Assembly (NCBI GenBank): GCA_963971425.1
Contig: OZ020520.1
Span: forward strand, 11,841,807-11,905,806
Direction of reading: 5' to 3'
From: Bryoerythrophyllum caledonicum
Taxonomy: Eukaryota; Streptophyta; Bryopsida; Pottiales; Pottiaceae
Length of the DNA: 64,000 nt
The notes below the pieces were generated by a model that had not been told where the DNA came from, ran no database searches, and saw only the letters and a program-made list of their open reading frames with translations. Each line of letters begins with the position of its first letter. Position 1 is the first letter of the stretch. This document shows, piece by piece, positions 1 to 64,000 of this stretch. Made by a program: the position numbers and the translations under genes.

Positions 1-259
1 ATAGGTTCATTCTTAGAATAATATCACCCAAATTGACAATTTTACAACCTCTTCCGTTCAATTTCTACACCGTCCTCCACGGTAATAGGTCCCCTGATTT
101 TTAGCTATCCACCATTTCCACCAAAAAAAATCCCATAAAACTTTTGCTTTTTTTTTGCCTTTTTCAAATTTAGAACAATGTATTTGCCCAAAGGCTCGCA
201 ACTGTAGGCTCGCGGCTCGCGGCTCGCAAAGTTGGGCACGCAAAATAGCTTGGTCCGTC

Positions 260-2228
260 TAGATAGACCAATTTACCAAGCTAAACTTCAGAGCTCTCGA
301 AACTCTCACGTTAAACCTTGATCCTAGAATGGCTCTGGCCGACACATAAGTTAGAAAAATTTTGGACATCCGGGCACTCGCAGAAATCCCCTTCCTAGAA
401 TTGGAAATCAGTTGATACCTCCTCTGCCGAAAAAGAGGAAGCCTCAAGCACAAATTCCAACCCTAAAAACCAGACATACAGGACTTGCAGCGAATCTACA
501 CACCGATTGCATGAATCGGGATCACATAACCGGGATCACACCCGAAGAGGCAAAACCTCCAAGAGGAGAACGGGTAGCTACGTTTATCTCAAAGGTTAAC
601 AAACTTGGAGCATGAACCAGCTACCTTAGAGCAGACAAAGTCTAGCACCAAATGGCCACAATGGAAGGCAGCGCTTCAAGCCAAATACGCATCCCTCCAA
701 AAACGAGGAATATTTGGACCCCTGATTACAATCCTTCACGCCAAATCAATCGGCCACAAGCTGATCTTCACTCGTAAATGAAACGAGCACAGGGAAGTAG
801 TAAGATTCAAGATTAGATTAGTTGCCCTAGGATTCACACAACGACCTGGGATTGACTTCAAACAGACTTTTTCCCCTGTGATGGATAGCAGCTCATTTAG
901 ATATATTTTGAGTCTAGCTGTCCAACTATCACTAGAAACCCAACTACTTGATGTAGTTACAGTATACATGTATGGAAATCTAGATGCCGACATTCATATC
1001 CGGCCACCACCAAACTTCCTCGCTAAAACTTGAAAGCACCCTCGCCGAGCCAGTCAAATTCTCAGGGCTAAAGCTACATAGAGCTCTATATGGCCTCAAA
1101 CAAGTTGGGCCCATGTGGTACCACCATCTCCGCACCTTCTTGTTATCTCAAGGTTTCACAAACCATCCAGCCCTCCCATGTGTCTTTGTTCTCCGAGATA
1201 GCTCGGGTTTTATCATCCTAGCTGTATACGTAGATGATCTTAACCTGGTAGGAAGGAAAACTCTTTGCTCACACGTTGACAGTATACTAACATCATCATT
1301 TGAGATGAAATTATTGGGGAGAACTACCTTTTGCATAGGACTACAGATCGGCCATCTCCCTGATGGAAGCATTTTACTCCATCAAGAAACATACGTCAAG
1401 AAACTGCTACAAAGTTTCAACATGGACCAAGCTCACCCATTGGCGGCACCAATGATTGGACGAACCAAAACTAGTGAAGATCCCTACTGGCCATGCGAGG
1501 AGAAAGAAGAAGTAGAGAGATTAAGGTACCTCACGGCTATCGTCGCCCTACTCTACCTCGCCACCCACACACGTCCAGATATCGCATTCGTCACCAGTGT
1601 TTTGGCGAGACACAATCAAAAACCACCAGCTCGACATTGGAATGGCGTCAAGCACCTACTACGGTCCATGAGAGGCACCGAAGACCTTGGACTGCATTTC
1701 AAGAGAGGTGAATCAGTTGAAATCATCCGCTATGCGGACTCTGGATTCAAGACAGACGAACTCTCAAGGAAGTCACGAACCGGTTACATTTTCATGAAGA
1801 ACGGAGCACCAATCTCATGGAAGTGGGCTAAACAAACTCTAAGTGCAACATCCACAAACCACATAGAGCTACTGGCGTTCCACGAAGCCACACGAGAAGT
1901 TGTATGGTTGAAAACCATGCACCAAGTCATCTCCGAACAGTGCGGCCTGAACCTGGAGAAGAAACTTATGATCATTTTTGAAAACAACACTGCATGCATT
2001 GATCAGGTGACATCCGGCTTCATCAAGGCAACTTGAATCAAGCACATCAGTCCAAACATTTTTCGATTTACGCAAGACCTCAGAGAGTCTAGGCAAATCA
2101 AAGTGCGAAAAATCAAATCCGCCCGCAACATAGCAGATATGTTGACAAAAGCTGTACCTGTGTACAAGCATCGGAAATTGATTCACAACGCAAGAATGAG
2201 AACCATCCAAGAATTATTAGGTATCTAA
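260..2228 (+). pseudogene. Ty1/copia polyprotein remnant (reverse transcriptase and RNase H)
   Basis: This is the 3' part of a copia-type pol gene, which copies element RNA into DNA. From about 620 to 980, in shifting frames, the start of the reverse transcriptase is readable (GFTQRPGIDFKQTFSPVMDS). The longest open stretch, 984-2036, carries LHRALYGLKQ, the catalytic YVDDL at about 1225-1240, then RNase H signatures (YADSGF, SATSTNHIELLAFHEA, ENNTACIDQ). A TGA at 2034-2036 is followed in the same frame by the family's usual C-terminal text (RNIADMLTKAVP) up to a TAA at 2226-2228. Frameshifts and stops before 980 show the copy is dead. Gag and protease are missing; integrase is absent or unrecognisable, and 260-620 is probably eroded sequence between integrase and RT. 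The purine-rich run and LTR that follow fix the orientation. Confidence 0.85.
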
Positions 2229-2312
2229 AGATTACACTCTTTCTTTTACTAGTTTTTTTTCTTTATTTTTAAGATTTTTCCCTTGTAAAAGTTTTTAATG
2301 CGATAATCTAAT

Positions 2313-2325
2313 GATCGAGGAAGAG
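2313..2325 (+). other. Polypurine tract of the copia remnant
   Basis: A purine-rich stretch (GATCGAGGAAGAG) lies directly before the TGTTG start of the putative LTR, where the plus-strand primer of a copia element is expected. Confidence 0.5.
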
Positions 2326-2550
2326 TGTTGGGATAGACGCTCATTACTTAACTCCCGGGTCACTGTAGTTCAACTACCGTATGAGTACCAGTGATAGTGA
2401 CATCAATACTAGTTAATTACAGTTAAACCCGAGTGGCGGCTCCACCTTGGAGTACGGTTTTCTGCCCCATTAACGGATGCATGTACTTACTATCTATACA
2501 ACTAAACCCTCCCTTCAAGGGGCACCTAAGTTAATCCTTCAACAACAACA
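2326..2550 (+). repeat. Putative 3' LTR of the copia remnant
   Basis: It starts TGTTGGGATAGACG directly after the polypurine tract and probably ends in CAACAACAACA, giving a TG...CA unit of about 225 bp with a 5-bp terminal inverted repeat (TGTTG/CAACA). The partner LTR lies outside the window, so the right boundary rests on the terminal motif only. Confidence 0.45.
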
Positions 2551-5185
2551 TTGAAAACAAAAGACACAGGACATGGAGTTCTTTTTGGTGCCGTTCACGA
2601 TGGCATCAAGGATTGGAAGCCGACACATTGACCTCCGCTTCTCCTAATACGGAAGCCGCAACAACCACCGCTAATAATACCACACCCACACCTCCACCTC
2701 CTTGCCGCTACAGCGCCGCGCCATCGCCATAGCCTCCCTCAAACCCTAGCCCTTCCTTTTGATAAGCAAATGTGATCTCAGCACCTCCTCCACCGCGACT
2801 CCTCCCCTTGCTTTGATCGGCTGCAATAATGGGGAAGTTCAGTGCACTCGCGAACTAACCATGACGACCAACAATTGCCTGCAATTGTGTCTGCGACTGC
2901 TTATGTTGCATCTCTCGCGAACATCTTTCTTCACCGCCTTGCACCCGACTTCGCCCCTAAAATGTTTTGTCTAAAAACATCCCACGTACGTCCTCCCACG
3001 TAAATATGGTGGTATATAATTCCACGTCTCTTGAACACTTTAGAAGGAGATTTTGATTACCGTAAAGGCCATCGTATGTTGGCCCTCCAGACACTTCTCG
3101 CCTGATGTATGGTCTTTACGATCCGAATTTGAGAGTTTGGAACATTTTATGCTACTCTCCTACAAAGAGGACGTACAATTTGGCTCCATGGGAAAATAAT
3201 TGAGAGAGCAATTCAGTATTCACGGTTTTATAATTTGGGTTTTGGAGTTTAGGACCTAGGTATTGTATGTCTTTAAGTCTGAAATTCTCTTAGAGCTTTA
3301 TGTGATTAGTTGTAAGGTGCAAGTACATGTGGGTTACCTGGAGAAGTGTTCACTTTGAGTACATTTTTGTGAAATTACATGTTTCTGGGAGTACAAGTAA
3401 ATAAGAGAGGAAAGAAAACTAGAAAGTGAATTTTAGGATAGAGACATGCCTGGTGAGTGACACATGGATTCGAGACGTAAATGATGGTTGAGAAAAGAGT
3501 CACCGTTTCTACATCATGTGCTTTTGGAGAAAACTGCGACCGGATAGGTTCCCACGAATTCCTCTCGCGAGATGCTTGACTTCTGGGGGTGTTGCCCCTG
3601 GGATACCACTACATTGCCTTCCATAATTCCAAATTTGTTGTAGTGCACTCAATGACATGATCACATCACTTAGTCCATTAGGCATAACCACATATACATC
3701 ACTGAGCCTAGTAGGAATAACCACATACACATCACTTAGCAGGCATAAGCATGCATTGCTAAATTATCTATGATAGCAGGCATAAACAACAGGCAGAAAC
3801 ACATACACATCACTCAACAGGCATAAGCAAGCATGACTAAATTACTCATGCAATACATTTCTCCATGTCTCACACATAATACACTCTTTCTCTCCGCTCT
3901 CACCATTCATGCTTCATCCAACATTCAATGATCACAAATCACACACAACATTTCCTTAAGTTTACACAATAGTGCTCAATTGATATTTAGAGGGAAACTT
4001 TGTCATGCGTGTATGATACAAGTGGTTTCTTCTTGATGTGACGACTCCACACTTCTACATTTGGATGTTATTGATTTTATTTAGATGCATTTACGATTAA
4101 ACGTTGTGTCACATGGATAAGTTCGACAAGGGAGCATGAGGTGTCAAAGATATTTCAACATTTTCACCATGTCCTTGAATTGGTTATTGTAGTTACAGAC
4201 ATTGGTAGATTTTGAATAACTATTTTTTTGTGTATCTTTTGCCTTGAAAATTTTCACACATGTTATCAACATAACAATGATTTTGTGGCAAAAATTATAT
4301 GTTGAAATAACAAAGTCTCAGCCCTAGGGAGGCTGTCAAAGTTGGAAGTTGTGAAACAATTTTCCCCTTTGTTTCTCACAACTACATTTGTCGGTAGAAT
4401 TGGAAAATCATTATTTTGCCGGTCTTTTGGACTCAAATATTTTCACACGGGTAATAAACATAAAGATGTTTCCACTCCAAAAATTTCCTGGAAAAAAAAA
4501 ATTCTTCAATTCTTGGGAGGGTGTCAAAGTTGGCAGTTGTGAAACTTTTCTTACAGCTACCCCTTGTTGGTAAATCTTGAATATATTTTTTTTGTATAAA
4601 TCTCTTGGCCTTGAAATTTGGTACACATGATCTCAAGATAAAGATGATTCTGTTTCTAAACTTTCGTGGTAAAATAACAGTTTTTTAGGCCTCGGGAGGG
4701 TGTCAAAGTTGACGGCAATGTGGACACTATCCCTAGAATTGCACAAGGCGCCAATTTGGGTGTCACCCCACTATACAATGATAAACCAAAAATCATACAA
4801 TTATAAGTTACTTGTTACACTTTGCAAGCCATTCATTGCCTTAAAGTCTTAAAAGTAAATATGTGACAAAGAAAAGGAGAGTATAGTATTTTGTAAATGA
4901 AGTAATAAATATATCTCTTGAATCTTTTGTCATTGCTCTATTTAACATGCCTTTTTGTTGTCATCTTCATCCACACTTAGGAAATATATGCTAATTCTAG
5001 TAGGTGTAGAAGCTCTTTGAAAGGCACACTACCATTCTACTAAACCTAATCTAAAGTTTGGTTTTAAATAAGTTTTTAAATGCCACCTTAAATTGATATT
5101 GAATTGGATATAGAAAGTTGAGGAGAGTATTCTTTCAGCACTACCATAGATGAAACTGTGGTAGCAAAGTCAATGCAGGATAAGT
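2551..5185. other. Intergenic stretch with no supported gene
   Basis: No reading frame here looks real. 2600-2960 is GC-richer and pyrimidine-rich. 3640-3840 holds short irregular direct repeats built on CACATACACATCACT and AGGCATAA. 4320-4790 holds three degenerate copies of a motif around GGGAGGGTGTCAAAGTTG, described separately. Confidence 0.6.
4320..4790. repeat. Dispersed repeat with three internal motif copies
   Basis: The motif GGGAGG(G/C)TGTCAAAGTTG occurs near 4330, 4515 and 4695. The last copy runs into a segment (GTGGACACTATCCCTAGAATTG, then AAGGCGCCAATTTGGGTGTCAC) that recurs in inverse orientation at 28985-29065. The two places therefore share one dispersed repeat family of unknown class. 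Confidence 0.6.
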
Positions 5186-5279
5186 TATGTATCATAAAAT
5201 ATCTAGGTAAATCTAGATGAGTGAATATAGCTATGTATCATAAAATATCTAGATAAATCTAGATGAGTGAATATAGCTA
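5186..5279. repeat. 46-bp tandem duplication
   Basis: Two adjacent copies of a 46-bp unit starting TATGTATCATAAAATATC (at 5186 and 5232) differ by one base, so the duplication is recent. Confidence 0.85.
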
Positions 5280-6706
5280 TTAGACTAGTGCTCCTATTAA
5301 GAAGTGGGATCGTGGGCCATTCCTTGAGTGAGAAATTAGCAATATCGGTTAATAAATTAACTATGCCGAAAGCAAGCAGGACATTTTCTACCACCTGCTG
5401 TCCTTCCAGTTGCGATAAATAGACACAAAATCATGGGAGGATGACTAGACATGCTTCGCAAATCTGTAAAAGGAGAATCCGAGATATATGTGCGGTGAGA
5501 CTCTAGGAGCCGTACAAACAGGATGACCTTCTGAAAGCAGGTGCTTCCATGACGATTTAATACTGGATTACCGCAATGGGAAGCTGGAGATCATTCCATA
5601 TATTCCATACTTTATCATTGCACAAAGGTTTGGGCGTACGTCACTCGTGAGTCCAGGCTGCTCCCTTGTGTACTGTTTCTTGAAGTAACGTCCATGGACC
5701 ATCCTGGTAATTCAGGATAAAAGGTATCGCAACTTGATGCTGATCCACTAAGAGCGTGCCATGCTAGCGGATGCCACGCTTCTGGCGGGTACAGGTCCAG
5801 CACAGGATGTTCAAACGGGTCCCTAGTCGTCGGTTGGGACTTAGACACAAGACTTGTCAACTTCTTTCGACACGTTCAATAAGAGCTGCAGATTCTGAGG
5901 CAAAGTCCGCAAACTCTGCATTTACCAAGGACAGCAGACATTATACTCTCAGGTGAACGATAAGGTGAAATCGAATCTGGTAGGATGACGACGTGTGAGG
6001 GGTCCAAACATGAATGCGCATTACTGTCCAAGATAAAATAGTTGCACGAATGTGGAAGGGCACAATTGGAAAGAGTCATGGCACCGCGTCCACCACGCAT
6101 TTCGGCCCAGTCACCGGTACAAAAGCCAACCAAAAAGGCACACCCGCGGGTAACTGTGGCATGTTAGTACAAGTCAGCTGTTTCATATGCAAAGGGAAAG
6201 TTGAACCAAGATGATTCTTGAGCTGGAATCTAAAGGGGTATCAATCTAGACCTTTCCAGTTCTAATCCCCAGCGGACAGCCGGAGCAATCACATACAACT
6301 GCACAATGTAATCAAGAATGCAGAATAATTTACGAACCAATCGGCCGAATAGAGTTCTGTCTACAGTACTCCTAACGCTCCGGCGACACCAGCCAAGGCG
6401 AGCCAGGTTCAATCAATGAGAAAAAGACATACCAGCCTCAAAAGGAATCCGACATCTACTGACAACCACCCCACTAGCAGGAGTGACCAACTCCCACGTG
6501 GCCTCCATCTATGTTCCAAACGAGTGGATCTCTAGCGTCTGAGATACGTACATCAGATCATACAACACCGTTACTGCACTTCATAACTACCGGACTACGT
6601 CTCCGCACCCTGGGTTCACTGCAACAAAACGAACCCCGCGACCATGACTCGATCCTGACCAAAATGCGTCACAATCATCGTTCCGAACGCGGAACACCGA
6701 AACACT
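5280..6706. other. 3' flank of the SPL gene
   Basis: This balanced-GC sequence lies downstream of the SPL stop codon and probably contains its 3' UTR in the part nearest 6706. No canonical AATAAA on the minus strand was found close to the stop, and plant poly(A) signals are loose, so the transcript end cannot be placed. The short open frames here are unconvincing. Confidence 0.4.
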
Positions 6707-9705
6707 TCACTGCCTCGTGAAGATCGAAGATTCGAAAGGACGAAGGGAGCTGAACCCGCTGTACTGCCCACCGGACACCGCCAGCGGCCCGGAGTGGACT
6801 CCGTGGCTCTGGGAGCTATGGGCTCCATGCTGCGACCCGCCCGGAGGCATCTGCATCAGGTCGATCGTCAGCCGACCCTCCGGCGAGCCGCCGAAGCCTG
6901 AGCTCAGCGCTTCCAGCTGGTCCTGGCCGTCTCCGACCAGGCCCAGCATCGGGTTCGTCTTCTCGTACCCTCCTAAGCCGCCCAACATGTTGCCGTTGCT
7001 GCGGCCTTGGCGATGATGAGTCCCGCTGCCGGTGGCAGTCTGCCCAAAATTCAGCGCTACAGAGCCAAGATCGGCCCCCGATGGGACCGAGAACTGCGCG
7101 TCGAATTGTTGCTGGGCACTCGTCATTGATGACCCTCCCGAAGGGAATTGCAGCTCAGTAGCGAACCGAGATCCTCGGCTGCTGGTATCGCTGCTGCTGG
7201 CCACCAACTGCTCCAGCGTCGAGTCCGCGGCCTGAGACAGGCCCACGGCCACCGGAGTCGGAGCGCCTGGGAGTGGGCGAGAGGCCCACGACGGCGATGA
7301 CAGAAGAGAGAGAGCACGGCCAGAATCTATCATTCCAGACACGCTGGGCAGGGCTTGCGAGCACGAGCCGATGCGGCTCGGCTCCAGACTGCCCATTACG
7401 CCTCCCGTGGAAGAGGACAATGATAGACTCTGGCCAAGTGGACCCAAGGGTCCCTCCAGGAAGTGATGACCCCCCAGATTCATGCCCGTCGACGAGGTCG
7501 GAACCGGCATTTGCGTCTTCGAATTCTGGAGAAGCATCAGAAGCCGGTCCGCTGTCGGGCGGGATATTGTAGAGAAGAATGACTGTCTCTCCGTACTAGC
7601 AGCCTGTGATTTGACACAATCCGCCACTACCATTCAGTTAGTTTCTAACTATTGGATGCTCCTTGTGCCCCATGACCTCCCAGCATTCCCAAGTACCGAG
7701 TCAGAGCCGAGTGACTGAATCAGTCTGAAACAACTAAAATGAAGAGACTGTTTATCTCGAGAGGATTACCTGAAGCTGATACGCCAAACTGTTGTCGTCC
7801 CTCCTTGTCGTTGACCAAGGGTTCGTACGTTTAACATCTGAATAACCGAGATAGTCATCGTTGATAGATGGATTCCTATCACGATGCAAGAAGCTTGGCC
7901 GTTTGCTGTCTGCACCACACCCAATGCCAGACCCTCGTAAGCAACACAAGATCTAGGCTTTGCACTCGCAAACACTCCTCATTGGAACGATCACGATTGC
8001 CGGCGACGGGGCGCACTCAGAGCATCATAACTACACCTTCGCAGTTACAGGAGCTGCAGAACCTTGTATGAGGGATACACCTACAAAACTTAACTCGAAC
8101 CTGCAAGCTGATTCACTGACACCCTAGACCAGTCAATGGCAGGAGCAAGTGACGTACCTAGAAAGTAATACGGCGCAGAGTCGAAGCCGAGCCTGGATGT
8201 GTCACCATGAAAGGAAGATGCATTCCGCAGACCAATCACGGAATGCGTCTCCGGATGAGGCTTCCTCCGCCGTTCATTGTGACCTGCCAGCCGTCTGCGA
8301 CAGCTGCGCTTCCCTTCATCGAACTCAGACAGTACATGAAACCTGCATCGCCCATGATCCATTCGTCGGTGCCCATGAAACAGCGAAACGCTCATAATAT
8401 CATGAGATATACAAGACTGCATGTCGCGACACTCAGCAATCCAGTTCCTCTAAACACAGCACCAAGGACAACACACACTTCGAACAAGGTCGACAAAGAC
8501 AAGATCCAAACCCACTCCCGGCTTCAACATCAAGAACCTGACAGCAGGAGCATGGCGTTCTCAATCAGGAACAGCACCAAAACAACCCATCCAAGGCAAA
8601 ACTCACTCGCAAAATTGCAGTACTTCAGCTCATAGATCGACATCCACACACATTCACAGACACGTACAGCACGCGCATCACCCACACCCAACAACGTCAT
8701 GACCCAACCACCCGGACCCAAGCACACGCACACGACGCTGGTCATCATCGCAGGCAATCACCTTGAACACTGCTGGCAGAACCGCTGCTCGATTCCACCC
8801 GCCACGGCTTTCGGCGCCTTCGAGTGCATCTCGCACACCTTGTGGCGCTTGTGGTAGTCCTTGCACCCGCTCAGATCCGCCTTGCACCCCTCCACCTGGC
8901 AACGCGCCACCTGCATGCTCGGCGACATCACCCGCTGCTTCTTCGCCGCGGGCGCCGCGCCGGGGCCGCCTGCCGGACTTGGCCCTTTCGACTGCGCAGG
9001 CTCGTCCTGCCCTCCTGCACCGCAGTCCTTGAAGTACGTCCGCCGACCCAGCTTCAGCCCGATCAGAAGGGAATCGCCCCCGCCGCTCACCACGCTGCTG
9101 CCATTGCTCTGCCTTCCGCTGGCGTCCCTCTCCGGCGACTTCTCCTCGCTCCCACCTGACCGAACACCCCCCAGGTTGAAGAACAGCCGGTCCTTCGCGG
9201 CGCCCGGCGTCGCGGGAGTGCCCATCACTGTCTGCTCGTCCGGCTCGCTCTTCACCAGCGCGCCGGGCTCGCCCCCGCCGCTGCCCCGGCCCGTGCCCAC
9301 GCCCGGGATGCCCGACGACACCGACGTCCCCGACGGCGTGCTGCTCCCCGACGCCAGCCCGATGGAGAAGTCCTCCGTCCCCGACGTGGCCCACGCCGAC
9401 GTCGCCATTGTCACAGCGCTGCAGCCCGCGCTCTCCCACGCGCTGTCGCTCTGCAGCCGCGGCTGCTTCCCGGGATCACCCGGGCCCGGGTACACCATCG
9501 TCAGATTCTCCCACTCCCACGCGTTCGACTTCACCTCCCACTCCAGCCGCGCGCCTCCGCCGTACTCGCCCCCGCCGCTGCCCTCCATCGACAGGGAGTC
9601 GCCGTGCTGCTCCCACCCCGTGCTCGACCACCCGTTCTCCAGCGCCTGGCTGTTCGCCAGCGTCATGCCCGAGTGGGCGTGGCTCCCGCCGACCGCCATC
9701 GCCAT
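6707..9705 (-). CDS. SPL: SPL/SBP-box transcription factor, miR156-targeted class
   Basis: This encodes a nuclear transcription factor that, as known for the family, binds GTAC-core DNA and controls phase change and development. Four coding exons on the minus strand join without a frame break: 9705-8762, 8342-8158, 7909-7770 and 7603-6707. That gives 721 residues, and all three introns (419, 248, 166 bp) have GT..AG ends. The SBP domain (about residues 269-344) is split by intron 1 just after CQQCS, as is usual for SBP genes. Both zinc sites are complete (CQVEGC..C..CEMH and FCQQC..H..C), followed by the basic signal [17 protein letters not shown]. Exon 4 encodes ALSLLS at residues 520-525 over a miR156 site. 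The N-terminus is Gly/Ser-rich with very high GC. The start is the first in-frame ATG after a TAG at 9748-9750; a second ATG follows two codons later. Exon edges are read by eye, but the unbroken frame supports them. Confidence 0.93.
7298..7317 (-). promoter_or_regulatory. miR156 target site in SPL exon 4
   Basis: The plus strand reads TGACAGAAGAGAGAGAGCAC, so the mRNA carries the canonical SPL target complementary to miR156 with one central mismatch. It encodes ALSLLS, the conserved peptide at this site in SPL genes. It predicts cleavage or translational repression by miR156 (known for the family). Confidence 0.95.
7604..7769 (-). other. SPL intron 3
   Basis: The donor is TTCAG|GTAATC and the proposed acceptor AATCACAG|GCTGC, phase 0, with a CTAAC branch-point-like motif just upstream. 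An in-frame stop directly before the alternative Met at 7633 argues that exon 4 begins inside that open frame. Confidence 0.7.
7910..8157 (-). other. SPL intron 2
   Basis: The donor is CTAG|GTACGT and the proposed acceptor GGTGCAG|ACAGC. The 248-bp intron splits an Asp codon and keeps the frame. Acceptors further upstream do not fit the frame as well. Confidence 0.75.
8343..8761 (-). other. SPL intron 1 (interrupts the SBP domain)
   Basis: The donor is AAG|GTGATT and the acceptor GATGCAG|GTTTC. Removing 419 bp joins QQCS to RFHVLSEF across a split Arg codon. Confidence 0.9.
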
Positions 9706-10500
9706 GCCTGCCACAATCGCCACCCCACCCGCGCCACGCCCGCCCGGCTAGGGCTACCGCTCTCCGCCTCGCCGACGTCCAGCCCTCCTACATTGGTTCC
9801 ACCTCCGCCGAGGGCCTCCACTGCACTCGCCACACCTCCGTCTCTCGCACACGACCACCAACACGACGACCGACCTGGACGCGAAATTTAGCTCGCCGCC
9901 CTATCCCATTGGTCACGCCCGATCGACTGCGAGCAGAAGGTGCCACGGCCACGTCCTCCCGCCACCCCAGCACTCGTACCCTCACCAGCCAGTCCTACAC
10001 GCCCACTCACACCTACATATCGACGCAGCCTCGACATCAGCAACGCGCCCGCAGCTCCGCAGCCGACGTACTATATACCGACACCAGCCCCCCAGATGAC
10101 GAACTCACAAGCTCATACCAAACCAGCCGCACACGCTGCTCCAGTACGAGCTGAGCTCTGAGAGCGAGACACGCCACTCGCAGTATCAGGGCCTCAGCGC
10201 GGTCGTGGGGGGAGGCCTGCAGGTGAATCTCATGGCAATCCAACAATACTGCGCCCACATGGAGTCGTCTATGGCTGTGTCCGCTGCGGCAGGTCCGGAG
10301 TCCGTGAGGCAGCAGGGGCAGCGCGGGCCGAGTGGCATCCACGGGTGGCAGCAGGGTACTGGGCCGCTTGGGCACGGGATGAGCGTGGGCTGTGCGAGCT
10401 GCGAGAGCTGACTCCAGCCGCGGCTTAGCGTGAGTGTGAGAGTGAGGGAGAGCGGGTAAGCTTAAGGCAGACAAGAAGCGGACAGCCGTGGCCCTTTCCT
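9706..10500 (-). promoter_or_regulatory. SPL promoter and 5' UTR, GC-rich
   Basis: GC-rich sequence continues upstream of the start codon to about 10.5 kb and then drops abruptly to AT-rich DNA. A minus-strand TATATAG at 10071-10077, about 365 bp upstream of the ATG, is the best TATA candidate, implying a 5' UTR of roughly 330 bp. The open frames on the plus strand across 8.8-10.4 kb follow from the high GC and resemble nothing I know. Confidence 0.45.
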
Positions 10501-13369
10501 TGGCATGCCATGCTGAGCATCTCCTTGAAGGCTTCTCACCTGGAGTTTTTAGGTACTATACCAATATACCAGTCATCACTTCACCTATTTTGAATAATCC
10601 TCAACATTCGTTTCAGACACTCGTTTCAACACGAGAGGGAAATGCTGGCTGATTGGCGTACCTGCTCGTTTGTTTGCATACTTTCCTGCAATTCGAGCTG
10701 AAGGATCACCATATTAGTCATTAAAACCAAATTTCACTTTACCGTCTCTAAATGTTACTAAGGTTGGATGACCTATAACCACCAACTTAAGCTTGCTGAC
10801 CTATTTACAGCGTTTGTAACGTGGTAAGACATTTTTTGGGAATTCAAAATAGGATTTCATGAATATTGCAATTGTCGTGACCATTTATTTCTTCATATGG
10901 AAATTGCTACAAATTTTCAAAGTGGATAGTAAGCCGTGACCCATTCTCGACATACAAAACTCTCTATTTCCACAATAAGTTGTACTAATGACCACTTCTG
11001 CAAGAGACTAAAAACCGAGAGCTTTGAACCAATCATAAACTGACACCCAATCATAATTGACTTCCTAAAATTTCGGAAATGGGGTGGGTGGGTGGTGGTT
11101 TTGGTCCACATTAGATTGTTGGTTCTGGGGTTCGTGGTGGTGATAGGTCATCTAACCTTAGTCGAGAGTACAGAAAATTGTAACATTCGTACGAGGATTT
11201 TGAGAAATTGACCCTTGTAAAATCATCTCGTAAAATAAAAATAAATAAACGCTGTAATTTAATCCTTTAATGCCTAACTCGACCATGAGAACTTAGGAGA
11301 ATTTACGAGCATAATAGATTATCAGAACATCACCTACATAGTGGGTACATTTTAGCACAAGCCCACTTCACAGAAATCACTGTAGTTTGCTTATGTATGC
11401 ATGCATTGGAGATTGGAAAGATCTGTTGGAAAGCTAATGAGGAGCTCCAAGTACATAGTACACAAGAGACAATGGCCACATGTCAAACGAATTATAAGAA
11501 CAAAAACTCCAAAATTGACAAGAACAAAAACACCAAAATGGACCCTGCCAGGGTCTTGTAGGCATTAAAGAGTTAACAACGAGAGGCCCATAGGTGATCA
11601 CCTTTGGAGTAGTTTGCGTATTTGGTGGACCAATACTTTATCTCTGTTTGATTTGCAGCCTAGGTTAAGTTCCTAGGATCCATGCACTTCCAACGTATGT
11701 GGTGGAAATGTGCGCTAGAGTCTAATTGGCAAACTAAAGTGATGTTTGTAGTGACGAGTCGCAATGAAATGTATCCATTGTGTAGATGATGTTCTATATG
11801 ATCTATTACACTCCAAGCCTCGTCACCCTCATCATCCATAGAGGATTAAGATATATTTGTTTGGTCTAGCCTATCTCATACTAATTTCTAGAAAAAAAAA
11901 ATCTACACCCTCAATTTAATTACTAATTAGCAAACCATTGATTTCTCCAAAAAGAATTTGATAATTCCAATGGTAAAGGCATTCCAAGCTCCACTAATTG
12001 ATGCTTGAAGGATAGCTTCTACCATTTGTTCTTCAACAACAATGGGCTCTTTTATAACCACACCATTTTCGATTGCCAATATTTCATCATCATCATCTGA
12101 CACAAATAGATTGGCACTCTTATAATCCCTTTCATATTGCATATACTCTATTCATGTCCTATTGAGCAAGGTCCTGTTTTTGTCTACAGACAAATCTCTT
12201 AGTTGACTTAGTCAATTGTCTATTGATGTAACATGGACATTACTAGACTTAAGTACTCTCAATTGAGATCCACTTTATAGTCCCTTTCCTCATACTTATC
12301 GAAGGATGAAAGAATATGTAAACAAATCATGGTACATTCATCCAAATATATTGTTTAAAGAGGGAGGTTAAAAATGAGGTGGATTTTATGATTGTAACAA
12401 CAATCAAATCACATTTTTCCTTTGTCTCCAACATGGAATTTGTATAATTGTCATAAATAGAGAGTAAAAATATCAACAAAGGTAATATTGAGAGAGGGTA
12501 GACTGTGTAATTTTTTTATTAAATAATTAAGTCTTATATGAAAAGGAGTATGATGAATCTACAAGGGTAATTTTCTTGTTCTAAAATTCTATTTTTATCA
12601 CTTCCACAAAGTTCATAGAAGTGTTGTTGGTTTGGATTGTAGCAATGCTATCTTGTAAGAAGTGGGCAGCAAGCCGTGAGCAAAGAATATGTTTTCTTTT
12701 CCTTTTTTGGGCAAATACAAAAGAATTTAAACTGATTCCAAATTTTTTTTAAATTTCAATTTTGTCAACAGATTCAATAATTAGTTATGTTATGCTCAAA
12801 GAAGATTGATGGATTACAAGAATATGATGATTTTATTTTTTAAATTAAGTAAAAAGTCAAATTAAATCAAAGTTGCTTGGACAAATTGGGAATGGGAATG
12901 GCCGTGTAGAATGATCAAACGACAAGTCATACAAGGTTGAATGAAAGGGGGTTAGATGGGCACAAGTCATATGGAGGCGGACAATGAGAGGTTGGACATA
13001 GCAGAAAGGGAGGTCAAACAAGGCCGACAAGGGGATGTTAGATGGGGTCGGACGAGGTGATCAGATGAGGAATTTGGTCTATGTTGTAAATTTCTTAAAC
13101 ACAATTATCTATTTTTAATGACTTGTCTACATATGTGACATGTGATTTTGGAATTGCATCTGACGCAACAATGCCATGGTAAATGTAGAATGGTTTTTTT
13201 AAAGTAAAAATTTGGCCATCACAGAAACATTTGCAGTCATTATATCGTGACAGAATTGGCAACCATTACAACACAATAGACAACGTGACAACAACCAACA
13301 TCAAGTCTGCAATCAAATACTATCCACAATTGTATTAAAATATACATCTTCAAGTGCTCTCCTAACAAA
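10501..13369. other. AT-rich intergenic DNA, no supported gene
   Basis: Apart from poly-A/T runs and scattered matches to the TTAA-type repeats (for example GGCATTAAAGAGTTAAC near 11560) nothing is recognisable. A short minus-strand frame at 11927-12142 faintly recalls sequence before a gypsy protease but is too short to assign. Confidence 0.5.
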
Positions 13370-15599
13370 TTAACTCCTAAGGGCCTTAGGCATTTTCACA
13401 CCAAAAACACTTCAAAATGGCCATTTTTAGCACATTCAACTCAAAATGATACAATTTATTTTTTTGAAAATGTAACTATAGGATCTTGTACTAAAGTTTT
13501 ATAAGAGTGTGTGGTGAAAACTTTGGTGAGTTTAACCGCACGGATTGAAAGATATAAGCATTTGAAGTGAGACAAGAAGTTTTTTGAGGTCATACTAAAC
13601 ACCTTTAGCAAACTTTGACCACCTTCTATGACAAGTTTTCTGCACAACAAGGCATGAATTTCTAATTTCAACTAATAAAGGTTCATGTTAGACACATGTG
13701 CATCAAATTTTAGAAGTAGAAGAGGGGTAGACGATGTCCTTAAAAATCCTCCAATGCAACTATGTGTTGAGAGTTAACAATACAACAACCAGTTTTGCAT
13801 ATAACACATCCTTCTCAACTTTTTGAAATTCAAAAATCCCTACAATAGGTGCAAATATTTGCATTCCCTTTCAAAGATTTTTTTTTAATTTTTTTAAATG
13901 GACTAAAAGTCTAATTTCTATTGAATTTAGAATTTATTTGGTTTTTGCTACACTGTTTGTCATAGGTCACACGAAATTGCTGCACTATTTGGATGTCACC
14001 AATAATTAATTGTAACTTTTGAACCATAGGTTAGGTTTCTACAAAAAAAAATTATGTCTACGGAAAGCTAATAAAAAGTTGCCTATTCAATAAAAAATCT
14101 CCAAACATCATTCCTAAATTTGAGAACGTGGTATCCTACCCAAACCCAAAATGTCCGCCGAGGGGGCATTGGGCCTATAGGAATTAAGAGCTCCTTGAAT
14201 GAACTAGGACTAAAATGCACAAAGCCAAGATGGTTGCCACGGTGATGTCGCTACAACAATTGTACACACCCAAGTTGGTATGCTAGTAACCATACTCAAA
14301 CAAATGGGTGGATAATTTATTAAAAAGATGGTAGGCAGTTATTTTGCTTCACAAGGTTATTCTGCTTAAATGTTCAAGTTTTAATTTTATTTTGAAAACA
14401 TAGCCACAATTCTCAAGAAATGACATGGATTACCATAAGATCTTCATTTAGATAGATAAATTAGCATGCTTGCAAATTTTCATGAACTTTGTTTGCAAAA
14501 ATTGAAAGATCACATGTTTAGGGTGAAGAAGAAGCTTAATATTCTTCCATCCATCGACAGAACGAGTAGGCTTTGCCTTTCCTTGGCGTCATTTTTTTTG
14601 CATTACACAAGATCTAAATGCTATATCATCATGAGGTATGTGATGTTAATTCCTTGTACACCAATTTTTAGAGGTGAAAGAGCGATATTGCATATCTTTT
14701 AATAAAATGCAAGGAGCGGAGGTTCAAGAAATGCCAACACAAACTCAGATCGTTATAAAGCGAACACACTTATAAAAGGGGGATTCATACCACATCTTAT
14801 AGTAGGAAGATTGAGATTTGAAATATACTAAAATATCTAATACTTATTGTGGAAAAGAAGAATTTCTTTCCATTAATGCATGAAGATGCTCGACTTGCAT
14901 TAAAATGGAAGTTTCACATTAAAGACAAAAGAAAATTGACAATCTTAAAGAGAAGAATATAACTATTTTAATGGAAAATCTTAAATTATGTTCATAGAAG
15001 CTTATAGATTCTTTTTAGTTGCTTGGAATTGAGCAAATTGCATGTACGTGTCCATTGTTGAAAAATACAATCATATTCTTACAAAGTCAAAAATCTCTTT
15101 CGGGAAGGAAATGGAAATATTTGCATCTACCATAGGAATTTTTTACTTTCAAAAAAACTAAAAGGATGTACTATATGTAGAACTTGTTAGTGTATTGTTA
15201 ATTCTTGGCACATCGTTGTATTGCAGGATTTTTAAAGACATCTTCTACCCCTCTTCTACTTCTAAAATTTGGTGCACATGTGCCTAACATGATTTTATTT
15301 TAGCTAAAATTAGAATATCATGGCCAGTACTGCAAAACATTTCCATATAAGATGGTAAAAGTTTGTAAAAGGGATTTAATATGACCTCAAAAAAGATTTA
15401 TGTCTCATTAAAAATCTTTCAATGTGTGCAATCAAACTGACTAAATTTTTTTACCACACAGACTTGTACAATCCTAGTACAAAATCCTTTGTAAAGATAT
15501 ATAAAAAATGCGTTTATCTTCATTTTGTGTTGAATGCATTGAAACTGGCATTTTTCAATGAGCTTGGGTGATAAAATGTCAAAGAAGTATAGGAGTTAT
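13370..15599. mobile_element. Degenerate inverted-repeat element with TTAA-type ends (2.2 kb)
   Basis: The left end reads TTAA-CTCCTAAG..CATTTTCACACC and the right end is its decayed inverse (GACATTTT..TATAGGAG-TTAT). The arms 13374-13760 and 15215-15595 are inverted copies of each other. A further copy of the internal family sequence lies at 14570-14930. No transposase frame is present. Superfamily is inferred from the ends only. Confidence 0.55.
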
Positions 15600-15792
15600 A
15601 AGCATTCTTGAAGAAAGAAAGAGGAAAATTTCCAAATCATTTTAAAACATGCCCAAAATATAGAACATGAAACCTAATCATGTTTTTATTCCTTTTAAAC
15701 CATTGTAAAGCATGAATAATAATGGAAATATCTATTTATAGTCTCTACTGGATTCAAGATAGAATTCCCTTCACTATTCCAAGGTTTCTTAA

Positions 15793-16987
15793 CCCTTTAA
15801 GGCCGAGCGACCCATTTTGGGACGTTTTGGCACAATAATGTGGATAGCAACTGCTACATGCCACCTCCATGAAAGACTTAATCCCTAAGTTTCTTTGACA
15901 TTTTCACACCAAAATCACTTGAAAACTGTTAATTCTAGTACAATGAGTACGGGAGGAAACAAAAAATTATATTTCCAGTTAAAACCCCTGGATCTTATTA
16001 AAAATTAATAAATTACATATTCATAGAATTTCATCAACTTTGACCTCACGGGTTGAAAGATTATAGTGCTTGAGGTAGAAAAAATGGTTCATTTTCATCC
16101 TTGCCTTGAGTGAATAGTAGACTTTGACTACACTTAGTGCCAAAGTCTATTAGTTCACAAGGTCTAAATTTTATACCATCATGTTGATCATGAAATCAAC
16201 TCCTTGTACACCAATATTTAAAGGTAGAAAAGGGGTGTAGCCTATTCAAAACAATTGTGCAAGGCGTGGAAGCTCAAAAAGTGTCAATTCATGTTTTATT
16301 TTTAGGAACAAAATATGTTTTAGAATGATAATCCAAACGGTCAATATGAAGGTTTACACCACGTCTTGTAACACAAAAAAATAAAAAGTGAAAAATATGA
16401 AGATCTCAAAGTTTTATGTGGAAAAGAAGAAGTTATTTTAGTTCCTTGCCGGACGATGTGTGGCAATGTGTACAAATGTTTGACTTGGGATAAAATGCAT
16501 TTTTTCACTTTTGGCGGTATAAAAGGAAATAATATTACTTGCTAGTATTGAAAATCTCACATTTACTGGAGTGTCCTAGCAAAAGGTTTTGGAGTTGTCT
16601 AACGTGCCCACACTCAACAGTGTCCTCTCTAAGATGGCATGAATTTTTTTCTATAAGTCCGATGAGAACAAAAATTATACTCCCATGTAGCTCTTGTCTT
16701 CTTGCATCTCCATACAAAATTTCAAGAATCGCAAATATAAATTACAAACATCGGAACGTGCTCGAGATTTACAAAAGCCCACCTTGGGACTTTTTTCATT
16801 AGGGGTTAAACTATGAGAAAGAGGTGGAGGAAGATGGGCATCTATTGAGACAATCGCCACAAAAATCAGTGTAAGCATCAGTGAGCGTCAATAATTTATG
16901 AGAATGAAGGTTGTGATGAAATGTACCGTATGCATAGATATTGTTCGTAGATTCTTGCAGGCTAAAACAGCTCAACGGCCTGAAGGG
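15793..16987. mobile_element. TTAA-flanked element with CCCTTYAAGGCCG ends, containing a nested element
   Basis: TTAA at 15789-15792 and 16988-16991 flanks a unit starting CCCTTTAAGGCCG and ending CGGCCTGAAGGG. A second TTAA-flanked unit sits inside it (15882-16805), leaving about 270 bp of outer element. TTAA duplications with CCC..GGG ends are typical of piggyBac-like elements. No transposase is visible. Confidence 0.6.
15882..16805 (+). mobile_element. 924-bp TTAA-flanked element, copy A
   Basis: It is flanked by TTAA (15878-15881 and 16806-16809), starts TCCCTAAGTTTCTTTGACA and ends TTTTTTCATTAGGGG. Its sequence recurs in inverse orientation at 17650-18577, so length, ends and content are supported by two copies. 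No coding capacity. Confidence 0.7.
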
Positions 16988-17270
16988 TTAAAGTTGACCA
17001 CAAGTTCGTCCAAAATTCTTGCAATTCAAGTAGCCTTTTCCTTGGGATCCCATTTGCCAACAAAATAATATAAAATAGATGATGACCAAGCAATCACACC
17101 TTATAACTTTCAAGATTATTCAAACATTTCCACCCTCATCAAAAAGACACCTCATCACAAGTCGTCTTTTACACGTCCTGCTGACGCCACCTCGAACTTC
17201 TAAACTGACTATTAGAACATGCATATCTTCCTCGAGTACAGTTCAGCATGGAACTGAGATCTCACTTTAA

Positions 17271-17645
17271 CCCTTCGAATGTTTTATATTATAAATATTT
17301 TCTTCACATATGATATGCCATTGCGAAGGTATCAACCTAGTGCACATGTGAACCGCTCTTATTCAAAGTAAAAAAATTCTTGCAAGAATCTATTCATGGT
17401 TAAAGTAGTACACCCTCCAAAATCCATACTTTTCACTACCAATATACGATAACTTTAAACACTATAATCTATTCCATTAATCGTCGGATGTTGTGCAAAA
17501 TTTCTCCAAAGTTTAGGTCAGGGATTTAGTACATTTTTGTAAGGTTATGTTAAAATTAGGCATTGTATTTCCATCAAATCTGGTTCAAAGAAAAAAATCA
17601 GCAAAAATCTTGGTTTTTCCATAAACATACCTCCGCGCTAAAGGG
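17271..17645. mobile_element. 375-bp TTAA-flanked MITE-like unit
   Basis: It starts CCCTTCGAATG after TTAA (17267-17270) and ends GCGCTAAAGGG before TTAA (17646-17649). It shares that last TTAA with the adjoining element. Confidence 0.5.
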
Positions 17646-17649
17646 TTAA

Positions 17650-18577
17650 CCCCTAAATGAAAAAAGTCCCAAAGTGGGCTTTTATAAATCTCATGCACAT
17701 TACCATGGTTGCAATTTATAATTACAATTCTCAAAATTGTGTACAGAGATGCAAGAAAACAAGAGGCACTTGGGAGTATGATTTTTATTCTCATCAGACT
17801 TATAAACTAAAAATTATGCCATCTCAATAAAAATTTGTCGAGTGTAGGTTTGTTGTGCAACTCCAAGAAATTTTGCTAGGAAACTCTACCAGATGTGAGA
17901 TTTTCAAAATCAACAAGTTGTATTATTTCCTTTCATATTCCCACGCTTTAGTGAAAATACGTTTTATCCCAATTCAAACATTTTCACACATTGCCACACA
18001 TTGTCCGGCAAGGTTCCCAAACAAAGTTATTTTTTTCAACATAAAACCCATGGATCTTCTTATATTTTACTTTTTATGTTTTTAAAATCAAGATGTGGGG
18101 TAAACCTTCTTATTATCCATTCAAATCATCACTCTAAACATATTAAGCTCACCAAAAAACAAAATGTGAATTGGCTTTATTTAGAACCTCCACTCTTTGC
18201 ACAATTTTTTTGAATATGCTACACCCCTTCTATATCCCTAAAATTGGTGTACAAAGAACTAACATCTTGATCAACATGATGGTATAAAATTTAGACCTTG
18301 TGTACTGCAAAACTTTGACACCAAGTGAAGTCAAAGTCTATTGATCCATTCAACGCAATGAAGAAATGAACCGTTTACTCTAACTCAAACATTATTATCT
18401 TTCAATCCGTGTGGTCAAAGGCCATAAAATTAGGTGAGAATGTAACTTAATAAGATTTGATTGAGACCCTACAATTAAAACTAGAAATAATTGTTTATGT
18501 TTCCTTCACTACTCAATGCACTAAAATCAAGTTCTTTGAAGTAATTTTAGTGTAAATTTGTCAAAGAATTTTAGAGG
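17650..18577 (-). mobile_element. 928-bp TTAA-flanked element, copy B (inverted relative to copy A)
   Basis: It starts CCCCTAAATGAAAAAAGTCC and ends AAAGAATTTTAGAGG, with TTAA on both sides (17646-17649, 18578-18581). Colinear inverse matches to 15882-16805 run through its whole length. Confidence 0.7.
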
Positions 18578-18811
18578 TTAAATTACCACATGGTGGATCC
18601 TCAAGGCTTATATTTGGCATAAAATTTGCCCAAACAAGTTTCTAGACCCCAAAATTGAATTGCCTCAAAAACGAGCTCAATAGGCTCTCTTGCCATCATG
18701 ACAAGGGTCATTCCTCTAATAAATGCTAATTAAACCCAGATATATGCATTTGGGGCTAGGGGATGCTTCCATAGATACTATGACAAGAAGCAAAATGTAA
18801 TGAAAATTTAA

Positions 18812-19165
18812 CCCTTACAGTTTACACAAAACACCATATTCATGAAAAGTGCACATAGATGGGTGCACTTTATTTTAGATCAAAACTACAATCACAAATA
18901 ATTAATAGATTTCTACATGTAAGTTCCTAATTGCATTGCTAGTAAATTTGGGACACTATCTAGTTCAATAAGTTCATAATAAGTTTTACAACTAAAAGTT
19001 GAAAGGTTAAAAGTGGAGAAGGTCACTTTTGGTTGGACTCACACAAAGATTTTAGCAATTTCCATCTACAATAGAAATTCCAAAAGGGAATGTTATAAAT
19101 TGACACCATAGGAACCCGCCCAAACCTTCAAGAGTCTCCCAAAGGGACTCTTTGCGCTTTAGGGA
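18812..19165. mobile_element. TTAA-flanked repeat unit
   Basis: It is flanked by TTAA (18808-18811, 19166-19169), starts CCCTTACAG and ends GCTTTAGGGA. Its last ~150 bp (GTCACTTTTGG.. to the end) recurs inverted at 29103-29250. Its start (ACACCATATTCATGAAAAGTGCAC) recurs inverted at 21884-21907. Confidence 0.45.
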
Positions 19166-19169
19166 TTAA

Positions 19170-19460
19170 AATTGCACTCTATAACTTCTTAACACAAATC
19201 GTCCAAGTTCATAACAAATTCTACAACTCAATGTTGAAAGGTTAGAAGTGGGAGGAGTCTAGCTTAAGCCTGACCCCCCCTTTCAAAATTGCACTTTCTA
19301 ATTATTTAACTCCAAATCTATAATTTCATAACAAATCCTACACTCTTTGTTTTTAGGTTAGGAGTGGTGGGTGTCAAGCTTAAGCCCGACCCCCACCCAT
19401 TTTTAATTTGCACTCTTTTACCTTTGAATACAAATTCTATAATTCCATTATAAATCATTG
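19170..19460 (-). repeat. Two inverted copies of the 118-bp repeat unit
   Basis: Two units with the motif AGCTTAAGCC(T/C)GACCCCC, 120 bp apart (about 19255 and 19375), match the large array at 20590-21790 in the opposite orientation. Confidence 0.65.
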
Positions 19461-20589
19461 AATTCTACAATATCTTCATTTGGGCTTATGTTCTATTAAA
19501 GCCATTACACATTCATTAAGTTACATGGAAGTTAAAAAACCCAATTAGTAAAGTGATGTATTCTATAATGGTATAATGCCCTTGTTGAACGACTTGTAAA
19601 TTAGATGAGCCAACTTGCGTGAAAAGATATATTTTACAAACCCTAAACTTGCTTGAACATGAATATATAACAAACTCTAAACTTGCTCACAAGATTGATA
19701 ACCTCTCTACTTCACAAACTTACTTCATGTCTTCTCACATATTCCACCATAACCTTCTTTCTTGCTATGCATCTTGTTTCTACTCTCTTCACTTTGTTCA
19801 AGCAACTTCACTATCTTCACATGTAGCCTCACAAGCTAGCCTTCTTCACTACGTTCACAAGCTAGTTCTTCGAGCTTCAAGAGCTCTCTTTGCTCTTACC
19901 TCATATCCCCCTTAGATGCAATTCCAAACCCTTCTTAGTAGCACGAGATCCAAACTCCATATTGAGAGAAATAGAAGAGAAAGTAGATTAGGGTTTGATT
20001 GTACGAGTTTTTTGAATCTAACGGGAGTTGAGGGCAAGATCTAGATCTAGATCTAAATGTGTGCAAACAAGTATAAAGTCATAGTTGACTTTGGCAGTAG
20101 GGCGGACCCACCTTGATTGACCTCGAAATTAGGGTTTGGAAGGACTTGGGTTAGAGAGTTGGCTTGACTTGGCATTTTGAGAAGAGAACTCTTTGCTTTT
20201 CATTTTTGCTTGTATGAAATGATACAATTTCTTGCGTTCTCCCAACATTTGTATTCTCAAATTCTCCCTTCATAAAATAAGAGATAGCTTCATTAGTTGT
20301 AGTAGTGATCTTGGATCATTTTTGTGGCAAGATTTATGCTTTCTAATTATTGAAGGTTGAAATCTAACATGCTTAAAAGAACATTTTGTTGCATAATCCA
20401 TCAGAAAATTTAATGGGTTTTGTCAAACTTTTGAGGATTTGAGAAACTTGAAATTTAGCCATTTGAGGTTGTTAAACCCATTCTTGAGATCATGGTTGAG
20501 CTCTAATCTAATAAACCAACATATTGATTGAAAGAAAGGAGGATTGTTGGAGCTTAGGCCTAATCGTCTTTCACTATTGGATCTAAATT
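19461..20589. other. Spacer between inverted 118-bp arrays, no supported gene
   Basis: A 98-residue open frame at 19619-19915 is low-complexity (Ser/Leu/His) with no recognisable domain and is not called. The rest is AT-rich. Confidence 0.5.
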
Positions 20590-21790
20590 TTTGCTTAGAA
20601 AAGTTAAAGAATCCAACTTTGAAATGGAGAGGTTGGCCTTAAGCTCGGAATCCTCCACTTCTAACCTCTAAACTTTGATATTTAAAACTAGTTATGAACT
20701 TATAGAATTGGAGTTACAGAGTTAGAAAGTGCAATTTTGAAAAGGGGGATTGGGCTTTATCCGGACCCCCTCGTCTTCTAACCTTTCAACTTTGAGTTGT
20801 AGAATTTGTTATGAACTTAGAAAATTGGAGTTAAAGACTTAGACAATGCAATTTTGAAAGAGGGGGTCAGGTTTAAGCCGAACCCCTTCTACTCCTTACC
20901 TTTCAACTTTTAGTTGTTGGATTTGTTGTGAAATTATAGTATTGGAGTTAAAGACTTAGAGAGTGCAATTTTGAAAGGAGGGGGGACCAGGCTTAAGCCG
21001 GACCCCCTCGACTTCTTACCTTTCAACTTTGAATTGTAGAACTTGTTATGAACTTATAGAATTGGAGTTAAAGACTTAGAGAGTGTGATTTTGAAAAGGG
21101 GGGGTCGGGCTTGAGCTAGACCCCTTCTACTTCTAACCTTTCAATTTTGAGTTGTAGAACTTGTTATCAACTCAAAGAATTGAGTTAATTGTTAGAGAGT
21201 GCAATTTGAAAAAGGGACGGGTCAGGCTTAAGCCTAATCCTCTCTACACATATCTAAATAGTAAATTTTAAATTTTGTTTTAAGTTGTCAATTTTTTTTG
21301 TCAGACTTAGATGATTTATTAGCAATTTTCAAGTTTTGTGTTGTTAGTTAAAGTGTGGAATTTAAGAAGGGGGGGTTGGGCTTAAGCCTTACCCCCACCT
21401 CTAAATTTTATATTTTGAATTTGGTGAATTATTATGAAATTTTCAAGTTTTGTGATGGTGAATCAAAAAGTGAAAAATTTAAGGGTGGGGTTGGGCTTAA
21501 GCCTAACTCCCTCTACACACCTCTTATATGTTGAGTTGGAGAATTTATCGTGGAATTGTCAAATTTTATGTTGTAAAGTTAGAAAGGGCAGTTTTGAAGG
21601 GGGTTGGACTTAAGCGTAACCGTCCATCACACCCATGCATTTTATATTTTGATTAGACAATGTAACATGAAATTGTCAAATTTTGGATAGGTGATTTAGA
21701 AAGTACTTTTTTGAAGGGGTGTTGGGCTTAAGTTAACTTCCCACTTTTAAACTTTGTATTTTATGGTAGAAAATTTATTGTAAGATTTTC
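20590..21790 (+). repeat. Degenerate ~118-bp tandem array, about ten units
   Basis: The landmark GGCTTAAGCC..ACCCCC recurs near 20627, 20747, 20865, 20988, 21106, 21222, 21373, 21491, 21603 and 21720, so most units are 112-123 bp (one interval 151). Between landmarks each unit carries TTCTAACCTTTCAACTTTGAG and GAGTTAAAGACTTAGAGAGTG in degenerate form. The middle units are most alike. No coding capacity. Confidence 0.8.
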
Positions 21791-22898
21791 AACTTTTGTA
21801 TTCTATACAACCAAAATCTTACATTATGAATCAATTTCAAACATCCAAAAATTTCACAATGTGCACTTTTTATGTTTGATGTGCACTTTTCATGAATATG
21901 GTGTTACAAGTACTAACTGATCATTGAGTATGCAAAATCTCAATTGACTTGAAATCTACAAAGAATCAAGTATCACAAAGTATTTGTTGTATTTAGGTTA
22001 AGCCTTAAATGTCAAAAGGTGCCATTGGGTGCCAACAATATTCTACGTGTATCGTATCAAATTTGAACAATATTAGGTTCAAATATAGAAATGACCTCCA
22101 AATTAAATATTTTGGTTGAAGAATCTTCAATCTATAGGTTTAAGTCTTGCTAAATTTTAGTACATATTTTGTTTTCTACAAAGTGAAATATGTGTTTGTT
22201 TATATGGTTCTTGACGTTTAAAGATGACGTTTAAGGATTAGGAATTGCACGTACTAGAAGAGCATTTGCATGGCTCCTCATGTTTGTTTTCTACTTTTAA
22301 CCGTAGGATCTTAAAGTTCAATACCACAAGAATACATTCAATTGTTTTTGGTAAACTTTGATTGTGTAGGTTATAAGATACATGCAATTGAAGAATGCAA
22401 TATAATTTTTCTCTACCTTTTGCAGATAAGGTTAGTATATTTTGACTAAAAAAATGGCATAATTCTCCACTACAAATTGCATAAATGTTACAAAACTATG
22501 TTCTACTTTGAATTAGTTTGTTGCACACTAAAAATCACAAGCAATGGAGGAATTTTGGATATGGAAAACATTCTTGCAATAGCTAGGGGTACAGAATGCA
22601 GCGACATTGTCTTTGGTATAAATTTTTTATTTTTTGTTTGAATGAATTATTTTGGATCTAATATTCAATGGAAGATAAAGTCATCGTGCCTTCTTTTAAT
22701 AGAGAAGAAAATTGGATAAACATGAAATCCTTAAATTGTATGCATTTTTAGAATGAAAAATATTAATGTCTCCCGAGAACTTTCTTTCCTTGCCACCTTC
22801 CTCAAAAGATTGTATTATTCAACTCACAATACTCACAACTCAGAATATTCAAATTTTTAGTACCTTGCCTAGTTGCTCCAAAGTCTAGCTTTTGATGT
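21791..22898. other. AT-rich DNA, no supported gene
   Basis: It begins with the inverse of the 18.83-kb segment (GTGCACTTTTCATGAATATG at 21885-21904) and otherwise shows no recognisable structure. Confidence 0.5.
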
Positions 22899-22902
22899 TT
22901 AA

Positions 22903-23757
22903 CCCCTAAAGGATAATTTGTACCTACAGGGTACAAATTGAGTTTGGGCGGATTCCTAAAAATCTAATTTTTAAAAGGTTTTTTTTAGAATCTTAGTGGG
23001 ACTCGGAATACGGGGTTTTTTGTGAGTTGATTTTTCTTCCTCTTTTTGGACTTATAGGGAAAAATTATAGTGCTTCAAACATCAAAAGTTCAAGTTTGGG
23101 ACAACTAGACACAATACTATAGAGCAGAGCAATACTGTAGAGATGAGTAGTGCATTCTTTTGAAGAAGGTAGCAGTGTAGGAAAGTTCTTGTTATAGCCC
23201 TCAAAAATACATAGAAATTAAGTATTATAAAACTTTGTCAAAAAATATCCTTTTCGGTTAATAAAATAAAAAGTAATGTTTTTTCACCATTTGGATTTTA
23301 GATCCAAGAATTATTTTTCTACTTAAGAAATAGGATTTCTTTCCCATATAAATGACTACTTCTATATCCCTAGTCATTGCATGTCTATTTCTCTTATCCT
23401 CAACACCTTCATTGCTTGTGATTTTTGGCATGTAATGACCTAATACAAGGTAAAATATAGATTTATAAAATTTATGCAATGCGTAGTAAGAAAATATGCC
23501 ATTATCTTGTATCAAAGTACGTTGACTGTATCTGCAGATGGAAAAAGAAAACCATATTGCACTCTTCAAAAACATGTATCTTACAAATCATGTGATCAAA
23601 GTTCACAAAATGTTATGAGTGGATTCTTGTAGTAGTGAACCTCAAGATCCTACAGCTGAAAATAGTAAAAAAATAAATAAATTAGTCTTGCAATGTTTTA
23701 TCTTAAAGAAGCATTTTGGAGTGGTTTTGGTGAGACATAGTCTTGGTCCTTGAGGGA
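22903..23757. mobile_element. 855-bp TTAA-flanked element
   Basis: TTAA flanks both sides (22899-22902, 23758-23761). The ends are CCCCTAAAGGA and TCCTTGAGGGA, a near-perfect 11-bp terminal inverted repeat. The right part resembles the arms of the 13.4-kb element (ATTTTGGAGTGGTTTTGGTG). The minus-strand frame at 23258-23575 has no recognisable domain. Confidence 0.6.
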
Positions 23758-23761
23758 TTAA

Positions 23762-25619
23762 AGCATTAAAAATCTAACAATAAAAATAAACTACCCCCAC
23801 GAAGCATAAAAAATGCCTATTCATAATAGAATTTTCAAAATTATATTTGTAGGACATGTCCTAAATTTTAGAATGTAACTTTACCTAAAGATGATCTACA
23901 GTAGATATTGAATCTAAAGAATAGTTTACTTATATCCTAGAGGTGTCACCATAAAAAAGAGAATGTTTGTCTAGTTACTAAATAAATAATCTCTTTTTTA
24001 TGGTGACTGATTGGCGTAAATCATAAACATTCTCTTTTTGTAGATTCTAAATATGAAGGGAAAATTTGCCACACATTGTGCCCATGCTTTAGATTATGAT
24101 TATGATTTACGCAGTTTAATACCTAAGAAATCAATGTCAAGTCCATAAATATACTCAAATATAGTAAATATCTACGAACATAATGCACCTTCATATCATA
24201 TAAATTCAAATGTCTTTTTCTAAAAATTGAATGGTGACTTGTACAACTTCCAGGCTTTAGGGTTTTATAACAACTAAGACTTTAGCTATTATTTCAAGAC
24301 AAATGTGAACAATGAAACATTTATAGAGAACGCAAAGGAAGAACTCTGGTCTCCTTTGTGAATAAAGTGTTCGTTTGTTCCACCCCAAAGTCAATGTCCG
24401 CATTACACAAATTAGTGGTATGGAACTACTTCCCCGTCTCAAGGGTAGACACTATGTGATCAAGCAACAAGTAATCAAGTAATCAAGGTAACAAGTAATT
24501 AAGGTTGCTTATGTAACAACAATTTATTCTTGAAAAAATTGGGGAGTGGTCAATGTCTAATCATTGTAGTGGAATGGCTTTGATGAAGGGCATTTAGTTT
24601 AGTATATATGATTTTATACATTTTATGATTTTATACATTTTATGATTTTAGTATTGTGTTTCTGATAAAGGTTTGTTTTTTCAATTTTTCTTTACAGAAG
24701 AATATAGGCACAACACGTTGGATTGCAATGGTATTTATGTTATTGAATGTGTTCTTGATTGATTTAATGGGTGTTTTAAATGTTTCTTGGAAGATTTTCA
24801 ATGATGGGATAAAGGTAATGGCTTAGGCGCCAACTGTGATGACAATAAGGGAATTAAATTTCCACTAAAGTGCATTGATGTTGTTATTGAGTGGTTGATA
24901 TTTGTTTATTTTTATCTGGATTCAATTGATTGAATGGTTAAGTTTGAATTTATATGGTCTGGTGGAGGATCTTCACAAGGTAATCCTCTAATGCATGATA
25001 TATAGACGGGTTTAAGTCTAGCGTTATAGTGACATCTTTGGATACCACATGTGCAAGGTAGCAACCATTTAGGGACCATATTTCTTCTGGGTTCTATCAT
25101 AGTTTCTAGCATTCATGAGAATAAAACAACAATTTGTTTGAACATACTGTTAGTTTTCAAACCTCCCATTCTGTAATATTGTGTCTATAATCAAGGTGCG
25201 ATTAGTATATGTTGGTTGTAGCTCAACGTTTTCACAATCTTTACAAAAACAAAATAGAAGTTCTTTGTAAGAGTCTTTAAATTTATTTGTAATATTACCC
25301 TAGAAGACAAAATGGTGGTCAAGAGTAGGTCTGTAGGTTCAAAAGCAAAAAAAACACAATTAAACTTTCCTCAAAGACAAGCTAAGACAAGCGTAAATTG
25401 GAGCCATGAAGAATAAACTTATTGTCCTTTTAATGCAAATATAAAGCTCTCTTGTAAGTTTGTGTTCTCTATGCCAATAAAAAATCAATTATACTATTTA
25501 TGCCAAACTGCCAATCATGTATTTGACACACTATATATTAGGCCAATAAGAGAATTTAAAGCTCTATGAGATTTTCAAGATTTTTTTTAAAGATCAGACT
25601 AATTATGTTTAGATTTTCC
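23762..25619. other. AT-rich DNA, no supported gene
   Basis: The only structures noted are a perfect 18-bp tandem duplication near 24610-24650 (TTTTATACATTTTATGA) and an imperfect inverted repeat around 23950-24040 (CATAAAAAAGAGAATG..CATTCTCTTTTTGTAG). Confidence 0.45.
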
Positions 25620-25620
25620 T

Positions 25621-26215
25621 ATGGGATCTTTCCTAGGTTTTTTATCAAAATGGAAAAAACCAACGAGCATTCACGAATACACCAAGCGGGTCACCAACGC
25701 TCACACTGGACCCACTCTCATGTGGAAACACGGAATTTTTGCCCACAGGATGCCCATGAGATTCAAGTCTATCAGCACCATTTGGCTTATCATGCGTGGG
25801 CTTGTCATTTGGTGTCTCTGGAATGAAAGGAACGACATTGTCTTCAACGACAACAAATGGTCTCGTCCCAAGCTTCAGACTAAGCTCTGGATGAGCCTTA
25901 TTGACCACGGGTGCGCCGCCTGGAACATGACCCGTGCCAGACGCAGTCAAACGCCGGAGAAGTGTGAAAAACACACCAAGCGTTTCAAAGATTTGTGGTG
26001 CTGCAATGACGTGTTGGCTTCTTGGGTGGATGAGAGACCACAATGGCACCTGCTTCCTCATTGTATCATTCCCTCCTCTAACACTAACACTAATACTCAC
26101 CACTGACCCGGGAGCTCTTGCTTTGCCTCGCCGGATCCGGCGGGGTGTGCTTTGTTTTCTCCTTTTCTTTTTGCAACAAAGTTTCCTTCTTTTGTGTCCA
26201 AAAAAAAACAAAGTG
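25621..26215 (+). pseudogene. 3' end of a LINE (non-LTR retrotransposon) polyprotein
   Basis: The plus-strand frame 25621-26106 ends with the pattern of the zinc-binding tail of plant L1-type reverse transcriptases: IWLIMRGLVIWCLWNERNDIVFNDNKW, with conserved W..L.W..W..RND..F. Upstream domains are missing, as expected of a 5'-truncated LINE copy. The sequence after the stop is pyrimidine-rich and ends in an A-rich run (CCAAAAAAAAACAAAG at about 26200), a plausible 3' tail. The open frame on the opposite strand is a shadow. Confidence 0.65.
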
Positions 26216-26249
26216 GAAAAAACCCACATAAACCCAACCCATTGCCTAA

Positions 26250-26855
26250 CCCCTAAATGACTAAGTGTTCCCATAGAGGACAATTTTTTCACTTTGATAG
26301 TAATTATCTTTCAATCCGTACTCAAAATTATCAATTTCTTACCACCTCATCTCATATAATCTTTGAAGAAGCTGCTAACGTCAAAATACCTTAAACCGAC
26401 ACTCAACCCTGAAGCGACACTGCAGACCTCGTGAGAACCGGATTTCTTCCTCTCGTTTTCTGTCATATGTTATGTCAGAAATATTCCAAGTCTATTCCAA
26501 GCCGACCAATGAATGCAAGGATGGAGCTGGATGGAGCTGGCGGTTTGGTGGGATAGAGGTGACGGTTTAATGTGCTTTTAAGGTTTGGTTTTGTCACTAA
26601 ACCTGGTCGCTTTAGGGTTGATTGGAGGAAACCCACTTTCTTTCTTTTTTCTCACAATCTACAACGTTGTTTTCAAAAAAAATTCTCTCACAAATCAGAA
26701 CCTTATTTCTCTACCCAAGCATATTTTTTTTGCAATTAAATCTCAACTTTTGAAGCACAGAATCACTAAAGTGTCGGTTTAAGGTATTTTAACGTTATAT
26801 TCTCAAAAAGCCCATGGAATAGAAATTTCTTTTAAATGCCTTGGTCCTTCCGGGG
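26250..26855. mobile_element. 606-bp unit with CCCCTAAA..CCGGGG ends
   Basis: It starts CCCCTAAATGACTAAG after CTAA (26246-26249, one base off TTAA) and ends GGTCCTTCCGGGG before TTAA (26856-26859). It is largely filled by a nested MITE. Confidence 0.45.
26377..26796. mobile_element. 420-bp MITE with 27-bp terminal inverted repeats
   Basis: The left end (from AACGTCAAAATACC to CCGACACT) and the inverse of the right end match at 26 of 27 positions. There is no coding capacity. Flanking TA/TAT may be part of the target duplication, so the superfamily is left open. Confidence 0.8.
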
Positions 26856-26859
26856 TTAA

Positions 26860-27182
26860 ATGAACATACTATTTTCCTATGGATGTTCCTTCAGAGATGC
26901 CTCATATTGAGTAATGATGCTCTTTCTCCCAGAACTTGATTTCCTGATTTGCTGTTGCCCCAGCTCTGACAGCAAGACACCATCATGTGGGGAGATCACA
27001 AATCGCAAGGTCCCCACACAAATCACAAGGAACCAGTGAGAGAGCTCCCATGATTCCCCTGAACAAAACTGCAACTGAATTTGGATGCTATCCTGTGAAT
27101 GCAATTAAGTTAGAGCATGTAAGTTGGTCATGTTTGAATTGAAAAATCCAGGAGAAGGAAAAGGTCCCCTTTATTTGTGTAA
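26860..27182. other. Unassigned sequence before the 9-bp array
   Basis: No gene is supported. It ends with AATCCAGGAGAAGG at 27146, which is echoed by AATCCAGGAGAG just after the array. Confidence 0.5.
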
Positions 27183-28066
27183 AAAATAAATAAAATAAAT
27201 AAAATAAATAAAATAAATAAAATAAATAAAATAAATAAAATAAATAAAATAAATAAAATAAATAAAATAAATAAAATAAATAAAATAAATAAAATAAATA
27301 AAATAAATAAAATAAATAAAATAAATAAAATAAATAAAATAAATAAAATAAATAAAATAAATAAAATAAATAAAATAAATAAAATAAATAAAATAAATAA
27401 AATAAATAAAATAAATAAAATAAATAAAATAAATAAAATAAATAAAATAAATAAAATAAATAAAATAAATAAAATAAATAAAATAAATAAAATAAATAAA
27501 ATAAATAAAATAAATAAAATAAATAAAATAAATAAAATAAATAAAATAAATAAAATAAATAAAATAAATAAAATAAATAAAATAAATAAAATAAATAAAA
27601 TAAATAAAATAAATAAAATAAATAAAATAAATAAAATAAATAAAATAAATAAAATAAATAAAATAAATAAAATAAATAAAATAAATAAAATAAATAAAAT
27701 AAATAAAATAAATAAAATAAATAAAATAAATAAAATAAATAAAATAAATAAAATAAATAAAATAAATAAAATAAATAAAATAAATAAAATAAATAAAATA
27801 AATAAAATAAATAAAATAAATAAAATAAATAAAATAAATAAAATAAATAAAATAAATAAAATAAATAAAATAAATAAAATAAATAAAATAAATAAAATAA
27901 ATAAAATAAATAAAATAAATAAAATAAATAAAATAAATAAAATAAATAAAATAAATAAAATAAATAAAATAAATAAAATAAATAAAATAAATAAAATAAA
28001 TAAAATAAATAAAATAAATAAAATAAATAAAATAAATAAAAATAAATAAAAATAAATAAATAAATC
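27183..28066. repeat. (AAATAAATA)n minisatellite, about 95 copies
   Basis: A 9-bp unit is repeated essentially without error for about 850 bp. Only the last ~40 bp have one-base insertions. The unit lacks stop codons in all three minus-strand frames, which creates three long artificial open frames of alternating Leu, Phe, Tyr and Ile. None is a gene. Confidence 0.98.
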
Positions 28067-29098
28067 CAGGAGAGAAAAAAACCAAATGACAGCACTCAGG
28101 GCCACTTTATGTTGCAAACCAAGGTGAGAGGCCAAAATGTTCGAGAATGCTTCATCATGCGGCTTCTTGCCTTTGGATTTGCAATGTATAGAGGCCCTCA
28201 ACACATGAATGTTATGCCCATGTCTTTCTCTTTTAGACTGAAATTATGACAACCAAAAAGAGAACCCCTTTTCAATCTGTAGGTATAGTAACAAAACTCC
28301 AAGAGGTAGGCTAACAACATGTGGTCAAAACATCTTGTTGATGTCCACATGGCCATGTTGCAAATTAAGTTTTTTTAAAACAATGGATGTAATCATGTAC
28401 AGTGGTATGGATGGGAATGCTCACATCAGTCATAGATACCCAATAATCACTTAAGGTAGAGGTTGATATTCCCGTGCAAATTTCAGGTTTGCATATTTAG
28501 ACTTGTGAAAGAAAAAATTTATGATTTTTGGATGCTTCGCAAAGCTATTGCAAAGGCATCTCCAAAAAAAAAAACATTTTTTGAGCATTTCTACAATTTT
28601 CTATGAATTTTTAAGAACGAAGGCCTAGAGTGGCCAATAACCGCTCATAGAGTCATGGTGTTCATGAGAGGTTGGATTCTGAAAATAGAGCACTTGTGCA
28701 CCAATTCGAACCAATCAGAAGTTCTCAATTTTCCCAAGCATGGGCGGAATTAGAACAAGCTTGGACACTTTCTGAAGCCAGGCTGGTTGGTTTCTGACAC
28801 ACAGCCCTGGAATGTAGGGTGCGACAATTGGAACTGCACGGAAATATCAACCGCTACCTTAGTAGTAGAGTAGTTTAGCTCGTCCATGTATCCACCACTA
28901 CCTCCTCCGTTCTACTATTCATTGCATACAACAAAATTATGGGATGTGGTTTTATAAACAACCCATCACCTCTCTACAAGTGTATAGTGGAGTGACACCC
29001 AAAATTGGCGCCTTGTGCAATTCTAGGGATAGTGTCCACACTCCTGCCAACTTTGACATTGTCCCCAGGGATGAAAAGTTGTTATTTTACTATGAAAG
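28067..29098. other. Intergenic DNA with one dispersed repeat
   Basis: No gene is supported. 28985-29065 is the inverse of part of the repeat at 4680-4790. Confidence 0.5.
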
Positions 29099-29102
29099 TT
29101 AA

Positions 29103-29587
29103 CACCTAAAGGCTAAAGAGTCCCCTCGGAGGACTCTTGAAGGTTTGGGCAGGTTCCTATGGTGTCAATTTATAACATTCCTTTTATAAATTTCTATTGT
29201 AGATGGTCATTGCTAAAAGCCATGTGAGTCCAATTATTTCCTAAATCGGACATTTTATGAAAAAGTTATAGGTTTTGAATATAAATGGGGAGATTGGGCA
29301 CGTCGGGCAACTCCAAAAACTTTTGCTAGGACAATCATTGAATGTGAAATTTTCAATACTAGCAAATAATATTGTTTCCTTTCATATTGTCAAAAATAAT
29401 CTCTTGTCTTAAGCATAATAATCTAACATTTTCACACATTGTCACACTTCGTCGAAGAATGTACCAAAAAAACTTCTTCTTTTCCACATAAAACTATGAG
29501 ATCTTCATATTCTTACATTTTATTTTTTTAATCTTTTAAGAGTAAAATACATGGATTTATACATTGTCTTCCAAAAACCTTTAAGGG
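29103..29587. mobile_element. TTAA-flanked composite repeat
   Basis: TTAA lies at 29099-29102 and 29588-29591. The ends are CACCTAAAGGC and CCTTTAAGGG. The left ~150 bp match 19020-19165 inverted, and 29280-29560 match 17840-18075 (GCAACTCCAA..TTTTGCTAGGA, TTTTCACACATTG), so the unit is a mosaic of two families. Confidence 0.5.
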
Positions 29588-29591
29588 TTAA

Positions 29592-30439
29592 AGGTCAACC
29601 ACACGCCATCAAAATCATGTGAAGTAGAAAGAAAATAGGCTATGAAAGATTTGAACCAATCATCTCAACAATCAATTAAGATTAGTTACAAATATATGGT
29701 CAAAACACTTTCAACACTCAACGAAATGGTTGAACCAAAATTAAAATGAAAAGGAAATGTACGGTGTACAATTTTTTAAAATATTGACTTTCACCAAAAA
29801 CTTGAAGAAATAAATGTGTTTGAAATTTTTAGTTTACTATGTATATTGAATTTCTTATGCATCAATGCTTTTGCCTAGTCATATGTACAGTACAATACTT
29901 TTATCTTCTTTATTTCCCCCAAAAAATGACATTACTGACTTTAATTTCAATGACATCCTTTTGAATTTACTACAAACTTAGAATTTTATACTTGAAAGCT
30001 CTTTTATCCTTCAGTGACAATGCAATCAATTCTTGGTATTTGAATGTGTTAAATATGAATTTGTATGAAACCTGTGAAGAAATAGATTCTAGAATTCAAA
30101 GTTCAAATTTGTACACATTATACGTATACATTTCAAAAATTGGATTATGATTTGGAATTATAGAACTCCTAGAATACCTTTAAATATACATTGCCAAATA
30201 TACCAAATACACCTCAATACAATGAATACACATAAATACAATTCCACATAGTATGTCATATTTCATACACATGAATGCAAGGTTGTTCTGGCGCCCGTCC
30301 CTCCGCTAGAGGATGCTATCCTTCCGACATCAGTCAACTAGGATTTGACTACGACAATAAGTAAAATAATTTACCCCCTATCGTAAAGGCGACTACGTGG
30401 CTGACACGTACACAAAAGAATCTCGTGTGTTCTAGGAAC
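29592..30439. other. AT-rich DNA, no supported gene
   Basis: Nothing recognisable until the composition turns GC-rich at about 30290. Confidence 0.5.
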
Positions 30440-30479
30440 ATTGCCCACATGCAGGGGCGAGTGCGTACGGGTTTGTTCG

Positions 30480-30660
30480 GGCGCGTACCTTAAGGAGTCT
30501 TGCGCGTAGAAGTTGGACCCGGTGCGTACCTGAACGGGTCAGGCGCGTACATACATGGGTTTGGCGCGTACCTAAATGAGCCAGACGCGTACCTAGATGG
30601 ATTGGGCTCGTACCTAAATGGGCCAAGCGCGTACCTAAAGAGGCTCGGCGCGCACAGAAG
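30480..30660 (+). repeat. 21-bp GC-rich tandem array
   Basis: GCGCGTAC recurs exactly every 21 bp at 30543, 30564, 30585, 30606, 30627 and 30648 in slightly varied form, with less regular copies before. As translation it would give GAYLNGP-type heptads, but nothing else suggests a protein. It lies at the outer edge of the left foldback arm. Confidence 0.8.
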
Positions 30661-31094
30661 TGGCTGGGCGCGTGGGTCGGTGTTGGAATTTGGTTCTTTG
30701 TAGACTCAAAGTTCACACCACTAACACCACCAAATGGGTTGGGCGCGTAACTATAAGGCTCGAGCGCGCGAGCAAAGGAGGCCGGACCCGCGCGCATGAA
30801 GGGCCGGATGCGCACATTGACAAACTGGGCGCTTGCAAAGGTGGTTGGGCGCATGGGTCGGTGTTGGAAGTTTGGTTCTTTGTGGTCTCAAAGTTCACAC
30901 CACTATTACCACCATATGGGTTGGGCGCGTAATTATACGGCTTGGGTGCGCACGCTGGCACGTTGCGTGCGCGTGTGGTTTGGGCGCGTGGGTTGGGGTT
31001 GGAAGTTTGGTTCTTTTGGACCCAAAGTTCACACCACTAAGAGCATCGCCATCCCTTCTATACCAACCCATGGCAACTAAAAATTTCTTACTTG

Positions 31095-31275
31095 AGGTCC
31101 CCTAGTGATCTACCCGGGGTCTCCAAGTCGCTTAACTCGGGCCCCAAGTGATCTACTTGGGGTCCTCAAGTGGCTCAATTGAGGCCCCAAGTGATCTACT
31201 TGAGGGGCCTCAAATGGCTCAACTAGGGCCTCAAGTGCTCCATATAGTGGCCCTAAGTGCCTCTACTTGGGGCTC
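31095..31275 (+). repeat. 43-bp tandem repeat, about four copies
   Basis: CCCCAAGTGATCTACTTGGG recurs at 43-bp spacing (AGTGATCTAC at 31104, 31147, 31190), alternating with GTGGCTCAA(T/C)T. The monomer contains its own small palindromes (CCCCAAGT..ACTTGGGG). Confidence 0.75.
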
Positions 31276-33244
31276 TAAGTACCACATATGCCAAATGGAT
31301 CTTAATCCAGACAAAGTTTATATTAAAAATTGAAAAGATGGCAAATGTTCATGGTTTGACTTTGTTGGATATGTGCCTTTTAATTAAGTATCCTCTTTTA
31401 TTTAACTTATAGGGTTTTTGAAATTAACATTATATACTACTAAGATACCAAAACTTGACTATTGATTTGTCTTCATTTATGAGATTATATATGTCAATGT
31501 ATAGCAAAAGGAAAAAATCAGAATATGTGGTTACGTGGCCTAGAGAGACAAGATTTGATTTTGTGGCTGCAAAATATTTTGTGAAGTCTAGCAAATATGT
31601 GGGGATCTATAATACACAAATATGAATTTACAAATCTATGAATTTTGTTAACAATCATATTTCATTAACAAACACATTTATTAGTCTATGTTTGTTCTAG
31701 ATTCTTCTTGATGAAATATTTATGGAGATGTTTTTTAAAATGTATTTATAGTTACGGTTAAAAAGTTATTAGGCTTATGAATTCAATTGATGAGTTTGGG
31801 CAGTAAGGGCAACCATATAATCATCACATCCTTACGATGGATTACACTAAAAATAACATGGTAACTCTTTATCCATGTCTATTTTGAGATCTTATAGTTA
31901 CAAATTCAAATTAAACTTAAAAATTAGATGTTTTTTCCACTTATTGATAGTGGTAGTTTAGAGTGTTACATGTGGAAAAATGCCCTGAGCTCTTAGGGGT
32001 TAAATTGCATAATTGCAATCATAGTGATTGTACTGAGTTCAAGCCATTCATAAAAGAAGTGCCAATTACAAAATGCTATAGGGCTATGATTTTAAAAATG
32101 TCACACTGTTAGAACAAAACAACTTCCCAAGAAGACTTTAGAGGCAAGGAAAAAATGATTATAAATAGAATTATTTTTGGTGAAATTCCTCAAGGAAAAA
32201 TGTGTCTATATGTTCTATTAATCTCATATTTTTGTTTTGTGATGATCTCGGGTCGGATTAATAAGTATTCTAAATACCATGTGTCTTGACCTCAAAATAT
32301 ATGATATCTGAAAATAGTCGAAATGATGGAATTTGGGGATTTAAATTTTCAAGAATATTTTTAGTTGCCATGGGTTGGCATAGAAGGGGTGGCGATGCTC
32401 TTAGTGGTGTGAACTTTGGGTTCACAAAGAACCAGATTTTCAACGCCTAATCCACGCGCCCGAACCAACGCGCACACGCGACCCACCAACATGCACACCC
32501 AAGCCGTATAATTACGCGCCCAACCCATTTGGTGGTGTTAGTGGTGTGAACTTTGAGTCCACAAAGAACCAAACTTCCAACACTGACCCACGCGCCCAAC
32601 CACCTCTGCATGCGCTCGACCCTCCATGCGCACGCGCCCTAGCCATATAGTTACGCGCCCAACCCATTTGGTGGTGTTAGTGGTGTGAATTTTGAGTCCA
32701 CAAAGAATTAGACTTCCAACACCAACCCACGTGCTCAAACTATGCGCGCGCCCAACCACCTTTGCACGCGCTTGGCTTATTTACATATGCGCCGAGCCCT
32801 CTCAACTAGGTTGTTTGGACAGGTGGGATGGGACGGGACGTCTGCCCGGGAGCTCTACAAGACGTTTGTAACATAGAGGAATTTAAAAAAAAACTTTCTA
32901 TGACCTGTTTTACCACTGGTCCCCGCGGTCCCGGCCTAGTCGCCCTAACCGTCCCGGTGTGAATGTTCATTGATCTCTCCCACCTCTCTACTTAGGCACG
33001 TGGCACTCGTGCTAGCTTTGGGATATCCCATACCACATGTTCTTTGCGTCCGGGAGGAGGTAGTGCTACTTAATGGGCTCGTGGAGTCCATTCGGACCAC
33101 TCCCTTGGTCGCCTTTGGCTGTAGAAGGTTCAGTTTGCCTCTTGAGAAGTTTTTTGAAGCTCTGTTGAGGGGTTGGGTGTGGTGGCGTTCTTGGATGTTG
33201 CTGCATTTTTCTTGTTGGTGTTGTGGGAGTGTCGAAAATGTACT

Positions 33245-34630
33245 CTAATTAAGCTACGAGCTCATGTCTACCACCCTTGCACCGCAAACGGGACTCTCGA
33301 GGCATTCAAGAAAATAAGGGCGGACTGGAAGGCATGGTACAATGAACTGGACTAGTCAAGAGTTTGTTGCAAGCTCTTTGACCATGTCTTTGTGGACAAG
33401 CCGACGAGGATGTTTGGCCACCTTGGATATATCTTCAACAACACGGCTATTGTATTGCAAATTATTGGTCGTCAACGTGCTCATCCACTGTGCATTCATC
33501 AACTGCCGGAGGAAGGTGCCCCATTAACTTGCCCTTTTGTCGGAGGTTTGGCAACTTGAAGCACCAAAAAACAACACCTCCTATGAAATCCGACTTGCTT
33601 TGGCACGCCGTCCTCTGCTAGAGTCAATTAGTGTGAAGCTTTTCTTAATCAATATGAGAAAGTGACCCTGGCGCTTTTCGAATCAAGCTCCTTCTGTAGC
33701 AGACCCTTAAGTGTTGGGAATCGGTCTCTACAACAAGCCACATTGGAACACCGCTTTGCCGAGGCCAAAAAAGAAGGTGGACCACGAATGGGCCTTGTAC
33801 TTCTACGAGCAGAACATTTCGTTTGTCGTGGCCTGGTCTGCAAGTTTTAGAGAGGCGGTCAAAGAAACTGCTGACCTACATTGCGCCTATCTACCTCAGT
33901 CGTACAACAATCTCCAAAAACAACTACCGGATGAGCAGAAGAAGGAACTCTCCTATGACATGAAGTTGAAGATGGGGTCCTTTATCCATAGTTTTGGTTG
34001 CACCATCTTTGTAGATGGATTAAGCTCTATGACCAACCGGCCGTTGATGAATATTATGCAAGTGTAACCTGGTGTAGAGGAGTTCCTTGTGTCCGTAGAC
34101 ACCTCCGGGGAATTTGAGGACCACAAGTATGTAGCCAACAACATGACAAAGTACGTGGAGGTTGTGGATCCTACCAACGTCGTATAAATCTGCACCGACA
34201 ATGCTGCGGTGATGAAGAAGGCGATCAAGAAGGTGCAAGAGAGGTACTCCCACATATATTTCCACGGATGTGGGGCCCATATTATAAACCTTCTCATACG
34301 TGATTGGAGAAAGTAGGCCTGGGCCAAGAAAATTCTGAGCAAAGTAAAGACCATTGTGGACTTTGTAAAAAAGCGGCATATATATTTGGTGGTCTTCCAC
34401 TTCCATGAGAGGAACCTCTCCCCAATTAGACTAGGTGCCACGCGCTTCGCCACAAAGTATCTCATGATTGATCCATTATTGAAGATCAAGAAGGCGCTCG
34501 AGCCCACAATTGTTGACGCAAAAAGGATTGAGTATGTTAGGACATTAGGCAACGAGAAGAAGTTCAACCATCGTGAAAAGGCGAGGTACACGAAGAAAGC
34601 CATGCAATGTGAGCAGTTTTGGGGAGCATG
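33245..34630 (+). pseudogene. hAT-family transposase remnant (DUF659-type region)
   Basis: A broken reading frame on the plus strand resembles plant hAT transposases of the DUF659 type, which cut and paste DNA transposons. From 33711 one frame holds FVVAWSASFREAVKE, then SYDMKLKMGSFI, then ICTDNAAVMKKAIKKVQE and HGCGAHIINLL, and ends with LGATRFATKYLMIDPLL and YTKKAMQCEQFW. This is the family's order. In-frame stops at 34065-34067, 34185-34187 and 34314-34316 and less certain frames before 33700 show decay. The C-terminal dimerisation region is missing because a solo LTR begins at 34631, and no clear continuation was found after it. Confidence 0.72.
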
Positions 34631-35899
34631 TGTCGTAGTTTGCAGAGTCAGTATTCCTCCGGAATGCACTAAATCGTTACTAAGTACTTCCAAAGTAAAC
34701 CACTCCGGTTTCGTTCCCACAAAGATCTATTTATCCTTTCAAATTACCCAAAACTATCGATCACCCAGGTTAGTTATTCTATTCCGTAAAGGAACCGGAT
34801 CCTTAAACCATAAACCGGTTTCCGGGACTTATCCAGAATGTACCGGAACTAGTTTCCGGAAGTTACGTACAGTTGTTTCCGGAAATGATTTCCGGCAAAA
34901 CCAGGTGGGTAGTTTGATTTACCTCTGTTTCCCCTCCGAGCAACTTCCGGAAGGTTTAAGCGAGTGACCAGAAGGCCACTGATCCTATTTTGTGTAAGTG
35001 GCCGGATTCCCCACTGCCTTGTGACTTTAAGTGGCTAGACACCCACTGCCCCGGATTTTATAGTGCCCGGACAATCACTCTCCTCCTAATCTTCTAACCG
35101 GTGTTGTGGTGTCGATTCTAGACTTAACTCTCACGACATCTGGAAAGCCTTCCGGATGCGGTCACACAAAGATAAGTCCGGACTACAACGACGTTCCGGT
35201 AGCACTCTCGTAGGTCTCTGAAGATAGTGATATTGTTTTACTTGGGAGGACTCCTTCTAGACTCACATAGCAGGTTTTTCCTATCGTGGGGGTAAACTCC
35301 GGTTTTGGAGACCGGAATCCGGGTTCACACGGGATATTCCGTGCCCTAGAGACTACCAGGAACACCTCTGCAATATATCTCTTCCCCTCCTGGTTCTTCC
35401 GGACTCTGGAGGTGACCAGGAACGCCTCTGCAATCTCCTCCAGTTATTCCGGACACTCCCCTACTGGAAATCTAAACCGTCTCACTCCTTAGTTCATCAA
35501 AACATCCTTCTCTTCACAGAAATCTGCGTAAGACGTACAATAGCAACGGACCTTGCACCTTACAAGAGAACATCATATGTCGCACAAACTAGGTAGCAAA
35601 TCTAGTGATAGCTCTGGAATATATTCAAACATAAGGAAAACAAGATTCTGAGTTGAGAAAACTCATTATACTAAGTACTAGGAAATCAACATGATCTCCG
35701 CACTACCTTATCTGCGAGAAATCCGGAAAATCTAATCTAGAAAATCTTATCCCAAAAGGTCCGGGATTTCAAACCTGAGATCCAAAATTTTTGGATCTCA
35801 GATCCGATTTTTCCGCCGGCCACAATTCTAAGTTTCCGGTTTGACAGACAGCTCGGTAGCCGGGTGCAATTTGGAGCCCCATTGTTAATCGCTACGACA
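34631..35899 (+). mobile_element. 1269-bp solo LTR of an unclassified LTR retrotransposon
   Basis: It runs from TGTCGTAG to CTACGACA, an 8-bp terminal inverted repeat with TG..CA ends. Its first ~370 bp recur at 63697-64000, where the match starts at the same TG. It is remarkably rich in TCCGG/CCGGA words. No identical 5-bp duplication flanks it (GCATG left, AGTCT right), so it may come from unequal recombination. It interrupts the hAT relic. Confidence 0.7.
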
Positions 35900-36124
35900 A
35901 GTCTGATAAAACTAACTACGGAGTCATCTTGTTCCGAAGTCGAAATGGACGAAGTCGAAATGGACGAAGTCGAAATGGAAAGTACAACTTTTGTACTTTG
36001 ACGGCATGCTCTCTAATAAGGAACACCTTTATTAGCTCCCTATTAGTTTTGGAGCAAACATAAGAGTGTAGAAAATTATTTCCTTCCAAATTTAAAAAAA
36101 AATTCCTTGTCTTTAGTGGAAAAT
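35900..36124. other. Flank with a 15-bp triple repeat
   Basis: CGAAGTCGAAATGGA occurs three times in tandem at 35935-35979. Nothing else is recognisable. Confidence 0.7.
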
Positions 36125-36706
36125 AACGCTTCAATTCAAGTCAAAGATTTTCACATATTGCCAAAAATATAACGGGCAAGGTACCAAAAACAAAAAAGTC
36201 TTACCACATAAAACTTAGAGATTTTAACTTTTTATACTTTTGATTTTTCCACAACAATATGTGGTGTAGACCTTCATATTGACCATTTGGATCATCAATC
36301 TAAAACATATCAAGTATCTAAAAACTAAAACGTTACTTGCCCATTTTTTAGCTTCCACTACTAGCATAGTTGACTTGAATAAGGTACACCCTTTTTCTAC
36401 CTCTAACAATTGGTGTATAAGGAACTAACATCATCCTAAACTACCATTAGTAATGGATTTAGGCCTTATGTAGTGCAAAAATTTGATACCAAGTAGTGAA
36501 TAGCATGGGAGCTATGCAAGTCTTTCAATCCGTGTGGTTAAAATTTATGAAATTTTGTGGGGACATTAACAAAGAAGTATTTATTGTGATCGTACGGTTA
36601 GATGTAGAAATAAAAAGGTTTTGTCTCCATTCTGAGGCATTTTACTATAGCCTCGCGGTATTGAAGTGTTTTTGGTGCAAAAATGTCTTGGTCCTTTAGG
36701 GATTAA
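36125..36706 (-). mobile_element. Partial copy of the TTAA-type repeat family
   Basis: It contains the family landmarks in order (TTTTCACATATTGCC, CACATAAAACTTAGAGATTT, GGTGTATAAGGAACTAACATC, CTTTCAATCCGTGTGGTTAAA) and ends TCCTTTAGGGATTAA at about 36705. The other terminus was not found. Confidence 0.55.
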
Positions 36707-36958
36707 AAATGTTTGGAGGTTTAAAACTTGGTCCACACCATTTTTGTTTATACAAACGCACAAATCCTTATGAGGCTTAAGTACATCCATAATCACACGG
36801 ATTCACACCACTACTATCAAGTAGAATGTAGAGAGTACTATTCATATTTTTTTTTAGTATCCATAATGTAATACAAAAATGGGAACATACATTAAATGCT
36901 AAAAGATGAAGCATTGTAAGAAAATTGTCTTTTGGTACCGCAAAAACAAAAAATACAC
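36707..36958. other. Short AT-rich spacer
   Basis: No gene or repeat is recognised between the partial TTAA-type repeat and the RING-H2 pseudogene. Confidence 0.5.
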
Positions 36959-39245
36959 CTAGTCAATATTCATCGGGCTATAAGTAGTGCCACTCGCCCC
37001 TGCCTCGTTGTCATGTGCCCCTACGTGCATAGGGAGGTCTTCATCTGAGTCCAATACAAGTCTACGAGACGCCGATCGTGTTCTCCTCGTTGGTCCATCT
37101 TCATCCAACACGGCCCTTAGGATTTGGGATTGCATGAGCTGGTCGAGCGCTTGCCGTGTCCCTGGACTATGCACATCGAGCAAGAAGTCGATTTCGTCAT
37201 TTCAGAAAATTTCTTTCCACTCTGATTCCGATAATTGTCTTAGTTTTTGCGGGTCCGGTTGGTCAACGTCGTGAGAAATGCGATCCCCGTTGTCGTCTGT
37301 GATGCAAACTCCGTCAAAGCCTCACAACCATTGCCGTGGATGAGGTCTGAAACGAAATTGCTCCCCGTTCTCGTCCGAATGGCCGTTAAAGCATTGGTAC
37401 AAGAAATTTCGTTTTCCTTGACCGTATTTGTCCTTTAACGGGATCAAAATTTTTGCACACCCGAACAATCTGCTCCGGGTCCCTTTCCCAACCCCACTCG
37501 TTTGAGAGGTGCATCTTATCCAACGAGTGCATCTTCAGTTTCCAGCTCCACACCAAATCCTTTCCCCACATATGTGATTGATCATGAGCGTTCGTCACAT
37601 TGAACTCCCAATGCGGGGGCACGTATGGAACTAATTCAAAAAGTTCGTACAATCGCTCGTGAAAATGGGCCTTGCACAATGAGCACTGCCGGCGTACGAC
37701 CATCAAGCTAATCAAGCAAAATAGATGGTACAAGTGCTCACAAGTGCCTAGATGCATCCCACCTTCTGGACCAAATGGGTTTAGACAAATTGAGCAAGTC
37801 GTACCGTCGGATACGAAATTCAAAGGTTGTGGCCACAATAACATGGGGTTGCCCCGATTATCGAGGGTAGATGAAACCTCCTTTTTGAAATCCCATTTGT
37901 AACGGGACCAATCGATGGTTGTTTGCCCACCGACGGTTTTCACCATTGCCATTTCATCCATCTTGAAAAGATCATCTACGAGGGCCCACGATGTCAAACC
38001 AAACACCCTCTCCTAGTTTTTTTCGGTATAGTTGTTGTCGATTTTTTGGAATTCCGCCACCAATTGTCGAGACCGATCGACCGTGAAGACGTAGGCCAAC
38101 TTCCATTGATAGTAATGTTCTACCAACACATCCAAGCGACTTTGTAGTCTTGAATTCTCTTCAAGCGCTTTAGCAAGCTCTTTGCCGCCGTCACCTGCCG
38201 CACCGTCTTCTTTGTTGACTTTAGCTTTGTCTGCGTTGGTAGGGGCCTCATCAAACGACAATGAATCGTCTTAGGTTGACACGTGTACAAGCCCTTCCTC
38301 CTCCCGTCGTGGATTCCGATCTTCTGTGGTCATTGTACTAGCTTGAAGGGCAAGTTGGAGCTCCTCCATATCACGTCGTTGCTGGTCAATAACAATGTTT
38401 TTATCATTGACTTCAACTCTCAACTTGCAAACCTCATCGCGCAATGACAATAGTTCTGTTGTCTTCCCTTCCAATTGGTTCAGCAAGGTTTGGATAGTGC
38501 TGGCAAAAATAGCACCAGTAGAGGCTTCTAACGTTCGATCAACAACCGCGGAGGATTGTACCTGAGCCCCAACTTCATTAACGGTATCGTTAACGACTAC
38601 GTTAACCGTCTGTTCCGCCCTCCTTCGTTTGGTGGGCGCTTGTGTCCTTTGGCTCCTTGTGATTGGAACATGGGATCCGTCAGAGTCTGTATCTGTGTTT
38701 GAGGGATCGGTCTCGTACGTGTCGACCGGTTCAGTCTTCGCCATCAATTTGCCCAATCCGCCTTCTGGATACCTCCGTGTCCCCATTGGAATCAATCCAT
38801 TCGCCGGAGAAGGAACTCTTATGCTATCTCCCATGGCTTTCAAGGTGGACCAATCCACCCTCTTGCCCAACTTTACCTCCGCATGGACACCTCGCGCAAG
38901 GAAGAGATTTACTTCATTGCGTTTGATATAAAGGATGCCGTACAAGACCAGGTATACTTCAATGCACCGATTTTTGAATGCCTCGTCGGTGCCCTTCCAT
39001 AAATTTGCCTTGTGAAAGCGTCGGTGATAATTGTGTTGCTGCTCCGGGAAAGCCTTGTCGATATGGCACCACTCGATGAAGTTTGCGCAATCCTCGAAAC
39101 TCCATGGCTCAAGAACTTCTTCCCAACCTTTAAAAGCCAATTTAACAGGATTCCGAAGCACATGCAACCTCTTCCGCTGCTTGTTTCCCGATCGTAGTCG
39201 GCTCTTGTCTCGTTCTTCTTTATTCATTTTTACCGGCGTGGCCAT
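36959..39245 (-). pseudogene. RING-H2 finger / coiled-coil protein, disrupted
   Basis: A single minus-strand reading frame runs from the ATG at 39245 to about 37430 with two in-frame stops (38271-38273 and 38013-38015), then continues in another frame, with two more stops, to 36959; together about 760 codons. The first 150 residues are basic and Trp-rich and match nothing I know. About residues 180-220 are acidic with a basic KRRRAEQ patch. 260-310 form a likely coiled coil. Near residues 450-500 a complete RING-H2 pattern appears (CSIC..C-E-H-LY-H-LFC..CSLC), usually the E2-binding part of a ubiquitin ligase. The C-terminus is acidic (VLDSDEDLP). A TATA-like motif lies about 135 bp upstream. 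Function is unknown; ubiquitin ligase activity is only inferred. Confidence 0.65.
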
Positions 39246-39845
39246 GGGTGGGGAAAATCTGAATAATATATGTGATGCGAATGGATGAAGTCCCTATTCG
39301 ACGCCCACAACCAACTCAATTAAGAGGTGGATGAAGAGGGGCTATGTGAGGCGGGGACAATTAGGGGTGTGCACGATATTATATAGACGATAGACGAAGC
39401 ACTAGTCTAGGGTCCCAGGGCAGGGGCGGGGACGTCTCCGCCCCACCCTGGGCAGGGGGGAAGTCGTCCCGGCTCCATACAGGCAGGGGCGGAGACGTCC
39501 CCGCCCTTAACAGGGCAGGGTTGGTGACGTCCCCACCCCTAACAGGGCAGGGTGGGTGACGTCCCCGCCCCTACTAGGGTAAGGGCGGAGACGTCCCCGC
39601 CCAGCTTAGGTACGTAGGGGACGTCTTCGCAAAAAGAACCCGACATCATATAAATAGAGGACATTTTGTCCTTATTTTCTACCAAGTCCACGCCCGAGGC
39701 CTCACGTGTTAGTTCGCTGTGCGGCCTGAAAGAGAGTTTGGTGGGTGATTGGGCTTGGCCCATTTATTGTACCCAGACTCTTTGCGGATTTTTTTAAAAC
39801 CATCGACTTGGAATTTCGACCACGGTAGGGAGTTGACTATCACAT
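39246..39845. promoter_or_regulatory. Shared intergenic region with divergent TATA-like motifs
   Basis: The two start codons face away from each other, 600 bp apart. A minus-strand CTATATAAT at 39378-39386 and a plus-strand TATAAATAG at 39649-39657 bracket an array of GACGTC palindromes. The spacing to the two ATGs (about 135 and 190 bp) suits promoters. Confidence 0.55.
39405..39625. repeat. Array of GC-rich GACGTC palindromes
   Basis: The word GGGGCGG(A/G)GACGTC(C/T)CCGCCC occurs about six times, in perfect or degraded form, linked by (A/C)AGGGCAGGG. Each is an inverted repeat centred on GACGTC, an ACGT-core element of the type bound by plant bZIP factors. Confidence 0.85.
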
Positions 39846-41425
39846 ATGGCGGGAGAAGGAAGTAGGTCGATGGAGAAGCGCCCAATCTTTATGGACTTGG
39901 ATGATGTTGATGAGACGTTTTTCCGTCCAGCAACACGGAGTTGACTTCAGGATCATTGAATCCGTCGTCATCGAGCAGGAAGAGGCGGAAGAAGTCACCA
40001 AATCCGGACATGCCCCCGCACGAATACCTGGTTGAATGTAGAGGGATTGCCGTCGAATTTTACAACCGTCGGACGAGAAGGGCGTTGACGAGGAGCTATT
40101 TGACGCACAACGAAGAGGGATACCACAAGTTGACGGTTGACATGCGACACGAATTAATGTCAAACCTTGATAAATCTGAGAAATTTAATAATTTCTCAGA
40201 TTATTGGTTGCATTCGGAGTGGTTGGACACCTTAGTGAACGCACTGACCACCAATATCGTTGCGAACTAGTGTTACGTCACGGGGAAGAGGGAGGATGAG
40301 AGCACCAGGAACCTGGAGGAGCGCGCACTAGTGGCGAAGATGAGGATGATCCAGGGCTTCGTTCAACAGTACTCTTCTTCCCGTAAGAAGAAACTAGCTC
40401 CTTGGAAAGCGACTATTGAGGAGCAAATTTTGGCTGACTTCGTTGGTGGAACTTTCAAGTGGCTTGAAAGTTGCGCTAAAGTGATTCCAATGCCAGAGCA
40501 GAGCGCGGTGGGTGGCTATGGGGCTGTACGGAAGGTGATGATAACCAAATTGGAAATCATTCCAAGTTGGATTTACTTCGCGGGAAAGACTCTGACCAAC
40601 ACCAACGAGAGGGAGAAGCGCCGAAACATCATCAACGAGGCTGGAGGATGTCCGGTAGTGCATCCAGGGATCATGAGACTTGCGTACCTCCACCTGAAAA
40701 CTATGGAAGGGTACACGCTCTGGTGGAATGGGGGATCTCTGGCTTCTTTTTGGTCCAAGTTTGACTCGAAAGTGGACAAAGCATTGCCATTTGAACGGAT
40801 TGAGATGCATCCGAATACCGGGTTGGCGATCCAAGAGCTTCGGTGGGTAAAAACTTTCCGCCAAAATCGAGAGAACCTCGCGCTATCATTGCTTGTCATT
40901 GTGGGAAAATGCCACGACGCAAATTATATACACAATGACATCTCTCCATCGAATGTTTTGCTCCACTTTGATGAGTAGAAACCTGATACGGTGTACATCG
41001 GAATTTGCGATTGGGGGCTTTCTAGTCGGGTTGTGGAGAATGAGCCATCAAGGTATGGTTATCAATTCAAGGAGGAGCTTCAACAAGAGAGAGAGGGGCG
41101 ACGGTTTGTGGCACCAGAACTGTTCTATAATTTTGGGCCGCGGGACTCCACCAACTCGCTTGAAGTCATGCAACGGCCACACCTCTACTCCAAGGCAGCA
41201 GATGCATTTGCGGTGGGTTGGATTTGTGAAATTTTTTTGAAAGAAGATTGGGACACTTCGTATTTCACCAACAAAAACACGGAGCAATATGTAAACCTGA
41301 AGCTAAAATTTACAGCGTTGCAAAAACAACTGCTCGAAGAACGGTCTTCTGTGCGAGATGTTTTAGACACATTAATGAAACCCCGCCACAACTGGACTAT
41401 GCCTCTATGTTGTTACCGACAATAG
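39846..41425 (+). pseudogene. Protein-kinase-like protein with HND/DWG motifs, disrupted
   Basis: The ATG at 39846 opens 32 codons; after a frameshift near 39940 one frame continues to 41425 with two TAG stops (40268-40270, 40976-40978), about 525 codons in all. A kinase fold can be followed: glycine loop GGYGAVRKV, a Lys in YFAGKTL, helix-C-like NEAGGCPVVHPGIMRL, catalytic loop YIHNDISPSNVLL (HND for the usual HRD, with catalytic Asp and Asn kept), metal-binding CDWGLSS (DWG for DFG), FVAPEL, and KAADAFAVGWICEIF. The ~150 residues before the kinase part are unfamiliar. The key residues kept suggest an active ancestor; the stops show this copy is broken. It is transcribed divergently from the RING pseudogene. 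Confidence 0.68.
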
Positions 41426-41836
41426 TTTTTTGTTAATTAGCTGCATTAGTTTTGCATGTGGTGGTTAAATAGGCAATACGGCATCTTCGTAGAAGAATAT
41501 GTGTACTTGGCAATTGCCATACGTTATATTTTAATCAATATTGGATACGTCCAAATCTTAAATTCTAAATCCGAGATTTGCATTTGTTCAAGCACAAATA
41601 ATTATTGATACACTAATGATACACTAAATGTGCACAAGTGAAAGAAATAAATTTATTATTTCTACAAAAATTGATACATAGTGTAGTAAATGGCATTTAG
41701 TGTCCGGTTATGTCACTACACTAAGTGCCTCATTTGCAATTGGTGTATGGGTTCACATATAGTGTATACTATAGTAAACATAAATTTTAGTTTACCAACA
41801 TAGTGTCAATAGTTAAACACTATTAAGTAACTCATG
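41426..41836. other. AT-rich flank with CACTA/TAGTG words
   Basis: An imperfect palindrome (GGCATTTAGTGT..CACTAAGTGCC, about 41692-41730) lies here. No gene is supported. Confidence 0.5.
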
Positions 41837-41990
41837 AAGGGGCGGAGACGTCCCCGCCCCATACGGGCACGGCGGAGACGTCTCCGCCTGTGCCCCGTCT
41901 GGGGCGGGGACGTCTCCGCCCTTGGTTGTGTGGGGGTGGAGACGTCTCCGCCATGCCCGTATGGGGCGGGGACGTCTCCGCCCCACCTCC
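41837..41990. repeat. Second array of GACGTC palindromes
   Basis: Four or five copies of GGGGCGG(A/G)GACGTC(C/T)CCGCC at about 35-bp spacing, the same word as in the array at 39405-39625. It lies about 400 bp beyond the kinase pseudogene. Confidence 0.9.
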
Positions 41991-42463
41991 CTCTTGCCAT
42001 TAGTCCCTGATCCTACTCCAACTTCACCCTCTCCTACGTGGCAACTATGTGGTGCCAACATGGTTGCCACGTCGCGTGTTTTTTACCTAGGTGGTAAGTC
42101 AACCCTCAGTTGACTTACTCGGACGGGCGAGAGCTCTACCGGACGGGCGAATCGGACGGACGGGCGTAGCGGACGTCCGTCCAGTATGATAACCCTGGGG
42201 ATATTGGAAACATGCCTCAAGCCTTGCTTGTTGTTGATACTGGAATATGGCTCTCTGCAAAAGAGGAGAGTATAGTTGACGCAACAAAGCGAGTTGCTGA
42301 CCAACCCTGAAAACTCCGGACCATTGGTTTGCTTCGTTGCATGGGATTTGCAATGCGGACCATGTGTTAATTTCTTGCTCATCAGATGAGTGTCAATTTT
42401 CCCATTAATGAATGAGTTTGGCACCGTTGACGCAAATAGACAATGGTTGACACAACTACTTGC
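41991..42463. other. Unassigned sequence with CGGACG motifs
   Basis: 42115-42185 contains several GGACGGGCG and GGACGTCC words. No reading frame here is convincing. Confidence 0.5.
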
Positions 42464-42889
42464 TACTACTTCAAGAAAACAAGGGTTTCTGGGAGGTCAA
42501 AATGAACGTGCATTTCATTGCTATGGACGTCAAAAGGGGCATTAACTAAAATCCGGGGTGTTGACGTGCCCTGGACATCCAAGAAAATCCGCGTGATGTC
42601 CCGAGAAACGTGTAAAATTTTTCGGGACATCCAAAACGTCGAGGTCTTTTCGAGGGCCTGGAGCGTGCCATTTGGCGTCCAACTTAGCGCCACATGGGAT
42701 TTTTGAAAATGGGCAGGGACACGTCACGATGTTTTTCATCCATAACATGTCCGCCGACGTGGGTCCGAAAAATGACATGGCATCGGCTCATGTGGCGCCC
42801 ATTCTCGGATGCTGTTGGTTGCTGATGATGTCCTCCTGGACATCATACAGAACTATTGAATGTCTACGTAGACGTACGAATAGACGTTT

Positions 42890-42975
42890 TATGGGGTGTT
42901 TCATGGAACGTTTCATGGGATGTTTCATGGGACGTTTCATGGGACGTTTCATGGGGTATTTCATGGGGTGTTTCC
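42890..42975 (+). repeat. 12-bp tandem repeat (GGGACGTTTCAT)
   Basis: About seven consecutive 12-bp units vary at the ACG/GTG/TAT position, inside the CACTA-like element. Confidence 0.9.
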
Positions 42976-43027
42976 CGGGACAATCCTTGTGCACAAGTTT
43001 GTTTGTGGGGTTGTAATTATAAACATT

Positions 43028-43345
43028 CACCTGAAACACACACAACACACTACATCACAAGACACACACTCAACAACACACACCATAACACACACAACAA
43101 CACACACACAAGACACACAACACACAACACAACACAACACACCTAACACACACAACACAAACACACACAACACACACTACAACACACACACTCACTCACC
43201 GCACACACAACCTCACGCACACATACACACATCTAAGTCTCACCTACACACACTTGAAACTACACAAACACCTCACGCGCACACACTCCACACTCACACA
43301 CACACACAACGGACATACAACTCACACGCGCACTCACTTCTCACT
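43028..43345 (+). repeat. CA-rich low-complexity tract
   Basis: Irregular ACACA/AACAC words extend for about 320 bp. The open frames across it are composition artefacts. Confidence 0.9.
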
Positions 43346-43389
43346 CGCGCATACTCAGAAAGAAAGAGAGACACAATCCCTAGCGAAGG

Positions 43390-43574
<185 letters not shown>

Positions 43575-43911
43575 GTCACGCCCTTGTTCACTCTTGAAAA
43601 AGTGAAGGGACTGCCCCCCTTGCCCATCAAGACTAGCGGGAACAGTCCCCTGCGCTGATGTGGCAGGGGTGCGTTCTCCGAGACGTCCTTTAAAAAATCA
43701 TGCTGTCCTTTTTGACGTCCTTTTTGACGTCTCAAGTGTCAGGACGTCTTCGTGGATGTCTACGTGGATCCGGCTACGTCCTCACCTGTTCAGCTTGATG
43801 TCCCAAAAAAACAAGGAATCTAGGCCGAGTCTTCAATCTTTTTTGACGTCTTGTGGGACGTCCAAAAATACGCGGGGGCATCTCAAAAACCCCTGTTTTC
43901 TTATAGTGTAC

Positions 43912-46639
43912 TATAGTGGGGGAAGCCTTTCGAACACTAGCAAAGCATAGGAAGGTGGGTCCCTCAAAGGATACAAAGTAACGTTTGCAACGAAGGCCGG
44001 ATTCCAGGGTCAATGATGGGCTACACCGGAAGAAGATACGTGCGACAATATTGCACCTTAGCGAAAGCAAAAGGAGTAGCCAAGAACGCTTGCGGGAAGA
44101 TGACAATAACGCTATGAGTGGAGCGGAGATCAAAGGAGACACATGGTGAATGCCAAAAGGGGGTAGAGAATGACTTGCAACTGCGTATTAATCAAGAGTT
44201 TGTCATAGCCAATACTGTAGATGACATATTTTGTAGAGTTATGGTGCTTCATAAAGTTGATAAGACAAGGACCACTTTTAGCAAGGTCTTATTAACTCAT
44301 TGCACTTCCGCAATTACAAAATGGAATGTTGCACCAATCAATATAAATATGCTTCCATTCATCATTGTAATGCACGTTTTCAACAAAGCTCACATATTTG
44401 GGCCCTTTGAAGTTTGTGGCATTTAATTGTTGTAGAGCCAAAATGACAAAATTAGCTTTTTTCCGAAAATTAAGTGTAAAAAGGGTTGTAGATATATGGA
44501 GAATTAAAAAAATTAATGATTAAGTTTACACTAAGTAGTTAATTAAGTGGAAAGTACCTATTCATATCCAAGAATAAGGAAATAATGGAAAAAGGGTTGA
44601 ATTCGCACCCTCTGGGTAGGGTGTACCTTTTCATGAATAGATATAAAGAGATGTGAAGATTTAGTGGAATTAATCTTAATGGTTAATACTAGGGAAAACC
44701 TCTTTCCAAGAGTTGTAGCTCTTGGATGTTGAGTAGAATGACTAGCTTGAATTTTTAGCATTCTTTGCCATTACCATAGAAATTCCTTGGAGGAAGATTG
44801 GAGTGAGCCCTAGCTTTAGGTGAAAGAGCTAGTTGATGACTCTTAATGTTGTAAGAGTATTTAATTTTATATATGAATATATAATGGTTATTGAATTTGC
44901 ATATGTAGAGTCTTGTAACTTGAGTCATATGTATAATTGCAATAATATATGAACTTCATTGCATAAATTTGACATTGTGTGTTGTAAATGCAATTGCATG
45001 CATTAGGTATTAATTGTGGATAAAATTCCTATGCATGAATGCATTGTATATTTATTCTTCATGGAATAAGTTAGGGAAATACCCTAACTACTAAGGTCGT
45101 GTGTGTGACCTTGTGTGTGTGTTGGAGCAATAATTATAATTGTGAAGATTAATGGAGATAATGTGGAATTAAGTGACTTAGTGCATGAGATGTGTGATGC
45201 ATAAGTACTTAATAAGATCTCAAGTGTGTGTGAGCATAACTTGAGTATCATAAGAATAAGAGTGGAGATCTTATTCATGTTAATGCAATTTATGCAATAA
45301 ACATCAAGAGTGGCATACTTTGATGCATGGCAAGAGTGTCATATTATGCATACAAAAAATTGGCATTAAGTCTAACCTTAATAGAAGGGATTCTCTAAGG
45401 TAGGCTAAGTTGTGAGTATTTAAGAATCTATCATAAGAGAGAAAATAAGGAACAAATCCCAAAGAAAAACTTAAGAAGAAAAGATAAAAACTTAAGAATC
45501 TTAAGTCCAAGTTTGGATACATAAACTTATGAAGAGTGAGACCTTAAGTACCATGAGACCCTTAAGTTTAAGGGCTTGGACTTAAAGGTTCGTATGAGTG
45601 AGAATACGGGACAACATTTGCAGTTAGTGAGATGCATTCCCGGTTCTGGAAGTCTTAAAGACAGAAACTTAAGAACACTGTAGGACCGAATTGGTCTAGA
45701 CAGTGCAGGTTCTTAACAATCAGTCCTAAGTGAGAAAGTGAGTGCTTAAGAACTCAAGGACAGAAACTGTGTTCTTAAGAATATGGACCCGACCGAGAGA
45801 GAAGTCTTAAGTAAAATTCAGACATCTTAAAGACTAAGTGGTACGAGTAAGTGTGGAACACCGTGGTCTTTAAGGGATAATTGTGGGTAAGTGAACTTAA
45901 GTGGAGACTTAAGAGGTGAACTCCTTAAGACTTAAGTTAACTTGTGTATGGGATTTTTGAGACTAACCATTGTCTTAAGAACGTGATCACGTGGACCGAG
46001 TGGACGGACGTGAAAAGTGGAGCGTTTTTGCATGAGGTAAGAATGTGAATTCTTAAAGATTGTAATTAAAGAACCAATGCAATGAGACTTAATGGAAACT
46101 TCCATTAGCCCAGTGTGGCAAGTGTTTAAGGATTAGAAGCATAAGCACGATCTTAAAAGGACTAATGTTCCGTTTTAAGGCACGAGAGATCCTTGAGGTT
46201 TAGACTTTGTTTGTGGATCCCTTAAGAGTGATGCTAACAGCCCTAATTTCTTAAAAATAGATAGATAACCTTAACAATTAACCAAAAAGATAGCTTTAAC
46301 GACACAATTAATCACCAATTACTTAAAACTAGGCGTATGATCATCCCCGTAACGAATCCTATGAGGTGTGGGTACACTTGGGTGTTTTATTAGAGTGGTG
46401 AAAAACCACTCTACAATTGTGCACTTTGTTCTAATTTTAAACTTTACCTAGTGTGGATATAGAGGATTCATTGGAAAACATTTATAACTTGTCACACATC
46501 ACCTCTAAGTTCTAACCATCTAGAATGCACGACAATCAAACTACGCAATTCAATGACTCTTTTAGAAATGACATCAATAATTTTTGTTGTTTCGGGTTCA
46601 AGACATGCTTCAACTATCATCCAATATTATCTTGGAGCT
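43912..46639. other. Unassigned region with a CTTAAG-rich segment
   Basis: No gene is supported; a 102-residue frame at 44118-44426 has no recognised domain. 45480-46260 is unusually dense in CTTAAG and related words, which suggests an LTR or other repeated control region, but no terminal repeats were found. Confidence 0.4.
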
Positions 46640-47330
46640 TGCCCGAGAAGCCTCGTGTGATGCGTCCTCAGCAACACTGGTTGCCGATCTAAAAAGCCGA
46701 TTGCGATAGCTGCAAGGAGGGCTCGTGTCCACTTCGTTGGCCGCTTCTTTGTCTATTTGCTGCATCTATCGTCGCATTTCTGGCAAGAACTTGTCCCCTT
46801 CCTCTTGGCGGCGCTTTCTATCCCAAACTGGAGATAGCTCTTCATCATCATTGGATAGCGCCCTCCTTGCTGCTTTAATCCTTTGCACGTCTTTTTCCAC
46901 GACACATTCTTCCATAAATACGTCAACCGTTGCTCACTCAAGATCTTCTATTCAATCTTCGATGATGCGATTCATGTGGTTCCTAAATGCCGCCATGTCG
47001 ACCTCTTGGGTGGCGGGTGATTCCAAGCTCCCCTTTGAAAAATGCAATGTTGTTGCTTCGTCTAGCTTCAAAAGGACCTTACTCTGTCCAATGGGAGTGT
47101 TCTCATACCTTCTCCATTGGACCCCCGTGATGTTGTTGTCTTTTAACGTAGGTGATTGCCGTGCTGGAAACGTGAAGAATCGGTTTCACTCCTCACACCA
47201 TTGACCACCAAAGTTTCTGCAGAATAATTCTTGTTGTGTTGGATTGTCCAACTCTTGAGCTCAGGTCTCAACCTCAAAGTCATTGGTCACCCTAAATTAC
47301 AGATCCACGAGCTCAACTTGATACAACCTG
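46640..47330 (-). pseudogene. Decayed coding remnant of unknown family
   Basis: One minus-strand frame remains readable through several stops. It includes GVQWRRYENTPIGQSKVLLK, LHFSKGSLESPATQEVDMAAF, RIIEDRIEDLE and VEKDVQRIKAARRALSNDDEE, a charged, helix-rich text typical of real protein. I do not recognise the family. The opposite-strand frame 46725-47204 is Ser-rich and probably a shadow. Confidence 0.4.
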
Positions 47331-47929
47331 TGCCTTAAGAAACTCGAGTCCCAATTCATCTAATCACCCCAAAACTAGTAATTACGAAATTTGTGAGGCT
47401 CTTGGTCGTATGGAAGATTCCAACTATTGTATTTTCTTCAAATTAACAGTTGCTCGTAGTTATTAGGGCATTGTTAATAGTTATTGAGGTAGATTTAGAG
47501 GAAAAAGTAAATTTGAAGAAAATGGGGAGAGTTGAAAGAAACTTGAGAGGTACATGTATGGCGCAAGGTCAAAGAGATAGGACCAACTTACATGTCTTGC
47601 ATGGCATAAGCAAAGACAAGTGGGTGGCCATGAGATGGCATAGACGGACTTGCAAGTTGCTTGAGAAGCCAATTACAAGATGCATAAGACGTCACTAAAT
47701 AGTAGTATAATTAAAGGCCTTTGAAAGAAGGCCACATCTCACTCCAAACATTGTTTGTATTACCTTGTGTGTCTTTCACTTGCTTGTGCAACCATCTCTC
47801 TACTTTTTTAACATCAATAGATTATGAGCCCACTCATATGAGTTGCAAGTATAGAGTTTTTGTTGCTAAGTTGCAACATTTGAAGCTTTGGAGGTACAAA
47901 AAGGCTCATTTTGAGCATTGGAGGTGACT
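47331..47929. other. Unassigned sequence
   Basis: No gene is supported; a short plus-strand frame at 47450-47698 has no recognised domain. Confidence 0.4.
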
Positions 47930-48390
47930 TGGAAAGGCACATGGAGTTGCAAAGAGCGGTGGTTTTGAACCTTGGTTTTGAACCTTGTAAGTGTTCATTC
48001 ATAGAGGATGTGCTTGTTTGCTCTCTAAAGGTGTTGATTTGAGTGGTTGAGGAGTTTAGATGCAGATAAGAATCTACGTGAAGCTCATTGAGGTAATTGA
48101 AGTCCATATTTGCATGTATGAGCAATGAAGAGGCTGATTTGTTTAGATGAGGTGCAATGGTGTACATTTGAGTCTAGAAGGAGAGGACTTGAGTGTTTGA
48201 ATAATACCTTTGCACATTTGAGCTTAGAAGTGTGTCATTTGATTGTTCTTGCACATTAGAGCCTTGAAAGGGCTGATTTGAGTAAATAAGGTGCTTAGTT
48301 GTTCATTTGAGAGTCTAAAAGGGGCTCAATTGAGTGATTGAGTTGCATTGGTGCACATTAGGAGCTTAAAAGGGCCAATCTTGGCCATTT
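47930..48390 (+). repeat. Degenerate ~55-60-bp tandem repeats upstream of the copia gag
   Basis: Words such as TTGCACATT(A/T)GAGC, (T/G)AAAAGGGGCT and TTGAGTGATTGAG(T)TG recur about six times at 55-60 bp spacing. They may belong to the untranslated leader or LTR of the copia element that follows. Confidence 0.5.
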
Positions 48391-48394
48391 AAAT

Positions 48395-49030
48395 ATCATC
48401 ATGGCCAGATTTGACAATGAGAGTGCTTGGATCATTGATAAGTTCAAGAGGACAACTTCAACCTTTGGAAGTTCAAGATAGAGACGATGTTGGAATCCAA
48501 GGACCTTTGGGAGATTGTTGAGGACTCCGAGGAACCTCCATCCTCCGACGATGATCCAAAGGTGATAAAGGACCACAATCGGCATGGAGAAGGCCATGTC
48601 CATCATTGGGCTCAATTTGGTAGACAACCATCTTACTCACACGAAGAGCTGCAAAGGACCGGCGGAAGGATGGAAGGCTTTGTGCAACATCCACAAAACA
48701 GAGAGCTTGTCCAACATTTCTCTTCATTTGTCGCAAGTTCTTTACAACCAAGATACAAGAAGGTGATGACTTATTGACCTACATCAACAAAGTTAGGGCA
48801 TTTGTGGAGCAGCTCAATTGCTTGAAGATACCCCTCAAAGATGAAGATGTGCTGATGACGTTGCTTGAGAGCTTGCCTCCCTCATTTGAGCACTTGATCA
48901 CCGCCTTGTAGACATTGCGCATGAACGATCTCACCATGGAGTTTATGGTTGCACGGATGATGCACAAAGTGTTTAAGCGCAAGGAGAAGGAGGCGCATGG
49001 CGATGATGCACCTTTGGTATCAAGGCAAAG
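48395..49030 (+). pseudogene. Ty1/copia polyprotein, gag part (left half, split by the gypsy insertion)
   Basis: Frames shift between 48440 and 49030 but follow copia Gag order: NFNLWKFKIETMLESKDLW, then IIGLNLVDNHL and GWKALCN, then DLLTYINKVRAFVEQL, LLESLPPSFEHL and MNDLTMEFMVARM. At least two frameshifts and one stop (near 48909) interrupt it. The sequence stops at 49030, where the gypsy LTR begins, and resumes at 61966 after the CAAAG duplication. Confidence 0.85.
49026..49030. other. Target-site duplication CAAAG, left copy
   Basis: The same five bases occur at 61961-61965 at the other side of the gypsy element. Confidence 0.93.
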
Positions 49031-51897
49031 TGTGAGCCAAATAAACCGCCCCCTAATGGGGTGGCTTATCTTGAACACAAGATCCTACATATGGGATGCA
49101 GCCCCTTGTGCAAACATACTTAACCATTCATACAAGCATGATGACCCAAGGCGTGGTCACTTAAGAGGGTTCATTAATAATTAGTGATGTGATGGCTGAA
49201 TTCAGCCTTAGGTTGAATCCAACCTTTAGACAAGCGTAAATTCCGCCTCACAGCTCCGTTTCCAATGTTTTAAAGCTCCATTAGGTTCAATTTCGCCTTG
49301 TGAACTTGATTAGCACCTTAACCACCAATTCCAGGCCCAAGTGCAGCCCTGACAGCAGCAACCAGCAGACAGGCTCCTCTTTTTATGTTAAAAGTTTAAT
49401 TCTTCATTATCTTCGTGATTATGACTCCGTTTTTTACGTTTGTTTTTTGTATTCTTATTAGTTTTTCTTGCTTAACACGATGGCAGCCTTCAATTAACCG
49501 GTTGACTCAATCCGGGACTCACAGCCAACGACCAGCAGTGCACACTTAACATACATGTTTATTCAAAATCGTGCACCACAATTCACGTGTATACCACATG
49601 CATTCACACAAGTGGCCCTACTCAAACACTATACCATGCATGAGCCTCCAGCTGCCTTCACTTACTATTGTAGATTAAACCGATTGTTTGGTTGAGTTGA
49701 TAGCAAACCCTAATCCTAGTGAAAATTTGGCAGCGCTTCCGCGTGATTTTTTGTAACTAGAAAATTTAGGGTTCCTTCTCCACATGCAATCAAGAAGATA
49801 ATGAATCAATTGGGAGAGGAAGAAGGCTCCCTGATCTAGCTCAATTCACCCTCTGCCGTGTTCGTGGTCGTTCTTGTGCTGTGGTCGTCCTCCTCTTCTT
49901 GGTGCTCTTCACTCCACAGCCCGTATCTTCGTCGTCACAACTCCGATCCGTACGTTCTTGATCTTGTTGGAAAGCCAACACTCTAATCTATCTAGTCCTA
50001 AAGTCTTAGCTCGATCGGACAAGAACTCTGCGACTGACAAGGGAAGATCTGAGGAGGCCAAGTGAGATCCGCCACCGCTCCTCCAGCTGGTCGTCCTCGC
50101 TCCGCAGCTCGTATCTTCGTCGTCACAGCTCCGATCCGTACGTTCTTGATCTTGTTGGAAAGCCAACGCTCTAATCTATCTAGTCCTAAAATCATAGCTC
50201 GATCAAACAAGAACTCTGCGACTAACAAGGGAAAATCTGAGGAGGCCAAGTGAGATCCGCCACCGATCCTCCAGCTGGTTGTCCTCGCTCCGCAGCTTGT
50301 ATCTTCGTTGTCACAGCTCCGATCCGTACGTTCTTGATCTTGTTGAAAAGCCAACGCTCTAATCTATCTAGTCCCAAAATCATAGCTCGATCAAACAAGA
50401 ACTCCGCTACTCACAAGGGAAAATCTGAGGCCGTATGAGATCCGCCACCGATCCTCCAGCTGGTCATCCTCGCTCCGCCGCCTGTATCTTCGTCGTCACA
50501 GCTCCGATCCGTACGTTCTTGATCTTGTTGGAAAGCCAACACTCTAATCTATCTAGTCCTAAAATCTTAGCTCGATCGGACAAGAACTCTGCGGCTGACA
50601 AGGGAAGATCTGAGGAGGCCAAGTGAGATCCGCCACCGCTCCTCCAGCTGGTCGTCCTCGCTCCGCAGCTCGTATCTTCGTCGTCACAGCTCCGATCCGT
50701 ACGTTCTTGATCTTGTTGAAAAGCCAACACTCTAATCTATCTAGTCCTAAAATCTTAGCTCGATTGGACAAGAACTCCGCTACTGACAAGGGAAAACCTG
50801 AGGCCGTATGAGATCCGCCACCGATCCTCCAGCTGGTTGTCCTTGCTCCGCCGCCCGTATCTTCGTCGTCACAGCTCCGATCCACACGTTCTTGAGCTTG
50901 TTGGAAATCCAACGTTCTAATCTATCTACTGTCCTATTTTCGCAACGATTGAATCAAATTCCAGCCCACAGGAGGGGGAAATCTGAACCCTACCTCTCTC
51001 TCTCCTTCCACACACCTCTCTCGGTTTCCTAGCTCCTACCACACACCTCTCTAACTCCTACCTCCCACACTTCGAATGAGCGCCCTCCAAGGGGGTAACC
51101 CCAAGGCCCTTGCTCCATTCTTTGTTCCCAAGGTCGTTCCCTTCGTCGTTCACAGCCGCCATTTTGGGTGGGCATATTAATGGTCACACTAAACAATAGT
51201 AACTAAAAAGCTAATAAATCACTAGCCACCCTTGCATTTAACACAAGTGGGTGTCCCACTAACCAAGGAATATCTAAATCTAAACTTTGACTCCATGCCA
51301 CATGTGTGTGCATGATCTCAATAAGTGGGCTATTAGCTAATTTTCAAAGGTGCAAAAATCTAATTTAACCTACCTAAATTGAATTCCCCTTGCTTGGGGT
51401 AATTCCTAATTTACTTAGTGACTGATGAGGATTCTTTTCCACTTCTTTTTGGACCCTATTGACTATTTTTTTAAGGGCTTTTAACGCCCCATTCTTTTTT
51501 CTTTTCTCCTCACCATCCTCCTTCTTCTTCTCCCATTTTTTTGGTTTCGTGATTTCTTCATCGTGACCGAATACGGTCTACAACTCGATAGGAGGTAAAT
51601 TCTTCTCCACCACTACTCATTTTAATTCTTTTCTAATTTTCTTTTGTCTTTTTTCCCTTCTCTCTTTGCTTTTCTTTTCTGGTTTATTCCCTTTTTTTTC
51701 TTCCTTTTTGGCTAACTACATAAATTCCGCGATTGCCCATAAATGGCTCCTCTTTTAGTGAGGGGAAAGGCCACTTGGCCATTTTAATCAAAAAACCACG
51801 AGCTAGTCCATGAGATAACCCATTTTCACCACTCATTAGCCTTAATGGACCCGACGTGAGGTCCATTCATCACCGTGAGCCGTTTTTGCGGCTCACA
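49031..51897 (-). repeat. 3' LTR of the gypsy element (2867 bp)
   Basis: TG..CA ends with an 8-bp terminal inverted repeat (TGTGAGCC/GGCTCACA). It contains six tandem units of about 187 bp and is exactly 561 bp longer than its partner, which equals three units. Confidence 0.97.
49874..50990. repeat. ~187-bp tandem array in the 3' LTR, six units
   Basis: Units begin near 49874, 50062, 50250, 50435, 50623 and 50808 (188, 188, 185, 188, 185 bp steps). Each contains CGTATCTTCGTCGTCAC, CGTACGTTCTTGATCTTG and TCTAATCTATCTAGTCC. The 185-bp form lacks part of GAGGAGGCCAAGTGAG. The short frames on both strands are a by-product of the repeat. Confidence 0.95.
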
Positions 51898-52041
51898 CAT
51901 GGCGGCCATCTGGGACAACTGGAAGAGGCAGTGAACCCACTCTTGTTCATGGGCACACGGTCAATATCTACCTTTTTTGTGTTCGAATGACCAATGGCAG
52001 TACTAAAATGTGGAGGTCCACCTGTGAAGGTCGTGAACAAA

Positions 52042-52149
52042 TCACACCTTGTACTCTTTGCATCGGTTGCCCGATGTTCGCGTGGGGAAATCCTCGCCGT
52101 TTAGGGTTTGAAGTTGAACGGAGTTGTTGGGGAAGACCTCCTTCACGAG
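52042..52149 (-). other. In-frame tail beyond the premature gag-pol stop
   Basis: After the TAG that closes the long frame, the same frame stays open for about 35 codons to a TGA at 52042-52044. It reads like the usual end of gypsy integrases (LVKEVFPNNSVQL), so the TAG is a recent point change, probably of a Trp codon. Confidence 0.75.
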
Positions 52150-55100
52150 CTAGGGTCCCAACCACAAAGCATCGAACCTCCCTGGAAAATCCAATCTCCT
52201 CGGGTCTTGAAGGAGGAATAGCATTCCCGGTCTCAATGACCGGACCTTGTTCCGTTTGTCGAAGGCAATCTTCCTCCTTCGTTGGATGGCTTCCATGTTT
52301 TGGGCGCTCCACCGGCGCATCTCGTCGAGCTCCTCCAATCGTTCTAACCGATCGGCTAAGGACGTGGCCATGGACCATCGTTCGGTCACGGCCATTCGCA
52401 GAGAGGGGATCTCGAACTCGATGGGTAAAATGGCTTCAATGCCATACACCAATGAGAAGGGAGTAGCAGGGGTGGTCACTTTGAACGTGGTTCGGTAAGC
52501 CCATAACGCGGCGGGGAGTTTCGTGTCCCAATCCCTCTTGGAATCGGTGACCGTTTCCCTCAAGATGTTTACGAGGGTTTGGTTGACCCATTCGGTGTGC
52601 CCATTGGTTTGAGGGTGATAAGGGGTGGTCTTACGATGATTGATCTTGAACCGGTTGGTCATGGCTTCGATCACCTCGTTCAAAAAATGCTTCCCCCTAT
52701 CACTAATGAGGATTTTGGGACATCCGAACCGGGTAATGATTTGCTCGAACAAGAATTTGGCCGCATGATTAGCATCATTCGTTTTCACGGCTCGAGCCTC
52801 GGCCCACTTGGTGAGATATTCAGTTGCCACCACAATGTGCTTCATCCCACTAGAAGAGCTCGGGTGCACTTCCCCCACATAATCAATACCCCACTTCTCG
52901 AATGGGACCAAGGGCAAGGATACTCGTAGTGGCATGCTCATTCGAAGGTCATTTTGGGCATACCGTTGACAAGCGTCGCATCGCTTGGTGTACTCATGGG
53001 CGTCTTGGAATAATGTGGGCCAATAATAACCCGCGCGAAGGACTTTTTGGGCTGTCAAGGTCCCAGTCAAGTGTCCTCCACACGCACTGTCATGGCAGGC
53101 CGAGAGGATCGTGGGAATTTCCACGGGCGTCACACATCGACGTAGCAAGCCGTCCACCCCCCGACGGTACAGTTTGCCCCCTACTATGGTAAAGTGGCGG
53201 CTATGGAGGCGAACCTTTCGACGCTCGTTTTTGGACAATGAGTCCGGTAGAAGGTGGGTGGTTAGAAATTCGGCCACCAGATTGTACCATGAAGGAATGG
53301 AGGATACTTTGAACAAGTCCTCATCTATCAAGGCCTCATCAATGGGGACAATATCGGGTTCCTCTGAGAGGCGTGAGAGGTGATCCGCTTGAAGGTGCAT
53401 CCGCCCCGGGCGGTATTCCACCGTGTAGTCAAACTCCTCTAAAAGTAAGACCCACCTCGCTAAACGACCACTCAAGTCCGCCTTGTTGACAAGGTATTTG
53501 ATGGCCATGTGATCCACGTAGAATACTACGCGGTTGAGTAACAAGTAGTGGCGAAACTTCTTGACCGAAAAGACCATTGCCAAGCACTCACGTTCGTTGG
53601 TGGTATAGTTCTTTTCGGCGGGGTTCAATTGCCTACTTGCAAAAGCAATGGGGTGGTCTTTGCCATTAAGGCCCACGGGTTGGCACAATGTGCTTCCCAC
53701 AGCCACCGCCGAGGCATCACAAAAGACGTGGAAGGGCAATTCCCAATTCGGGGGCCTCAAAACCGGGTAGGTGGTTAATTCCCCCTTCAAGACGTCGAAG
53801 GCCTCTTGGCAATGGGGAGTCCACTCGAACCTTACGTTCTTTTGGATAAGCCTAGTGATGGGCATGGCCTTCGTGGCATAGTCATGGATAACCTCCCGGT
53901 ACCACCCTATGTGTCCTAGGGTTTTTTGTATCTCCTTGACATTCGTGGGGGGGTGTAACTCCACGATAACCTTCACTTTATCGGGATCCGGCTCTCGACC
54001 ATCCTTGGATACCACGAACCCTAGCAAGACTCCCCGTTCTACGGCAAGGAAGATTTTCTCGGGATTGAGGGCAATACCGGTGCGCCTACACCGTTCAAAA
54101 CTTTGTCTCACGCACGTGAGGTGGTTGTCCTTCGTGGACTGGGTGCTAAAGTCATCAATGAAGACGGTCATGGACTTATGCAAGAGATCTGAGGAGGCAT
54201 AAGTCATGGCCCTCTGAAATGCGGAAGGGGCATTACAAAGCCCAAAAGGCATGACCAAATAGATGAACGTGCCCCATGGGGTAGTGAAGGCGGTCTTGTG
54301 ATAGTCCTCTGGGGCAATGGAGATTTGATTGTAGCCCGAGTAGCCATCCATAAACGTATAAAGATCATGACCACCTACCTCCTCCAAGATGGTGTTGATA
54401 AATGGCAAGGGGAAGTGGTCTTTTTGGGTGTGATGGTTGAGTTTCCTATAGTCAATGCACACCCGTAGCTTCCCGTTTTTCTTTTTAACCAACACCATGG
54501 GGGATACCCAATCGGATATCTCTACGGGTTTAATGAACCCTGCTTGGAGGAGCTTCTCCAATTCGGCCTTGACAATGAGCTGTAGGTTAGGATTCATACG
54601 CCGCTCCTTTTGTCTAATGGGAGTAGTGCCTGGGAGAAGGGGGATGTGATGTTGTGTTACCGCCGGGGGAATGCCCTTGAGGTCTTTGTACGACCACGCA
54701 AAAATGTTGCCAAACTCGACCACTAGTGCTTTGTATTTCACCATCTCCTCCTCGGTCAACCGAACGCCCACCTTAATACTACGGACCTCATCCTGCTCAT
54801 GAGAAACCACCATCAACTTCCAATCATCATGATGAACGTGTGGTTGTTGGGTAGGTCCCTTGTACCAATCATTCGGAACTTGGGGATATGTTGCCCCCGA
54901 ACCACTAGCTAGGATACCGGTGGATGTCCTGCGGAAGTGGAGAGATGGGTTGAGAGGGCCTTCGTCTCCCAAAACCTCCAATTCGTCCCCTTGCGTGCCC
55001 TCCACATCCATTCCAAACACCGCCGAGGGTTCTAGGTCATCGAGGAGGGGAACTAGGCTAAGTTCCAACCCGGTTTCCCTTCCAATGAGCTCAGTCTCCA

Positions 55101-58100
55101 TGAAATGCACGGACATGGCTTCATCCGCGCTCGAGGTAGGGTGCTCCCTCAACCAGTCTACAAATTCCCCGGTGGGAACCCACTCATAAAGGCCCGGTCC
55201 CATGCTTTTAAATGGCATTACGTGGGCCTTCGAGGGTTGGGCTCGATCCACCGCCTTGTGGGGCGCAAACCTCACCCGTTTGGGAGGCTCCTTTGATAGT
55301 ACCTCTTGTGATTCATCCTCCGACGAGCCCATGCAACCACGGCATATTCCTAGCCTACTTGGTTGGATATGGACTGTAGTAGGGTTCTCCGGTGGACCAT
55401 AGGTGATGTTTGGTTTTGGCCCCCCCCATTCTACCGTGGCATTGGCAATCCGCAACCAAGGCCTACCTAGTAGCAATGGGTATGCCTCCTTGTTGGAGTG
55501 CATTCGGATGATTTGGAAGGTGAGGGAATACTCTACCCCCCCCGTGGTCACTTTACAACCACTAATTTGGCCTAACGGGGCCTCCGAGCTTTGATTAGCC
55601 ATGTTGATGATGTACGGTGAAGGATCTGTGATGTCAAGGCCTAGTTTCTCCATGGTTGAGAGGGGCATGATGTTCAACCCACTACCACCGTCTACTAGTA
55701 CATTAGGTACGATCTTGTCCACAATCGAAACCTCGATTTGTACCGCCTTGACCTCGATATTGGGGTGTGCAGATTTAACCCGAGCCGCCAGCCTGACCCT
55801 TGCCCTAGGCCTTCGCTTCACCCGGGTACCCGATCTAAGGGACTTCCTCATGGGTGGTGACACCTCTAATAGTTGGGCTATGGTGATGTCCGCTTTGAGG
55901 CGACTCAAGTCCGCCCATAAATCGTAAGGCCCCTCTCCCCCTTGCTTCTCGACACGCGGGAACGTGTTTACCTCGGGACTAGGGATTGATGGACCTTCCC
56001 ATGGCTCTTGGGGGGTGGACAAGGGTGTTCGAGACCTAGGTATCCCACGGGGGGACTCAAAGTTGGCTCGTTTAGTGCCTTCTACCGCCTCCTTGGTGGT
56101 ATCGTTTAGGTCAGAGAAGTGAGGTGAATCCTCTTCTGAGGTCTCACTTTCCTCTGGTATAGGTGGAGGGGGGCTTGAGTACCTAGGCTCCCGTCGGCTA
56201 GACCGAGTCTGGACTGCCAATGCCGGTAACTCACAAGTTTTTGCTTCCTTGGTTGTGCTCACCTCGTGGAAAACTACATTGAGCTCAGTGAGGGAGGGGC
56301 TGTGGGTGGACACGATCTCACTTGACATGGTGGCATAGCGCACATCTTGTGGGCCTTGGTTTTGTTGGCCCCCGTGGTTCTGTCCTAGGTTTTGTTGGCC
56401 CCCGTGGTTCTGCCCTAGGTTTTGTTGGCCCCCGTGGTTCTGCCCTTGGTTAATAGGGATGTACCCGGCCTTGGTATTCACCCCCATTGGAGGAGTCTGA
56501 TTTTGGCGATGATTGTTGTAGTCGTAGTAGAGACTAGGAGGCCTAAGGGTATTATCGGAGGTGGGGTTACGCGCACCTCTCAAATGATCTTGGGCTTGTT
56601 GAGGATAGTTCCCTGGTGGGAAGGGCATGGGAATTACCTTGTCCGGTCTACGACATACTTGGGTAGGGTGATTACCCCCGCAGTTACCGCATACCACCCC
56701 ACTTTCGACCCAACATTGCCCTGGTGCGTGTCTCTTGCCACACGGTTGATGGATTTCATACCGTGGTCTCGGAGGTCCCCCATAACCTTGGCTTGGAGAT
56801 GCATAGCCTTGAGGCACGTAGCTAGTTACTGTCGGTGGTTGGTTCCTATGGGGAGGCACATACGGAGGTTGAGAAGCTTGGTGCTGGGGTGCTGCCACCG
56901 GAGTGGTACAAAAAGGGCTGGTGTGGCCTGGTTGACCACATTGAGTGCACCATAAGCCCGAAGCATGTCTACCGGATTCTATGGGTGGAGGCGTGGGGTT
57001 AGGGACTTGGTTCTTAATCAAGAAGGCCATTTGGTCTTGCATGGCCTTGATTTGTTGAGCTAATTGATCCTGGAAGCCCTGTTGGCCTTGAAGGATTTCG
57101 TTCTTCATTTCCTCCTTCCATGTGCCCCGCTCCTCATGATAGGTGAGCTGAGGAAGGGCTACTGGTGGCCTAACGTTCAAGGGTGGGGCGTAGTAGTTCC
57201 ACGTAGGAACTTGTGCGCCTGTGGATCCTTGGTTACGTTCTAAGACTGGTCCCTTACCCTGGGCATGGATGGGTATGAAACTAGGAATATGGTGATCCTC
57301 CTTCCTCCACATGCGCTCTTGGTCTCGATCCACCTGTTCTATTAGCCTAGCTTGTGCCTTGGCCTCATCTAACGATGCAGGGCGGACCTTCAAAATCTCC
57401 CTAATGGTTCCCTCATTGTTGAACCCTTGGATAAAGAACTGGGTTAAGGTGTCATTGGTGAGGAGGTTTCCCACGAACCTTGTAACCACCAGGTCGAATC
57501 TCCTAATGTATGTCGTGATATCGTCCCCTGGACCTTGGCGTAGCGCGGCTAGGGCTGTGAGGGCATTACTTTGACCTACTTTGGGTCTAAAGTGCTCCAA
57601 AAAGGCCCTCATGAGGCTATCCCAGTCCTGGAAGGTATTGGGAGGGTGGTTCCTATACCACTTGTAAGCGGCATCCTTTAAGATACACGAGAACCACACT
57701 AGGAAATACCCGGTGTTGGTGATGAGACAAGTAGTGAGGAGCTCTAGAAACCGTTCCACATGTGCGGAGGGGTCTTCATCCCTAGTTCCTCTAAACGTGG
57801 GCAAATTGGGTGGCATAGGCGCCGCCTGTAAGCCCTCGGGTACTACAATTGGTAAACCCCTTGGCTGAACCAAGGGGTTGATGGGAGGCCGAACCGGAGG
57901 TGGCCCTCCAGAGGCCATGGTAGGGGCTGAGGTGTTGCCACGTGGACTAGTGGTGTTGGTGGTGTTCACTGGATCAAATGCAGGGATAAGGAAAGATGGG
58001 GGAAAAAGAAGGGGAGGAGCTGGGATAGCCTCTAGCTGAACCTCCAAGAATCCTTCCGCCGTGTCCTCAGTGAGTTCCCTAGACCTAGTCCTTTCACTCG

Positions 58101-58155
58101 CCGGTTCCCACGGTGGTGTGAGGGAAGGTTTCTGGGACCTTGTGGCACGGGACAT
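52150..58155 (-). CDS. Gypsy gag-pol polyprotein (2001 residues to a premature TAG)
   Basis: One frame encodes all retrotransposon functions. Capsid-like gag covers about residues 120-290 (YKWYRNHPPNTFQDW). Zinc knuckles lie at 403-416 (CTQCGQPGHTSPFC) and 489-501 (CGNCGGNHPTQVC). A 10-residue unit GQNHGGQQNL is repeated three times at 571-600. The protease motif LVDGGSGLN is at 820-828. Reverse transcriptase spans about 1190-1370 with LRVCIDYRKLN and catalytic FIDDF (1332-1336). RNase H follows (FCDASAVAVG, NERECLA, YVDHMAIKYL). Integrase has an HHCC finger and the D,D,E core (WGIDYVG, LISDRGKHF, TEWVNQTL). Gag and pol share one frame without a shift or internal stop. The start is the first ATG about 1.5 kb after the 5' LTR. 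The TAG removes about 35 C-terminal integrase residues. Confidence 0.96.
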   Translation of the reverse strand: MSRATRSQKPSLTPPWEPASERTRSRELTEDTAEGFLEVQLEAIPAPPLLFPPSFLIPAFDPVNTTNTTSPRGNTSAPTMASGGPPPVRPPINPLVQPRGLPIVVPEGLQAAPMPPNLPTFRGTRDEDPSAHVERFLELLTTCLITNTGYFLVWFSCILKDAAYKWYRNHPPNTFQDWDSLMRAFLEHFRPKVGQSNALTALAALRQGPGDDITTYIRRFDLVVTRFVGNLLTNDTLTQFFIQGFNNEGTIREILKVRPASLDEAKAQARLIEQVDRDQERMWRKEDHHIPSFIPIHAQGKGPVLERNQGSTGAQVPTWNYYAPPLNVRPPVALPQLTYHEERGTWKEEMKNEILQGQQGFQDQLAQQIKAMQDQMAFLIKNQVPNPTPPPIESGRHASGLWCTQCGQPGHTSPFCTTPVAAPQHQASQPPYVPPHRNQPPTVTSYVPQGYASPSQGYGGPPRPRYEIHQPCGKRHAPGQCWVESGVVCGNCGGNHPTQVCRRPDKVIPMPFPPGNYPQQAQDHLRGARNPTSDNTLRPPSLYYDYNNHRQNQTPPMGVNTKAGYIPINQGQNHGGQQNLGQNHGGQQNLGQNHGGQQNQGPQDVRYATMSSEIVSTHSPSLTELNVVFHEVSTTKEAKTCELPALAVQTRSSRREPRYSSPPPPIPEESETSEEDSPHFSDLNDTTKEAVEGTKRANFESPRGIPRSRTPLSTPQEPWEGPSIPSPEVNTFPRVEKQGGEGPYDLWADLSRLKADITIAQLLEVSPPMRKSLRSGTRVKRRPRARVRLAARVKSAHPNIEVKAVQIEVSIVDKIVPNVLVDGGSGLNIMPLSTMEKLGLDITDPSPYIINMANQSSEAPLGQISGCKVTTGGVEYSLTFQIIRMHSNKEAYPLLLGRPWLRIANATVEWGGPKPNITYGPPENPTTVHIQPSRLGICRGCMGSSEDESQEVLSKEPPKRVRFAPHKAVDRAQPSKAHVMPFKSMGPGLYEWVPTGEFVDWLREHPTSSADEAMSVHFMETELIGRETGLELSLVPLLDDLEPSAVFGMDVEGTQGDELEVLGDEGPLNPSLHFRRTSTGILASGSGATYPQVPNDWYKGPTQQPHVHHDDWKLMVVSHEQDEVRSIKVGVRLTEEEMVKYKALVVEFGNIFAWSYKDLKGIPPAVTQHHIPLLPGTTPIRQKERRMNPNLQLIVKAELEKLLQAGFIKPVEISDWVSPMVLVKKKNGKLRVCIDYRKLNHHTQKDHFPLPFINTILEEVGGHDLYTFMDGYSGYNQISIAPEDYHKTAFTTPWGTFIYLVMPFGLCNAPSAFQRAMTYASSDLLHKSMTVFIDDFSTQSTKDNHLTCVRQSFERCRRTGIALNPEKIFLAVERGVLLGFVVSKDGREPDPDKVKVIVELHPPTNVKEIQKTLGHIGWYREVIHDYATKAMPITRLIQKNVRFEWTPHCQEAFDVLKGELTTYPVLRPPNWELPFHVFCDASAVAVGSTLCQPVGLNGKDHPIAFASRQLNPAEKNYTTNERECLAMVFSVKKFRHYLLLNRVVFYVDHMAIKYLVNKADLSGRLARWVLLLEEFDYTVEYRPGRMHLQADHLSRLSEEPDIVPIDEALIDEDLFKVSSIPSWYNLVAEFLTTHLLPDSLSKNERRKVRLHSRHFTIVGGKLYRRGVDGLLRRCVTPVEIPTILSACHDSACGGHLTGTLTAQKVLRAGYYWPTLFQDAHEYTKRCDACQRYAQNDLRMSMPLRVSLPLVPFEKWGIDYVGEVHPSSSSGMKHIVVATEYLTKWAEARAVKTNDANHAAKFLFEQIITRFGCPKILISDRGKHFLNEVIEAMTNRFKINHRKTTPYHPQTNGHTEWVNQTLVNILRETVTDSKRDWDTKLPAALWAYRTTFKVTTPATPFSLVYGIEAILPIEFEIPSLRMAVTERWSMATSLADRLERLEELDEMRRWSAQNMEAIQRRRKIAFDKRNKVRSLRPGMLFLLQDPRRLDFPGRFDALWLGP

Positions 58156-59634
58156 CTACTCTAAAGTCTAAGAGTAAGATCTTGTTGTGTGTTGATGATG
58201 GTCATGTTCCCCCGAAAGATTTTCCATCCAAGGTTTAAGGGCCGTGGGTGAAACTACACGAAGCACGGCCTAATTTGATCGGTGAGTGGATGTTTCCAAC
58301 ACTCCTACTCCCGATTCTATCACGAGGATGGACTGACCCAAGACCAAGACCCAATTTTTAGTGGTGGAGTTTTAGCTCGATGAAGCCGCCGAAGAATCCT
58401 ATTAAGGACTACCCTCCAAGGGCAAACGACAAAAAGCTAACCGAATTGAGGGATGTCTCCACGAGCATCACCCCGTTGGAAAGCTGTCCCCCAACTGGCG
58501 CCACACGGTACAGATCCTTACTGTGGGGCTGGCCCAGACCTCAATTTGATAAAAGGTGGGGTTCCTCGGTATCTTTGGTATCCCCCCTTCCACCTTTTAC
58601 CACCTTGAACTAGGCATTACCCACTAGGAGGAAAACGACTCAATCACGGGACGGCATGCAACAAAGTGTGTATACAATGTTATCACTGTGAAGAAGACAT
58701 ACCTCGATGCATCTCCAGCCACCCTGTCACCATTAGTTGAAGTCGACCGTGGACCTAATCGCACTCTATCGATGCTAAGGCCAAGCAATAAGTCACATAC
58801 AATGTTATAGAGGGGGATAACTTACCTTGAAGCAACTCCAGCCAATCCACTTATTAGCACAAGATTTGTTGCATGCAATTTCGTGGTTGGCCAAACCTAG
58901 CGGTTCTAAGGCAAGTGTTCCACACGGCTCAAGTGGGAAATCAGGGTTTTCTAACCCTAGTGTGGTCACCACATCCAAGTTGGTCCTATTTACTACTCGT
59001 AGTCCTACAAAGAGGATGTAGTGCACATACCGTATGAAGCGCTCCTTCCATACAGCACCCCTACGTCTTGGATGCGTCCATGACTCCAAGTCCCCTCCAA
59101 GTAGCTCATTCACACCTACATAGCGTTAACTTGCAACTTTTGATTCAACCATTCAAGTTACACCAAGTTGTTCTTACCTTGGTGGTTAGTCAAGCGCGGG
59201 GGGAAGGAAGAGGCGCCCTTGTCCCATACCCGGGCACTTGTACCCTTCCCCTTGGACCTAGGGGCTCACTGGAAATCCTCGTGGATTTCCGTGGGAGGGC
59301 CTCAACCTTTCACCCCTAGGCCCCTTGCTCAACTCAAGCCACAAGCCTAGAAGGGGATCCCCCCAACACAAGGTGTTTTGTGGTTGGAGGGTCGGGAACT
59401 CCACACTCCCTTCTAGACCCCCACCTTTAAACACAACTTGGCATCCATGCACTCACCATACTTTCAAACATTCACAAGTCATTCACCATCCAACATAACT
59501 TAACCATTCAGGAGTAAATTGGGCACTTACCTCAAGTTGCCCTATGCTGCTCCATATGCCATAAGGCTAATTGCGTTTGTACCTTACATCCAACGAAAGA
59601 ACAATTAGCACAATCAAACCATGAACACGCCTCC
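58156..59634 (-). other. Untranslated leader of the gypsy element
   Basis: About 1.5 kb lies between primer-binding site and gag ATG. No reading frame resembles a known protein. It presumably holds packaging and dimerisation signals. Confidence 0.6.
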
Positions 59635-59651
59635 TCCCGGCAGACGCACCA
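59635..59651 (-). promoter_or_regulatory. Primer-binding site, probably for tRNA-Gly(UCC)
   Basis: Three bases inside the 5' LTR the minus strand reads TGGTGCGTCTGCCGGGA. Its complement, TCCCGGCAGACGCACCA, agrees with the 3' end of plant tRNA-Gly(UCC) plus CCA as I remember it; the tRNA identity rests on memory. Confidence 0.65.
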
Positions 59652-59654
59652 AAA

Positions 59655-61960
59655 TGTGAGCAAAATAAACCGCCCCCTAATGGGGTGGCTTATCTTGAAC
59701 ACAAGATCCTACATATGGGATGCAGCCCCTTGTGCAAACATACTTAACCATTCATACAAGCATGATGACCCAAGGCGTGGTCACTTAAGAGGGTTCATTA
59801 ATAATTAGTGATGTGATGGCTGAATTCAGCCTTAGGTTGAATCCAACCTTTAGACAAGCGTAAATTCCGCCTCACAGCTCCGTTTCCAATGTTTTAAAGC
59901 TCCATTAGGTTCAATTTCGCCTTGTGAACTTGATTAGCACCTTAACCACCAATTCCAGGCCCAAGTGCAGCCCTGACAGCAGCAACCAGCAGACAGGCTC
60001 CTCTTTTTATGTTAAAAGTTTAATTCTTCATTATCTTCGTGATTATGACTCCGTTTTTTACGTTTGTTTTTTGTATTCTTATTAGTTTTTCTTGCTTAAC
60101 ACGATGGCAGCCTTCAATTAACCGGTTGACTCAATCCGGGACTCACAGCCAACGACCAGCAGTGCACACTTAACATACATGTTTATTCAAAATCGTGCAC
60201 CACAATTCACGTGTATACCACATGCATTCACACAAGTGGCCCTACTCAAACACTATACCATGCATGAGCCTCCAGCTGCCTTCACTTACTATTGTAGATT
60301 AAACCGATTGTTTGGTTGAGTTGATAGCAAACCCTAATCCTAGTGAAAATTTGGCAGCGCTTCCGCGTGATTTTTTGTAACTAGAAAATTTAGGGTTCCT
60401 TCTCCACATGCAATCAAGAAGATAATGAATCAATTGGGAGAGGAAGAAGGCTCCCTGATCTAGCTCAATTCACCCTCTGCCGTGTTCGTGGTCGTTCTTG
60501 TGCTGTGGTCGTCCTCCTCTTCTTGGTGCTCTTCACTCCACAGCCCGTATCTTCGTCGTCACAACTCCGATCCGTACGTTCTTGATCTTGTTGGAAAGCC
60601 AACACTCTAATCTATCTAGTCCTAAAGTCTTAGCTCGATCGGACAAGAACTCTGCGGCTGACAAGGGAAGATCTGAGGAGGCCAAGTGAGATCCGCCACC
60701 GCTCCTCCAGCTGGTCGTCCTCGCTCCGCAGCTCGTATCTTCGTCGTCACAGCTCCGATCCGTACGTTCTTGATCTTGTTGAAAAGCCAACACTCTAATC
60801 TATCTAGTCCTAAAATCTTAGCTCGATTGGACAAGAACTCCGCTACTGACAAGGGAAAACCTGAGGCCGTATGAGATCCGCCACCGATCCTCCAGCTGGT
60901 TGTCCTTGCTCCGCCGCCCGTATCTTCGTCGTCACAGCTCCGATCCACACGTTCTTGAGCTTGTTGGAAATCCAACGTTCTAATCTATCTACTGTGCTAT
61001 TTTCGCAACGATTGAATCAAATTCCAGCCCACAGGAGGGGGAAATCTGAACCCTACCTCTCTCTCTCCTTCCACACACCTCTCTCGGTTTCCTAGCTCCT
61101 ACCACACACCTCTCTAACTCCTACCTCCCACACTTCGAATGAGCGCCCTCCAAGGGGGTAACCCCAAGGCCCTTGCTCCATTCTTTGTTCCCAAGGTCGT
61201 TCCCTTCGTCGTTCACAGCCGCCATTTTGGGTGGGCATATTAATGGTCACACTAAACAATAGTAACTAAAAAGCTAATAAATCACTAGCCACCCTTGCAT
61301 TTAACACAAGTGGGTGTCCCACTAACCAAGGAATATCTAAATCTAAACTTTGACTCCATGCCACATGTGTGTGCATGATCTCAATAAGTGGGCTATTAGC
61401 TAATTTTCAAAGGTGCAAAAATCTAATTTAACCTACCTAAATTGAATTCCCCTTGCTTGGGGTAATTCCTAATTTACTTAGTGACTGATGAGGATTCTTT
61501 TCCACTTCTTTTTGGACCCTATTGACTATTTTTTTAAGGGCTTTTAACGCCCCATTCTTTTTTCTTTTCTCCTCACCATCCTCCTTCTTCTTCTCCCATT
61601 TTTTTGGTTTCGTGATTTCTTCATCGTGACCGAATACGGTCTACAACTCGATAGGAGGTAAATTCTTCTCCACCACTACTCATTTTAATTCTTTTCTAAT
61701 TTTCTTTTGTCTTTTTTCCCTTCTCTCTTTGCTTTTCTTTTCTGGTTTATTCCCTTTTTTTTCTTCCTTTTTGGCTAACTACATAAATTCCGCGATTGCC
61801 CATAAATGGCTCCTCTTTTAGTGAGGGGAAAGGCCACTTGGCCATTTTAATCAAAAAACCACGAGCTAGTCCATGGGATAACCCATTTTCACCACTCATT
61901 AGCCTTAATGGACCCGACGTGAGGTCCATTCATCACCGTGAGCCGTTTTTGCGGCTCACA
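59655..61960 (-). repeat. 5' LTR of the gypsy element (2306 bp)
   Basis: It is the partner of 49031-51897 with three tandem ~187-bp units (from about 60498, 60686, 60871). Differences noted include the outermost C>A (TGTGAGCA at 59655), A/G in CTGCG(A/G)CTGAC, C/G near 60995 and A/G near 61873. Confidence 0.97.
60498..61053. repeat. ~187-bp tandem array in the 5' LTR, three units
   Basis: Units begin near 60498, 60686 and 60871. They correspond to the first and the last two units of the six-unit array in the other LTR. Confidence 0.93.
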
Positions 61961-61965
61961 CAAAG
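61961..61965. other. Target-site duplication CAAAG, right copy
   Basis: It matches 49026-49030. Confidence 0.93.
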
Positions 61966-63696
61966 CAAGGGAGGCAGCTCATCTTTACGTGGCGAGCCGA
62001 AGGTATGTTACAGCTATGGCAAATCGGGCCATTTTGCACGAAATTGCTTCAAGCCGAAGAAATGAGAGCGAAACAACGGAAACCAAGCAAAGGAGAAAGA
62101 GAATGCCAACCATGCCAAGGATGAGGATGACTACGCATTTGCAACTCAAGATGGATCTCATTCCAAGTCTATATGTAAGTGGGTTTTGGATTCGGGCGCT
62201 ACAAAATACATGACACCACATTGGGCGGCATTTGATACATATGAGGTGATTTCATCATGCAACATGCATTTGAGTGATGATAGTATTGTGGATGCCATTG
62301 GAGTCGGTGCCATTGTTGTCCAAGTGCTCGCGAAGAGGCGTTAAAAGAGGATGACACTCAAAGACGTCCATCATGTGCCCAAGTTGCAAGCAAACTTGCT
62401 CTCCGTGAACAAGCTTGTGTCCAGCGATATGAAGGTGCAATTCAATGCGGACATGTGTTCATTGAAGGCACCAAATGGAGATGTACTTGCGGTAGCACCT
62501 CGTGAAGACAATTTGTATCAAGTGGCCTTCACCAAGGTATATGAGGCGGATGCGGCCAATTTGGCACAATCATCAAGCAAAAATGGCGCCATGGAGCTTT
62601 GGCATCGTCGACTTGATCATTTGAACGTGAGAAGTGGGCATTTGCTTCAAAGCATGGTGAGTGGCATGACCCTTGGCAAAGATAAGTCATCCATGCAATT
62701 TTGTGAAGGGTGTGTGCAAGGCAAGCAACATAGGGCACCATTTCCAAAGGATGAAGGGACTCGTGCCACAGAGCCTTCGAAGATTGGACATTTGGATGTA
62801 TGCGGCCTCATGAGGACCACGTCCATTGGCGACACAAGGTACTTTGTGACCTTTATTGATGACTTTCCAAGGAAGGTGTCGTTATACATGTTGAAGACAA
62901 AGGAGGAGTGCCTTGAGAAGTTCAAGGAGTTCAAGGCGCTTGCGGAAAAGCAATCTGAGCACAAGATTAAGGGGTTTCCGTCCGACAATGGTGGAGAGTT
63001 CATCTCCAAGGCATTTTGAGGCTACTTCAAGCATCACGGCATCAGGAGGCAACCATCAACACCGTACACGCTCGAGCAAAACGGAGTGGCCGAGCGGAGC
63101 TAACCGCACCATTGTGGAGATGGCAAAGAGCATGATCCATAATCAACGGCTCAAGCTTGCTTTTTGGGCCGAAGCGGTGATCGATGCGGTCTACATTTGC
63201 AATCGGTGCCCGACAAGGGCGCTTGTCACCACTACACCACAAGAAGCTTGGAGGGGCCGGAAGCTATGCATTGCACACATGCGCGTGTTTGGATGCATTG
63301 CAGATCCATGGTGCCGGATGCAAAGAGGGATAAACTCGATGTAAAAGGCACAAAGAGTTTGTTTCTTGGCTATGCGAGGGCAGCAAGGTATATCGCCTCA
63401 CGTCTTTGAGACGATGAAGATCATTCAGTGTCGTGATGTGGTGTTTGTTGAAGATAGAGAAAGTATTGGTTATGGTTTAATGACGAGTCTAAGTGGGAGT
63501 AGTGAGACGTCTTTGTCGGTTTTGGTGGACGAATCTTCCAAACCAAGTACCACCGGTGATAGTGATCCCAAGAAGAAGAAGACGGTGGATGGTGAAGAAG
63601 AAGGTGCAATTGTGGGGCCTTCAACAACACCTACATCAACAACAAGTGATGATGAGGATAGTGAAAGCACTCAAGAGCCACGATATCCAAGAATGG
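61966..63696 (+). pseudogene. Ty1/copia polyprotein, protease-integrase part (right half)
   Basis: It continues the gag gene cut at 49030. The first domain is the zinc knuckle CYSYGKSGHFARNC, where the second Cys of CCHC is Tyr. Then come the protease motif WVLDSGA with a decayed flap, the GAG-pre-integrase region (LWHRRLDHLN..C..C at about 62600-62720) and the integrase core with DVCG, FIDDFPRKV and SDNGGEF up to a stop near 63017. Further integrase text follows in shifting frames (QNGVAERS, LAFWAEAV, RVFGCIA), then an acidic linker to 63690. The longest clean frame is 62351-63019. Multiple stops and shifts make it a dead copy. Reverse transcriptase is cut off by an LTR starting at 63697. 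Confidence 0.87.
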
Positions 63697-64000
63697 TGTT
63701 GCAGTTCATAGAGACAGTATTCCTCTGGAATGCATCCAATCGTCACTAAATGCTTCCAAAGTAACCGCTCCGGTTTTGTTCCCACAGAGACCTAATGTTC
63801 TTTTTCCAAATACTCCCACTTTCTTAACTTACTACAACAATCGTTTATAGGTTAGCTATCCTATTAGCTTTAGTAGGGTAGATCCGGATCCTTCCGGAGT
63901 CCGGATTGTGAACAATGATTTCCGGAAAGTAATTTCCGGAAGTCGGGAGGGTAGTTTAATTTGTCTCTGTTCCTCCTCAGAGGGGCTCCTGGAGTTTTTA
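63697..64000 (+). mobile_element. LTR of the same family as 34631-35899, truncated by the window end
   Basis: It starts TGTTGCAGTTCATAGAG, aligning with TGTCGTAGTTTGCAGAG at 34631, and continues with CAGTATTCCTC(T/C)GGAATGCA, TTCCAAAGTAA and dense TCCGG words. It is inserted in the copia pseudogene. Confidence 0.75.

Follow-up and report, generated by a model that had tools for sequence, protein, structure and literature searches.

A broken RING-H2 and kinase gene pair around a palindrome array

The 64-kb stretch of DNA analysed here (the window) contains two head-to-head genes, one for a RING-H2 protein on the minus strand (36959–39245) and one for a protein kinase on the plus strand (39846–41425), as described in the original prediction. 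The similar lesion loads noted there are also found: of the five lesions in the 761 codons of the RING gene, four are stops (codons 325, 411, 641 and 681) and one is an inserted base near codon 599, and the kinase gene, with 526 codons, has three lesions, a single base lost near codon 24 and two stops (codons 142 and 378). Open frames exist in other copies, with a 761-aa RING frame in one of 18 aligned copies (copy E, L022) and a 526-aa kinase frame in four of 18 (L016, L024, L026 and B); a hand count from the genome kinase matches, where the best 126 of 1767 candidates were scored, gives 36 open kinase frames.

The RING-H2 finger (37671–37799, minus strand; Pfam stretch 70–112 of the 206-aa piece 37386–38006, with motif positions taken from the open copy) follows the pattern C-x2-C ... 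C-x-H-x2-H-x2-C ... C-x2-C, and all eight zinc ligands are present in the window and in copy E. Its Pfam scores are 26–27 bits in the window (best 26.9) and 23.5 bits in copy E, both below the cut-offs of 27.0–27.9. The N-terminal domain (N-domain; 38781–39245, minus strand) is shared with a short protein of the same element, at 71% identity over 155 residues. A profile of this domain found no match among solved structures at E 5, and single-sequence structure prediction (pLDDT 44.7, helices only) gave no usable model.

The kinase has the HND and DWG motifs reported for it, and the open frame of copy L016 keeps the glycine loop, lysine, HND, DWG and APE motifs. With the TAG read through, the window kinase scores 38.2 bits against PF00069 (cut-off 31.7), whereas its two open pieces taken separately score 14.0 and 15.4 bits, far under the cut-off; scores in other copies are 34.4 (L026) and 29.7 (the open L024). 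Against solved structures, the read-through kinase gives a weak match to VRK1 (E 4e-4) and an open kinase none at E 1e-3. Single-sequence structure prediction gave no usable model here either (mean pLDDT 31.7).

Each gene has its own TATA-like box, and GACGTC palindromes lie between the two, as had been proposed. All 15 aligned copies have the box of the RING gene (39379–39385, minus strand), always 133 bases from the gene start, and that of the kinase gene (TATAAATA, 39649–39656, plus strand), 195–198 bases before the gene start; the intergenic length in 15 copies is 537–726 bp. Between the boxes lies array 1 (39416–39626), made of 32-bp units with the palindrome GGGCGGAGACGTCCCCGCCC. Array 2 (41839–41984), overlooked earlier, has the same palindrome and lies in the right subterminal region. 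GACGTC occurs 27 times in the whole 64 kb, with six occurrences in array 1 and five in array 2. Judging from this arrangement, RING and kinase share one divergent promoter. CpG is normal (0.94–1.01) in the gene region, compared with 0.47 in the left flank and at 10–30 kb.

Ends, copies and gene order of the hAT element

The gene pair lies within the broken right half of a hAT-superfamily DNA transposon (35962–42197), truncated on its left side at 35962 and 94.1% identical to the full copy A over 6251 aligned columns. For comparison we fetched the 20 best matches to 38700–39600 in the genome; these copies therefore contain the RING 5' part and the array by choice. The alignment ends at 42196–42199 in 16 of the 20, and the right end of the window copy is at 42197, with a terminal inverted repeat (42185–42197, minus strand; TATGATAACCCTG in the window, TATGACAACCCTG in copy A) that the original prediction had also overlooked. 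Searching the 64-kb window alone for terminal repeats flanking the gene pair returned none above chance, because the left end is absent from the window copy. Of the terminal repeats and target duplications suggested as a check, the right terminal repeat occurs in the window copy and the 8-bp duplications in other copies.

Six copies were extended leftward. The left end was reached in A, B, C and F, about 12–13 kb from the right end, and not in D and E; in copy C the final bases of the right end are missing. The fuller copies are 12.1–12.9 kb long with terminal inverted repeats CAGGGTTGTCATA, and in copy A the first 13 bp are identical at both ends, forming CAGGG hAT-type terminal inverted repeats. 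Target duplications match at 8/8 positions in A (12856 bp) and B (12145 bp) and at 7/8 in F (12638 bp). Exact terminal-repeat ends occur 428 times in the 437-Mb genome, compared with 0 for a reversed-pattern control. From 100 of these 428 ends we hand-picked ten convergent left/right end pairs, one of them F; one convergent pair made of two right-type ends was excluded from the test. In the nine further pairs the duplication matches at 8/8 positions in six, 6/8 in one and 2/8 in two, while mispaired ends among the same nine pairs give a mean of 2.3 and a maximum of 7 matching bases. All 12 tested pairs together have a perfect 8-bp target duplication in eight, 7/8 in one, 6/8 in one and 2/8 in two, and the two pairs without target duplication count against the hAT reading.

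The element family is present in hundreds of copies or fragments. The region 38700–39600 occurs in at least 40 places (best 40 of 1447 candidates scored), all at least 91% identical, and there are at least 126 matches to the kinase (of 1767 candidates), 150 to the short protein (of 2921) and 131 to a transposase piece (of 2082); these are lower bounds because only the best candidates were scored.

In A, B, C and F, the four copies with a traced left end, four intronless genes occur in identical order. Transposase, short N-domain protein and RING protein are encoded on one strand and the kinase on the opposite strand. Across the genome, a short-gene match lies behind the kinase match on the other strand in 67 of 126 cases, compared with 0.2 on average and at most 2 under random placement, and with 1 and 0 in the wrong-orientation controls. 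A transposase match is linked to the kinase match in 49 of 126 (0.18 on average and at most 3 at random; 1 and 1 in the controls). The head-to-head order and array, predicted to recur elsewhere, are found with the whole kinase in 17 of the 20 fetched copies, picked as these were by their RING 5' part and array. The transposase of copy A matches DUF659 (107.1 bits, cut-off 34.7) and Dimer_Tnp_hAT (27.6 bits, cut-off 21.4) in Pfam; at its N-terminus a BED-like CxxC stretch can be read by eye, with no Pfam BED match up to E 1. A genome search (best 131 of 2082 candidates scored) yielded a 1175-aa open transposase frame, stop-free in the match. The frame is broken in all of A, B, C and F, so that present-day mobility is putative; the N/S count in these four copies, with shared variants of 7 N and 2 S, is uninformative.

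The palindrome unit recurs upstream of both the transposase gene and the short gene, within the RING/kinase promoter and near the ends. There are 13 palindromes in copy A, 21 in F, 15 in B and 10 in C, and none in 4.1–4.9 kb of flank of each. The view of the two genes as one unit with shared control stands, with a common promoter carried by a transposon. The suggestion of transposon cargo was right about the carrier and incomplete about the unit, which makes up half of a hAT element that also has a transposase gene and a fourth gene.

Proposed control site, constraint and competing explanations

We consider the account as a whole very probable: the window holds the right-hand part of a hAT element, which would move by cut and paste through its transposase, with a putative control site of its own and accessory proteins that may act in trans, their functions being what we infer. 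The palindrome common to promoters and ends would be the control site, and its candidate readers are an element-encoded protein (via the shared N-domain) or a host ACGT-binding bZIP factor. GACGTC contains the ACGT core bound by plant bZIP proteins, and it is quite possible, if somewhat short of an even chance, that the array is read only by a host bZIP factor, with the accessory proteins binding no DNA and acting elsewhere. The array lies where genes start and close to the ends and is absent from the flanks; this fits an element-encoded binder too, which weakens the host-only explanation.

For the accessory proteins, the RING protein as a putative ubiquitin ligase and the kinase may, in trans, target either host silencing factors or the transposase. 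This would allow the family to multiply, in a way that may be likened to VANC of VANDAL transposons with different chemistry. A fuller version, which we put forward as doubtful, gives the element its own regulon and a post-translational toolkit: the short N-domain and RING proteins would bind the palindrome, ubiquitination and phosphorylation would disable silencing or control the transposase, and the short protein would be an antagonist. If true, this would add a transposon counter-defence chemistry beside VANC-type binding and TET/JBP demethylation.

Alternatively, a hAT element may have taken up host RING and kinase genes, which then spread as neutral cargo without function, much as gene fragments do in Pack-TYPE elements. 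In favour of such capture, fully open frames are scarce (RING 1/18, kinase 4/18), and sublineages with a broken RING gene seem to have multiplied. Stops 411, 641 and 681 are common to the window copy and L009, and stop 568 to A, L019 and F; copies with RING already broken thus seem to have multiplied, so RING is not needed in cis. (That all stops come from C-to-T changes was dropped as evidence, because every stop can arise that way.) Kinase variants are near neutral, with N/S at 0.82 of neutral for singletons and 0.72 for variants shared between copies (p 0.06 and 0.08; singleton vs shared, Fisher p 0.62), and constraint on the kinase within the family is weak. The genes are also no less diverged between copies (raw values RING 3.8%, kinase 3.7%) than two noncoding stretches (3.1% and 2.0%), which base composition can explain; only the calibrated N/S count, in which the most frequent base counted as ancestral and codons with gaps were excluded, allows for composition. 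Against capture of neutral cargo, N/S for RING variants found in more than one copy is 0.60 of neutral (p=0.0015), vs 0.93 for singletons. Moreover, the two genes of copy A carrying the N-domain give dN/dS 0.23 at dS about 1, a ratio that shows purifying selection on the domain. The genes are whole and not fragments, the TATA boxes are conserved with a palindrome at each promoter, and the transposase lies within the same element. We regard neutral cargo as unlikely.

A conserved host module, the other possibility in the original prediction, found no backing. Kinase and RING folds are typical of host proteins, and the normal CpG of the gene region would suit a divergent host pair of ubiquitin ligase and kinase of which the window is a decayed duplicate, but all copies scored belong to a single high-copy family (90–100% identity) tied to the terminal repeats and the transposase. 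Diverged kinase relatives with the AGY serine were sought with a pattern that gave 0 matches and is narrow enough to miss relatives. We consider a host pair highly improbable. Origin from a large DNA virus that integrated into the plant genome, to which the intronless genes with their palindromic intergenic repeats and the frequency of kinase and RING genes in giant viruses might point, is refuted as the main account by the hAT ends, target duplications and transposase, and retains a negligible probability. Among viral contigs, the only place searched for relatives outside this genome, none was found: of the pattern matches given by two protein scans (1 and 12) none could be confirmed, and two pattern scans gave 0.

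Comparison with known transposons

For most hAT elements the usual picture is, to our knowledge, a transposase flanked by two ends. The hAT element found here resembles members of the superfamily (Ac/Ds, Tam3 and DUF659-type plant hAT) in its CAGGG-type ends, 8-bp duplications and DUF659 and hAT dimerisation domains, and differs in being 12.1–12.9 kb long with three further genes, vs the 4.6 kb stated for Ac (PMC3260210). Pack-hAT elements in plants are described as hAT ends around non-transposase coding DNA (PMC8903248), a likeness to our element; Pack-TYPE elements are non-autonomous with gene fragments and no transposase between the ends, whereas whole genes and a transposase gene occur together inside A, B, C and F, even if its frame is broken in each. 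Fungal DNA transposons are reported to carry an extra enzyme gene in conserved order, including IS3EU, with a kinase gene opposite to the transposase, and hAT7, with 7-bp duplications and TET/JBP (PMC12730594); the kinase named in the excerpts of that paper is an alpha-kinase and not PF00069, and no RING protein is mentioned in them. ToxhAT was rejected as a precedent, having been reclassified away from hAT (PMC12506042). In partial coverage of the literature (titles and abstract starts), no kinase or RING gene was reported for any hAT element; a 2026 review on gene capture by plant transposons does not use the words kinase, ubiquitin and hAT in its main text (PMC13317346), nor does a 2019 giant-transposon review use hAT and kinase (PMC6431247).

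In Arabidopsis, VANC proteins bind tandem repeats in VANDAL noncoding regions (PMC10398659), and VANDALs are MuDR-type elements (PMC12730594). An accessory gene inside a transposon and noncoding tandem repeats are common to VANDALs and our element; the transposase here is of hAT type, the passages available name no kinase or RING for VANDALs, and binding and anti-silencing are proposed for our element.

The family is thus a high-copy plant hAT with three further genes, two of them for apparent signalling or degradation enzymes, and the same palindrome upstream of each gene. Some 'kinase' and 'RING' genes annotated in this plant may be transposon genes, and since present-day copies with open RING and kinase frames exist, transposon use of ubiquitin and kinase chemistry against the host is now directly testable. 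In En/Spm, the regulator TnpA is reportedly encoded by the element itself and binds repeats in its promoter as well as at its ends; repeats at both places are found here too, in a hAT rather than a CACTA element and with a binder that is a candidate. With its kinase, its RING protein and one palindrome per promoter, this plant hAT is an unusual form of a familiar type of element.

The divergent gene pair is part of a hAT transposon

The original prediction of a divergent RING-H2/kinase gene pair agrees with the sequence: the RING-H2 gene (36959-39245, minus strand) and the kinase gene (39846-41425, plus strand) start 600 bp apart, separated by an array whose 32-bp units contain a GACGTC palindrome and which is bracketed by two TATA-like boxes. 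Both genes are broken as described: four stops and one inserted base interrupt the RING-H2 gene, one deleted base and two stops the kinase gene; with its TAG read through, the kinase scores 38.2 bits (Pfam cut-off 31.7). A second GACGTC array lies at 41839-41984. An AT-rich dispersed repeat occupies 36111-36494 in the 3' region of the RING gene, with two more in the window (16201-16487 and 17946-18326).

Searching the 437 Mb genome of origin with 38700-39600 yielded 1447 candidates, of which 40 were scored, all at ≥91% identity; since scoring was confined to the best candidates, 40 is a lower bound on copy number. In twenty 10-kb copies, fetched via the RING 5' part and the array, the match to the window starts exactly at 35962, the cut point of the window copy, in 15 and stops at 42196-42199 in 16. 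Six copies (A-F) were extended leftward, and in four of them (A, B, C and F) the sequence runs to the same left terminus, giving elements of 12856 bp (A), 12638 bp (F) and 12145 bp (B); copy C is missing its final bases at the right end. Copy A starts with CAGGGTTGTCATA at either end, and the flanking 8-bp duplication is ATCGTACC in A, ATTTAGAC in B and 7/8 in F. The end pattern occurs 428 times genome-wide (reversed control, 0). Nine further left/right end pairs, hand-picked from 100 listed ends, show duplications of 8/8 in six, 6/8 in one and 2/8 in two, while wrongly paired ends among them match at a mean of 2.3 bases (maximum 7). The transposase has DUF659 (107 bits) and hAT dimerisation (27.6 bits) domains, each exceeding its Pfam cut-off; its start looks BED-like by eye and has no Pfam BED match. 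Given these ends, duplications and transposase, the element is a hAT transposon. The suggestion that the pair is transposon cargo was right in kind, and the alternative of a host module is unsupported.

Copy A reads, from the left end: transposase (minus), 164-bp tandem repeats, a short gene (minus), RING (minus), the first palindrome array, kinase (plus), the second array and the right end. Its transposase starts at 5978 of L029, a sequence that holds part of copy A, on the minus strand and runs for ~1177 codons read across two stops. The frame is broken in all four copies A, B, C and F; an open one of 1175 aa, stop-free in the match, exists elsewhere in the genome. The tandem repeats (L029 6593-7000 and L018 1-343) vary in number among other copies. 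The short protein, 218 aa in copy A, is the counterpart of the N-terminal part of the RING protein, without the RING; most of its 150 scored copies share a 242-aa stop-to-stop frame, many with internal stops. Among 18 aligned copies of each gene the RING frame is fully open in one (761 aa, copy E, with all eight RING ligands kept) and the kinase frame in four (526 aa: B, L016, L024 and L026), the L016 kinase keeping its glycine loop, lysine, HND, DWG and APE motifs. By hand count, a frame of at least 507 aa, stop-free in the match, is present in 36 of the 126 kinase matches scored.

The genes are linked. A short-gene match lies behind the kinase match, on the opposite strand, in at least 67 of the 126 (median 5.0 kb; random placement 0.2, maximum 2; wrong orientation 1 and 0), and a transposase match is linked in at least 49 (median 6.9 kb; random 0.18, maximum 3; wrong orientation 1 and 1); scoring in each search was confined to the best matches, so both counts are minima. 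The kinase is whole in 17 of the twenty fetched copies, which were selected by their match to the array and the 5' part of RING, partial in one and lost in two. L018 (C9:748000-757999) and L019 (C9:631000-640999), ~117 kb apart, have RING stops 568 and 764 in common and identical short-gene proteins, and are likely a segmental duplication.

Neighbouring features of the window

Read by eye, a non-autonomous CACTA-type element (42467-43908; ends TACTTCAAGAAAAC... and ...GTTTTCTTATAGTG) is flanked by 3-bp TAC duplications (42464-42466 and 43909-43911) and has GACGTC motifs of its own at 43682-43857. What remains of a different hAT transposase (33711-34067, plus) is 31% identical over 97 residues to that of the element; it adjoins TTCCGG-rich DNA at 34.6-35.4 kb, which is found again, at 69%, in the flank to the right of copy A. 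An uninterrupted 2001-aa Gypsy-type polyprotein (52150-58155, minus) sits between similar 188-bp tandem repeat blocks (49912-50928 and 60536-60991), which suggests a young LTR retrotransposon. The 9-bp repeat AAAATAAAT at 27183-28065 (98 copies, 99% match) yields three long open frames. An SBP-domain gene piece (8758-9723, minus; 63.5 bits), of a family known only from green plants and algae, has GC-rich third codon positions (0.89), with AT-rich DNA nearby; its presence marks the host as a plant or close relative.

Control sites and selection

The palindrome G[AG]GACGTC[CT]C occurs 13 (A), 21 (F), 15 (B) and 10 (C) times per element, against means of 0.02-0.05 in shuffled elements and none in the 4.1-4.9 kb flank of these copies. 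It clusters near the left end (absent there in C), in the RING/kinase interval and near the right end; two more clusters lie upstream of genes, at ~300 bp from the transposase start and ~200 bp from the short gene. Each of the 15 aligned copies has both TATA boxes, the one for RING 133 bases and the one for the kinase 195-198 bases upstream of its gene start, with an array of varying length between them. The palindrome looks like a single control signal for the entire element. An ACGT-binding bZIP protein of the host is a possible reader; within the element, the N-terminal domain common to the short and RING proteins is the candidate.

In copy A, the RING and short genes agree at 136 of 218 residues, with dS 1.08 and dN 0.25; the ratio of 0.23 indicates long purifying selection on the N-terminal domain that they share. 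Copies differ on average by 3.8% in RING, 3.7% in kinase and 3.1% and 2.0% in two noncoding stretches, so the family expansion looks recent. Raw divergence by itself reveals no constraint on the two genes relative to these stretches, possibly because the genes are richer in C and CpG. Calibrated against the element's own noncoding changes, N/S of RING variants is near neutral for those in single copies (0.93 of neutral, p 0.27) and reduced for those common to several (0.60, p 0.0015). The kinase values are 0.82 (single-copy, p 0.06) and 0.72 (several copies, p 0.08). For the transposase, the four copies A, B, C and F give 7 N and 2 S shared variants, a count that carries no information on selection. 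Three RING stops are common to the window copy and L009, ~50 kb apart, and a further one to A, L019 and F. Copies with a broken RING gene therefore multiplied, through either transposition in trans or duplication, which is evidence against a strict need for this gene.

A multi-gene hAT and its precedents

The findings are best explained by a multi-gene hAT with accessory proteins that would help the element multiply; their target may be host silencing, the transposase or something else. Capture of passengers without function is possible, above all for the kinase. As far as the partial coverage of the searched literature extends, we found no hAT that carries either a kinase or a RING gene. Plant Pack-hATs are non-autonomous and carry gene fragments as cargo (PMC8903248). 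The closest precedents of this multi-gene hAT are VANDAL/VANC, where VANC target regions form tandem repeats (PMC10398659), and fungal transposons that carry TET/JBP or alpha-kinase genes (PMC12730594).
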